A program made the translations under genes and the position numbers. From NCBI RefSeq assembly GCF_050003625.1, contig NC_134397.1, positions 226,176,537 through 226,240,536 of the forward strand: a DNA stretch of 64,000 bases, given 5' to 3'. The notes under the pieces were generated by a model, which worked only from the letters and a program-made list of their open reading frames with translations, searched no databases and was not told where the DNA came from. Position 1 is the stretch's first letter. The number at the start of each line of letters is the position of its first letter. Shown here in pieces: positions 1 through 64,000 of the stretch. The DNA is from Haematobia irritans. Taxonomy: Eukaryota; Arthropoda; Insecta; Diptera; Muscidae.

Positions 1-38
1 CTACTTCTAGTAAAACTGGCTGTAGTTGATATTGCACC

Positions 39-82
39 TATGGGGTGAGTATGCCACTAATATGGGGTTAGTATGCCACTAA
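39..82. repeat. 22-bp direct tandem pair
   Basis: Two adjacent 22-bp copies that read TATGGGG, then TGAG or TTAG, then TATGCCACTAA. They differ at one position. A local duplication of no evident function. Confidence 0.75.
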
Positions 83-184
83 TATTGAGCCCAAAGAGAA
101 AATCGCTCAATTAGTGTGGGTAATAAATCCAAATTTGTAAAAATCGAGCAATATTCTTATGTAAGAGCTACAAGTACGTATACA

Positions 185-262
185 TACGATCGGCTAGTAC
201 GATCGGCTAGTACGATCGGCTAGTACGATCGTCTAGTACGATCGGCTAGTACGATCGGCTAG
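185..262. repeat. 13-bp minisatellite, six units
   Basis: Six head-to-tail copies of TACGATCGGCTAG. The fourth carries one change (GGCTAG to GTCTAG). The array is short, nearly perfect and much more GC-rich than its flanks, which suggests recent expansion. Confidence 0.95.
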
Positions 263-265
263 TAC

Positions 266-1405
266 ATATGTGAAATTTGAGTAACATTGGTTAACAAATA
301 AGAGTACTATGGCCAAATTTGGGAAAATCGAGCGATGCATATATATGGAAGCTATATCTAAATCTGAACCAATTTGCATACTATTTTGCGGGTTTGATTA
401 ATACCACAAAAGGTTATCTTGTGCAAGATTTGAGTAAGATCAGTTAAGAAATGAGGCCTGTATGGTCAAACATTAAGTTATTAGGGCCGAATTTTTCAAA
501 ATCGGGCGATACATATATGGGAGCTATATCTACATCTGAACCGATTTCGATGAAATTTTGCACATATAGTTAGTACTATAGGGGACTACATTTAGAAAAA
601 TTTGAGTAAGATCGGTTGATAAATAAGGGTTTTATGGCAAAATTTGGGAAAATCGGCCTATACATATATATGGGAGCTATATCTAAATCTGAACCGATTT
701 CAATGATTTTTTTTAGTTAGTGCTATAGACGATTACATTTATCCAACTTTGAGTAAGATCGGTTGATAAATAAGGGTTTATGGCCAAATTTAGAAAAATC
801 GGGCGGTACATATATATGGGAGCTATAGCTAAATCTGAACCGATTTCGATGATTTTTTGCACATATAGTTAGTGCTATAGGAGATTATATTTAGTCAACT
901 TTGAGTAAGATCGGTTGATAAATAAAGGTTTTGTGGCCAAATTTGGGAAAATCGGGCGATACATATATATGAGAGCTATATCTAAATCTGAACCGATTTG
1001 GAAGAAAATTTGCAGACTTGAAGGGCAATGGAAAAGATTACCTTTTGACAAATTTGGTGATGATCCGTTTGAAAAAAAGCGCAACGTGACCCCATTTGTC
1101 GTAATCGAGCGATACATATATATGTGGGAGCTATATCTAAATTTGATCCGATTTCTTCCAAATTCAATAGCGTTCGTCCTTGTGGCCAAAAAACTGGCTG
1201 TACCAAATTTCATCAAAATCGGTTAATAATAGCGACCGGATCTTGTGAACAACAAATACATGGACAGACGGACGGACACCTAGCGCTAGATCGATTCAGA
1301 AGGGGAATTTTGAGTCGATCGGTATATATTTTATGGGGTCTAAAATCAATATTTCTGGTAGGCATATTTTTTGGCAGATCAAACTTATTATACCCCACCA
1401 CTATG
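266..1405 (+). mobile_element. Dispersed element family A, about six degenerate units plus tail
   Basis: Units recur at about 147-173 bp (GAGTAAGATCGGTTGATAAA near 604, 751 and 903; variants near 277 and 431). Each contains ATATGGGAGCTATATCTAAA, the same segment that opens the 153-bp units of family C. The right end (about 1260-1400) is the tail shared with B, C and E: GGACAGACGGACGGAC, then GATCG-type sequence, TTTATGGGGTCT and TTATTATACCCC. Short reading frames across the units are interrupted and are repeat artefacts. I see no clear left end, so the copy may be truncated. Confidence 0.7.
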
Positions 1406-1407
1406 TG

Positions 1408-2061
1408 CACTGAAAAAAATATTGTCGTGAGGTCAAAGATTTCATGTATTTAAAATACGAATGCAGATTTTGCTTAGCATAAAATACGCATTTCTCTACT
1501 ATAAAGCTTTTTTCCTTGTCCAAAAGTCGATAAACCTTTCAATGAATTCGTATTGTCCTTATAATTAAGTGATTTCACTTAAAAATGGGTATCATAACAT
1601 GAAAGAAAAAATGTTTGGGCCTAGGTCAACTTGACTTTAATAATTCAGAAATATTATTTAAATTTAATGAAATTGTCTTTAAATTTTTTGTCTTTTTGCA
1701 TCTTGACTACAAAGCACAAAATCGTTCAAATATAGAACATGTTTTTCAACACTTTATTTTAAAGACGTTTTTACTTGAAACATAGCAAAATTTCTACTGG
1801 AAGTCGAGCCTGAATTTGGAAAATAAAGTTGTCGTTAATTCGTTTTTACAGGACTTTGATAGCATATGAAGAAAAACGCTGAAAAAACGAAAAATTAAAA
1901 TTTGCTTCCTAGAAGCAAGTACACAAAACCCAAATTTAAAAGAGAATTGTGTCTTAAAAGTATCATTACTTGTATTCTGCGCTTCTTTGGCTCGGAATCA
2001 ATACCAAAATTTTTAAAGTAGGGACAAAATCTTTGGAACAGGGCATGCTTTTTTTTCAGTG
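1408..2061 (+). mobile_element. M1 element, about 650-bp TIR element, full length
   Basis: Bounded by CACTGAAAAAAA on the left and TTTTTTCAGTG on the right, a terminal inverted repeat. A 2-bp TG flanks both ends; the copy at 49684-50340 is flanked by TA. No transposase is visible inside. The size, the TIR and the 2-bp target duplication suggest a non-autonomous Tc1/mariner-like element; the family assignment is inference. Related copies occur at 34553, 41088, 46590(-), 49684 and 51578. Confidence 0.8.
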
Positions 2062-2201
2062 TGGTTTAGGGTATAAAAATTGAATCTGATGTAGTCTTCA
2101 TATCTAAAAACTTAAAATTTTATTAACGTGAAGTATATCATTCGAATAGATTTTCTTGGCATAGCGTGTTTCTTATTATCCATCTGAAATTCTATATACA
2201 C

Positions 2202-2405
2202 GTAGACCTCGCTTTGCGTCGTTTCAATTTGCGTTGTTTCGAAGTTGCGTCGCTGCTGAATTAGTACTAGTTTTCACTTTGCGTCGTTTCGAAGTTGCGT
2301 TGTTATCTTTCTTCAATCATTGCATGATTTGCCATCGAAACTCATAGTTCACTTTGCGTCGTGTTTTTTTTTTTTAACGTATCTGCGACGCAAAGCGAGT
2401 TCTAG
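2202..2405. mobile_element. Small hairpin MITE, about 200 bp
   Basis: CTCGCTTTGCGTCG at 2208-2221 is exactly inverted by CGACGCAAAGCGAG at 2386-2399. Inside, GCGTCGTTTCGAAGTTGCGT-type segments are repeated. It has no coding capacity. The long perfect arms around short internal repeats fit a foldback or MITE element. Confidence 0.7.
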
Positions 2406-3488
2406 GTATATTTTCAAGTAACCAGCTACAACAAGCGGCTTTCAAATTAAACTATTATATTAAAATTTATGGGTATTTAAGATTCGGACCGGCCAATATT
2501 ACGGCCTGTTATTTCCTAAAGCACTAGCACTAAATAAGCCAGCCCTAGAAGTACATTGCTCAAACTCAATCTAAACCTCTAGCAATTATAACAATTCACA
2601 AAATGTCAATGGTGGCAAGAATTTTCAAATGTTCCACACAATTAAAAATTCCTACATGCTATACGGTCACACAAAAATATCTCCTTATACTAATCTCACA
2701 AACAAAGCTCATGGGTATTTTCAGGAATTTCCTCCATTTTTGCATTGTCATCGATGTTTGAAGTCCTGAAAATCCCTTGCGAGGCTGCAAATGAAGTATC
2801 CTCAAAAAGATGTCAAACACAAAACCATTGAATGGTATCAATATTTATGTTTGTGATACATGCGTTATCACACTTTTACAGCCATTGTTGCTGGAATATT
2901 GTTTAGCATCGATCGATAATGACGACATTGATGTTGCTGTTGCTGCTGCTGCTGATGATGATGGTGATGGTGATGGCAATGGTGAGATTTTCCTACCTCC
3001 TATCGAATATTAACCACTTCAAAGAAATTTTGTGCTTGTTCGTTCATCGATACCTTTTGGTGTCACAAACGGTACATATTCTGATTTCAATTGTGTGGTG
3101 AAAGTTCACATTGCACATGGGAATGGAAGAACATCACCTCGTGTAGAAAAAATGAATGTTCGCTTTTAGGTGTTTGGGTGAAGCAAGAACCCATTAGGAG
3201 GTAACAAAAAAAATTGTTTAATGTTGCAAAATACATGTACACTTAAAACCGCTATTTTACACACACATATCCATACATACACAGCATTACAATATCAAAG
3301 AATACCAAACAAATCGAACATCATTATGTAGACGTATTAGGTGATTCCGATACAAAAAGGAGAAATCCAGGCTATATGATGGCTCTATATGGTCCAATGT
3401 AGTTTAATTTTCATGGGGTGTTTTAAATAACAATCGCTAGGACATGTACGTTTGCAAGCACAGATAAATAATATAGGGAAAATTTTTT
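2406..3488. other. No gene seen; triplet microsatellite at 2932-2976
   Basis: Apparently low-copy DNA. It contains an imperfect GTTGCTGCTGCT / GATGATGGTGATGG triplet run. A 67-codon frame crosses this run, but nothing else supports coding. Confidence 0.5.
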
Positions 3489-3715
3489 TATACCCTCCAC
3501 CATAGGGTGGGTGTATATTAACTTTGTCACTCCGTTTGTAACACATCGAAATACTGCTCTAAGACCCCATAAAGTATATATATTCGGGGTCATGGTGAAA
3601 TTCTGAGGCGATCTGAGCATGTCCGTCCGTCCGTCTGTTGAAATCACGCTAACTTCCGAACGAAACAAGCTATCGACTTGAAACTTGGCACAAGTAGTTG
3701 TTATTGATGTAGGTC

Positions 3716-3820
3716 GGATGGTATTGCAAATGGGCCATATCGGTCCATTTGCAATACCATCCATGTACCAAATTTCACCATGTACCAAATTTCAGCCGAT
3801 CCGGCTGAAATTTGGTACAT
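3716..3820. repeat. Two adjacent palindromes inside B1
   Basis: GGATGGTATTGCAAATGG at 3716-3733 is inverted at 3745-3762 with an 11-nt spacer. Immediately after, 19-bp arms at 3780-3798 and 3802-3820 (ATGTACCAAATTTCAGCCG and its complement) flank ATC. Other B copies have only one arm of each, so both were created locally by inverted duplication. Confidence 0.9.
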
Positions 3821-4417
3821 GGTGTTAGTATATGCTATCAAACAACCATGCAAAAATTGGTCCACATCGGTCCATAATTATATATAGCCCCCATATAAAC
3901 CGATCCCCCGATTTGGCTTGCGGAGCCTCTAAGAGAAGCAAATTTCATCCGATCCGGCTGAAATTGTGTACGTGGTGTTGGTATATGTTCTCTAATGACC
4001 ATGCAAGAATAGGTCCACATCGGTCCATAATTATATATAGCGCCCATATAAACCGATCCCCAGATTTGGGTTGCGAGCCTCAAAGAGAAGCAAATTTCAT
4101 CCGATCCGCCTGAAATTTGGTACATGATATTGGTATATGGTCTCTAACAACCATGCAAGAATTGGTCCATATCGGTCCATAATTATATATAGCCCCCATA
4201 TAAACCGTTCCCCAGATTTGATCTCCGCAGCCTCTTCGAGGAGCAAAATTCATCCGACCGGTTGAAATTTTCAACGTGGTGTTAGTATAAGGCCGCTAAT
4301 ATCCATGCCAAAACTGGTCCATATCGGTCTATAGTTATATATAGCCGATGCCCAATCACACAAAAATTGGTCCATATCGATTCATATTCATGGTTGCCAC
4401 TCGAGCCAAAAATAATC

Positions 4418-4722
4418 TACCAAAATTTTATTTTTATGGAAAACATTGTTAAAATGTTATTTCTATAGAAAATTTTGTCAAAATTTTATTTCTATAGAAA
4501 ATTTTGTCAAAATTTTATTTCTATAGACAATTTTTTAAAAATTTTATTTCTATAGAAAATTTTGTCAAAATTTTGTTTCTATAGAAAATTTTGTCAAAAT
4601 TTTATTTCTATAGAAAATTTTTTCCAAATTTTTTTTCTATAAAAATTTTTTTCCAAATTTCACTTCTATAGAAAATGTTGTCAACATTTTATTTTGTCAA
4701 AATTTTATTTCTATAGAAACTT
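4418..4722. repeat. 29-bp minisatellite within B1
   Basis: About ten imperfect copies of a unit made of TTTTGTCAAAATTTT and ATTTCTATAGAAAAT. It is the same minisatellite as at 7485, 31205, 43752 and 61735. Confidence 0.9.
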
Positions 4723-4961
4723 TAAACTTAATTATATACGATGAAATACGGGCCTTTTTTAGTTTAATATATACTACGTATGGACTACCATGTAATTTAG
4801 AAGACGGTGTTAGGAAGTTTTAAGATACCTTGCCATCGGCAAGTGTTACCGTAACCCAAGTAATTCGATTGTGGATGACAGTCTTCAGTAGAGGTTTCTG
4901 CGCAATCCATGGTGGAGGGTACATAAGCTCCGAACTTACGGCCGTATATACTTATTCTTTT

Positions 4962-5769
4962 TTTAGAAGCAAAAAATTCCAAAATATTAATGACCAATGT
5001 TTTTGGTTCGTTCCTCCCTAATACCAACATTTGTGTGGTATAGCCACATACATTCTCAATAGACGTAATTTCCATATCGTTTGACATCACTAAAATGAGG
5101 AAATACACGCACAATGCACGTTCATACATCGTATGTGCATGCAAAAGGAGATGAATATTCTAAAATGATTTTGATGGTTTTAGTGGTTTTTGCGTGTAGG
5201 GTAAACCTCAGTTTTCTAAACACTCAAAATTTGCAATGTTTGTAAATCACCATGGATGGCTATACATAAATAATGAATAAATGAAAGCATCTTCGTGTTT
5301 AGTGGCATTAAACAAAATTCGACATATTTGAAAGCTCATCAGAGGATATTTAATATGGAAAAATCAGTTTGCAACGAATGAAACATTTTTCGATAAGCCA
5401 AAATCAATTGAAACGGGGAAGAGGATCAAAATAAAGCAGGCCAATTATTTTCTGTAATCACAATTATTAATTTTTCTGTGCAAAATGATAATAAATGACC
5501 ATGTGTAATTGAGAAAGGTGGCACTCCGTAGGGAAGTATTTTGTATCGCTTGGAGATTTCCCTTTGGGGTTGCGCCAATACTGGAAGGCCAAATGAAAGA
5601 GGCAAAGGCGATAGAGAAAGAAGAGATCGACTCGGAAGTTTTCTGAATCGTCGCCTTATCATTTCCCAAACTGCTGCCATACAATGTCTTCATGATCTTG
5701 TTACAACTCTCAAAAGTTTTGACAATCACATTGACAAAAATATTATCGTGAATACGTTTTTCGGATATG
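4962..5769. other. No recognised gene
   Basis: Apparently low-copy sequence. From about 5430 it may hold the eroded 3' part of the transposase fossil that follows, but I could not align it. Confidence 0.4.
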
Positions 5770-6230
5770 ACAATTTATTCCTTCACCAAAAATGTTGACT
5801 TTTGTCCAATAGGAAATAAATAAATTCGACGATTTTTTGCAACTTGCCTGTAGAGAATGGCTGATATATATTGAAACCAAGTATAGCGGATTGAGATCCG
5901 GTGATTTTGGTGGCCATTGTGAAAAAGATGAAGTTTGAGAACTTTATTTCCAGCCATTCTTGATTGAACGGTGCTGATTGCGATGGTGCTGAGTCCTGTT
6001 TGAAAGTCTGAGGTCGAAATTTTTGTCTGCTCAGGGCTTGAATACTATCGTTGGGACATTTTTTCCGATAGTTTTATTTTTTTCTACCCCCTGTTCGATG
6101 AATATGAGTGGGGAGCGAACATCAGGGCTTGAATACTATCGTTGGGACATTTTTCCGATAATTTTATTTATTTCGACCCCCCGTTCAATGAATATGAGTG
6201 GGGAGCGAACATTGGCTGTTACGGTGCACA
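5770..6230 (-). pseudogene. Tc1/mariner transposase fossil, DD37D (maT-like) type
   Basis: Read on the minus strand, pieces of one transposase appear in the right order. First comes a segment with RSPLIFIERGVEINK, present twice because of a local duplication. Then KQDSAPSQSAPFNQEWLE, which holds the second catalytic Asp, and in another frame WPPKSPDLNPLY. In the family the last residue of that motif is Asp; here it is Tyr. The distance between the two catalytic codons is 112 nt, consistent with 37 intervening residues after a small deletion. Stops and frameshifts are frequent. The N-terminal helix-turn-helix region and the TIRs were not found. Two sister fossils lie at 59045-59650 and 60690-61330. 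Confidence 0.75.
6031..6212. repeat. 91-bp tandem duplication inside the transposase fossil
   Basis: TCAGGGCTTGAATACTATCG starts at 6031 and again at 6122. The copies are nearly identical and encode the same RSPLIFIE-type segment. The duplication arose after the transposase decayed. Confidence 0.92.
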
Positions 6231-6261
6231 GTGGGGCAAAATCGCAAAAAATGGAGATTAA

Positions 6262-6689
6262 TTAAACTACTTATCCGATTTTAAAAATTCTTTCACTATT
6301 ATAATGCTACGTTATCACTGAGTAACATACGCTGCACATCTTTTGGAAAAGTGGGCGGTGCCACTCCCACTATGAAAAATAGCTCTAGCGGCCATAGTAA
6401 TGGACCGATTGGGATGAAACTTTCCCAATGTTGTACTGTTGATTTGGTAATAGTCCTTTGCTATACTTGTTTATGATTGGGCGTGGCACCTCCCAATCAT
6501 AACCATTGTTGTCCTGCTAATAGTCCTTGGCTATACTTGGTTAGGATTGGGCGTGGCACCGCCCATTCAAACATGGAACGGATATATCTCATGAACTATC
6601 AGAGGTATGAATATGAGATTTTGTATATATGTTGATCGTACAGGATGAATTACATCCAAGGTGGAAAAGGGCGGTGCCACCCCCTTTTT
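6262..6689. other. Non-coding repeat with GGGCGTGGCAC motifs
   Basis: Contains GGGCGGTGCCACTCCCAC, TTGGGCGTGGCAC twice, and a 70-bp offset duplication (TAATAGTCCTT near 6448 and 6518). It abuts the t-end of the next B copy. No coding signal. Confidence 0.6.
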
Positions 6690-8013
6690 TATACCCTCCA
6701 TCATAGGATGGGGGTATATTAACTTTGTCATTCCGTTTGTAACACATCGAAATATTGCTCTAAGACCCCATAAAGTATATATATTCTGGGTCGTGGTGAA
6801 ATTCTGAGTCGATCTGAGCATGTCCGTCTGTTGAAATCACGCTAACTTTCGAACGAAACAAGCTATCGACTGGAAACTTGGCACATGTAGTTGTTATTGA
6901 TGTAGGTCGGATGGTATTGCAAATGGGCCATATCGGTCCACGTTTACGTATAGCCCCCATATAAACGGACCCCCAAATTTGGCTTGCGATTGCTCCCAGA
7001 GAAGCAAATTTCATCCGATCAGGCTGAAATTTGGTACATGGTGTTTGTATATGTTCTCTAATGACCATGCAAAAATTGGTCCACATCGACCCATAAATAT
7101 ATAGCCCCCATATAAGCCGATCCCCACATTTTACCTCCGGAGCCTCTTAGAGGAGCAAAATTCATCCGATCCGGTTGAAATTTGGTACGTGGTGTTAGTA
7201 TAGGGTCTCTAACAACCATGCAAGAATTGGTCCATATCGGTCCATAATTATATATAGCCCCCATATAAACCTTTCCCCAGATTTGATCTCCGGAGCCTGT
7301 TGGAGGAGCAAAATTCATCCGATCCGGTTGAAATTTGCAACGTGGTGTTAGAAAAAGCCGCTAATAACCATGCCAAAATTGGTCCATATCGGTCTATAGT
7401 TATATATAGCCGATCCCCAATCACACAAAAATTGGTCCATATGGGTTCATAATCATGGTTGCGACTCGAGCCAAAAAAGATCTAACAAAATTTTATTTTT
7501 ATAGAAAACATTGTAAAATGTTATTTCTATAGAAAATTTTGTCAAAATTTTATTTCTATAGTAAATTTCGCCAAAATTTTATTTCTATAGAAAATTTTGA
7601 CAAAATTGTATTTCTATAGAAAATTTTGTCAAAATTTTATTTCCATAGAAAATTTTGTCAAAATTTTATATCTATAGAAAATTTTGTCAAAATTTTATTT
7701 CTATACAAAATGTTTTCCAAATTTTATTTCTATAGAAAATTTTGTCAAAATTTTACTTCTATACAAAATGTTGTCAAAATTTTATTTTGTCAAAATTGTA
7801 TTTCTATAGAAACTTTAAACTTAATTCTATACGTATTTAATCGGCCTTTTTAGTTTAATATATACCACGTATGGATTATGTGGTATATATTACGGTGTTA
7901 GGAAGTTTTAAGATACCTTGCCATCGGCTTCAGTAGAAGTTTTTACGCAATCCATGGTGGAGGGTACATAAGCTTCGGCCTGGCCGAACTTACGGCCGTA
8001 TATATTTGTTTTT
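6690..8013 (-). mobile_element. Family B element, copy B2, complete layout
   Basis: t-end TATACCCTCCATCATAGG at 6690, the (TA)n/(GTCY)n tail, 153-bp units, a 29-bp minisatellite and the h-end hairpin TTCGGCCTGGCCGAA. It ends ACGGCCGTATATATTTG. The order matches B1 and B5. Confidence 0.9.
7485..7812. repeat. 29-bp minisatellite within B2
   Basis: Eleven or so degenerate copies of the unit TTTTGTCAAAATTTT plus ATTTCTATAGAAAAT. Frames that read through it are artefacts. Confidence 0.9.
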
Positions 8014-8039
8014 AAAATGTTCTGGCTCAGTCTGATTTT

Positions 8040-9158
8040 TATACCCACCACCATAGAATGATAACGGGGGTATAATAAGTTTGTCATTCCGTTTGTAACA
8101 CATTGAAATATCGATTTCCGACTATATAAAGTATTCTTGATCAGGGAGAAATTCTAAGACGATATAAGCATGTCCGTCTGTCCGTCTGTCTGTCTGTTGT
8201 AATCACGCTACAGTCTTCAATAATGAAGCAATCGTGTTGAAAATTTCCACAAACTCGTCTTTTGTCTGCAGGCAGGTCAAGTTCGAAGATGGGCTATATC
8301 GGTCCAGGTTTTGATATAGTCCCCATATAAACCGACCTCCCGATTTGGGGTCTTGGGCTTATAGAAATCGAAGTTTTTATCCAATTTGCCTGAAATTTGA
8401 AATCTAGAGGTATTTTATGACCATATTAGGTGCGAAAAAAATGCTGAGTATCGGTCCATGTTTTGGTATAGCCCCCATATAGACCGATCTCCCGATTCTA
8501 TTTCTTGGGCTTATAGAAACCGTAGTTTTTATCCAATTTACCTGAAATTGGAAATCTAGAGGTATTTTAGAACCATAAAGAGGTGTGCCAAAAATGGTGA
8601 GCATCGGTCCATATTTTGGTATGGTCCCCGTATAAACGACCTCCGGATTTGGGGTCTTGGGCTTATAGAAACCGTAGATTTTATCTCATTTGCCTGTAAT
8701 TGAAAATCTAGAGGTATTATAAGATCACAAATAGGTGTGTCGCAAATGGGGTGTATCGGTCCATATTTTGGTATAGGCCCAAATAGAGACCAATTTCCCG
8801 ATTTTACTTCTTGACTTCTAGAATCCGAAGTTTTTATTCAATTTACCTGAAATTGTAAATCTAGAGGTATTTTAGAACCATAAAGAGGTGAGCCAAAAAT
8901 GGTGAGCATCGGTCCATATTTTGGTATGGTCGCCGTATAAACCTCCCTCCCGATTTGGGGTCTTGGGCTTATAGAAACCGTAGATTTTATCTAATTTTCC
9001 TGTAATTGAAAATCTAGAGGTATTTTAAGATCACAAATAGGTGTCGCAAATGAGGTGTATCCATTACAACGAGATATTCTCAAAGGATATTATTACATGT
9101 GGTCAATGCTGGCTATTTAAGATTCGACCCAATGTGAACTGACGATCGTATATACTTA
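8040..9158 (-). mobile_element. Family E element, copy E1
   Basis: Starts TATACCCACCACCATAG, then GTCCGTCTGTCCGTCTG. Units of about 153 bp follow (GGTATAGCCCCCATATAGAC, TCTAGAGGTATTTTA). The h-end is degenerate: GGCTATTTAAGATTCGACCC then CGTATATACTTATT. Confidence 0.82.
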
Positions 9159-10014
9159 TTCCCAGCCATTTCCGAATCTCTAAATAGATTCTTTATATAG
9201 AATACAATTTATACTATAAAAAATCACCAATTATAATGGCCTCTTTTCGGCCAGCTTTTAATTTTAGCACTTCAAGCCAATTTCGATATGAATTTTCTTT
9301 AATACAAATTATTGGCTTGGAAAATACTCCATAGTTTGCTTAGCCATTGCACAAATGTACCAACATCATTGGTCTGATTATGGCCTATGGCCCAAAATAA
9401 AATGCATGGCCATTGCACACAATATAGAGTAGAACAAACACATTAACCTTATCATTTAAATGCAAATGACCAAAAATATGCACAAATGACCAACATGTAT
9501 GTGCGTGTGTGTGTGTGGACTCATATATCCTAGTAAAAACATTGCACTCAACCCAGTAAATAGCTGCTCTATCAGAAACTCCAACATTCTGACACTAATG
9601 CACCAGTGATACATATAAACTCATACACATGCTTTGCAATGCATTAAATGATAGTTAGTCTGATGCTGATGATCATGGCACTGGTGATTAAGAAACATTT
9701 CGGGTTTGCAAGAGAAATCACAGAAAATAGAATTCTCTATGTATATGGGTGACTGTGTATACTAGAAGGGGTCGTATTTAATATGGGGAGAATATTTTTG
9801 GAAAGAAACTTGAATTTAAGTCCCTAATAAAGCATTTACATTTCAAATGAAAATGTGTACGTTGAAAACCACAAACCTATTTTTAAATAAATGAAAATGT
9901 TTTCAAATCATTATTATTCATTCCTTTTGTATCTTGCACCAAATATATTCTCATAATTCAAACGATTAGGTATCGTTAATTTTAGGAATGTTTAATACAA
10001 ATAAAATCCACTAT
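9159..10014. other. No gene seen
   Basis: Low-complexity AT-rich DNA with a short (GT)n run near 9508-9518. No supported ORF or repeat boundary. Confidence 0.5.
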
Positions 10015-11370
10015 TATATCCTCCACCATACACACAAAGAAAATTTCATTAAAATCAGCCAAGGAAAAATTTTCATTGATATAACGAAACATTTTCATTA
10101 ATACAATGAAAATATTCGTTAATAGCACGAAACGTTACGTGGATTTGCAGAAAATTCATTATATTAACGAAAAAATTCATTGTATTAACGAATTTGTTTC
10201 ATTGGCTGAATTTCAACGACACATTTCGTTAATATAACGAAACCTTTTCTATTAGTGTATCGTGGGGGTATATTAACTTTGTCATTCCGTTTGTAACACA
10301 TCGAAATATTGCTCTAAGACCCCATAAAGTATATATATTCTGGGTCGTGGTGAAATTCTGAGTCGATCTGAGCATTTCCCTTCGTCCGTCCGTCTGTTGA
10401 AATCACGCTAACTTCCGAACGAAACAAGCTATCGACTTGAAACTTGGCACAAGGAGTTGTTATTGATGTAGGTCGGATGGTATTGCAAATGGGTCATATC
10501 GGTCCACTTTTACGTATAGCCCCCATATAAATGGACCCCCAAATTTTGCTTGCGATTGCTCTAAGAGAAGCAAATTTCATCCGATCGAGCTGAAATTTGG
10601 TACATGGTGTTAGTATGTGATCTCTAACAACCATGCAAAAATTGGTCCACATCGGTCAATAATTATATATAGCCCCCATATAGACCGATCCCCAGATTTG
10701 GCTTGCGGAGCCTCCAAGAGAAGAAAATTTCATCCGATCCGGCTGAAATTTGGTACATGGTGTTAGTATATGGTCTCTAACAACTACGCAAAAATTGGTC
10801 TACATCGGTGCACAATTATATATAGCCCCCATATAAACCGATCACCAGATTTGACCTCCGGAGCCTGTTGGAAGATCAAAATTCATCTGATTCAGTTGAA
10901 ATTTGGTACGTGATGTTAGTGTATGGCATCCATCAACTATGCAGGAATTGGTTCATATCAGTCCATAATTATATATAGCCCCCATATAAACCGATCCCCA
11001 GATTTGACCTCCAGTGCCTTTTGGAGAAGCAAAATTCATCCGATCTGGTTGAAATTTGGTACGTGGTGGTAGTATATGGTATTTAACAACCATGCCAAAA
11101 GTGGCCATGCCTAACTAGGTCCATATCGGTCTATAGTTATATATAGCATACAGATAAATCGATACACTTACCTATACATAACTTTTTTGTCTAATATATA
11201 CCACGTATGGACTAACTCACAATTTAGAAAACGATGTTAAAAAGTTTTAAGATACCACAACCCAAGTAATTCGATTGTGGATGACAGTCTTTCGTAGAAG
11301 TTTCTACGCAATCAATGGTGGAGTGTACATAAGATTCGGCCTGACTGAACTTACGGCCGTATATAAATTG
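10015..11370 (-). mobile_element. Family B element, copy B3, carrying a MITE
   Basis: t-end TATATCCTCCACCATA at 10015 is interrupted at 10030 by a MITE and resumes as TCGTGGGGGTATATTAACTT. The tail, several 153-bp units and a decayed h-end (GATTCGGCCTGACTGAACTT) follow. Its right end lies about 25 bp before a mariner. Confidence 0.87.
10031..10257. mobile_element. N1 MITE, 227 bp, TA target site
   Basis: Starts CACACAAAGAAAATTTC and ends CCTTTTCTATTAGTG, an imperfect TIR flanked by TA on both sides. The interior is rich in TTAACGAA and its complement. It lies in the middle of the B3 t-end, which resumes on the other side. A second copy is at 16749-16970, and a weaker relative may sit at 47140-47345. 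Confidence 0.82.
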
Positions 11371-11394
11371 TTTTATTTTAAAATGGTACTCGTA

Positions 11395-12416
11395 ACAGGT
11401 TGGCTGATAAGTCCCCGGTCTGACACATAGATGGCGTCGTTAGTATTAAATGCATATTATTTTTATATAGTACCAACCTTCAAATGAGTCGTGTCAAAAT
11501 TTGACGTCTGTAAGTCAATTAGTTTGTGAGATAGAGCGTCTTTTGTGAATCAGCTTTTGTTATTGTGAAAAAAATGGAAAAAAGGAATTTCGTGTTTTGA
11601 TAAAATACTGTTTTCTGAAGGGGAAAAATACGGTGGAAGCAAAAACTTGGCTTGATAATGAGCTTTCGGACTCTGCCCCAGGGAAATCAGCAATGATTGA
11701 TTGGTATGCAAAATTCAAGCGTGGTGAAATGAGCACGGAGGACGGTGAACGCAGTGGACTCCCGAAAGAGGTGGTTACCGAAGAATACATCAAAAAAATC
11801 CACAAAATGATTTTGAATGACCGTAAAATGAAGTTGATCGAGATAGCAGAGGCCTTAAAGATATCAAAGGAACGTGTTGGTCATACCATTCATCAATATT
11901 TGGATATGCGGAAGCTCTGTGCAAAATGGTTGCCGCGCGAGCTCACATTTGACCAAAAACAACAACGTGTTGACGATTCTTAGCGGAGTTTGCAGCTGTT
12001 AACTCGTAACGCACCCGAGTTTTTCCGTCGATATGTGACAATGGATGAAACATGGCTCCATCACTACACTCTTGAGTCCAATCGACAGTCGGCTGAGTGG
12101 ACAGCGACCGGTAAACCGTCTCCGAAGCGTGGCAAAGTAATGGCCTCTGTTTTTTGTGATGCGCATGGAATAATTTTTATCGATTATCTTGAGAAGGGAA
12201 AAGCCATTAACAGTGACTATTATATGGCGTCATTGGAGCGTTTGAAGGTCGAAATCGCGGCAAAACAGCCACATATGGAGAAAAAAAAAGTGTTGTTCCA
12301 CCAAGACAACGCACCGTGTCACAAGTCATTGAGAACGATGGCAAAAATTCATGAATTGGACTTCGAATTGCTTTCCCAGCCACCGAATTCTCCAGATCTG
12401 GCCCACAGAGACTTTT
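11395..12416 (+). mobile_element. mariner element, irritans group (Himar1-like), 3'-truncated
   Basis: TA at 11393-11394 is followed by the TIR ACAGGTTGGCTGATAAGTCC, then a non-coding leader and the transposase. The 3' part and right TIR are missing, because the copy is cut at a T-run by the t-end of a family B element (12417). No continuation of the mariner appears after the B/LINE/C stack. Confidence 0.95.
11574..12416 (+). pseudogene. mariner transposase, DD34D, irritans group, broken
   Basis: This encoded the cut-and-paste transposase of an irritans-type mariner (about 348 residues when intact). ATG at 11574 lies in the usual MEKKEFRV context, but one A of the A-run after it is lost, so the frame shifts at once and reopens near 11597. 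The DNA-binding region (WYAKFKRGEMSTEDGERSG, KISKERVGH) is recognisable. A TAG at 11981-11983 replaces a charged codon just before the catalytic domain. The catalytic Asps of VTMDETWLHHY and HQDNAPCH are present. A 21-bp in-frame deletion removes KTQKSAG near 12130. The C-terminus is lost at the B insertion, just after the third Asp. Not functional. Confidence 0.95.
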
Positions 12417-12495
12417 TATACCCTCCATCATAGGATGGGGGTATATTAACTTTGTCATTCCGTTTGTAACACATCGAAATATTGCTCTAAGACCC

Positions 12496-12972
12496 TTTAC
12501 ACCTTTTCGTATAAGACTGCTGTTGGTCAAATCCTACGTCCTCCCTATTTTGTTGTATTGTTGTGAAATTTTCTCTGGATGTAACACCACCGACTTAAAA
12601 AGACTAACAACCACGTTCAACAATATTGCCCGCTATGTCTTCGGATTGAAACGTTATGATAGTGTGACACTTTTTGCGAACAAAATTTTTGGTATCCCGT
12701 TTGACAAATACGTTCAACTCAGAACTCTGTTATTCCTCCAAAAAATTATACACACAAAGGAACCATCATACCTCTACGAACGATTAACATTCGCTAGATC
12801 CAACCGTGGTAACAATTTGATACAGACTCAACATAGAAGTCAGTTATCTGAGCGGCAGTTTTATATATATGCGACTCGTCTCTGGAATCAGTTACCCAAT
12901 CAACTTCAACGTATATACAACACAGTGCAGTTCAAGACGAAGCTAACAAAATATCTAATTCAGGGCGATTAA
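12496..12972 (+). pseudogene. LINE ORF2 C-terminal fragment, RT thumb and downstream region
   Basis: An open frame of roughly 158 codons enters from the truncated 5' side and runs to TAA at 12970-12972. Features include VLPILLYCCEIF near the start, then ARYVFGLKRYD, and RLWNQLPNQL near the C-terminus. The last is a hallmark of the region after the RT domain in jockey/CR1-type elements. The catalytic YADD-type box lies upstream and is absent. No internal stop is present, so the insertion looks fairly young. I cannot assign the clade. Confidence 0.85.
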
Positions 12973-13176
12973 ATAACAAAAAAAAAAAAAAAAAAAATTA
13001 TTAATATCTAATTCATAACCATATTATATGTAATTCCTATTCATAATTATTGTTATTATACTTCTTAAAATATCTACTTATTATATTTATTATAACATTA
13101 TTGATTCTAATACTCATTATAAGATATATATCTTGTGTATTAGGAACCCAAAAATAAATAAAAGAAAATGAAAATG
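12496..13176 (+). mobile_element. 5'-truncated non-LTR retrotransposon (LINE) insertion
   Basis: Flanked by AGACCC on both sides (12490-12495 and 13177-13182), a target duplication of the B tail. It contains the end of a reverse-transcriptase ORF, an A-run at about 12979-12996 and an A-rich 3' tail ending AAAATGAAAATG. Severe 5' truncation plus target duplication is typical of target-primed reverse transcription. Confidence 0.9.
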
Positions 13177-13457
13177 AGACCCCATAAAGTATATATATTC
13201 TGGGTCGTGGTGAAATTCTGAGTCGATCTAAGCATGTCCGTCCGTCCGTCCGTCTGTTGAAATCACGCTAACTTCCGAACGAAACAAGCTATCGACTTGA
13301 AACTTGGCACAAGTAGTTGTTATCGATGTAGGTCGGATGATATTGAAAATGGGCCATATCGGTCCACTTTTACGTATAGCCCCCATATAAAGGGACCCTC
13401 AGATTAGGCTTGTGGAGCCTCTAACAGAAGCATATTTCATCCGATCCGGCTGAAATT

Positions 13458-14252
13458 TATTTGAAATTTATTGAAATCGGTTCAGATTTAGATAGAGCTC
13501 CCATATATATCGTTCGCCCGATTTACACTCATTTGACCACAGTGGCCAATCTTTTACTCCGATTTAATTGAAATTTTGTACAGGGAGTAGAATTAGCATT
13601 GTAGCAGAGAGTAGAATTAGCATTGTAGCTATGCGTACCAATTTTGGTTGAAATCGGTTCATATTTCCCATATATAGCTTTCGCCCTATTTAAACTCATA
13701 TGACCACAGAGGCCAACTTTTAACTCCGATTTAGTTGAAATTTTGCACAGGGAATAGAATAAGCATTGTAGCTAAGCGTGCCAAATTTGAAATCGGTTCA
13801 GATTTAGATATAGCTCCCATATATATGGTTTTCTGATTTCAACAAAAATGGTCAAAATACCAACATTTCGACTGCTTAGTCGAAAAGTTGTAAAAATGAC
13901 TTTAATTTTCCTAAACTTCTAATACATATATATCGAGCTATAAATCATAAATAAACTTTTGCGAAGTTTCCTTAAAATTGCTTCAGATTTAAATGTTTCC
14001 CATATTTTTTTACTAACATTGTGTTCCACCCTAGTGCATTAGCCGACTTAAATTTTGAGTCTATAGATTTTGTAGAAGTCTATCAAATTCTGTCCAGATC
14101 GAGTGATATTTAAATGTATGTATTTGGGACAAACCTTTATATAGCCCCCAAGACATTTGACGGATGTGATATGGTATCGAAAACGTAGATCTAGAAATTG
14201 GTGCAGGGTATAATATAGTCGGCCCCGACCGACTTTAGACTTTCTTTACTTG
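13458..14252 (-). mobile_element. Family C fragment, copy C1
   Basis: Begins mid-unit (TGAAATCGGTTCAGATTTAG). It carries units with CTCCCATATATATC and TTTCGCCCGATTTACACTCA. The non-repeated segment follows (CTGCTTAGTCGAAAAGTTGT, TTTCCCATATTTTTTTACTA). It ends with the hairpin AGTCGGCCCCGACCGACT and TTTCTTTACTTG. The T-run used as an insertion site in other C copies is empty here. The t-end is absent; it joins B4 directly. Confidence 0.88.
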
Positions 14253-15028
14253 TTTTTTTTTTTTTTTTTTTTAATTTCTTTATCCAAATCAACTTACAAG
14301 CGCAACTTCTAAAGCAATGCAAATGATCCAAAAATGGAGTACAATCCCATGTGAAATTCTGCACTTTTTCATATAGACAACTTCGAATTTGCGCTATAAT
14401 GAAACTTCCCTTCTAGGGCCCATTCCACAAAAGCCCTTTGCTGGACTTCCTTTTCGATTCGATTTCAATTCTTCACAAGAACTACAATCAACAACTATGT
14501 ATGTATGGACATATACATATATGGACTAGTACCACCACACTTTACTACTACAACAATATATTTGAGTTCACAAATAGCGCTTCGATTTACATTCATGTAT
14601 GTACGCATGTATTTTTGGAAATATGAATATAATGACTGCAATATATAGTTACGCATATTTGCAATTCTCTTATAGATGAATAAATTTATGCCTATTTTGT
14701 ATATGAGCTTAGAAATTCGATATAAAATGGGTAAATCGTGAAAGTCTATATTACGAGTAGTGAATACTATGATACATTGATATTTGTTACCAATATTGTA
14801 TACGGTTGTGCCCCGATAAGTACTTAGCTACAGTAAAACAAAAACATTTTATTTAGTTAAAACTAGCTCGAAACGATCGACCTATGCATGCATGGTGGCC
14901 ATTCTAGCCTTTGCATCACGGTGGTTTCAATAACGACACTTTAAGATAAGAACAACGTTTGTGACTTATTGAGTTTTTTGTACGTGTAGTATAGAATTTT
15001 TGTTTTTGGTCATTCCTCAACATTGCCG
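14253..15028. other. T-run, fragment of repeat F, otherwise no gene
   Basis: A long T-run, then about 14290-14340 matching the element at 57545-57605 (CAACTTCTAAAGCAATGCAA). The rest looks low-copy. A 62-codon frame at 14438-14626 has no support. Confidence 0.55.
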
Positions 15029-15154
15029 GAAAAATGGAATAACCTTGGAAAGAAGCCTACGCTGTGTATATGGTCGGATCAGCTGGGTGTGTGGTATTTT
15101 GAGCTACTACAACTGGGAGAAACGATCACACCAGCTTTGTATCGAACTCAATGA
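15029..15154 (+). pseudogene. mariner transposase fragment, mauritiana-like
   Basis: The in-frame segment LGKKPTLCIWSDQLGVWYFE, followed by LLQLGETITPALYRTQ, matches the mid-catalytic region of mauritiana-type mariner transposases (family pattern LC-WWDQ-GV-YYELL-GET). One W of WWDQ is S here, and a TGA ends the match. About 42 codons remain. No TIR or catalytic triad is left. It differs clearly from the irritans mariners elsewhere in the window. Confidence 0.8.
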
Positions 15155-15179
15155 TGCATTGGTGTCTTAGTATCAAGTA

Positions 15180-15524
15180 AGGGAGCCATCGAGGTGCAAT
15201 GGTTAGCATGCCCGCCTTGCATACACAAGGTCGTGGGTTCGATTCCTGCTTCGACCGAACACCAAAAAGTTTTTTAGCAGTGGATTATCCCACCTCAGTA
15301 ATGCTGGTGACATTTCTGAGGGTTTTAAAGCTTCTCTAAGTGGTTTCAATGCAAAGAGGAACGCCGTTCGGAATCGGCTATAAAAAGGAGGCCCATGGTC
15401 ATTGGGTTTAACATGAAATTGTGCACCACTCAGTGATAAGAGAGAAGTTCACCAATGTGGTATCACAATGGACTGAATAGTCTAAGTGAGTCTGATACAT
15501 CGGGCTGCCACATAACCTACGAGT
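15180..15524 (+). mobile_element. tRNA-derived SINE, full length, 11-bp target duplication
   Basis: Flanked by AGTATCAAGTA at 15169-15179 and 15525-15535. The head resembles a tRNA: GTGCAATGGTTAGCATG in the A-box position, a CCTTG/CAAGG anticodon-like stem, and a perfect B box GGTTCGATTCC. A tRNA-unrelated body follows and ends in GGGCTGCCACATAACCTA. Other copies: 22052(-), 42837(+), 63557(-), a split copy near 47045(-), and fragments at 35425 and 50362. Confidence 0.92.
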
Positions 15525-15535
15525 AGTATCAAGTA

Positions 15536-16487
15536 CATACAACCTAAATTACTTCCTTCATTCAATTGCCTTCATTTAATTTCTAACATATCAAAATGAA
15601 TACCAAAACAACTTGGAAGTGAGTAAGCATTTTTTTCACTGTGTATATACTTTTTGTGCTTCTCACTCGCTCAAATTAAGAAACCCGGACTGTAGTATGT
15701 GCCACATATGAGTTTGTATTGCATTTAGACGACAACGTAGCTTTGTTTCTTTCCTGATACTGACCAGTTGACCTAAATACCCACAAAATGAAACGATTGA
15801 CAGATACATGCAAAGCCCATTCCGAATCTCTTAGAGATGCACAGCAAACGACTGCAACATTGTGTTGATGAACGCCAGAGGAGTTATCTATGGGTTTTGT
15901 ATATGCATGTTTGTGTGTGTGTGTTTATGGCAGTATATGTTAGATGTGGCATTGTTTCTGACCGGATGTTAAGCTACACACACATATATAGAAGGAGAAG
16001 GGTCATGTGTTCAAGAGTTTAAGAGTTTCTCCAATGTCCCCACATACTATCTGTGGACATGTGTTGAAATTTCAAATTGCTTCCAGAAGATATTCACATA
16101 AAGATGATGATTTAGGGTAGTTTTTTTTAAATCGGTTTTAAGTTTCAAAAAAATGTATTTGTGATAAAATTAATTGAATAGTTTTGAGTTTACAATATTT
16201 AATGATTTTGAATAAAATTACAAAAAATCTCTAAAAAAACGAAATGACAGCAAATGTAAAAAAAAACATACTTTCAGGAATGAAATGTTAAACAAAATTT
16301 CCTCTTTGTTATGAAGTATTTTCTGTAAGAATTTACAACGATCTATGCCACAATTGTCTCTAATCTTTTTTATTTTGATTACATTTTTTTAACGTCAAAA
16401 GAACATGTCTTTCTTCAGAAAATAAAGCCTTTATTTTAGTATAAGCAAAATAATTTTATTGTTAAAGTCCGTCTTCTCTATGTATAG
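15536..16487. other. No gene seen; short (GT)n run near 15911-15924
   Basis: AT-rich, apparently low-copy DNA. A 61-codon frame at 15837-16022 includes the GT run and has no other support. Confidence 0.45.
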
Positions 16488-17165
16488 ATGGGAATTATTA
16501 TACTCACGATGATTTATGAATATTTAGGAGGATTTGGGTGCCTATGTATAGAGGCTATATCAAAACATGGATCAGTACACACCATATTCGGAATACCTAT
16601 TTATGGACGTAAAATACATAAAGATTTCCAAATTAAAGATTTCCGAGAAATCGGAAGAGCGCTCCATATGGGGACTGTACCAAAATATGGACCCATACAT
16701 ACTTGGTGAATCCATTTGCGGACTTAAAACACCTTAAATTTTTATTGCCTGCAAAAAACGAAAATTTCATTAAAATTGAACCAACGAAACTTTTTCATTG
16801 ATATAACGAAACATTTTCAATAACTTCATTAATACAATGAAAATATTCGTTAATAGTATAAAATTTTACATTGATTAACAGAAAATTCGTTATTATAACA
16901 AATTTGTTTCATTGGCTTATTTATTAATGACACTTTTCGTTAGTTTAACGAAATTTTTTCTATTTGTGTGGAAATTCACATACAAGTTGTGGTATGTAGA
17001 AATCGGAAGATCGGAAGGGCTATATCCATTATTGAAGGCTTTTTAGATCGCTTTATAACATCTCCCTGATCAAGAATATATAATTATTGTCGAATATCGA
17101 TATTTCGATGTACTACAAGCAGAATGGCAAACATACTATACCCCCATTACCAATCTATAGTGGTG
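16488..17165 (+). mobile_element. Degenerate family E copy E2, split by an N1 MITE
   Basis: Family E units (GGCTATATCAAAACATGGAT, GGGGACTGTACCAAAATATG) are followed after the MITE by the E tail (CCCTGATCAAGAATATATAA, CTATACCCCCATTACC, TATAGTGGTGGG). The (GTCY)n part is lost. It is more decayed than E3. Confidence 0.7.
16749..16970. mobile_element. N1 MITE, second copy
   Basis: Shares GAAAATTTCATTAAAAT, CATTGATATAACGAAACATT and TTCGTTAATA with the copy at 10031. It ends TTTTTCTATTTGTGTG. Nested in E2. Confidence 0.75.
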
Positions 17166-17339
17166 GGAAAAATATCTAAAAATACGAATTGGATGTAAAG
17201 AAAGTAATCTTAAAAATAATTATGATTTTGCTTAGACTTTATGCTCAAAACCAAAAGTGAACGCGAAAATTTTTGTAATTGTACAAATTTTCGCACACAT
17301 GGCCAAAAATTTTAAATTGAACTCTCATTGCAACACATA

Positions 17340-17672
17340 TAAATTTTCGAAATGAAACATTGGTCTCTGTTGTCATATGAATCTAAATCGGGCGAAAGAT
17401 ATATATGGGAGTTATATCTAAATCTGCAAATATGTTAGTCTTCCTCTCTGTGCAAAACTTTAAGTAAATCGGAGTGAAATGTTGACCTCTGATAGATATA
17501 TCTAAATCTGAACAAATTTCACTTAAATTTGGCATGCATAGTAAAAATGTTATTTCCATTCCCTGTTCACAATTTTAAGTAAATCAGAGGAAAATTTTGA
17601 TCTACGGTGGTCATATCTCTAAATCGGACGACAGATATATATGGGGGCTATATCTAAATCTGAACATTATAT
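17340..17672 (+). mobile_element. Family C unit array fragment
   Basis: About two C-type units (ATATATGGGAGTTATATCTA, TTAAGTAAATCGGAG). They end abruptly at the rearranged mariner. Confidence 0.7.
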
Positions 17673-18691
17673 GATTTGAAGGTTGGTACTATATAAAAAA
17701 AAAAAAAATAAAAATAAAAATTAATACTAGCGACGCCATCTATGTGTCCGGGGATTTATCAACCAACCACAGGTTGGTGAACGCAGTGGACGCCCGAAAG
17801 AGGTGGTTACCGACGAAAACATCAAAAAAATCCACAAAATGATTTTGAATGACCGTAAAATGAAGTTGATCGAAATAGCAGAGGCCTTAAAAATATCAAA
17901 GGAACGTGTTGGTCATATCATTCATCAATATTTGGATATGCGGAAGCTATATGCAAAATAGGTGCCCCGCGAGCTCACATTTGACCAAAAACAACAACGA
18001 GTTGATGATTCTGAGCGGAGTTTTCAGCTGTTAACTCGTAATACACCCGAGTTTTTCCGTCGATATGTGACAATGGATGAAACATGGCTCCATCACTACA
18101 CTCCTGAGTTCAAACGACAGTCGGCTGAGTGGACAGCGACCGGTGAATCGTCTCCCAAGCGTGGAAAGACTCAAAAGTCCGCTGGCAAAGTAATGGCCTC
18201 TGTTTTTGGGATGCGCATGGAATAATTTTTATCGATTATCTTGAGAAAGGAAAAACCATTAACAGTGACTATTATATGGCGTTATTGGAGCGTTTGAAGG
18301 TCGAAATCGCGGCAAAACGTCCCCATATGAAGAAGAAAAAAGTGTTGTTCCACCGAGACAACGCACGGTGCCACAAGTCATTGAGAACGATGGCAAAAAT
18401 ACATGAATTGGGCTTCGAATTGCTTCCCCACCCACCGTATTCTCCAGATCTGCCCCCAGCGACTTTTTCTTGTTCTCAGACCTCAAATTTGACTGTAATG
18501 AAGAGGTGATCGCCGAAACTGAGGCCTATTTTGAGGCAAAAGGAGTACTACCAAAATGGTATCAAAAAATTGGAAGGTCGTTATAATCGTTGTATCGCTC
18601 TTGAAGGGAACTATGTTGAATAATAAAAACGAATTTTGACAAAAAAAATGTGTTTTTCTTTGTTAGACCGGGGACTTATCAGCCAACCTGT
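17673..18691 (+). pseudogene. mariner-2, irritans group, rearranged with inverted 5' end
   Basis: 17673-17763 is the mariner leader and 5' TIR in inverted orientation (CTAGCGACGCCATCTATGTG, GGGGATTTATCAACCAACC). It abuts ACAGGTTGG in forward orientation, then the transposase from about codon 57 (GGTGAACGCAGTGG). The promoter, start codon and first helix-turn-helix are therefore gone. Further damage: TAG for Trp near 17960, single-base losses near 18208 and 18450, and a deletion of the LKRMLAGK-region codons near 18488. The catalytic motifs MDETWLHHY and a changed HRDNARCH remain. The right TIR (AGACCGGGGACTTATCAGCC) at 18665-18691 is followed by TA. Confidence 0.93.
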
Positions 18692-18693
18692 TA

Positions 18694-20631
18694 AAATTGC
18701 CACTGCTTAGTCGAAAAATTGTAAAAATGGCTCTAATTTTCCTAAACTTCTAATACATATATTTATCGAGCGATAAATCATAAATAAACTTTTGCGAAGT
18801 TTCCTTAAAATTGCTTCAGATTTAAATGTCTCCCATATTTTTTATACCCACCACCATAGGATGGGGGGTATATTAACTTTGTCATTCCGTTTGTAACACA
18901 TCGAAATATTGCTCTAAGACCCCATAAAGTATATATATTCTGGGTCGTGGTGAAATTCTGAGTCGATCTGAGCATGTCCGTCCGTCCGTCCGTCCGTCCG
19001 TCCGTCTGTTGAAATCACGCTAACTTCCGAACGAAACAAGCTATCGACTTGAAACTTGGCACAAGTAGTTGTTATTGATGTAGGTCGGATGGTATTGCAA
19101 ATGGGCCATATCGGTTCACTTTTACGTATAGCCTCATATAAACGGACCCCAAAATTTGGCTTGCGAGGCCTCTAAGAGAAGCAAATTTCATCCGATCCGG
19201 CTGAAATTTGGTACATGGTGTTAGTATATAGTCTCTAATAACCATGCAAAAATTGGTGCACATCGGTCTATAATTATATATAGCCCCCATATAAACCGAT
19301 CCCCCGATTTGGCTTGCGAGGCCCCTAAGAGAAGCAAATTTCATCCGATCCGGCTGAAATTTTGTACATGGTGTAAGTATATGGTCTCTAACAACCATGC
19401 AAAAATTGGTCGACATCGGTCCATAATTATATATAGCCCCCATATAAACCGATCCCCCGATTTGGTTGCGAGGCCTCTAAGAGAAGCAAATTTCATCCGA
19501 TCCGGCTGAAATTTGGTACATGGTGTAAGTTTATGGTCTCTAACAACCATGCAAAAATTGGTCCACATCGGTCCATAATTATATATAGCCCCCATATAAA
19601 CCGATCCCCCGATTTGGCTTGCGAGGCCTCTAAGAGAAGCAAATTTCATCCGATCCGGCTGAAATTTGGTACGTGATGTTAGTATATGGTCTCTAACAAC
19701 CATGCAAAAATTGGTCCACATCGGTTCATAATTATATATAGCTCCCATATAAACCGATCACGAGATTTGACCTCCGGAACCTCTTGGAAGACCAAAATTC
19801 ATCTGATTCAGTTGAAATTTGGTACGTGGTGTTAATATATGGCCTCAAACTCCCATGCAAAAATTGGTCGATATCGGTCCATAATTATATGTAGGCCCCA
19901 TATAAACCGATCCCCAGATTTGACCTCCAGAGCCCCTTGGAAGAGCAAAATTCTTCCCATTCGGATTTGCTAGTATATGGTCGTTAACAACCATGCTTAA
20001 CTAGGTCCATATCGGTCTATAGTTATATATGGCCCTCAGATAAATCGATCCCCAATCACACAAAAATTGGTCCATATCAAGTTCATAATTGTATAAAGCC
20101 CCATATAAGCGACCCCCATATTTCAATTCTGGCTCTCTACGTACAAAAAGTCCATATCGATTCGTAATTATTTGTAGACTTAACTATACATAACTTTTTT
20201 GTCTAATATATACCATGTATGGACTAAATCACAATTTAGAAAACGATGTTAAGAAGTTTTAAGATACCACAACCCAAGTAATTCGATTGTGGATCATAAT
20301 CTTTCCTAGAAGTTTCTACGCAATCCATGGTGGTGGGTACATAAGATTCGGCCTGGCCGAACTTGCGGCCGTATATACTTGTTTTTTACTAACATTGCGT
20401 TTCACCCTAGTGCATTAGCCGACTTAAATTTTGAGTCTATAGAATTTGTAGAAGTCTATCAAATTCTGTCCAGATCGAGAGATATTAAAATGTATGTATT
20501 TGGGACAAACCTTTTATGTATAGCACCCAACACAATTGACGGATGTGGTATGGTATCGAAAATTTGGATCTACAAAGTGGTGCAGGGTATAATATAGTCG
20601 GCCCCGCCCGACTTTAGACTTTCCTTACTTG
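18694..20631 (-). mobile_element. Family C element C4 hosting a complete B element
   Basis: The left part (18694-18842) is the C segment CACTGCTTAGTCG through TGTCTCCCATATTTT. The right part (20382-20631) resumes TTTTTACTAACATTGCG and ends with the hairpin AGTCGGCCCCGCCCGACT (20596-20613) and TTTCCTTACTTG. B5 occupies the site between, inside a T-run. The left unit array and t-end were lost at the mariner. Confidence 0.92.
18843..20381 (-). mobile_element. Family B element B5, best complete copy
   Basis: t-end TATACCCACCACCATAGG at 18843, then AAAGTATATATATTC and a perfect (GTCC)n run (18976-18998). Units repeat at 19241, 19394, 19546, 19699 and 19852, so the period is 152-153 bp. A short unique part lacks the minisatellite. 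The h-end hairpin TTCGGCCTGGCCGAA (20347-20361) lies 20 nt before the terminal ACTTG. Both boundaries are fixed by the C sequence that continues on each side. Confidence 0.95.
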
Positions 20632-21977
20632 TTTTTTACTGGGATAGTGAACTCTCGAATTTTCAAAAAATTTGAAAATAAAAAACCCGACTTCTGCAAA
20701 AATTCAAAATTAAAAACAAAATGTAAATTCTACTTTTTTTATTGTCATTACAATCCCTATTTTATATGGAACGTGATTAGTTCGTTGACAACATTTCCAT
20801 TATTATTTAAAGCCAACATAGTTTTATGTAGCAATAGAGGATCTAGCAACCAAATTACCTCTTAACAACTTAAAAGTCGGTAAAATCTTTAGACCATTTC
20901 TAGAACAGTAAAATTTGCCTTACTCTACTCATCAAGGCAATTTCCAGTTAAAACTAATCCCATACTCATTTTAGAGCAAAACCTCAATTTGACGACGATG
21001 ACAAGAACAGCAACAACAACGATAACGGGCATGATGATAGTGATGATAAAGATGTCGAAGTGGATATGAATGTTGGCAGGATGTGCTCTTGCTGCTTCCA
21101 TCCATCCAACCATCCATCCAGGATGTGTGTTGTATGGTTGAGTCATTTTGATTTTTGTGCTGATGCGACATTTTCTGGGCATTGGGATTGGGATTGGGAA
21201 AGATTTGAGCTCACATGCCCAAAATGCTGAATGTTGGTATTGCTTTCATTGGGCCAATTGTTCTATCCATTTGCAGTGGATAACTTTGTTACTGCGTAGT
21301 GGTAGTGTATCCATGTGGATGACGTTCTTCATTTGGCCATGGAAAAAAACGAATGTCCATATGTCAGTTTTGATTTGTCGTTGGATGGAACAACAAAATG
21401 AGTTTTTGGGTAATAAATGTCAATACAGCGTAATTAGGTAAGGATGTATGAGTCAATGTCCTTGTAGAGCACTTCTATTACTCCCCTCTCTGGTTGCCAG
21501 AGACTAACAATCTAAGCGGATATGTTGAAATTTTAAATTGCAAAAAAATTGGATCATTTTACATGATTGCCAAGTCTATGATGATGGCAATAAATTTTCA
21601 TCTTTGGGAAAATTTATTAGGGAAACTGATGTAATATCTATAAAATCGTTCAATGGAAATGACCAATAAAATTAATTAAAGGAAGTAAATAAATAAATTT
21701 TACAATTCGCTGCAGACCGATATGATGTCGACATTTCATTGGTAGCAAATTTAATTGAGTCATGAAATAATTTTCATAATTTTTTTTTATTCCAAATTTC
21801 TATTTAATAATCTTATATCTCTTTCATTTGCTTATGTTTCTTTGAGTAATTAAAAAATAACAATCTTTTAAATCCATTAATATATGTCGGTGTCGATATA
21901 GAAGTCCTTAATGGGTGGTATAATAGGGTATCACGTAATTTTTATGTGTGACATTGAAGAAACACTTTATCTCTAAT
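20632..21977. other. No gene recognised; low-copy DNA with small microsatellites
   Basis: Includes a GAC/AAC/GAT-rich stretch near 20990-21060, CATCCATCCAACCATCCATC near 21100-21120, and GGGATTGGGATTGGGA near 21182. Frames of up to 97 codons cover these simple repeats. I see no homology or codon-type signal. Confidence 0.45.
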
Positions 21978-24572
21978 GAGGCCCTTGAACTTGCAGATCC
22001 CTCATTGATACCATCGGGCCTAAAGTCATACCACAGAGGCCTTCGAGCCTAGGTTATGTTAGGTTAGGTATAATGGCAGCCCGATATTTCAGGCTCACTT
22101 AGATTAGATTCAGTCCATTGTGATACCACAGTGATGAACTTCTCTCTTATCACAAAGTACTGTCGATTCTATGTTAAGCTCAATGACAAGGGACCTCCTT
22201 TTTATAGCCAAGTCAGAACGGCGTTCCACATTGCAGTGAAACCATTTAGAGAAGCTGTGAAACACTCAGCAATGTCACCAGCATTACTGATGTGGGATAA
22301 TCCACCGCTGAAAAACTTTATAGAGTTTGGTTGAAACTGGGTTTGAACCCACAACCCTGTGTATGCAAGGCGGGCATGCTAACCATTGCACCACGATGGC
22401 TCATTCGGGCCTATGGTTTCTCCATTGAGACCTTCGGACCTGAAGTTTTCCCCATTGAGACGTTCTGGACTACAGTTCCACAACTGAGATCTTCATACCT
22501 ACAATTACACTACTGAAGCCTTCAGACATACACTCCCACCACTAAGATCTTCAGACATAGCGTTCCAACACTGTGACCTGCAAGTATACAGTCCCACCAC
22601 CTTTAAGATCTTCAGACGTGAAGTTTCCCCCATTGAGACATTCTGGCCTACAGTTCCACCACTGATATCTTCATCCCTACAATTGCACTACTGAAACCTT
22701 CAGACCTACGCTCCCACCACCAAGATCTTCAGACATAGCGTTCCAACACTGTGACCTACGAGTATACAGTCCCACCACGGAGTTTCTACCATGACAGAGT
22801 CTTTCGGGAATACAATTCCACCACTGACACTTTCTAGCCTAGAGTTTTTCCCGCTGTCACTTTCGAGGCAATGGTTCCTCCATTGAAAACCGCATGCCTT
22901 CAGACCTATCGCTGAGAACTTAAGCCTGTAGTCCGATCGCTGAGATCTTAGAGCCCATAAATCTACTATTTAAACCTTCGAACCTAAAATTCCACCACTG
23001 AGACCTTCGCACCGACAGTTCCACCACTGAAACCTTCGGACGTACAGTTTCAACACTAAGAGCCTCTGACCTAAAGTCTAATCACAAAGGCCTTCGGGAC
23101 TGCAGTCCCATCATTGATACCTTCGGGCCTAACGTTCCACCTTCGGACCTACAGCCTACTGAGTACTGAGTCCATCAGTCCTACAATTCCATCACTGAGT
23201 CCTCTAGGCCTACGAGTTTGATCGCCAGAATTGTGGGCCTACAGTTCACCCCTGAGTCTTACGAGTCTATAGTCTCAACACAGAGGCCTTCGGGGTTTAC
23301 AATTCTACCACTGAGAACTTCGGACCTACACTGAAACCTCCGGACGTACAGTTTCACCACTGACACCGTCGACACTACAGTCCCATCACAGAGGCCTTTG
23401 GGCCTACAGTCCCACCACAGATACCTTTGGACTCAACATTCCACTACTGAGACCTTCGGGCCTACAGTCCACGCACTGATTAATTCAAGCCTGAGTCCTT
23501 TAGACCTACAGTCTCACAAATCAGGCATTCGATCCTGTATTTCCACTACTGACACCTTTGGCCGACAATCCCATCACTAACACTATGGAGCCTAGAGTTT
23601 CACCCGCTGAAACTTTCGAGCCAACGGTTCTGCTACTGAGACCTACGGGCCTACAAGTCCATCACAAAGGTATTCGTGTCTACCGTTCAACTACACAGAC
23701 CTACCGGCCTACATTTGCACCATTGAGTCTCTGGCGTAGAGTCCCATAACTGAGGACTTTAGGTCTGCTGTTCCACTACTAAGACCTGCAGACATAACAT
23801 TCCACCACTGAGACCTTTAGGCCTACCGGTCCGCCACTGAGACCTGCAAGCCTACAGTTCCACCACATAGAGATTGAGGCCAACAGTCCCACCACAGAGT
23901 CCTTCGAACCTACAGTCTCAGCACAGTTCAACTACTGAGTATTTCAGACCATAGTTCCACCACAGAAGGCTTTCCGGCCTATAGTTCCACTACTGAGCCT
24001 TACGAGCCTACAGTTCCATCACAGTGACCATCGGGGCTACATTTCCACCACTGAAACCTACGGTCGATAGTACAATCCCATTACTGACATTTTCGAGCCT
24101 AGAATTTCATAAGCTGGAATTTCGAGCCAAAGGTTTTGCAATTGAGACCTACGGATCTACAGTGCCATTACTGAAGTCTTCGGACCTACAGTCCAACTTC
24201 TGAAACCTACCGAGCTACAGTTGTACCATTGAGTCTCTCGGGCACTAGTTCCATAAATGAGACCTTCAGACCTAAAAGTCCGCCAGTGAGCACTGCGGGA
24301 CTATATTTCCACCACTTGCTTAGAGTTCCACTAAATAGACTTTCAGGCCTACAATTCCCCCACTGAGACATTCGAGCCAAGATTTTCACTCGCTGAGACT
24401 TTCGAGCCAACGGTTCTGCCACTGAAACTTACTACTACAACTATTCTCCTGTTCCATAACTAAGGTTTTCGGGTATTAAGCCCCACCAAAGGTCTATGGG
24501 CTAACAGTCCCACAACTGAGGCATTCTGGCCTACAATTTCACCACTGAAAACTTCCGATATACAGCCCCCAC
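21978..24572. repeat. Long degenerate 29-bp tandem array, about 77 units, split by a SINE
   Basis: The unit is 29 bp: GAGACCTTCGGGCCTACAG followed by TTCCACCACT. Three consecutive units at 23390-23477 are each exactly 29 bp. The array is more GC-rich than its surroundings. It fills about 2.2 kb once the 352-bp SINE is excluded. Units diverge heavily, with occasional length changes. Because 29 is not a multiple of three the reading frame rotates, and no long ORF exists on either strand. It is unrelated to the AT-rich 29-bp minisatellite of family B. Confidence 0.93.
22052..22403 (-). mobile_element. tRNA-derived SINE inserted in the 29-bp array
   Basis: A minus-strand SINE with tail TTAGGTTAGG on the left and head GCACCACGATGGCTC on the right. 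It is flanked by TTCGAGCCTA (22042-22051) and TTCGGGCCTA (22404-22413), a 10-bp target duplication with one mismatch. The target is an array unit, so the array predates the SINE. The B box reads GGTTTGAACCC-like in this copy and is slightly decayed. Confidence 0.93.
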
Positions 24573-25408
24573 TTAGAGTGCCTAATACAGTAGCATGCAC
24601 GATAGTCTCAGTAATACAAAAGTTCATCGGAGATATATGTGACTCAGATTATTGCAAATAATGATTGTTCTCTATCATATCTGACAATGATATCATCAAA
24701 ATTCTTTTACTACGATATACCCTAATGTACCTCTCGATGAAATGCAACATAAAGTAAAAGACAACAACACACACAAATACAAGAAACGTCAACAATCATC
24801 CCTCTTTAGATTGTTATAATTGCATCATAAGCACTTCATTAAAAAATTATAATGCATGTTTTAATACTTCGTCTCGCTTAACTCTCCACCTATTCTGTCC
24901 TACTCGACTTTGCCCCGTTTGATTTATTTTACCCATCTTTTTTTTTTTGTTCTTTCATGGACTTGCATACTTTACTCAAATGAGTTTCAATTCGCAAGAG
25001 ACTGATTGCACAAAAACAGTAGAAACGAATGAGTGAATGACAACCACAATACCACATTTAAAGAGGTTTTCCTCACGTTCTAGCATTCATTTAAATGCAA
25101 CCACATTAGCGTTGATATGTATTGTAGACATTAAGATGGGTATGGTTTTAATTATGATATAAAACAAGGACAAACATCACTCTTCAGAAAGCTGAGGGGA
25201 GAAAATGCATAAAAATGATCTTCCCATATCACTACATATCTTAGGCAGCTCATAATTATGAGTAAAAAACGAATTGGAGTTAATTTGTGGTCAATCCAGA
25301 AAAAGAGGTATATACGTGATTACCACTGTCATTATGTTTTTATGCTGATAGTCATGTATTTTTCTATGAAAAATTAAAAAAAAATTACATTCAAAATGCA
25401 TTCATTTA
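24573..25408. other. No gene seen
   Basis: AT-rich apparently low-copy DNA with a T-run near 24940. No supported feature. Confidence 0.45.
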
Positions 25409-25600
25409 TGACTGTCAAAATTTTACTTCTATAGACAATTTTGCCACAATTTTATATCTATAGAAAATTTTGTCAAAATTTTATTTATGTAGAAATTTTT
25501 ATCAAAATTTTATTTATATAGAAAATTTTGTAAAAAATTTATTTCTATAGAAAATGTTGTCAATCATTTTTTTATTTCTATAGGAAATTTGCGAGGTACC
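25409..25600. repeat. Short 29-bp minisatellite remnant
   Basis: Six or so decayed units (TTTTGTCAAAATTTTATTT, CTATAGAAAATTTTG). It is not inside a recognisable B copy. Confidence 0.8.
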
Positions 25601-26311
25601 TCTTAGTTGGAGAGGAATACTTTGCAAAATCTCCCAAAACATCAAGAATTCAATTAATCTACCATTTTTGGTAGAATTGTACCAATTGTGGCAACCGTGG
25701 ACCACAACCAAAATCTAAAATTAACGGTAAAGTCTCTTAAAAAATACAACTTTTTATAAAAAAAAAAAAAAACAATTAAGGAAAGTCTAAAGTCGGGCGG
25801 GGCCGACTATATTATAACCTGCACCACATTGTAGATCTAAATTTTCGATACCATATCACATCCGTCAAATGTGTTGGGTGCTATATATAAAGGTTTGTCC
25901 CAATTACATACATTTAAATATCACTCGATCTGGACAGAATTTGATAGACTTCTACAAAATCTATAGACTCAAAATTTAAGTCGGCTAATGCACTAGGGTG
26001 GAACACAATGTTAGTAAAAAAACAAGTATATACGGCCGTAAGTTCGGCCAGGCCGAATCTTATGTATCCTCCACCACGAATTGCGTAGAAACTTCTACGA
26101 AAGACTGTCATCCACAATTGAATTACTTTGGTTGTGGTATCTTAAAACTTCTTAACACCGTTATCTAAATTGGTAGTCCATACGTGGTATATTAGCCAAA
26201 ACAGTTATGTATAGGTAAGTCTACCAATAATTACGAATCGATATCGACTTTTGCACGGTACGTAGAGAGCCAGAATTGAAATATGGGGGTCGCTTATATT
26301 GGGCCTATATA

Positions 26312-27244
26312 AAGGGTGATTTGTTAAGAGCTTGATAACTTTTTTTTTAAAAAAAACGCATAAAATTTGCAAAATCTCATCGGTTCTTTATTTGAAACGT
26401 TAGATTGGTCCATGACATTTACTTTTTGAAGATAATTTCATTTAAATGTTGACCGCGGCTGCGTCTTAGGTGGTCCATTCGGAAAGTCCAATTTTGGGCA
26501 ACTTTTTCGAGCATTTCGGCCGGAATAGCCCGAATTTCTTCGGAAATGTTGTCTTCCAAAGCTGGAATAGTTGCTGGCTTATTTCTGTAGACTTTAGACT
26601 TGACGTAGCCCCACAAAAAATAGTCTAAAGGCGTCAAATCGCATGATCTTGGTGGCCAACTTACCGGTCCATTTCTTGAGATGAATTGTTCTCCGAAGTT
26701 TTCCCTCAAAATGGCCATAGAATCGCGAGCTGTGTGGCATGTAGCGCCATCTTGTTGAAACCACATGTCAACCAAGTTCAGTTCTTCCATTTTTGGCAAC
26801 AAAAAGTTTGTTAGCATCGAACGATAGCGATCGCCATTCACCGTAACGTTGCGTCCAACAGCATCTTTGAAAAAATACGGTCCAATGATTCCACCAGCGT
26901 ACAAACCACACCAAACAGTGCATTTTTCGGGATGCATGGGCAGTTCTTGAACGGCTTCTGGTTGCTCTTCACTCCAAATGCGGCAATTTTGCTTATTTAC
27001 GTAGCCATTCAACCAGAAATGAGCCTCATCGCTGAACAAAATTTGTCGATAAAAAAGCGGATTTTCTGCCACTGATTTTGGTAATAAAATTCAATGATTT
27101 GCAAGCGTTGCTCGTTAGTAAGTCTATTCATGATGAAATGTCAAAGCATACTGAGCATCTTTCTCTTTGACACCATGTCTGAAATCCCACGTGATCTGTC
27201 AAATACTAATGCATGAAAATCCTAACCTCAAAAGAATCACCCTT
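26312..27244 (-). mobile_element. rosa-like (DD41D) Tc1/mariner element, internally deleted
   Basis: TIRs: AAGGGTGATTTGTTAAGAG on the left and the complement of AAGGGTGATTCTTTTGAGG on the right. TA flanks both sides (26310-26311, 27245-27246). The host B sequence is continuous once the element is removed. At 933 bp it is shorter than a complete element, because the N-terminal half of the transposase gene is deleted. Confidence 0.93.
26419..27072 (-). pseudogene. DD41D transposase, catalytic half only
   Basis: 217 open codons with no internal stop cover the DDE domain. The first Asp is in LFSDEAHFWLNGYVNKQNC, the second in WFQQDGATCHTARD, and the third in CDLTPLDYFLWGYVKSKVY. Exactly 41 residues separate the second and third, the signature of the DD41D rosa group. 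The frame opens only with GTG. The genuine ATG (27130-27132, reading NRLTNEQRLQIIEF) lies in another frame, upstream of a deletion that removed the helix-turn-helix region. It cannot make a full transposase, yet the catalytic part is intact, which suggests recent arrival. Confidence 0.95.
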
Positions 27245-29155
27245 TACAATTATGAAGTTTATATGGACCAATTTTTGTGTGATTGGGGAACGATTTATCT
27301 GAGGGCTATATATAACTATAGACCGATATGAACCTAGTTAGGCATGGTTGTTAACGGCCATATACTAGCACAATGTACCAAATTTCAACTGACTCGGATG
27401 AAATTTGCTCCTCCAAGAGGCTCCAAAACCAAATCTCGGGATCGGTTTATATGGGGGCTATATATGATTATGGACTTATATGGACCACTTTTGGCATGGT
27501 TGTTAAATATCATATACTACCACCACATACGAAACCAGATCGGATGAATTTTGCTTCTCCAAAAGGCACCGGAGGTCAAATCTGGGTATCGGTTTATATG
27601 GAGGCTATATATAATTATGGACTGATATGAACCAATTCCTGCATGGTTTTTGGATACCATATACTAACATCACGTACCAAATTTCAACCGATTCGGATGA
27701 ATTTTGCTCTTCCAAGGGGCTCCGGAGGACAAATCTGGGGATCGGTTTATATGGGGGCTTTATATAATTATTGACCGATTTCGACCAATTTTTGCATGGG
27801 TGTTTGAGGCCATATATTAACATCAAGTACCAAATTTCAACTGAATCAGATGAATTTTGGTTTTCCAAGAGGCTCCGGAGTTCAAATCTGGTGATCGGTT
27901 TATGTGGGGGCTATATATAATTATGGACCGATGTGGACCAATTTTTGCATGGTTGTTAGAGACCATATACTAACACTATGTACCAAATTTCACCCGGATC
28001 GGATAACAATTGCTTCTCTTAGAGCAATCGCAAGCCAAATTTGGGGGTCCGTTTATATGGGGGCTATACGTAAAAGTGGAACGATATGGCTCATTTGCCA
28101 TACCGTCCGACAAACATCAATAACAACTACTTGTGCCAAGTTTCAAGTCGGTAGCTTGTTTCGATCGGAAGTTAGCGTGATTTCAACAGACGGACTGACG
28201 GACGGACGGACATGCTCAGATCGACTCAGAATTTCACCACGACCCAGAATATATATACTTTATGGGGTCTTAGAGCAATATTTTGATGTGTTACAAACGG
28301 AATGACAAAGTTAATATACCCCCATCCTATGGTGGAGGGTATAATATGGGAAACATTTAAATCTGAAGCAATTTTAAGGAAACTTCGCAAAAGTTTATTT
28401 ATGATTTATCGCTCGACATATATGTATTAGAAGTTTAGGAAAATTAGAGCAATTTTTAAAACTTTTAGACTAAGCAGAGGCGATTTTAAAAGGAAAATGT
28501 TGGTATTTTGACAATTTTTGTCAAAATTAGAAAAACATATATAAGGGAGCTATATCTAAATATGAACCGATTTCAACCAAATTTGACACGCATAGCTACT
28601 ATGGCAATTCTACTCCCTGCGCAACATTTCAATTAAATTGGAGCAAAAAATTGACCTCTGTGGTCATATGAGTGTAAATCGGGCGAAAGCTATATATGGG
28701 AGCTATATCTAAATCTGAACCGATTTCAATAAAATTTGGCACACTTGACTACACTACTAATTGTACTCCTAGTGCAAAATTTCAACGAAATTGGGGTAAA
28801 ACTCTGGCTTCTGGGACCGTATTAGTCTATATCGGGCGAAAGATATATATGGGAGCTATATCTAAATCTGAACCGATTTCTTACAAAATCAATAGGGTTC
28901 TATTCTGAGCTAAAACACATACTTGTTCCACAATGTGGCGCAGGGTATAAAAAAAAATCATTTTGCCAATGTCTCTTAAAATGTGCGTCGAAGTACAAAG
29001 TAGAGGTGTATGCGTGTTCAATTCGAAAACGAAGCAGTATTCAGTTAATTTAAATATAATTTCTTCAAATCAAAATGTTTTTATTAACTTTAAGGAAAAT
29101 TGGCCATACTTTGCAGAGATACGACATTAAGTTTTGTAGATATGTATCCTTAATT

Positions 29156-30085
29156 CAATGGAACAAACTTTCTTTCAACTAAAATGTCATTACTTTCATA
29201 AAACTTGTGTTTAATATTGTATAAATTGGGTGTCCTAGATTTTTGCTTGCATAATCTTTCTCAGTAGGTCAATATCCAAGAAAGCGCTTATTTTGAACTT
29301 CACGAGAAGTATTTTCGAGGTGATTTATAAAAATCATTCGTTTAACGATATTTGGGAAATAAATTTAAATAATATATATTTTTTAATTTTACTGGGTATA
29401 AAAATAGTAGGGACAGACAATACAATAATGTACAGCCATAAAGTCCGATCAAGCCGACTCATAAATTTTATTTTTTTATTTATTTATTTATTTACAGCTC
29501 AAATATGCCATGACGTTATAAAATATAACAAACAAATAAAAAATATAACAATACAAATAGGCCAGTAAGGACCACGGCGAGACAGTAGGGACTCCAAAAT
29601 TAAATTTCTTTTAAATATTTCAATGGAACAAACTTTCTTTCAACTAAAATGTCATTACTTTCATAAAACTTGTGTTTAATATTGTATAAATTGGGTGTCC
29701 TAGATTTTTGCTTGCATAATCTTTCTCAGTAGGTCAATATCCAAGAAAGCGCTTATTTTGAACTTCACGAGAAGTATTTTCGAGGTGATTTATAAAAATC
29801 ATTCGTTTAACGATATTTGGGAAATAAATTTAAATAATATATATTTTTTAATTTTACTGGGTATAAAAATAGTAGGGACAGACAATACAATAATGTACAG
29901 CCATAAAGTCCGATCAAGCCGACTCATAAATTTTATTTTTTTATTTATTTATTTATTTACAGCTCAAATATGCCATGACGTTATAAAATATAACAAACAA
30001 ATAAAAAATATAACAATACAAATAGGCCAGTAAGGACCACGGCGAGACAGTAGGGACTCCAAAATTAAATTTCTTTTAAATATTT
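29156..30085. repeat. Exact 465-bp tandem duplication
   Basis: 29156-29620 is repeated at 29621-30085. Every stretch I compared is identical, including internal TTTATTTATTTATTTA and AATATAACAA runs. Each copy holds the same 91-codon frame (29293 and 29758), which has no recognisable homology and is probably fortuitous. Perfect identity means a very recent duplication or an assembly artefact. Confidence 0.95.
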
Positions 30086-30980
30086 GCGATTCTACCTTAA
30101 TACACGCTACTAATGCAGTGAAATTCTACATACTTTTCTGAAATACATCGAAACACTTAATGACAATAATTACGAAATTAATTTGGAGGAGAAAATTTCA
30201 GGGTAGAAATCTCTACGAAAAATAAAAACAAACCTGTATACAAATTATATTTTACGATTCCACATCCAATGATAAAAAATATATCAATTACACATAGTCT
30301 TATTTTCGAGCCGCTGAAATTGCCGTAGACATTCGAAAAAACAAACTAAAAGAAAAAAAACAGTTCCCATATGGAACATCTGTGCGATTAAAGTCAAATG
30401 CAAGTTTACTCCCGTAATTCATTCAATTTTCGAATATAACGTCACTCACTCAGACCCCTGCACTCCCCATGCAACACTCTCACATACTTGGCTGGTTGGT
30501 ATTTGGTACTCATCCAGTTAGGCGGGCACCAATGAATGCAGGCGCTCTATATCCCATGCCGCAATTCATCAACAACAAAGCAAACGAGAAACAAAGAAAG
30601 TGAACAAAATGAAACTCCGTTAAAATTGTGAAGACAAAAAAAAACCGTGCTAGGATACAAAACCAAAATTCACGGAAACTGCTGATGCCGAATCTGATGG
30701 CCGGGAGAGGGGAGGGGCCAGGGAGTTAACATCAATGGAGAATGCACATATGTGGCTCACTTAAATTAAGTGTTTCTTTATGTGCCAGTATTGTTGAGAA
30801 AACAATTCAATGATGAAGACGACGACGATGACGACAACAATGATGAGGCTGTTGTGAAGTTGAAGATTCGAGAGTATTTAAGGAAATGCACCCTCCTCAC
30901 CCCTTAATGGTTAGATCCATTTCGTAGAATTACTAAGTAACCGCTTGCAAACATTACAAGTTACCAACTACTTAAAGGAG
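30086..30980. other. No gene recognised; triplet microsatellite near 30815-30850
   Basis: Low-copy DNA with GAAGACGACGACGATGACGA and a GGGAGAGGGGAGGGG purine run near 30703. No ORF of note. Confidence 0.45.
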
Positions 30981-30982
30981 GA

Positions 30983-31150
30983 TAAAAATTATTCTGATAG
31001 ACATACAGGATGTAATCCCTAAAAGAATTAATTCATTAAGAGATTGTAGATTAGATAAAAACAAGTTTTTAAAAGCGAAAGATCGCCTGGAAAGATCGAA
31101 ACTCATACGTCAATTCTGGGAATCGTTCTATATGGCAAAAATAGTAGATT
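30983..31150 (+). repeat. Left copy of a direct repeat flanking minisatellite and E3
   Basis: Shares ATTCTGATAGACATACAGGA, TTAGATAAAAACAAGT and AAAGCGAAAGATCG with 33873-34018, in the same orientation. Divergence is moderate. Confidence 0.85.
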
Positions 31151-31204
31151 TTTACTGCTTGGTTGATGTTTTGGTAGATTTTACAAAATATTCCTCTTCA
31201 CAAA

Positions 31205-32325
31205 TTTTCTAAAAAAAATTTTTACAAAATTTTCTCTAAGATAAAATGTTGAAAAAATTTTCTATCGAAATAAAATTTTGACAAAAAATTCTCTAGGAAT
31301 AAAATTTTGACAAAATTTTTTTATAGAAATAAAATTTTGACCAAAAGAAATCTCTAAGAATAAAATTTTGACAAAATTGTCTCTACAAATAAAATTTAAC
31401 AAAATTTTTTATACGAATAAAGTTTTTAAAAAATTGTCTATAGAAATAAAATTTTGACAAAATTTTCTATAGAAATAAAATTTTGACAAATTGTTCTATA
31501 GAAATAAAGTTTTAAGAAAATTTTCTATGGAAATAAAATTTTGACAAAATTTTCTATAGAAATAAAATTTTGTCAAACTTTTATATAGAAATAAAATTTT
31601 GACCAAATTTTCTATAGAAATAAAATTTTGACAAAATTTTCTATAGAAATAAAATTTTGACAAAATTTTCTATAGAAATAAAATTTTGACAAAATTTTCT
31701 ATAGAAATAAAATTTTGACAACATTTTTTATAGAAATAAAATTTTGACAACATTTTTTATAGAAATAAAATTTTGACAAAATTTTCTATAGAAATACAAT
31801 TTTGACAAAATTTTCTATAGAAATAAAATTTTAACAAAATTTTCTATAGAAATAATTTTTTGACAACATTTTTTATAGGAATAAAATGTTGACAACATTT
31901 TTTATAGGAATAAAATTTTGACTAAAATTTCTAAAAATATAAAGTTTTGACAAAATTTCTAAAGAAATGAAATTTTGACAAAAAAAAATCTCTAGGAATA
32001 AAACGATTACAAAATTTTCTATAGAAATAAAATTTTAACAAAATTTTCTATAGAAATAATATTTTGACAAAATTTCTATAGGAATAAAATTTTGACAAAA
32101 ATTTCTATAGAAATAAAATGACAAAAAATCTCTAGGAATAAAATTCTGACAAAATTTTTTCAACAAAAAAATTTTTTTTAAAACGTTTTCTCCAGGAACA
32201 AAATGTTGACAAAATTTTCTATACAAAAAATAGAAAAGAGTTTTGACAAAATTTTCTATTCCAAAAATAGAAAAGAGTTGTGACAAAATTTTCTATTAAA
32301 AAAAATTGTCAAATAGAAATCAAAA
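31205..32325. repeat. 29-bp palindromic minisatellite, about 38 units
   Basis: The unit is AAAATTTTGACAAAATTTT plus CTATAGAAAT. GAC recurs every 29 bp (for example 31630 and 31659). The centre of the array is nearly perfect and the edges are degenerate. It abuts the h-end of E3. Confidence 0.95.
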
Positions 32326-33872
32326 CAATTATATACAGCACTAAGTTCGGCCGGGCCGAATCTTAAATATCCACCACCAAGAACCAAATATTAGGGTTTC
32401 TTTGAAATTTCAGGAGGGCTTGAGGACTTGAGGAGTGATAAATGTAAAGATTTCACCTATGAGGACTATATCAGATTCTGGATTTATAAGAAACATTTTT
32501 GTTTGAGTTTTAGAGGAATCATTAAAATCTCTTGTAAGTGTGCAAGAAACTTATAAAATAACGTCTTGATTTCAAATCTGAAATGTGTAGAAGTAAAATC
32601 TGGAAATTTTACATTGAGTTTTAAGCAATTTTCATTATCAGTGCGCCTTCTACACCCTCAAGAAGTGAAGTCGGTGTATATGGAGGCATTACCAAATGGA
32701 CCGATAAAAACTTAATCCGATACACGTTTTTGTGAGCCTAAAATACCAGAATATTTACAATTTCAGGCAAACCAGATAAAAACTACGGTTTCTAGAAACC
32801 CAAGGAGTTAAATCGGGAGATCGTTCTTATGGGCGCTATACTAAAATATGGACCGATACTCACCGTTTCCGGCATACCTCTTTATGACCCGAAAATACCT
32901 TTAGATTTCCAATTTCAGGCAAATAGGACAAAAACTTCGGATTCTAGAAGCCCAAGAAGTAAAATCGGGAAATCGGTCTATATGGTTGCTATACCAAAAT
33001 ATGGACCGAAACTCACCATTTTCGGCACACCTCTTTATGGTAATAAAATACCTCTATATTTCACATTTGAGACAAATTGGATAAAAACTACGGTTTCTAT
33101 AAGCCCAAGACCCCAAATCGGGAGTTCTTTTTATATGGGGACCATACCAAAACATGGACCTATACTCACAATTTTTTATACACGTATTTGTAGTCCTACA
33201 ATACATCTAGATTTCCAATTTCAGGTAAATTGAATAAAAACTGCGGTTTCTATTAGCCCAAGAAGTCAAATCGGGAGATCGGTCTATATGGAGGCTATAC
33301 CAACAAATCGACCGATACTCACAATTTTTGGCACACCTATTTGTGGTCCTACAATACCTCTAGATTTCCAATTTCAGGTAAATTGAATAAAAACTGCGGT
33401 TTCTATAAGCCCAAGAAGTTAAATCGGGAGATCGGCCTATATGAGGGCTATACCAAAACATGGACCGATACTCACCATTTTTGGCACACCTCTTTATGGT
33501 CATAAGATACCTCTAGATTTCAAATTTCAGGCAAATTGGATAAAAACTTCGATTTCTATAAGCTCAAGACCCCAAATCGGGAGGTCGGTTTATATGGGGA
33601 CTATATCAAAACCTAGACCGATATAGCCCATCTTCCGACGTGACCTGCCTGCAGACAAAAGACGAGTTTGTGCAAAATTTCAGCACGATTGCTTCATTAT
33701 TGAAGACTATAGCGTTATTACAGCGGACAGACGGACATCGTTATATCGTCTTAGAATTTCTCCCTGATCAAGAATATATACTTCATATAGTCGGAAATCG
33801 ATGTTTCGATGTGTTACAAACGGAATGACAAACTTATCATACCCCCGTCACCATTCTATGGTGGTGGGTATA
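32326..33872 (+). mobile_element. Family E element E3, complete
   Basis: h-end CAATTATATACAGCAC with the hairpin TTCGGCCGGGCCGAA, then a unique head. Units are exactly 153 bp apart (TGGACC-type sites at 32849, 33002, 33155, 33308, 33461). The tail reads CAGACAAAAGACGAG, GACAGACGGACATCG and GATCAAGAATATATAC. The t-end is a hairpin, CACCAT and ATGGTG within TACCC and GGGTA. Confidence 0.94.
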
Positions 33873-34018
33873 AAAATTAAAAATTATTCTGATAGACATA
33901 CAGGATGAAATTCCTAAAGGAATGAAATCATAAAGAGATTGTGCATTAGATAAAAACAAGTGTTTAAAAGCGAAAGATCGGCTGGAAAACTGAAACTCAC
34001 ACGTCAAATCTATGCCAA
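33873..34018 (+). repeat. Right copy of the direct repeat flanking E3
   Basis: Homologous to 30983-31150, and also followed by the 29-bp minisatellite. E3 is thus bracketed by two copies of unique segment plus minisatellite. Confidence 0.85.
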
Positions 34019-34240
34019 AAATAGTAGAAATAAAATTTTGACAAAATTTTCTATAGAAATAAAATCTCTAGGAATGAAATTTTGGCAAAATTTGTTATAC
34101 GAATAAAATTTTGACAAAATTTTTTCAACAAAAAATTTTTTTTTACAACATTTTCTCTAAGAACAAAATGTTGACAAAATTTTCTATAGAAAAAATCGAA
34201 AAGAGTTTGGCAAAATTTTCTATAAAAAAATTGTCAAATA
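34019..34240. repeat. 29-bp minisatellite, short decayed array
   Basis: About seven units of the same type as at 31205, ending GTCAAATAGAAATCAAAA as the first array does. Confidence 0.85.
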
Positions 34241-34411
34241 GAAATCAAAAATTCCAAAATGAGATTTTTTATTAGACAGGTTTTTTGTAAAATTTTCTTC
34301 AAATTTTGGTAGATCATTTTTAGCTCGTGTAGCAACGGTGACTACATCCCCATCTCTACTAATAAAACTCATCATCACTTCCTATAACTTCCAGTGTTTT
34401 TCATTACAACG

Positions 34412-34474
34412 ATATTTTACAACAATATGTAAGTACCGGTGTCAATCCGTTACTTACATATTGTTGTAAAATAT
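34412..34474. repeat. 28-bp-arm hairpin
   Basis: ATATTTTACAACAATATGTA at 34412 onward is inverted at 34447-34474 with one mismatch and a 7-nt loop. Isolated; possibly a tiny foldback element. Confidence 0.85.
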
Positions 34475-34552
34475 TGTGTGACTCTGGAGTTCTTTCTCCA
34501 TAACTGTCTCATGTGATCCTGAGATCCCCAATCCTCTTTAGAAAATTCCATA

Positions 34553-35200
34553 CACTGAAAAAATATTGTCGTGAGGCCAAAGATTTCATGTCTTTAAAAT
34601 ACGAATACAAATTTTGCTTAACGTAGAAGACGCATTTCTCTAATATAAAGTTTTTTCTTTGTCCAAAAGTCGATAAAATTTTCAATGAAGTCGTTTTGTC
34701 CTTATAATTAAGTGATTTGACTTAAAAATGGGTATCATAACATAAAAGAAAAAATTTTGGGCTAAGGTCAACTTGACTTTAATAATTCAGAAAAAATCTT
34801 TAAAATTAATGGAATTGTCTTTAACTTTGTTGCCTTTTTGGATCTTGACTACAAAGCAAAAAATCAGTCAAAAATTCATGTTTTCCAACACTTTATTTTA
34901 AAGGCGTTTTTTTACTAGAAACTTAGCATAATTTATACTTCCAGTAGAGTCTGAATTTGGAAAATAAAGTGGTCGTTAACTCGTTATTAAAGGACTTTGA
35001 TAGCATATGAAGAAAAAAAGCTGAAAAACCCAAACATTAAGATTTGCTTCCTAGAAGCAAGTACACAAAACCCAAATTTAAAAGACTGTTTTGTCTTAAC
35101 AGTATCCTTACTTGTATTCTCCGCTTCTTTGGTTCGGAATCAATACCAAAATTGTTAAAGTAAAGACAAAATCTTTGAAGCCGGGCATGCTTTTTTTTTT
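34553..35200 (+). mobile_element. M1 element, second copy
   Basis: TA followed by CACTGAAAAAAATATTGTCG. It matches 1408-2061 throughout. The right TIR is degraded after GGCATGCTTTTTTTTTT. Confidence 0.85.
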
Positions 35201-35424
35201 CTTTGCAGAAACTTAGTTCTTCATCGGACCCGTATAACATTATTCATGGGGTTTTATCTAAATGTGGACCTATATGAACCGAATTTGTGTTTATTTAAGG
35301 GTACATGCCACCGTTACCAGAATTGTTTCACAATAAATTTTGATTAACTCCAAGTCGATCGACTTAGAATGTTAATAGGGTTATAGACTAACTTTCTAAC
35401 GTTGATTAACTCGGCAACAGTGCA

Positions 35425-35530
35425 TCGATTAAATTTGGTGATGAAGCTTCCGCCTTGCAACACAAGGATCATGGGTTCAATAACAATTTTGACCGAATAC
35501 CAAAAAGTATTCGTTGCAATATTTCCCCAA
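35425..35530 (+). mobile_element. SINE head fragment
   Basis: CCGCCTTGCAACACAAGGAT, ATGGGTTCAATAA and ACCGAATACCAAAAAGT align to the tRNA-like head of the SINE, with the B box decayed. The body is missing. Confidence 0.65.
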
Positions 35531-35982
35531 CAAATTCAAAGAAAAAAAAAAACAAACTCGAAATTGATAAATTTTCATTATTATGATTGCATTCTTTGAA
35601 ATGTGCACGCAATTCATTATACTCTTTGAAGAGTGTTTAGTATCCTAGAATGTGGTTTTGGGGGAAGCGAAGTGGCATGGAGGTGAAACCATCAATCAGA
35701 TGAAAAGTACTTTGGTGGATGTACAAGATATACTCACATTAATATCTACTGTTAATGAGTTTCATTTGTATTTATTTCAGTAATTAAATAGGATGTGTAC
35801 ATACTTCTACAATTTTCACTAAGGTGCACTTAGAAAACATCTACAGTAGATGATGAAATTAAGCAGACGTATTTCGACTGATAATTCAAATGGTACCAAT
35901 TAAGTTTATTTTATTTGTTGAGTTTGTGGGAAATGTTGCGTTTTATTTGATTGAGAATTTTTTATTCTATATTAAACTTAAA
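35531..35982. other. No gene seen
   Basis: AT-rich DNA without a recognisable repeat or ORF. Confidence 0.45.
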
Positions 35983-37891
35983 CTAGTATATGCAGCAGTA
36001 AGTTCGGCCGGGCCGAATCTTAAATACCCACCACCTTGAATCAAATATTAGGGTTTCCTTTTTGAAATTTCAGGGGGGTTTGGGGACAGATCAAGTAGAG
36101 CAGTTCATCCAGTACACTTCCCGCAGAAAAATTTAAAGATGTTACCTATGAAGACTATATCAGATTCTGGATTTATAAGAACCATTTTTGTTGGAGTTTT
36201 AGAGGAATCATTAACATCTCTTGTAAGTGTGCAAGAAAATTATAAAATAACGTCTTGATTTGAAATCTTAAATCTGTAGAAGTTAAATCTGGAAATTTTA
36301 CATTGAGTTTCAAGCAGTTTTCAAGATCAGTGCGCCTTCTACACCCTCAAGAAGTGAAGTCGGTCTATATGGAGGCATTACCAATTGAACCGATAAAAAC
36401 TTAATCCGATACACTTTTTTGTGAGCCTAAAATACCAGAATATTTACAATTTCAGGCAAATCGCATAAAAACTACGCTTTCTAGAAACCCAAGGAGTTAA
36501 ATCGGGAGATCGTTCTTATGGGGATATACTGAAATATGGACCGATACTCACCGTTTTCGGCACACCTCTTTATGACCCGAATCTAGAGGTATTTTCGATA
36601 CCCCGATATAGAGGTATTTTCGATCCCCCGATTTTACTTCTTGAGCTTCTAGAAACCGTAGTTTTTAATCAATTTGCCTGAAATTTGAAATATAGAAGTA
36701 TTTTAGAACCACAAAGAGGTGTGCTAAAAATGGTGAGTATCGGTCCATGTTTTGGTATAGCCCCCATATAGACCGATCCCCCGATTTTATTTCTTGGGCT
36801 TATAAAGACCGTAGTTTACATACAATTCGCCTGAAATTGTAATTCTGGAGGCATTTTAGGACCATAAAGAGGTGTGCCAAAAATGCCGAGTATCGGTTCA
36901 TGTTTTGGTATAGCCCCCATATAGACCGATCCCCCGATTTTACTTCTTGAGCTTCTAGAAACCGTAGTTTTCATCCAATTCGCCTGAAATTGGAAATCTG
37001 GAGGTATTTTAGCACCATAAAGAGGTGTGCCAAAAAAGGTGTGTATCGGTCCATGTTTTGGTATAGCCCCCATATAGACCGATCCCCCGATTTTATTTCT
37101 TGTGCCTCTAGAACCCGTAGTTTTTAATCAATTCGCCTGAAATTAGAAATCTGGAGCTATTTTAGGACCATAAAGAGGTGTGCCAAAAATGACGAGTATC
37201 GGTCCATGTTTTGGTATAGCCCCCATATAGACCGACCCCCCGATTTTACTTCTTGGGCTTATAAAGAGGTGTGCCAAAAATGGTTAGTATCGGTCCCTGT
37301 TTTGGTATATATTCAATTCACGAGAAATTGGAAATCTAGAAGTATTTTAGGACCATACAGAGGTATGCCGAAAACGGTGAGTATCGGTCCATGTTTATGG
37401 AATAGCCCTGTAAGACAAATCTTCCCATTTAACTCCTAGAGTTTCTAGAAACCGTAGTTTTTATTCGATTTGCCTGAAATTGTAAATATTTAGTTATTAT
37501 CACTCCATTTGGTAAGGCCTCTATATAGACCGATTTAACTTCTTGGGGGTATAGAAGGCGCAGTGATCATAAAAAGTGTTAGAAACTGAATGTAAAATGT
37601 CCATATTTTAATCATTTAAATTAAGAAGGTGAAAATCTACACATTTTAGATTTCAAATCAAGGAGTTATTTCATCATTTGCTTGCATACTTACAGGAGAT
37701 GTTAATGATTCCTCTAAAACTAAAAAAATGTTTCTTATAAATCCGGAACTTAATATAGTCTTCATAAGTAATATCTGATCTGCTTGGGAGAATTAAACCC
37801 CCTGAAATTTTCAAAGGAAACTATGACGTCTGATTCATGGTGGTGGGTATTTAAGATTCGGCCCGGCCGAACTTACTGCTGTATATACTTG
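35983..37891. mobile_element. Family E inverted dimer with two h-ends and no t-end
   Basis: Left arm in + orientation: hairpin TTCGGCCGGGCCGAA at 36003-36017, unique head, one to two units. Near 36580 the orientation flips. The right arm in - orientation carries about five units and the same unique head, and ends with TTCGGCCCGGCCGAA at 37857-37871 and ATACTTG. Both tails are lost. The junction region GAATCTAGAGGTATTTTCGA is partly duplicated (near 36579 and 36603). Confidence 0.9.
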
Positions 37892-39084
37892 TTTTTATAT
37901 AGTACCAACCTTCAAATGATTCGTGTCAAAATTTGACGTCTCTAAGTCAATTAGTTTGTGAGATAGACCGCCTTTTGTGAAGCAACTTTTGTTATTGTGA
38001 AAAAAATGGAAAAAAAGGAATTTCGTGTTTTGATAAAATACTGTTTTCTGAAGGGGAAAAATACGGTGGAAGCAAAAATTTGGCTTGATAATGAGTTTTC
38101 GGACTCTGTCCCAAGAAAATCAACAATAATTGATTGAACTCAAGCGTGGTGAAATGAGCACGGAGGACGGTAAACGCAGTGGACGGCCGAAAGAGGTGGT
38201 TACCAACGAAAACATCAAAAAAATCCACAAAATGATTTTGAATGACCGTAAAATGAAGTTGATCGAGATAGCAGAGGCCTTAAAGATATCAAAGGAACGT
38301 GTTGGTCATATCATTCATCAATATTTGGATATGCGGAAGCTCTGTGCAAAGCGGGTACCGCGCGAGCTCACATTTGACCAAAAACAACAACGTGTTGATG
38401 ATTCTGAGCGGTGTTTGCAGATGTTAACTCGTAATACACCCGAGTTTTTCCGTCGATATGTGACAATGGATGAAAAATGGCTCCATCACTACACTCCTGA
38501 GTCCAATCGACAGTCGGCTGAGTGGACAGCGACCGGTGAACCGTCTCCGAAGCGTGGAAAGACTCAAAAGTCCGCTGGCAAAGTAATGGCCTCTGTTTTT
38601 TGGGATGCACATGAAATAATTTTTATCGATTATCTTGAGAAGGGAAAAACCATCAACAGTGACTATTATATGGCGTTATTGGAGCGTATGAAGGTCGAAA
38701 TCGAGGCAAAACGGCCCCATATGAAGAAGAAAAAAGTGTTGTTCCACCAAGACAACGCACCGTGCCACAAGTCATTGAGAACGATGGCAAAAATTCATGA
38801 ATTGGGCTTCGAATTGCTGCCCCACCCACCGTATTCTCCAGATCTGGCCCCCAGCGACTTTTTCTTGTTCTCAGACCTGAAAAGGATGCTCGCAGGGAAA
38901 AATTTTGGCTGCAATGAAGAGGTGAAGCAAAACCAAAGGAGTACTACCAAAATGGTATCAAAAAATTTAAAGTCGTTATAATCGTTGTATCGCCCTTGAA
39001 GGGAACTATGTTGAATAATAAAAACGAATTTTGACAAAAAATGTGTTTTTCTTTGTTAGACCGGGGACTTATCAGCCAACCTGT
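37892..39084 (+). mobile_element. mariner-3, irritans group, 5' TIR missing
   Basis: Starts within the mariner leader (ATATAGTACCAACCTTCAAA), directly after the h-end of the E dimer, so the left TIR and about 70 bp are absent. The right TIR AGACCGGGGACTTATCAGCC spans 39058-39084, followed by TA and family E sequence. Confidence 0.94.
38006..38981 (+). pseudogene. mariner transposase, DD34D, irritans group, nearly complete
   Basis: The best mariner coding remnant in the window. ATG at 38006 opens MEKKEFRVLIKYCFLKGK. A net 8-bp deletion near 38135 shifts the frame around codon 45. The frame then stays open from 38130 to 38981. All catalytic Asps are present: MDEKWLHHY (Thr to Lys after DE), HQDNAPCH and YSPDLAPSDFFLF, with 34 residues between the last two. 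The KTQKSAG linker lost from mariner-1 is retained. A deletion of about 28 bp near 38928 changes the C-terminus to VKQNQRSTTKMVSK and ends it early. Two indels are enough to inactivate it. Confidence 0.96.
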
Positions 39085-39086
39085 TA

Positions 39087-39592
39087 GGATAAAAACTTCG
39101 GATTCTAGAAGCCCAAGAAGTAAAATCGGGAAATCGGTCTATATGGGGGATATACCAGAATATTGACCGATGCTCACCATTTTCGGCACACCTCTTTATG
39201 GTCCTAAAATACCTCTAGATTTCCAATTTCAGACAATTTGGATAAAAACTACGGTTTCTATAAGCCCAAGACTTTAAGTCGGGAGGTCGGTTTATATGGG
39301 GACTATATCAAAACCTGGACCGATATAGCCCATATTCGAACTTGACCTGCCTGCAGACAAAAGACGAGTTCGTGCAAAATTACAGCACGATTGCTTCATT
39401 ATTGAAGACTGTAGCGTGATTACAACAGACAGATAGACAGACGGACAGACGAACATCGTTATATCGTCTTAGAATTTCTCCCTGATCAAGAATATATATA
39501 CTTTATATAGTCGAAAATCGATATTTCGTTGTGTTACAAACGGAATGACAAACTTATTATACCCCCGTCACCATTCTATGGTGGTAGGTATA
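39087..39592 (+). mobile_element. Family E tail fragment E5
   Basis: Part of two units, then GACGAGTTCGTGCAAAATT, GACAGATAGACAGACGG, GATCAAGAATATATATACTT and the t-end hairpin CACCAT/ATGGTG. It joins family C exactly at ATATGGGAAAC. Confidence 0.88.
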
Positions 39593-39956
39593 AAAATATG
39601 GGAAACATTTAAATCTGAAGCAATTTTAAGGGAACTTTGCAAAAGTGTATTTATGACTTATCGGTCGATAGATATGTATTCATTGGATTCATTTTAGAAG
39701 TTTTCGACTAAGAAGTGTCGGTTTTACAAGGAAAATGTGGGTAAAATACCCAATATGCCCAATTTTGCCGAAATCACAAAAATACATATATATGGGAGTT
39801 ATATCTAAATCTGAACCGATTTCAACCAAATTTGGCGTGCAAAGCTACAATGTTAATTCCACTTCCTGTGCAAAATTTTACTTAAATCGGATTACAACTT
39901 TAACCTCTGTTGTCATATGAGTGAAAATCGGGGAAAAGATGTATATTTGAACTATA
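39593..39956 (+). mobile_element. Family C fragment C6
   Basis: ATATGGGAAACATTTAAATC followed by one and a half units. Interrupted at a TA by a DD37E transposon, with no C sequence on the far side. Confidence 0.85.
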
Positions 39957-39958
39957 TA

Positions 39959-40941
39959 AAGGGTGATACGGTCAAAGTTTGGTCAATATAAACTTGACGT
40001 ATTTCTTTCAATTTTGCATTTAAAAAACCTGAACACCCCTCATTTTGAAGGTGTATGTGTGTAGAATGTTGCTCCTAGTTTGATTTTGGAATTCACTCTT
40101 CAGTTGTCAAAATGCCGTCCAAGCAAGAAGAGCAGCGTATCAAAATTTTGCTCGCGCATCGCGAAAATCCGAGCTACTCGCACGCAAAGCTGGCAAAATC
40201 GCTAAAAGTTGCCAAATCAACCGTTACAAATGTAATTAAAGGGTTTGGGGAACGTTTGTCGACAGCCAGGAAGTCTGGATCGGGGGGAAATCGAAAACCG
40301 GAAACCGCTGAGACGACAAAGAGAGTTGCCGGTAGTTTCAAGCGAAACACTAACCTCTCTCTCCGAGATGCCGCAAATAAGCTGGGTGTATCGTCTACAA
40401 CCGTGCATCGAGCCAAAAAACGAGCCGGACTATCGACTTACAAGAAGGTAGTGACTCCAAATCGCGATGATAAACAAAATACGACGGCCAAAGCGCGATC
40501 TCGGAGGCTGTACAAGATGATGCTGACGAAGTTTGACTGCGTGGTAATGGACGACGAAACCCACGTCAAAGCCGACTACAAGCAGCTTACGGGACATGAG
40601 TTTTATACGGCAAAAGGAAGGGGAAAGGTAGCAGATATTTTCAAGCACATGAAATTGTCAAAGATCTGGTTTGGCAAGCCATCTGTACCTGTGGCTTGAA
40701 AAGCAGCATTTTCATAGCTTCCGGGACTGTCAACCAAGAAATTTACGTGAAAGAGTGTTTGAATAAACGTCTGCTGCCTTTCCTAAAGAAACACGGTTGT
40801 TCCGTACTGTTTTGGCCGGATTTGGCATTGTGCCATTACGGTAAAAAGGTCATGGAGTGGTACGCTGCCAACAACGTGCAGGTGGTTCCCAAGGACAAGA
40901 ACCCTCCCAAAACGCCAGAGCTCCGCCCAATTGAGAAATTT
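39959..40941 (+). mobile_element. DD37E (ITmD37E-type) element, 3'-truncated
   Basis: TA at 39957-39958, then the TIR AAGGGTGATACGGTCAAAG. It matches the complete copy at 52317-53573 up to CCAATTGAGAAATT near 40941, then ends in unrelated sequence. The right TIR is missing. Confidence 0.92.
40112..40941 (+). pseudogene. DD37E transposase, broken copy 1
   Basis: A Tc1/mariner-superfamily transposase of the DD37E group known from mosquitoes and other dipterans. ATG at 40112 (MPSKQEEQRIKILLA). Two helix-turn-helix motifs follow: SHAKLAKSLKVAKSTVTNVI, and LSLRDAANKLGVSSTTVHRA. The first catalytic Asp is in VVMDDETHVKADY. A 13-bp deletion between repeated CAAAG near 40663 shifts the frame and stops it at 40699. 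The other frame (40696 on) continues with FWPDLALCHYG (second Asp) and PELRPIEKF (Glu); 37 residues lie between. Truncated after the Glu. Confidence 0.95.
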
Positions 40942-41087
40942 TTTGTCATTGTAGATTATTTTATGTGAAGATAGCTGAACCATATTTAAACAATCATTTT
41001 AAGGTTTGGAAAACTCATCAATTTACTTTTTCGGTAGAAAATCGTAAAAAAAGAAACCAAAATGGGATATATAGCCTAACATTAAAA

Positions 41088-41280
41088 CACTGAAAACTAT
41101 TGTCGTGAGCCCAAAGATTTTATGTCGTTAAAATGGGAATGCGAATTTAGCTTAGAATAGACGACGCATTTCTTCCATATTAAATTTTTTCCATCCAAAG
41201 TCGATAAACTTTTAGATGAAGTCGTTTTGTCCATATAATTAAGCGATTCTACTTCTATTTTGACTAAGGTCAAATGCAAA
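41088..41280 (+). mobile_element. M1 fragment
   Basis: CACTGAAAACTATTGTCGTG and following sequence match the first 190 bp of M1. The rest is absent. Confidence 0.75.
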
Positions 41281-41283
41281 TGC

Positions 41284-41390
41284 GGATCTAAAAAGAACAT
41301 TTGCACTACTTTTTGGGCGACGATTTTTTTTTGCTGGGAAGAAAAAAAAAGCGTCGCCAAAGAAGTAGTGAAAATGTTCTTTTTCGATCC
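41284..41390. repeat. Long-arm foldback, about 39-bp arms
   Basis: GGATCTAAAAAGAACATTTG, continuing to GGGCGACG at 41322, is inverted by 41352-41390, with few mismatches and a 29-nt loop (TTTTTTTTTTGCTGGGAAG). The loop contains the TTGCTGGG end also seen at 41784 and 57720. Confidence 0.8.
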
Positions 41391-42836
41391 GAAAGTGGAC
41401 CCAGTGTTTTGTATGTGAATTAAGAAATTTTGTGCTATTTTGACATATAAACAATTTTTTTATGATGTTTAATGCATTATAACGGTTGTCTGGAACGTTT
41501 GACATTAAATATTTTCATAAATTCGCAATTTTTCTAGAAAGAAATTTAGCATTTTTTTGGCAAAATTTAAAAAATTTGTACCATTTTGTTAATTCTTAAT
41601 CTATTGTTAGCCTATTTTAAACAAAAAATAAATTAAATTTTCCAATAATAATATGAAAACCGCGAGTTATAAAAAATTAACTCAAATGAACTTCATGTGC
41701 AGTTAAAATAAAGAACATATTTGGGAGGACATTTTTGAAAGTGTTTTTAAAGTTGTGCCTTTAGAAGTACTTCCATTTTTTTTTTGCTGGGTACACTCGC
41801 ACACGTAAGCGACATTTTTCTATCCAGTAAAGAACAAATCATCGAAATCGCTTATTACATATTTGGTATTATTACAGATTTGGTAACTAAAGCAAAATTT
41901 CATAAACTCGAGGTAACCAAATTTCAAAGCCAGTCCGTGGACAAACTCATAAATTTGCCAAATTAGACGAAAAAACCTCACAAAGATACAAAATTAGATT
42001 GTTGTGCAAAAGTTGCAGAATTATTTCCAAACAAATGTGGTGTGCATTGGTGGATAGTCAAAAAATTGCGTATATACTCACTTTAGTCCTCAACTGTATC
42101 ATGATGTACTTGTATATGTGTACATATGTGTGAGTTAGTATGGCAAATAGATGCATTATTTATTTTATTGCGATCCTTTTTTGTTTGTTTTGCCATCAAA
42201 CAACGTAAAGTGGTGTTTTATGCCCAGGAAAGCTTTGCACACATTAAGTTCAGGTGTTTCTGATGAGAAATCATCTATGGACTTGTGGCCCTTCGCTTGG
42301 ATGCAACATCATAAACCCACCCACCAAATCCGTAATTTGACCAAGTAATGGATTATAATTAAAATGCAAATTACGCATTCTTATCGCCGCAAAGCATCAT
42401 TATCTCATTTTCTTAATTCTATCATTGAAATTTAAGAGCATGTGCAAAATTTGTATGAGGTATGCGAAAATTGTAATATGATAAAATGTTCATTTTATGT
42501 ATTGTAAATCATAAAATGAACATTTGTTGTTACAATTATAAATAACATTGAATCGCGTTAAAGTGAGGTTATTTGGAAGAGGTAGGAGATTTCATATGTG
42601 ATTAATGACATAGATGAGCGATACTGAAAAGAAAAGGACGTACGCAGAGCGGTGGGCCTGATTCGCATTTGATTCGCACTAAGAGACAAATGTTTTGTCT
42701 AACCAGAGTCAAGAACAAAGACCACTCATTATGCAAGGATTATTTCGGTTATTTAAGATCTAGATATAGCGTGGCAAACAAATTAATGCAAATCAACCTA
42801 ATGGGCCGAATGCCCGCCTGGGTATCGCTGCTGAAT
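41391..42836. other. No gene recognised; hairpin at 42470-42537
   Basis: AT-rich low-copy DNA. ATAAAATGTTCATTTTATG is inverted by CATAAAATGAACATTT, inside ATTGTAA/TTACAAT. Near 41771 a T-run ends TTGCTGGG. A 65-codon frame at 42151 has no support. Confidence 0.5.
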
Positions 42837-43180
42837 GGGAGCCACTCTGGTGCAATGGTTAGCATGCCCGCCATACACAAGGTCGTGGGTTCTATTCCTG
42901 CTTCGACCGAACACCAAAAAGTTTTTCAGTGGTGGATTATCCCACCTCAGTAATGCTGGTGACATTTCTGAGGGTTTCAAAACTTCTCTAAGTGGTTTCA
43001 CTGCAATCTGGAACGTTGTTCGGACTCGGCTATAAAAAGGAGGTCCCTTATCATTGAGCTTACCATGTAATCGGGCAGCACTCAGTGATAACAGAGAAGT
43101 TCGCCGATGTGGCATCACAATGGACTCAATAGTCTAAGTGAGCCTGATACATCGGGCTGCCACCTAACCTAACCTAACCT
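42837..43180 (+). mobile_element. tRNA-derived SINE
   Basis: Head GTGCAATGGTTAGCATGCCC, with part of the anticodon-like stem deleted; B box GGTTCTATTCC (one change). Full body, and tail CACCTAACCTAACCTAACCT. I cannot define a target duplication. Confidence 0.88.
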
Positions 43181-43527
43181 AAGTCTGATATAATTTAATT
43201 TGAATATTAAAATGAGTATTCGGAGTAAAGAGAATAGACATTCGGAACCAAGAGAATAGGCATTTGAAAAAAAGTAGGACGTGTTTTTGGCTTGGAAGAG
43301 CATTTTATGTATGTGTGGACATGTCTTTTGTTTATCATTTCGGCATTATGGGTTTATTTTTTGGTTCGTCAAAAGAAATCGGAACGTAGGAATAAGTCAA
43401 AATATTCAAACAAAGGAAATAAAAAAAATAAAAACTCTGGAAAATAAATAAAAATTACAAAGGGATCTTCATAAAAAATAACGAAAGGGCACTTTACTCT
43501 TTTAAGAGTTGGGACAGTAAAATGAAA
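43181..43527. other. No gene seen
   Basis: AT-rich spacer with no recognisable repeat. Confidence 0.4.
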
Positions 43528-43751
43528 CAAGTAAATTCGGCCACGCCGAATCTTATGTACCCTCCACCATGGATTGCATAGAAACTTGTACTAAAGACTG
43601 TCATCCACAATCGAATTACTTGGGTTGCGGTAACACTTGCCAATGGCAAGTTATCTTAAAACTTCTTAACACCGTCTTCTCAATTGTAAGTTAGTTCATA
43701 CTTATATTAGACAAAAAAACGGCCGATTAAATACGTATATAATTCAGTTTA

Positions 43752-43990
43752 ACAAAATTCTCTATAGAAATAAAATTTTGACAAAATTTTCTATAGAAAT
43801 AAAATCTTGCCAAAATTTTATATAGAAATAAAATGTTGACAAAATTTTCTATAGAAATAAAATTTTGACAAAATTTTCTATAGAAATAAAATGTTGACAA
43901 AATTGTGTATAGTAATAAAATTTTGACAAAAATTTCTATAGTAATAAAATTTTGACAAAATTTTCTATTGAAATAAAATTTTGGTAGATT
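43752..43990. repeat. 29-bp minisatellite within B7
   Basis: Eight units of AAAATTTTGACAAAATTTT plus CTATAGAAAT, ending TTTTGGTAGATTATTTGTGG at the start of the 153-bp units. Confidence 0.92.
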
Positions 43991-44217
43991 ATTTGTGGGG
44001 ATCGGCTATATATAACTATAGACCGATATGGACCAATTTTGGTATGGTTGTTAGCGGCCATTTACTAGCGCAATGTACCAAATTTCACCAAGTACCAAAT
44101 TTCTACAGGATCGGATGAATTTTGCTCCTCCAAGAGCTCCGGAGGTCAAATCTGGGGATCGGTTTAAATGGGGGTTATATATAATTAAGACCGGTATAGT
44201 TATATAACAAGTAAGAA

Positions 44218-45850
44218 AAAATTAAAGTCGGGCGGTGCCGACTATATTATACCCTGCACCACTTTGTAGATCTATATTTTCGATACCATATCACATCCGT
44301 CAAATGTGTTGGGGGCTATATAAAGGTTTGTCCCAAATACATACATTTAAATATTACTCGATCTGGAAGAATTTGATAGACTTCTACAAAATCTACAGAC
44401 CCAAAATTTAAATCGGCTAATGCACTAGGGTGGAACACAATGTTAGTAAAAAAATATGGTAAACGTTTAAATCTGAAGCAATTTTAAGGAAACTTCGAAA
44501 AAGTTTATTTATGATTTATCGCTCGATATATATGTATTAGAAGTTTAGGAAAATTAGAGTAATTTTTACAACTTTTCGACTAAGCAGTGGCGATTTTACA
44601 AGGAAAATGTTGGTATTTTGACCATTTTTGTCGAAATCAGAAAAACATATATATGGGAGCTATATCTAAATCTGAACCGATTTCAACCAAATTTGGCACG
44701 CATAGCAACAATGCTAATTCTTCTCCCAGTGCAAAATTTCAACTAAATCGGAGTTAAAAATTGGCTTCTGTGGTCATATGAGTGTAAATCGGTCGAAAAC
44801 TATATATGAGAGCTATATCTAAATCTGAACTGATTTCAACCAAATTCGACACGCATAGCAACAATGCTAATTCTACTCCCTGTGCAAAATTTCAACTAAA
44901 TCGGAGTTAAAAATTGGCCTCTGTGGTCATATGAGTGTAAATCTGGCGAAAGCTATATATGGGAGATATATCTAAATCTGAACCTATTTCAACCAAATTT
45001 GGCACGCATAGGTACAATGCTAATTATACTCCCTGTGCAAAATTTCAACTAAATCAGACCAAAAAATTGGCCTCTGTGGTCATATGAGTGTAAATCGGTC
45101 GAAAGCTATATATTGGAGCTATATCTAAATCTGAACCGATTTCAACCAAATTCAACACGCATAGCTATAATGCTAATTCTAGTCCTTGTGCAAAATTTCA
45201 ACTAAATCGGAGCAAAAAATTAGCCTCTGTGGTGTAAATCGGGCGAAAGCTATATATGGGATCTATATCTTAATCCAAACCGATTTCAACAAAATTTGGC
45301 ACGCATAGCTACAATGTTAATTCTACTCCCTGTGCAAAATTTCAACCAAATTGGGGTAAAACTCTGGCTTCTGGGACCGTATTAGTCCATATCGGGCGAA
45401 AGATATATATGGGAGCTATATCTAAATCTGAACCGATTTCAATAAAATGTGGCACGCTTGACTATAGTACTAATTGTTCTTCTTGTGCAAAATTTTAAGT
45501 AAATTATGTTAAAACTCTGGCTTCTGGGGCCATATAAGTCCATATCGGGCGAAATATATATATGGGAGCTATATCTAAATCTGAACCGATTTCTTCCAAA
45601 ATCAATAGGGATCTATTCTGCGCCAAACACATGCTTGTGCCAAATTTGAAGTCGATTGGACTAAAACTGCGACCTAGACTTTGATTACAAAAATGTGTTC
45701 ACGGACAGACGGACATCGCTATATCGACTCAGGAGCCCACCCTGAGCATTTTTGGCAAAGACACCATGTGTCTATCTCGTCTCCTTCTGGGTGTTGCAAA
45801 CATATGCACTAACTTATAATACCCTGTTCCACAGTGTGGTGCAGGGTATA
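44218..45850 (+). mobile_element. Family C element C7, complete and free of insertions
   Basis: h-end CAAGTAAGAAAAAATTAAAG with hairpin, and an intact TTAGTAAAAAAATATGG site. Units start at 44671, 44824, 44977, 45130, 45274, 45427 and 45580 (153 bp, one 144). The tail is GACGGACATCGCTATATCGA. The t-end hairpin at 45819-45849 pairs ATACCCTG with CAGGGTAT and CCACA with TGTGG. The best reference copy for family C in this window. Confidence 0.95.
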
Positions 45851-46589
45851 ATTAAGACCGTTACCAAATTTCAAGCGGATCGGATGAATTTTGCTCTTTC
45901 AAGAGGCTCCGTAGGTCAAATCTGGGGATCGGTTTATATGGGGGCTATATATAATTATGGACCGATTTGTACCAATTCTGTCATGGTTATTAGAGACCAT
46001 ATACTAACACCACGTACCAAAATTCAATCGGATCCAAATTTGGGGATGGGTTTATATGGGGCCTATATATAATTATGGACTGATATGTACCAATTCTGGC
46101 ATGGTTGTTAGAGACCAGATACTAACACCACGTACCAAAATTCAATCAGATCCAAATTTGGGGATGGGTTTATATGGGGGCTATATATAATTATGGACCG
46201 ATGTGGACCAGTTTTTGCATGGTTGTTAGAAACCATATACTAACACCATGTACCAAATCGGAAGAAATATGCTTTTCTTAGAGGCTCCGCAAGCCAAATC
46301 TGGGGGCTATATGTAAAAGTGAACCGATATAGCCCATTTGCAATTCCTTCCGACCTACATCGATAACAACTACTCGTGCCAAGTTTCAAGTCGATAGCTT
46401 GTTTCGTTCGAAAGATAGCGTGATTTCAACAGACGGACGGACATGCTTAGATCGACTCAGAATTTCAGCACGACCCAGAATATACATACTTTATGGGGTC
46501 TTAGAGCTATATTTCGATGTGTTACCATCGGAATGACAAAGTTAATTTGCACCCCATCCTATGGTGCAGGGTATAAAAAAACAGGGTAT

Positions 46590-46960
46590 TGACTTTTCCA
46601 GGTTTTAAGAACGCTTTGTGGAAATCTCAAAATGTGGACTACAATTTAGTTAAATTTTCGCAAAAGTTAGTTTATTCTTCCCTTAAAACAGTTTCTCGGC
46701 TTAGGAAACAAATTTTAATTTATTAATTTTCTCAGCTTTTTTGTTCATGGACAATCAAAGTCTTTTAAAAGGTGTTACCGATAATCAAATTCTGATTCGA
46801 CTTCAAATATAAAGTTTGTTTCAAGTAAAAACAGTCTTTAAAATAAATCATTGAAAACATGTCCAATTCTTTAAGTTGACCTTAGTTAAACATAATTTTC
46901 TTTCATGTAAAGATAACCATTCCTATAAGGATAAAACGACCTTTGCGCAAGGAAAAAAAC
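46590..46960 (-). mobile_element. Degraded M1 copy
   Basis: The complement carries M1 landmarks: AAGGTCAACTT, TCTTTAAAATTAA-like stretches, and a TAACGG/AAAGGACTTTGAT equivalent. Ends are not definable. Confidence 0.55.
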
Positions 46961-47044
46961 ATGCTTGGGATTATCCACTTTTCATTACCAGTAACGATAC
47001 GATGAAAAAAAAAACTCTTCTTTGTTGCCTTTAGAACATCAACA

Positions 47045-47490
47045 GCCCTATATTTTTAGGCTCACTTAGACTATTCAGTCCAATGTGATAATACATGTGG
47101 TAAACATCTCTCTTATCATTGTCAACTCACCTGCTTCTTACACAGAAAATAATATTATAATTTTTGAGCTAACAATAAATTGTTGTTACAGAAAATTTTT
47201 AAGTTCAACAAAATTTTTGTTGATATAACAAAATTGGTTGCTAAAGTGACTAAAATCGTAATTGTATTTACAAATTACGTTGTTAGCTCAAATTTAAACA
47301 TAATTTTAATTGTATTGACAATCAAATTAAATGATATTTTTTTGTATGAATAGACGAGTCTGATCGATGTTAGGGGGAAACCCCTTAGAGAAGCATTGAT
47401 GCAGTATGAAATGTCATCAGAATTATTGAGAGGCGATAATCCATTGCTGAAAAAATTGTTGGTGTTCGATTGAAACTAGGGTTGAGCCCA
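47045..47490 (-). mobile_element. Decayed SINE split by a MITE-like insertion
   Basis: Left part GGCTCACTTAGACTATTCAG to CATCTCTCTTATCA; right part CCCCTTAGAGAAGCATTG to GGTGTTCGATTGAAACTAGG. Part of the SINE body between them is missing, with unrelated AT-rich DNA in its place. Confidence 0.75.
47140..47345. mobile_element. MITE-like insertion, possibly N1-related
   Basis: Begins CACAGAAAATAAT and contains GTTGATATAACAAAATTGG and GAGCTAACAATAA with inverted TTGTTAGCTC. Boundaries are uncertain. Confidence 0.5.
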
Positions 47491-47615
47491 CGACTTTCAC
47501 CAAAAAAAAAAAGAAATCCGTAGTAAAATTAACGCAAAATTGAATTTTATCATTTTATCCGAAACTTTTTTACCTTGTGTTAAGAATGTCTCAAACATTT
47601 TCTGAACAAAACGTA

Positions 47616-49573
47616 TCTATATATATAAAATTCAATCTATGTTTGTTTATTTGTTTGTTTGTTTGTTTGTTTGTTTGTTTGTATGTTCCGAGTTGGCTCC
47701 GAAACGGCTGAACCGATTTAGTTGAAACTTTCAGAGATCGTAGGGGGCGTTCATGTGGTGAAAATAGGGTACCTCATTTTTTGACACCTGGTCGCGGAGG
47801 GGGACCTCCCCTTCTTCGGACTTTTTGAAAATTGGAACAAAGTTGACCGATTTGCTTGAAATTTTCATTGAAGATTGGGGTTGGCATCTAGACAAAGATC
47901 CGCTACTTTTTATTTCGATATTTGGTGGCGGAGGGGGGCCTCCCCTTTGTTCGACGTTTTTTTTTTTTTAAGTACAGTGAAAAAACTAAAATTCTCTAAA
48001 TTATCTGAGATTTACAGAGAACATGTGGTGAGGTTATGGAATTAATATGGGGTACCCGATGATTTCATATGTGGATGGGGAGGGGGACCTCCCCAAAACA
48101 AAACACAAAAACAAAATTATGCGATTTGCTTGAAATTTTCATTGAATGTTGGGGTTGGCATTTAGACAAAAATCCGCTACATTTTTTTCGATATTTCGTC
48201 GGGGAGGGGGTTTGCCCGAATTTTTTTGTTTGAAAGTACAAACAAAACTAAACTCCCCCGACTGAAATTTTACGGAAAAAATGGGTTATGAAATTTATAA
48301 CAGGTTCTCGATTTTTTAATAAAAATAAAAGGGCATAGGGAGACATCCGCTTCTCTTAAGTACATACAGAGAAACAATTAAACTTTTACCGAGTTACTTG
48401 AAATTTACAGAGGACTGGGGAGATGTTATGATATTAATAGTTGATACCTCATTTTGTGATATTTGGACGGAAGAGAGGCCACCCTATTAGGCTTACAATT
48501 TGCTTGACATTTTCTGGGACGTTTACAAAAGATACGCTACATCACTTTTCGATATTTAGTCGGGGAGGAGGTCCTCCTCTAAAACTGCAAAAAAAACAAC
48601 AATTCTTAAGTTTTCTTGAAATTTACATAGGCAGTGGGGGAAGGTTATGAACGAAGAGGCAACCTTCTTTGCCCCACACTTGAAGGAAAGTTTCAAGAAT
48701 TTTCAGGGAAGGTTAGGGGTGCTATTCACTACGGTGTTTGTCGATATTGTATCGGGGAAAGTGACGTCCCTTTAAAACAATGGAGCAAAATTTAAACATC
48801 GCCGATCTACTTGAAATTTACAGGGAACGTGGGAGGAGGTGATTAAATTTATACATGATTTTTAAATTAGTATATGATTTTTCGATATCTGGTTGGGGAA
48901 GGGGAAAATTGAAATAAACTTTGTCGATTTACTTCGATAGAATTTATAGGGACCATTGAGTAGTTGCGAAATTAATATAGGGTACGTGATAGTCCGATAT
49001 CAGGTCGGAGTGGAGCGAAGGTGGGGGAGGGTTCCCTTTTGTCCGTTTTTTTTTTTCTTAAATTGAAAGTAGAGGGTTGTCCGTAAATGGGAACTCGGTA
49101 CATAATTTTATGATTTTTGCACAGGCTTCTGCCAGACTTCTTTTTAGTAAGGAACTTAAATTTACATGAAATTGGCAGCCAACGTAGAAGGTGCATCATT
49201 TTCCAACATTTTAGCAAATGTTAATGTGGTGAAATTTTTTACTATTTTTGCTTTTTCCGATTTATTGGATGGGAAACAGTAATTCTTTGTATGTTATTAT
49301 AATATAGTGCTTAATTTTCAGATATGTTGAGGAGAAGGATACCTTTCCTTAACAAACCACACTTACAATTCACAAGAAATATAGAAGAAGGTACACCCTC
49401 TCCCGCCGTATTTGTACCTATAAACAAAAAATCAAGTAGTCCGATTTGTTTAAAAGAATTCAAATCTTTTCGAATTTGTTTTCAGCACGAAGGATATAGT
49501 TGACTAAGCTAACGCAAAATATTCCTCCAAATATGCTTCGGAAGGCGCAGCGAAGCGGGCCGGGTTACGCTAG
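47616..49573 (+). mobile_element. Helitron, non-autonomous, complete
   Basis: Starts TCTATATATATAAAATTC after an A and ends GGCCGGGTTACGCTAG before a T. This is the canonical Helitron pattern (5'-TC, 3'-CTRR, insertion between A and T, no target duplication). A (GTTT)n run follows the 5' end (47641-47680). The interior is a degenerate array spaced roughly 120-150 bp, each unit ending in a near-palindromic GGAGGGGGACCTCCCC-type motif (47796, 47930, 48077, 48560 and others). It has no Rep/helicase ORF; short frames inside are fortuitous. Confidence 0.9.
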
Positions 49574-49683
49574 TAAAGTTATAAAGTTCAATGACCGTTC
49601 AATACAATACAAGTTCAATATGAAAATTTTCGTACTATTCCCAAAACTAGTTACAATGAACTACACTATTTGCGCACAATATA

Positions 49684-50340
49684 CACTGAAAAAAAATAAC
49701 GTCGTGAGGTCAAAGATTTCATGTCTTTAAAATACGAATACAAATTTTGCTTAGCATAGAAGACGCATTTCTCTAAAATAAAGTTATTTTCCTTGTCCAA
49801 AAGTCGATAAACTTTTCAATGAAGTCGTATTGTCCTTATAATTAAGTGATTTTACTTAAAATTAGGTATCTTAACATGAAAGAAAAAATTTATAGGCTAA
49901 GGTCAACTTGACTTTAATAATTCAGAAAAATTCTTTAAATTTAATGAAATTGTCTTTAAATTTGTTGTCTTTTTGCATCTTGCCTACAAAGCAAAAAATC
50001 GTCCAAATATAGGACATGTTTTTCAAAACTTAATTTTAAAGAAGTTTTTTACTTCAAACATAGCATAATTTCTACTGGAAGTCGAGTCCAAATTTGGAAA
50101 AGAAAGTTGCCGTTAACTCCTTTTTAAAGGACTTTGATAGCACATGAAGAAAAAAAGCTGAGAAAGCGAAAAATTAAAATTTGCTTCCTAGAAGCAAGCA
50201 CACAAAACCTAAATTTAAAAGAGAATTGTGTCTTAAAAGTATCCTTACTTGTATTCTCCGCTTCTTTGGCTCGGAATCAATACCAAATATTTTAAAGTAA
50301 AGACAAAATCTTTGGAACCGAGTATGCTTTTTTTTCAGTG
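49684..50340 (+). mobile_element. M1 element, complete copy with TA duplication
   Basis: CACTGAAAAAAAATAACGTC to GCTTTTTTTTCAGTG, flanked by TA on both sides (49682-49683, 50341-50342). 657 bp, no ORF of note. It defines the M1 boundaries. Confidence 0.9.
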
Positions 50341-50361
50341 TAGCTAATAAAACAGTTAACG

Positions 50362-50406
50362 TTTTTTGCATGGCGGGCATGCTACCATTGCACCATGATG
50401 GTTCCC
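50362..50406 (-). mobile_element. SINE head fragment
   Basis: GCATGGCGGGCATGCTACCA and TTGCACCATGATGG match the A-box half of the SINE on the minus strand. Confidence 0.6.
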
Positions 50407-51577
50407 TACTACATTGTTTACACTTTGGCCAAATCACACTTACTAAAAATTAGAGCTATGGTATGATGCGTGTATCCCGAATGTGTGCACCCAATTGTAT
50501 TAATTATCTATAAATCAAAATCTCAAATACTTTACCGATTAAAATAAACCGTCACAAAGTACTTAAATATTTAATGGACACAATCAATGTTTAAATTTTG
50601 TATCTAATCTGGGATATTTGATGGAAAACTTCAATGTCAATTTCAATTAATTTTAGCTCATATCAATACTCTATCTGAATTTATCTCTATCAATTAAATG
50701 CTCGCTCTCTTCAAACACACACACACACACACTGAGATAAGCCTTGCAGCTATGGAAGTAAACAAAGTCACAACGCACACATCCGCATTTACATTCACCA
50801 CCTACACACACACACACAAATAATAAAACATAAATCAACAATGTGATAGCAGACAGATTCCTTGCATTTATTTATCCGGAATGGGGAAGATGATGAAACC
50901 GGAGGTTAAAGTGAAAGGTTTCCATGCGTTATCGTGTGGAGAACAGGAGGCCAACGAACAAAACACACACACTCGCATAGACTAAATAGTACAACATGTA
51001 AAAATTCTGTTTTCAGCACGATTGAATTACGTTTTCCACTTGAAACACCATCAATTGGCGTTCATTCACCCATACCATTGCTGTGATGAGATTCAATGAG
51101 AACAATTGAAAAAATCCTTCGCCCAATGTCGCCAATACACTCTGAGTCTCCCTGAAATGGTAGAGTGAGAGGGAGTACAATGTTCGCACCCGAGTCATTC
51201 AGACACACATACACTCCAATGGTAATGAAGATGATCATCACACCTATAAATAATGAACAATTTTAAAAGACAATAGACTCGGTAGGCATTTTTATAGGCC
51301 TACTCAATTCAGGATCCTGAAGGGGGTTTTTCATATATGAATATCTTGAAAAACTACTTCTAAAAAAATTAAAATGGCACTGACTTGACCCGGGTATTTT
51401 CTCACATAATTTTACAATCGATTAGCGCCTGCAGTAGAAAATCTTCGATATATCAAAATGTTCGATTGGGTCGAATTTTAAATACCCATCAACATGGGTC
51501 TTGGGCATGAAAGGTAGAATTGCTGTTTCTAAGGGCCCAAGGAGTCAATTCACCAGATTGGCCTATATCGAAGCATA
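50407..51577. other. No gene; (AC)n microsatellites; E remnant near 51455-51570
   Basis: (AC)n at about 50714-50732 and 50803-50818. GGGTCGAATTTTAAATACCC, ATGGGTCTTGG and AAGGGCCCAAGGAGTCAA resemble a decayed family E head. A 61-codon minus-strand frame at 51013 lacks support. Confidence 0.5.
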
Positions 51578-51980
51578 CACTGAAAAATAATTTTGCTTAA
51601 CGTAGAAGATGCATTTCTCTCATATAAAATTTTTTCCTTGACCAAACGCCGATAAGCTTTTTAATGAAGTCTAGAAATCTTTACAAAAAACTAAAAAAAA
51701 AAATTAACTAGGGCCAACTTTAATACTGAAAACACGATTTTAATGAAATTAAAACTTTGCCATCACGACAATATTTGTTTCTGCTTTTTTCTTCATGTCC
51801 ATTAAAAACGTACAATTTTAAGTGGAATCACATAATTATTAAGACAAAACGACTTCTTTGAAAACTTTACTCACTATTGGACAAGAAAAAAACTTTATAA
51901 CAGAGAAATGCGTATTCTATCCTAAGCAAAATACGGATTCGTATTTTAAGGACATGAAATCTTTGGCCTCAAGAAGTTTT
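51578..51980. mobile_element. M1-derived foldback
   Basis: The left half is the M1 5' region in + orientation (CACTGAAAAATAATTTTGCT, ACGTAGAAGATGCATTTCTC). The right half is the same region inverted (GAGAAATGCGTATTCTATCC, GACATGAAATCTTTGGCCTC). The 3' half of M1 is absent. An inverted duplication of one M1 end. Confidence 0.82.
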
Positions 51981-52316
51981 TCATATTATTCTCATGTTTA
52001 TTTTACTTTTAGTTCATTTTGATTTTCAAGAAGGATCCATTTCGTAAATCGTAGTTAAAAATCTAAAAGTGTCAGAAAATGCAAATTCAATTTTCACAGG
52101 AGATAGTTCATTTTTCCCATAACATAGTTTATTTTGTTTCTGTGTTGTGTGTATGGACCAGTTCCAGTTCTAGTCAAAACGTAAAGAATGGACTAGTCAC
52201 TTTAATACGTATTTATACCCTGCGCCACACTGTGGAACAGGGTATTATTAAGGAGACGAAATAGACACATGGTGTCTTTGGCAAAAATGCTCAGGGTGGG
52301 CTCCTGAGTCGATATA

Positions 52317-53573
52317 AAGGGTGATACGGTCAAAATTTGGTCAAGGGAAAACGCATGTAAATCGGTGAAATCGTTTATTTAAAAAATCAAATTAAATTTC
52401 TTTTTCAAGCTCGATTAGAATAAAATTCAGGAAAAATATTCAGTTGGGCTTTCGCTTTTCCAAATCCGAATTGCCGGGCCTCACGCTTGACACACGCCAT
52501 CAGATTTTGTACAGCCACCTTGTCCACTTTCTTCGCCGCAGAAAGCCAGTTTGCTTTGAACTGCTGCTTGTCCTTAGCAGTTTTTTTGGTCTTCTTTAGG
52601 TTCCGCTGGACAATAGCCCAGTATTTCTCAATTGGGCGGAGCTCTGGAGTGTTGGGAGGGTTCTTGTCCTTGGGAACCACCTGCACGTTGTTGGCGGCAT
52701 ACCACTCCATGGCCTTTTAACCGTAATGGCAAGATGCCAAATCCGGCCAAAACAGTACGGAACAACCGTGTTTCTTCAGGAAAGGCAGCAGACGTTTATT
52801 CAAACACTCTTTCACGTAAATTTCTTGGTTGACAGTCCCGGAAGCTATGAAAATGCTGCTTTTCAAGCCACAGGTACAGATGGCTTGCCAAACCAGATAT
52901 TTCTTTGCGAACTTTGACAGTTTTATGTGCTTGAAAATATCTGCTACATTTCCCCTTCCTTTTGCCGTATAAAACTCCTGTCCCGGAAGCTGCTTGTAGT
53001 CGGCTTTGACGTAGGTTTCGTCGTCCATTAGCACGCAGTCAAACTTCGTCAGCATCGTCGTGTACAGCCTCCGGGAGTCACTACCTTCTTGTAAGTCGAT
53101 AGTCCGGCTCGTTTTTTGGCTCGATGCACGGTTGTAGACGATACACCCAGCTTATTTGCGGCATGTCGGAGAGAAAGGTTAGGGTTTCGCTTGAAACTAC
53201 CGGCAACTCTCTTTGTCGACTCAGCGGCTTCCGGTTTTCGATTTCCCCCCGATCCAGACTTCCTGGCTGTCGACAAACGTTCCCCAAACACTTTAATTAC
53301 ATTTGTAACGGTTGATTTGGCAACTTTTAGCGATTTTGCCAGCTTTGCGTGCGAGTAGCTCGGATTTTCGCGATGCGCGAGCCAAATTTTGATACGCTGC
53401 TCTTTTTGCTTGGACGGCATTTTGACAACTGAAGAGTGAATTCCACAATCAAAATAAGAGCAACATTCTACACACACACACCTTCAAAATGAGGGGTGTT
53501 CAGGTTTTTTAAATGCAAAATTGAAAGAAACACGTCAAGTTTATATTGACCAAATTTTGACCGTATCACCCTT
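52317..53573 (-). mobile_element. DD37E (ITmD37E-type) element, both TIRs present
   Basis: TIRs AAGGGTGATACGGTCAAAAT at 52317 and its complement ATTTTGACCGTATCACCCTT at 53573. TA on both sides (52315-52316, 53574-53575). Removing it restores the C tail GATATAGCCATGTC. 1257 bp; a near full-length element. Confidence 0.96.
52405..53420 (-). pseudogene. DD37E transposase, broken copy 2
   Basis: Start codon at 53420 (MPSKQKEQRIKIWLA). Both helix-turn-helix motifs are present (SHAKLAKSLKVAKSTVTNVI; NKLGVSSTTVHRA). A 43-bp deletion after KKVVTP, relative to the copy at 40112, shifts the frame. The second frame holds CVLMDDETYVKADY (first Asp) and SVLFWPDLASCHYG (second Asp). A TAA then replaces a Lys codon. 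The third part carries PNTPELRPIEKYW (Glu, 37 residues after the second Asp) and a basic C-terminus ending EFYSNRA. The C-terminus lost from copy 1 is preserved here, so the two copies are complementary in what they retain; neither is functional. Confidence 0.96.
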
Positions 53574-54193
53574 TAGCCATGTCTGTCTGTCCGTGAACAC
53601 ATTTTTGTAATCAAAGTCTAGGTCGCAGTCTAGGTCGCAGTGTGCCAAATTTTGTTGAAATCGGTTCAGATTTAGATATAGCTCCCATATATATCTTTCG
53701 CCCGATTTACACTCATATCACCACAGTGGTCAATCTTTTACTCCGATTTAATTAAAATTTTGCACAGGGAGTAGAATTAGCATTATAGCTATGCGTGCCA
53801 AATTTGGTTGAAATCGGATCAGATTTAGATATAGCTCCCATATATAGCTTTCGCCCGATTTACACTCATATGACCACAGATGCCAATTTTTAAATCCGAT
53901 TTAGTTGAAATTTTGCACAGGGAGTAGAATTAGCATTGTATCTATGCGTGACAAATTTGGTTTAAATCGGTTCAGATTTAGATATAGCTCCCATATATAT
54001 GTTTTTCTGATTTCGACAAAAATGGCCAAATACCAAAATTTTCCTTGTAAAATCGCCACTGCTTAGTCGAAAAGTTGTAAAAATGACTCTAATTTTCCTA
54101 AACTTCTAGTACATATATATCGAGCGATAAATCGTAAATAAACTTTTATGAAGTTTCCTTAAAATTGCTTCAGATTTAAATGTTTCCCATATT

Positions 54194-55610
54194 TATACCA
54201 TGCGCCACACTGTGGAACAGGGTACTATAAGTTAGTGCATATGTTTGTTACACCCAGAAGGAGACGAGATAGACACAGGGTGTCTTTAGCAATAATGCTC
54301 AGGGTGGGTCACTGAGTCGATATAACCATGTCCGTCTGCCCGTCCCTCCGTCCGTCCGTCTGTCTGTAAACACATTTTTGTGATCAAAGTCTAGGTCGCA
54401 ATTTAAGTCCAATCGCCTTAAAATTTGGCACATGTTCCTAATTTGGGTCAGAATAGAACCCTATCGATTTTGGAAGAAATCGGTTCAGATTTAGATATAG
54501 CTCCCATATATATCTTTCGCCGGATATGCACAAATATGGACCCAGCAGCCAGAGTTTTATACCGATTTGCTTGAAATTTTGTACAAACATAACACTTAGT
54601 TGCATAGTCAAGTGTGCAAAATTGGATTGAAATCGGCTCAGATTTAGATATAGCTCCCATATATATCTTTCGCCCGATATCGACTTATATGGCCCCAGAA
54701 GCCAGATTTTTTTGCAGAATTTGGTTGAAATTTTGCACTAGGAGTACAATTAGTAGTATAGCCAAGTGTGCAAAATTTGACTGAAATCGGTTCAGATTTA
54801 GATATAGCTCCCATATATATCTTTCGCCCGATATGGACTAATATGGTACTGTAAGCCAGAGTTTTGGCCCAATTTGGTTGAAATTTTGCTTTCGCCCGAT
54901 TTACACTCATATGACCACAGAGGCCAATTTTTAACTCCGATTTAGTTGAAATTTTGCACAGGGAGTAGAATTGGCATTGTAGCTATACGTGCCAAATTTG
55001 GTTGAAATCTGTTCAGATTTAGACATATCTCCCTTATAAAGCTTTCGCCCGATATATCTCACATAAATAGCTTTCGCACGATTTACACTCATATGACCAC
55101 AGAGGCCAATTTTTAACTCCGATTTAGTTGAAATTTTGCACAGAGAGTAAAATTAGCATTGTAGCTATACGTGCCAAATTTGGTTGAAATCGGTTCAGAT
55201 TTAGATATAGCTCCCATATATATGTTTTTCTGATTTCGACAAAAATGGTCAAAATACCAACATTTTCCTTGTAAAATCGCCACTGCTTAGTCGAAAAGTT
55301 TTAAAATGACTCTAATTTTCCTAAACTTCTAACACATATATATCGAGTGATAAATCATAAATAAACTTTTGCGAAGTTTCGTTAAAATTGCTTCAGATTT
55401 AAATGTTTCCCATATTTATTTTTTACTAAAATTGTGTTCCACCCTAGTGCATTAGCCAACTTAAATTTTGAGTCTATAGATTTTGTAAAAGTCTATCAAA
55501 TCCCGTCCGAATCGAGTGATATTTATATGTATGTATTTGGGGCAAACCTTTATATATAGCACCCAACACATTTGACGGATGTAATATGGTATCGAAAATT
55601 TAGATCTACA
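54194..55610 (-). mobile_element. Family C element C9 inserted into C8
   Basis: t-end TATACCATGCGCCACACTG directly after CCCATATT of C8. Then TGTCCGTCTGCCCGTCC, about six units, and its own uninterrupted site near 55410-55425 (TTTCCCATATTTATTTTTTA). It is cut at 55610 by an unrelated TIR sequence before the h-end hairpin. Confidence 0.9.
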
Positions 55611-55613
55611 CCA

Positions 55614-55670
55614 AGAGAAGGAATATGATCACCTCAAACATGTTTTAAGAGCAAAATGTTATTTTTGTGT
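55614..55670 (+). mobile_element. Single arm of the 194-bp TIR element N2
   Basis: AGAGAAGGAATATGATCACC and GAGCAAAATGTTATTTTTG match one arm of the element at 60792-60985. The second arm is not present nearby. Confidence 0.8.
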
Positions 55671-56643
55671 TGTGACCATGTAACAATGAGGCTGTAAATT
55701 TTCAATTTCACTAAAATCGCATAAAAATAGCGGCTTCTATATGAAATCAAATGAAATTAACCAGCGATCTTCCCGGTGGTAGCCTTTGTTGATACACTTG
55801 GTTCACAAATGTGAAAAATCTACCTCCCGACCAATCGAACTGTACTTTTCTTGTAGCAAATATATCTGATATCCTAGTAAGCAGACCCAAGTCAATTCCA
55901 CGTTGGTAGCATGTGAAAAGGAGAACTTAACAAAGCAGGCCTCTCCGCAATCCATTCGCTCACATCATTTACCCTTTAGTGACTACCACGAAAGATATTC
56001 AAACATATTCGTACGCACTCATCCACACTCATACAAACTCACTAACCGACAGTAATAAATATTGGCCCCCACCCACCACAGAGTATGCAACTTTGTTGAA
56101 AGGAAAAGGAAACTGAGTAAGTCGATGATGACAGGAAGTAGGAGCGAATAAACGAACAATGAATGAATGAACACCCATAAAAATTAACACAGTTAAGAGG
56201 TGAAGAAAGAATCAGGAGCTGAGAATATCCTAGGAGGCAATTCCGTGAGACAATTGCATCTAGGCCATTCTGTGGCTGTGGGTTAGACGGTGCGGTAAGA
56301 GTGTTGGGTAATGAATGTCACAGTTTTGTCCGCTTTTTTTTATAGTATATGCATCAATGAAAGCACAAGTTTTATAAGAAACAAAAAAAGTGGTGAGTAA
56401 TGCAAACCAAGGAGTAAAACAGAAATAGTGACAGGACTTCGGTTCAACATCATCACTTGATGAGTCAGTCAAAGTTGCGATAAAACGGAAACATTCACTG
56501 AAACAGAAATTGTTTGGATTTAGATTGATAAAACCGAAGCAAATATTTTGTACCGGTTATTTCTTTATTAAATAGAAATATGGAAATAAAATAAATTAAT
56601 AGAAAAATCATGGATTTTTCTTTTTAAGATAAATAAATAAGAA
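55671..56643. other. No gene recognised
   Basis: Low-copy-looking DNA. A 70-codon minus-strand frame at 56260 has no recognisable feature. Confidence 0.45.
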
Positions 56644-58876
56644 CAAGTATATATGGCCGTAAGTTCGGCCAGGCCGAATCTTATGTACCCTCCACCGTAG
56701 ATTGCGTAGAAACTTCTACGAAAGATTGTCATCCACAATCGAATTACTTGGGTTGTGGTATTTTAAATCGTTTTCTAAATTGTGAGTTAATCCATACGTG
56801 GTATATATTGGACAAAAATGTATGTAAGTCTAGAAATAATTACGAATCGATATGGACTTTTGCACGGTACGTAGGGAGCCAGAATTTAAATATGGGTGAC
56901 GCTTATATGGGGGTTATATACAATTATGAACTTGATATGGACCAATGTTTGTGTGATTGGGGATCGATTTATCTGAGGGCTATATATAACTATATATAAC
57001 CAGCAAGCTTTTAAAGCCCATCCCAGAATCCCACATCATTTTTTTTCAACTTCCGATGCAGTCCTTTTGGACAAGTCCACAAACATTTCTTCTAAAGCGC
57101 ATCGTGGGATCCCCCAATGATTTTTTCCACTCCCGATGCAGTCCTTTAGGACAAGTCCACAATCATTTCTTCTAAAGCGCATCTTGGGATCCCCCAATGA
57201 TTTTTTTCTACTTCCGATGCAGTCCTTGTGGACAAGTATTAGAAAGTACGCAATCAGGCTATTTTAAGTGCAAATTTTGAACAATTAAATTTCACAAAAA
57301 AAAAAAAAAATAGAGAATTAAAAAAAAAAATAAATAAATAAAAAAAAAAAATAAAAAAAAAATTGCATCCCCGCTGGGTTTGAACCTGTGCCGTTTGACT
57401 TTTTCAACCCCTGGTCGGACCGAAAAAGTTTTTCAAATTGTAAAAAATTAGGTAATAGGAAAATAATAGTGTAATAAAAAATATGGTTGAAAAAAAATTA
57501 AATTGGTTGACAAAAAATTTTTTTTCGCGTTTTAAATTTCTTCATTCAAATTAACTTCCAGGGCACAACTTCTAAAGCAATGCAAAGGATCCAAAAAGGG
57601 AGTACTTCCGTCCTATGACAAGCCCATGTAAAATTCATTGGAGATGATCCAAGTTTGCACTACTTCCGGATCACAGATTTGGGATCCCAACTACTTTTTT
57701 GGAAGCTCTTTTTTTGCTGGGTAACTATAGACCGATATGGACCTAGTTAGGCATGGTTGTTAACGGCCATATACTAGCACAATGTACCAAATTTCCAAAA
57801 CTAAATCTCGGGATCGGTTTATATGTGGGCTATATATGATTATGGTCTGATATGGACCACTTTTGTCATGGTTGTTAAATATCATATAGTAATACCGCGT
57901 ACCAAATTTCAATCAGATCGGATGAATTTTGCTTCTCCAAAAGGCACCGGAGGTCAAATATGGGGATCGGTCTATATGGGGCTATATATAATTATGGACT
58001 GATATGAACCAATTTATGCATGGTTGTTGGATACCATATACTAACATCACGTACCAAATTTCAACCGAATCGGATGAATTTTGCTCTTCCAAGGGGCTCG
58101 GGATGTCAAATCTGGGGATTGGTTTATATGGGGGCTATATATAATTATGGACCGATTTCGACCAATTTTTGCATGAGTATTTGAGGCCATATACTAACAC
58201 CATGTACCAAATTTCAGCTGGATCGGATGAAATTTGATTCCTTAGAGGCTCTCCAAGCCAAATCTGGAGAGAGGTTTATAAGGGGGTTCTATATAATTAT
58301 GGACCGATGTGGACAAATTTTTGCATGGTTGTTAAAGACCATATACCAACACCATGTACCAAATTTCAGCTGGATCGGATGAAATTTGTTTCACTTAGAG
58401 GCTCCGCAAGCCAAATCGGGGGATCGGTTTATATGGGGGCTATATATAATTATTGACCGATGTGGACCAATTTTTGCATGGTTGTTAAAGACCATATACT
58501 ACCACCATGTACTAAATTTCAGCCGGATCGGATGAAATTTGCTTCTCTTAGAGGGTCTGCAAGCCAAATTTGGGGGTCCATTTATATGGGGGCTATACGT
58601 AAAAGTGGACCAATATGGCCCATTTGCAATACCACCCGACCTACATCAATAACAACTACTTGTGCTAAGTTTCAAGTCGATAGCTTGTTTCGTTCGGAAG
58701 TTAGCGTTATTTCAACAGACGGACGGACGGACGGACGGACGGACATGCTCAGATCGACTCAGAATTTCACCACGACCTAGAATATTTATACTTTATGAGG
58801 TCTTAGAGCAATATTTCGATGTGTTACAAACGGAATGACAAAGTTAATAAACCCCCATTCTATGGTGGTGGGTATA
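56644..58876 (+). mobile_element. Family B element B8 with an inserted repeat F
   Basis: h-end CAAGTATATATGGCCGTAAG, hairpin TTCGGCCAGGCCGAA, unique head, insertion F, about six units, and a (GGAC)n run at 58720-58744. t-end TATGGTGGTGGGTATA. No minisatellite. Confidence 0.92.
56994..57721. mobile_element. Repeat F insertion, about 720 bp, CAGCAA/TTGCTG ends
   Basis: Bounded by CCAGCAAG and TTTTTTTGCTGG. B sequence continues on both sides, with TAACTAT present at each junction. Inside: an 80-bp tandem repeat (GATGCAGTCCTT at 57055, 57135, 57216), A-rich runs at 57295-57361, and CGCTGGGTTTGAACCTGTGC, which resembles an inverted tRNA B box. The ends and a 7-8-bp duplication would fit a hAT-type non-autonomous element; this is inference. 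Confidence 0.65.
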
Positions 58877-59044
58877 AAAACAAGGAATGTGGAGAGGACT
58901 ATCCTAAACCCTACACCACTTTATTCAGCGGTCGTATATAGCACAATTTTAAAAAAGTCGACAACAAGAAAAATTTGCGTACTCTAAATCCTCTAGAAAG
59001 AACATAAAATTTTAGAATCATTTATTTTTGTTCGAATTACGAAT

Positions 59045-59650
59045 TATGGCTTTAAAACGGCCTAAAAAAGTCATCGCACGCTGCAGGAAAGTGGGTCTGC
59101 GGTATTTTGGCCCATTGCCGGCAAAGCGAGTCTTGAGATGGTCGACACTTTAGTAGTTTTTAATACCAACTTTACCCTCCAAAATACCCCAGGCGCAACA
59201 GTCCAACGAATTAGATTCGGAAATTTTGATGGTCATATGCGCTAGAAATGAGTCGAAAATACTACTTTTTTAAGTCATTCTTAATTGATACGTGCTGAGC
59301 GCGATTGTACTGAGTCCCCTTATAGCTTGGCGCGTTATTTCAGGCTTATTTCGACTATTCGCTTCATTGTAATGCCACAGTTGGTGAACTTATTTTTTAT
59401 CAATAAGTGAAGCCCTTTATTTCAGGCTTACTTAGAGTAAAATTGTAAACTTTTCTAATATAAATGAGACCCGTTGGAATGTCCAATGTCTGCGGCCAAA
59501 ACTGTTGTCTGTCCGGGGCTTTAATACAGTCTCTAGGACATTTTGCTGATATTATTCGGCAATTAATTTTAACCCCAAGTCGATGAATACGAGCGGAAAG
59601 TGACCATGGGCCGTTACGTCCACATACGGCCAACACCATTATCTTCGGCA
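59045..59650 (-). pseudogene. DD37D (maT-like) transposase fossil, second copy
   Basis: On the minus strand: PKIMVLAVCGRNGPWSLSA, GVKINCRIISAK and a decayed WTFQ-type stretch. Then DSVQSRSARIN (second Asp) followed by stops, and in another frame SNSLDCCAWGILEGKVGIKN with the third Asp retained, then SVDHLKTRFA. The two Asp codons are 113 nt apart, one short of 38 codons, matching 37 intervening residues. The N-terminal DNA-binding part is absent. Same family as 5770-6230 and 60690-61330. Confidence 0.8.
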
Positions 59651-60689
59651 ACTCTTTAGTTCATTTCAGCTGACCTCAGTGGTTGCTGGTTTTGTTCAAT
59701 GTCTCAATCAGACTCCTATCCAATACTGCCTTTGGTTGGTAAAGGTCAACAATATAAGAAGTCCATGCTATGAACTGATTGACAACTAAATTGAGCCAAT
59801 TCGTATATATAACCTAAAGTTTCTTCATTGTACATATTTTCAGTTAAACAACGAAACTTTTGTATTATTAATGAACATTGTCATTGCCATAATGAAAAAG
59901 TTTGATTATATCAAATAGAAAAGATTATAGTTTAATATTTGTTTATATGTAGATCAATATAGGGCGCGAGCTATATAAAATGTCCATAAAATTACATTTC
60001 CTTTCTCCACAAATTAATTTTCAATTTTAGAAAAATTTCAAAATTGTAAAATATTTGGTGAATGTCGCCCATTTTAATTGTTAATGCTAATAAATTTTTT
60101 ATTTGTTATATATATTCGGTTTTATTTTTTTCACTATATCTCTATTACTAGTCCATCACAAATATAGTCAAGGATAGCGAGAGAGAGAGAAATAACAAAT
60201 CGCACAGACAACAACTGGGAAAGAGTACAAAATGAATAAAATGAGGATGACGATGAATTGCATTAAAGCGCTTCACAGCAAACGCAGCAGTGAAGAAAGA
60301 GCGGAAACAGAAAATAAGGTTAAAAGCAAATTCAATTTCACGTACTTAATGATATGCAATCAAATGGAAAAAGTGAAAAAAAAGGCGACAAGAAAGCAAT
60401 TTTTAAATGCAAATAAAAAAATAGGTTAAGTAGGACGGTAAATTGCCACGCATATCCTTACCCACAATAACAAATCGCATTAGGTGATGGAGAATATAAA
60501 ACACGAAGGTTATGAATTGTAAGGTGTTCCGGTGGGGGTATAGGATTTACGAAGGGCTGAATTCAATTCGCATATTGAAAAACGTATTTGCAAATAAATT
60601 TACAATTGTAGATAAGGCAGAGATTTAAAAATTCAATTAATTGAATTTAAAGAATTTGCATTGGGATTAGTTTCCATAATGTTTTTAAA
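59651..60689. other. No supported gene; Lys-rich 65-codon frame at 60232-60429
   Basis: AT-rich DNA with a (GA)n run near 60178-60190. The frame (MNKMRMTMNCIKALHSKRSS at the start) has no homology I recognise. Its composition is what A-rich DNA would give, so I do not call it a gene. Confidence 0.45.
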
Positions 60690-61330
60690 AAAGGGAGATT
60701 GGACTTCTGGTGCGAATTATGACCTTCAAATGAAAGACAAAGCCATCACACACTGCATGAAGGAGCATCTACGATATGTTGGAATCGCACCCAGAGAAGG
60801 AATATGATCAACTCAACCATGTTTCGAGAGCAAAATGTTATTTTGGACGGAGAACATGTAACGTGTTTGCGGCAACCGTATTATTTTCTCATAAAGCATA
60901 TGTCTGACCATGCATATGTTTGCCGAGAAATCAAAAATAACATTTTGCTCTCGAAATATGGTTGAGGTGATCATATTCCTTCTCTGCGTGCGTATTTTTT
61001 ATTGACAACTTTCTCTTCAAAATGTGCCAGGCGCAAGCTAACATACGAACAATTCAGAGAATTGTTGGTAATTGTGCGGTAGACATGAAGGAAGAAACTA
61101 AATTTAACATATAAGCCATTTTTAGTTCACACATATTTTAGAGCATTGGTGTGAGTCCTATTTGAATGTCCATGGTCTGCTTTAGAATATTTTCTCGATA
61201 ATATTCGTCATTTATTACGACACCACAACGATGTATACAAGCGGGAAGAGACCGTTGGCCTTCATGGTGGCTCTCACCTGTGTAAGCGGCTCTCACCGCT
61301 TGTACATTTTCAGCTAACCTCTTTGGCAAG
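60690..61330 (-). pseudogene. DD37D (maT-like) transposase fossil, third copy, split by a MITE
   Basis: The most decayed of the three. Minus-strand matches: CGVVINDEYYRENILK (61180-61250), CAWHILKRKLSIKN (61000-61040), and beyond the N2 insertion HAVCDGFVFHLKVII (60700-60760). The order agrees with the other fossils. Catalytic Asp positions are not recognisable. TIRs not found. Confidence 0.7.
60792..60985. mobile_element. N2 MITE, 194 bp with about 55-bp TIRs
   Basis: CAGAGAAGGAATATGATCAA through GAGCAAAATGTTATTTT is inverted at the right end (AAAATAACATTTTGCTCTCG through CCTTCTCTG). The short centre contains CATATGTCTGACCATGCATA, itself near-palindromic. It sits inside a transposase fossil. 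Confidence 0.92.
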
Positions 61331-61734
61331 AAGTCCAGATCATTTTATTTATTCACCAATTGGTCACTTTGAAATGGCTTGTCAAAAAAAAAAAAAAAAA
61401 ATCAACGAATTTCAGTAACTGGCCACTTAAGTACACACTAAGCAACTGATTGGCTCTTTCCATTATAAAAATTTTTGTGCATTGGCGAGCTCTTGCATAT
61501 TTTGGAACTTCAATGGCTTTAGCCATAGATCGTTTTTATACCCTTCATCATAGTACTTCCATTTGCTACACATAGAAATATTGGTCTTAGTCCCCATAAA
61601 TGAAACGATGCTAATTTCCGCATCAAACAAGCAATAGGCTTGAAACCTGGCACAACTGGCTATTATTGATGTTGATCTGACCGTATTGCAAATGGGTTAA
61701 ATCGAAGCACGTTTGGGTAATTGGGTATAATTTT

Positions 61735-63170
61735 TCTATACAAAAAAAAATTTTTTTTGACAAAATTTTGTATAGAAATAAAATTTTGTCAAAATTTTCT
61801 ATAGAAATAAAATTTTGACAAAATTTTCTATAGAAATGAAATTTTGACAAAATTTTCCAAAGAAATAAAATTTTGACAAAATTTTCTATAGAATTAAAAT
61901 TTTGACAAAATTTTCTGTAGAAATAAAATTTTCACAAAATGTTCTATAGGAATAAAATTTCTTATACAAATAAAATTTTGACAAAATTTTCTATACACAT
62001 AAAATTTTGAGGAAATTTTCTGTAGGAATCTATAGGAATAAAATTTTGGAAAAAAAATTCTATACAAATAAAATGTTGACAAAATTTTCTATAGAAATAA
62101 AATTTTGACAAAATTTTCCAAAGAAATAACATCTTGATAAAATTTTCTATAGAAATAAAATGTTGACACAATTTTCTATAGAAATAAAATTTTGACAAAA
62201 TTTTCTATAGAAATAAAATTTTCTATAGAAATAAAATTTTGACAAAATTTTCCACAGAAATAAAATTTTGACAAAATTTTCTATAGAAATAAAATTTTGT
62301 CAAAATTTTCTATAGAAATAAATAAAAAAATTGACAAAATTTTCTATAGAAATAAAAATTTCACACAATTTTCTATAGAAATAAAATTTCTTATACAAAT
62401 AAAATTTTGACAAATTTTTCTACACACATAAAATTTCTAGGAAATTTTCTGTAGGAATCTATAGAAAAAAACATTTAACAAAATTTTCTATAGAAATAAA
62501 TTTTTGACAAAATTTTATTTAGAAATAAAATTTTGACAAAATATTCTATAGAAATAAAATTTTGACAAAATTTTCTATAGAAATAAAATTTTAACAAAAT
62601 TTTCTATAGAAATAAAATTTTAACAAAATTTTCTATAAAAATAAAATTTTGACAAAATTTTCTATAGAAATCAAATTTTCACAAATTTTTTGGTAGAAAT
62701 AAAATTTTGTCAATTTTTTTGTAGAAATAAAATTTTGAAAATTTTTTTTTGTAGAAATAAAATGTTGACAAATTTTTCTATAGAAATAAAATTTTGACAA
62801 AATTTTCTACAGAAATAAAATTTTGACAAATTTGTCTACAGGAATAAAATTTTGACAAGATTTTCTATAGATATAAAATTTTGACAAAATATTTTATAGA
62901 AATAAAATGTTGACAAAATTTTTATAGGAATAAAGTTTTGACAAAATTTTGTATAGAAATACAATTTTGAAAGAATTCTCTATAGAGATAATATTTTGAC
63001 AAATTTTTCTACAGTAATAAAATGTTGACAAAATTTTCTATAGAAATAAAATTTTGACAAAAGTTTCTTTAAAATAAAATGTTGTCAAAGTTTTTTTAGA
63101 AATAAAATTTTGACACTTGACACTGACTTTCTATAGAAATAACAATTTGATCAAAAACTTCAAAATAGCA
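61735..63170. repeat. 29-bp palindromic minisatellite, about 48 units, largest in window
   Basis: Unit AAAATTTTGACAAAATTTT plus CTATAGAAAT. Blocks with the same non-standard variants recur: CTTATACAAATAAAATTTTG near 61969 and 62390, and GGAAATTTTCTGTAGGAATC near 62010 and 62442. These show an internal duplication of about 420 bp within the array. Confidence 0.95.
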
Positions 63171-63556
63171 GTTTTTTTGGTAAAATTTACTTCAATTTTT
63201 TGGTAGATTATTTTTGGCCGCATACAAGCCGACACCCCAGACGTGACTCCTGGACCTTCTATGAAGAGTAAATTTCATCCGATCCGGTTCACATTTGGTA
63301 CAAAATGCTAGTATATGTTCTCCAACTACCGTGAAAAAATTGGTCCATATCGGCCTATATTTATATATATATCTCCCATATAAACCGATGTGCAGATTTT
63401 ATTTGCGGAGCCTCTTGAAATTTGATCCTGTTGAAATTTGGTACGTAACCATGCAAAAAGTTGTCTAAATCAATCTATAATTACATTTAGACCCTATATA
63501 AACCAATTCCCATTTTCGAGCAAATTTCATCCGATCATATCGCCTCTTACAATAAT

Positions 63557-63895
63557 AGGTTAGGTTAGGTGGCAGCCCGATATATCAGGCTCACTTAGAC
63601 TATTCAGTCCATTGTGATACCACATTGGTGAACTTCTCTCTTATCACGGAGTGCTGCTCGATTCTATGTTAAGCTCCATTACAAGGGACCTCCTTTTTAT
63701 AGCCGAGTCCGAACGACGTTCCACATTGCAGTGAAACCACTTAGAGAAGCTTTGTAACCCTCAGAAATGTCACCAGCATTACTGAGGTAGGATAATCCAC
63801 CGCTGAAAAATTTTGGTGTTCGATCGAAGCAGGAATCGAACCCACGACCTTGTGTATGCAAGGCGGGCATGCTAGCCATTGCACCACGATGGCTC
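63557..63895 (-). mobile_element. tRNA-derived SINE with 7-bp target duplication
   Basis: Flanked by CAATAAT at 63550-63556 and 63896-63902. On the minus strand: GTGCAATGGCTAGCATGCCC, the CCTTG/CAAGG stem, B box GGTTCGATTCC, full body, and tail ACCTAACCTAACCT. The best-preserved head along with 15180. Confidence 0.94.
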
Positions 63896-64000
63896 CAATA
63901 ATGGTCACCGATCCGTTTGAAATTTTGTACGTGATGTCAATATATGGACTTTAACCCCCATTGAAAAATTGGTCCATATCAATGCGTAATTATATGTTAT

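Follow-up and report, generated by a model that had tools for sequence, protein, structure and literature searches.

Insertion into T-rich targets without a clear duplication is published for the DINE-1/HINE group (PMC4067079, PMC2374699), for which the available sections propose a cut anywhere between Ts (PMC4067079) and, for DINE-1 under one choice of ends, a short WTT/WTTTT preference (PMC2374699). Elements of similar build have been described elsewhere. DINE-TR1 carries central tandem repeats of ~150 bp (PMC9957191, PMC6922343), Helitron2_Cv and Helitron3_Cv are abundant DINE-like elements of a calyptrate fly, Calliphora vicina, with sub-terminal inverted repeats, a 3′ stem-loop and GTCY-rich repeats (PMC3630058), and Cg_HINE of the Pacific oyster combines satellite-like central repeats with a T-rich target at which no duplication was found (PMC7492417).

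We analysed a 64,000-nucleotide stretch of Haematobia irritans DNA (hereafter the window), which is crowded with non-coding repeats that share one plan, B, C and E being three such families. An element begins with ATACC after Ts, followed by a CACCA-type inverted repeat, a head, central repeats and a tail; the tail holds the partner of the inverted repeat and a short palindrome and closes with CTTG, or a near variant of it, ahead of Ts. Sub-terminal inverted repeats were present in 7 of 7 elements tested, with 0 to 5 of 500 shuffles reaching the score. Four of five ends gave a predicted 3′ hairpin where one was expected (C7 folds otherwise), and 3 to 37 of 200 shuffles folded equally well. Central tandem repeats of B, C and E have periods of 151–154 bp, with exceptions of 118 bp in the B element at 46574 and 182 bp in part of C9, and GTCC repeats are present in B4. 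Neither a Rep/helicase nor an endonuclease partner was found among the Pfam matches of 10 of the 25 frames in the window, and searches against Rfam and against viral and prokaryote contigs each returned 0 matches.

The sub-terminal inverted repeats, the T target and the central repeats fit the DINE-1/HINE group, such that B, C and E are, judged from their sequence, putative non-autonomous DINE-1-like/HINE (Helentron-type) elements. They share with this group the sub-terminal inverted repeats and central repeats, as well as variable T numbers at the ends, a T-rich target and paralogous empty sites, and resemble it in a predicted 3′ palindrome and an apparent lack of a clear duplication, as far as the available sections describe them (PMC4067079, PMC2374699). 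Their central repeats match those of DINE-TR1 when compared by period, not sequence; they resemble the Calliphora elements in sub-terminal repeats, a predicted 3′ stem-loop and, compared by description, in the GTCC repeats of B4; and they are like Cg_HINE in repeat structure and target. Unlike what the available sections of the DINE-1/HINE papers describe, one internal C site takes thousands of insertions at one point; those on DINE-TR1 describe no landing site, those on C. vicina report few nested copies, and those on Cg_HINE, which is from another phylum, describe no single repeated target. Reuse of one internal target was not found in the literature among the matches listed, weak evidence that none has been reported. 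Elements of this kind are known and, as far as searched, the built-in landing site is apparently new to the literature.

The landing tract and its guests in the window

A first-pass annotation had proposed that a single T-run in family C was hit repeatedly by different elements. Repeated use of one C tract by different elements was confirmed, and the tract is a hot spot genome-wide. It lies 241–244 bp from the C 3′ end and reads CCCATA-T7-ACTAAC when empty. The following features of the window bear on it or lie beside it.

13461–14252, plus strand: C1, the C tail of a B/C chimera
13996–14017, plus strand: empty tract in C1, CCCATA-T7-ACTAAC, exact match
18692–18843, plus strand: left part of C4, ending in the tract
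18844–20381, plus strand: B4, complete element in the C4 tract, with 6 Ts left and 6 right
20382–20631, plus strand: right part of C4, with 3′ hairpin and CTTG end
28343–28948, minus strand: left part of C5, with its 5′ end at 28948 and 9 Ts before that end
26023–28342, minus strand: B5, complete element in the C5 tract, with 2 Ts left and 7 right
26311–27245, minus strand: Tc1/mariner-type insert inside B5 and younger than it, transposase frame at 26419–27090
25773–26022, minus strand: right part of C5, with 3′ hairpin
39593–39957, minus strand: left part of C6, ~78% like C7, its tract joined to the E 5′ end
39089–39591, minus strand: 5′ part of an E element in the C6 tract
44208–45851, minus strand: C7, complete, with an empty tract at 44442–44463; it lies inside a B element (46574–43513)
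52213–54193, plus strand: left part of C8, with a Tc1-like insert at ~52317–53573, its tract joined to the C9 5′ end
54194–55575, plus strand: C9 in the C8 tract, 3′ end lost, its own tract altered (T3-A-T6) and empty
4421–4694, 7486–7787, 31211–32227, 43748–43983 and 61755–63115: 29-bp minisatellite

The left side of the tract is kept in seven C copies in the window, and the part of C to its right is present at five places only (C1, C4, C5, C7 and C9). Three empty sites had been annotated. Those in C1 (exact) and C7 (one mismatch) were recovered, whereas C9 differs, its T3-A-T6 run being followed by ACTAAA. The empty-site query gave 0 matches in 100 shuffles, and a match at 39584–39605 with three mismatches is the E junction in C6. 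As annotated, both C4 and C5 are split at the tract by complete B elements. The placement of E in C6 and of another C in C8 held for the 5′ junctions, which lie at the tract, but in both cases the 5′ junction is the only one visible.

Several other structures were noted in the window. The chimera at 12417–14252 joins a B head to a C tail, with the junction in tandem repeats at a common GAAATTT. Within a B head, an insert at ~12496–13176 carries a 205-aa frame without a Pfam match, which has three relatives at 47–59% identity and is possibly LINE-like. Tc1-like copies at 39957–40939 (the end of C6) and 52623–53575 (inside C8) are 91% identical. The transposase frame of the B5 insert shows 99% similarity to a Haematobia irritans protein and 97% to one in a Leptinotarsa decemlineata record, making the insert a candidate for horizontal transfer on protein similarity. 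A perfect 465-bp tandem duplication at 29154–30083 is either very recent or an assembly artefact. Copies of the AT-rich 29-bp minisatellite lie in several B tails and form two long arrays. At 22428–24221, diverged 29/58-bp repeats make up an array that is richer in G+C, has a strong GC skew and is unlike the rest of the window.

Strand and T counts at the junctions

Insertions in the window adjoin Ts, and the element strand continues the T strand at 15 of 15 5′ ends and 14 of 14 3′ ends. With termini placed by eye, at least two Ts stand before each of the 15 listed 5′ ends and at least five before 11 of them, compared with 13 and 3, respectively, of 160 other ATACC words in the window; each of the 14 listed 3′ ends is likewise followed on that strand by at least two Ts. 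The 5′ scan yielded 27 rows. Of these, 14 were used, 11 proved to be the inverted repeats belonging to 3′ ends, and two were dropped, 10016 as unclear with two Ts and 18871 as internal; 54194 was added, and 61538 was retained although only its first bases fit. From the 16 rows of the 3′ scan, four were dropped (4777, 4729, 39996 and 53536) and two were added, and 10243 and 17166 were left out of the set of ends as truncated or unclear. The tract Ts are on the C strand, so a guest must share the orientation of its host. Equal orientation of B in its two hosts was considered as evidence for co-amplification and set aside as uninformative, because at every listed end the Ts belong to the strand of the element itself. 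The apparent target of C7 inside the B element at 43513–46574 is flanked by only two Ts, with GGTCTTAA on both sides.

Numbers of Ts differed between the two sides of a guest. In the window, ATACC is preceded by two Ts in B5, three in C9 within C8, five in E within C6 and six in B4, and CTTG is followed by seven in B5 and six in B4, the empty run having seven. Genome-wide, 2,416 C-type 3′ ends are joined to the right side of the tract, and among the first 100 listed (tallied by eye) six Ts were found in 78, five in 11, seven in 4 and another number in 7. Empty sites at the sampled loci described below most frequently had seven Ts (34), with eight (13) and six (12) next in frequency. The position of the 3′ junction thus hardly varies and falls one T into the run. 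For the left side, the first 100 filled sites (counts copied by hand from the filled-site list and then tallied) had three Ts in 57 cases, five in 31, six in 3, seven in 2, four in none and an interrupted run in 7. Exactly five Ts were found at 47 of 50 filled control sites in C repeats and in 36 of 52 other C insertions.

Six cases could be counted on both sides, with left/right Ts of 6/6 and 2/7 in the window and 5/6, 3/6, 5/6 and 3/5 elsewhere. Larger left counts are not matched by smaller right counts, so the left Ts do not derive from the division of a single run. In total, these six cases have 1 to 5 Ts more than the empty run, and nothing is doubled outside the Ts. The annotated statement that the empty sites fix exact boundaries and show no target duplication was too strong, given 2 to 5 extra Ts at filled sites of the window. 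A small T duplication may occur at the tract. The left Ts could come with the inserting element, or the five-T class could reflect the doubling of two Ts.

Occupancy of the tract across the genome

We searched 1,173,491,510 bases of the genome, including the contig to which the window belongs (contig C1). The 25 bases before the T-run occur exactly 12,441 times and the last 16 bases 17,135 times, and in 4,636 of the latter (27%) ATACCC follows within 12 bases, which we define as filled; reversed controls gave 0, 1 and 0 matches for the 25-base flank, the 16-base flank and filled sites, respectively. The 4,636 are a lower bound for filled sites with the 16-base flank, because changed ends such as ATACCT are missed, and do not equal the number of independent insertions, since local duplication can inflate them. 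Filled places are distributed along the contig, some of them in short clusters. The filled share is uneven (near one chromosome end it was 12 of 90 in one count and 12 of 100 in another, compared with 27% genome-wide), such that local duplication may add to the 4,636.

T-runs elsewhere in the same elements were almost unfilled. A control within the C central repeats, ACCACAGAGGCCAA followed by six or more Ts, is intact at 12,003 places, and ACCACAGAGGCCAA is followed by ATACCC within 12 bases at only 50 (0.4%), giving a ratio of fill rates between tract and C repeat T-runs of ~65. Among these 50 filled control sites, one row is not a T-run and 22 fall in one cluster at 126.71–126.86 Mb of contig C4; the ratio is ~116 if the cluster is counted as one event and the non-T-run row is removed. 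Many of the 22 clustered sites are ~2 kb apart, and the cluster resembles a nested unit repeated in tandem. A second control used the transposon of which a copy is present in B5; its run of at least seven Ts was filled in 3 cases versus 8,305. This control is biased toward the hot spot, part of the gap being age, because a copy lies inside B5 and the transposon is younger, at least there. In the leading listed places, 12 of the first 100 tract places were filled within the first 10.27 Mb of contig C1, whereas the first filled place of the C repeat control is at 33.07 Mb and its 100 listed intact places extend to 13.33 Mb (Fisher P = 0.0002). The near absence of guests from the C repeat runs and the younger transposon's run indicates that a preference for T-runs alone is insufficient. 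Mapping of insertions into C, suggested by the annotation and run here in part, supports the insertion preference that had been proposed, but the target is the C tract in particular and not T-runs as such.

We also sorted a sample of 90 tract loci, taken from the first 100 listed places with the 25-base flank, all near one end of contig C1. Twelve were filled, 72 were empty and six were empty-looking but damaged, with the T-run followed by C pieces with deletions (by eye). A looser sorting (81 empty, 6 filled, 3 unclear) was discarded since it counted filled sites as empty. Guests at the 12 filled loci were C-type in ten cases, B in one and E in one; the C-type guests comprised seven C heads and three related heads, with a C-type 3′ end in the two related heads that show it. 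Two loci (L074 and L078), counted among the seven C heads, have at the tract only ~26–36 bases of the C 5′ end, corresponding to the terminal palindrome, before the host resumes, and we read these short guests as aborted insertions or later deletions.

Upstream of the tract, T-runs in the C bodies of the sampled loci number 1,027 with four Ts, 262 with five, 54 with six, 7 with seven and 1 with eight, and no guest 5′ or 3′ end was found in them. The tract differed from C-body runs of six or more (0 of 62; P = 0.004) and of five or more (0 of 324; P = 2 × 10−7), while the comparison with runs of seven or more (0 of 8; P = 0.41) is one for which the sample has no power. The share of insertions into C expected at the tract, judged from the lengths of runs that C has entered elsewhere, is 0.18–0.34, compared with 10 of 10 observed in a motif scan, which recovered 10 of the 12 filled sites. 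Guests that the scan placed elsewhere with C at their left (L015, L032 and L081) are at tract sites of other C copies, L032 being the same site as L033. Run length affected C insertions in the sample only ~1.4-fold between six and seven Ts. In the window alone, the chance of 4 of 15 insertions falling at the tract is 0.011 if runs of seven or more are hit evenly and 6 × 10−8 to 3 × 10−5 under five length-weighted models, and rough Fisher values, with denominators set by eye, range from 0.00007 to 0.039 over all settings.

Probable independent insertion and rival readings

The reading that we regard as very probable is that Helentron-type machinery picks the C tract far above other T-runs, and that independent insertions of C-type, B and E elements made thousands of nested units. 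Non-autonomous, rolling-circle B, C and E elements would be mobilised by an enzyme encoded elsewhere, which would insert them adjoining Ts with the element strand continuing the T strand. It would choose CCCATA-T7-ACTAAC nearly always at one point, leaving six Ts on the right, and presumably recognises the sequence or DNA shape around the tract; separate insertions of the three kinds of element would then have built up the nested units. The place occupied by C7, with its two Ts, counts against this explanation. That a long T-run merely happens to be present in many C copies, the tract itself being nothing special, would agree with the T-flanked 5′ and 3′ ends in the window and with the favouring of longer runs by C insertions. 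However, C repeat runs of six or more Ts are filled ~65 times less often, the length effect is slight and the 3′ junction falls at one point, such that plain T-run preference is largely refuted and highly improbable. The tract might instead be favoured for its state and not its sequence, whether as replicating or unwound DNA of other elements or as open C chromatin, as the predominance of C-type guests in the sample (10 of 12) would suggest; we consider this unlikely, as guests spare the other parts of these C copies and the junction is precise to a single base, which points to local sequence or shape.

A few C elements could also have been copied as units together with their guests, and the cluster on contig C4 indicates that local copying happens. 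C4 and C5 are compatible with such an origin: the left parts of these hosts share two variants, their difference (5.5%) is the lowest among eight C pairs compared, although intervals overlap, B4 and B5 differ by a similar 6.2%, and the nearest head to B5 is that of B4 (4.3%). Four other B heads, however, lie nearer to B4 than B5 does, and B4 and B5 have 0 shared private variants, shared variants being a weak test for a single pair in star-like families. Across the sample, filled hosts do not cluster: their mean left-flank difference is 8.7% among the 12 filled hosts versus 5.7% among the 72 empty ones, and 10 of the 12 have an unfilled copy as their nearest host. That filled hosts are no closer to each other than empty ones argues against amplified composites, and supports preference, favoured in the annotation, over co-amplification. 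Several guest types occur at both left T counts and filled places are scattered along the contig, which leaves copying of composites very improbable as the general explanation. Under independent insertion at a preferred tract, evidence is evenly balanced as to whether the C landing pad is sequence-specific in the sense that new C elements and their relatives are drawn to the pad in an older C, settle inside it in one set orientation and each supply a further pad.

Repeated insertion of C into already nested C would be expected to show as a ladder of C tails. In the genome search, two C tails are often 7–8 bases apart, and four junction pairs are 248–249 bp apart in the list of C-end/tract junctions. 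Ladders of C tails with a spacing of ~249 bp could possibly seed satellite DNA. Target choice by Helentrons is hard to study because T-rich targets blur the junctions, and the tract provides a natural experiment on enzyme recognition, with 17,135 flank copies, at least 4,636 of them filled, and T-runs of the same element almost spared. The tract also offers a way for a transposon family to expand within its own copies while sparing genes. If the landing-pad reading is true, an element that carries its own target would be a safe haven that feeds itself.
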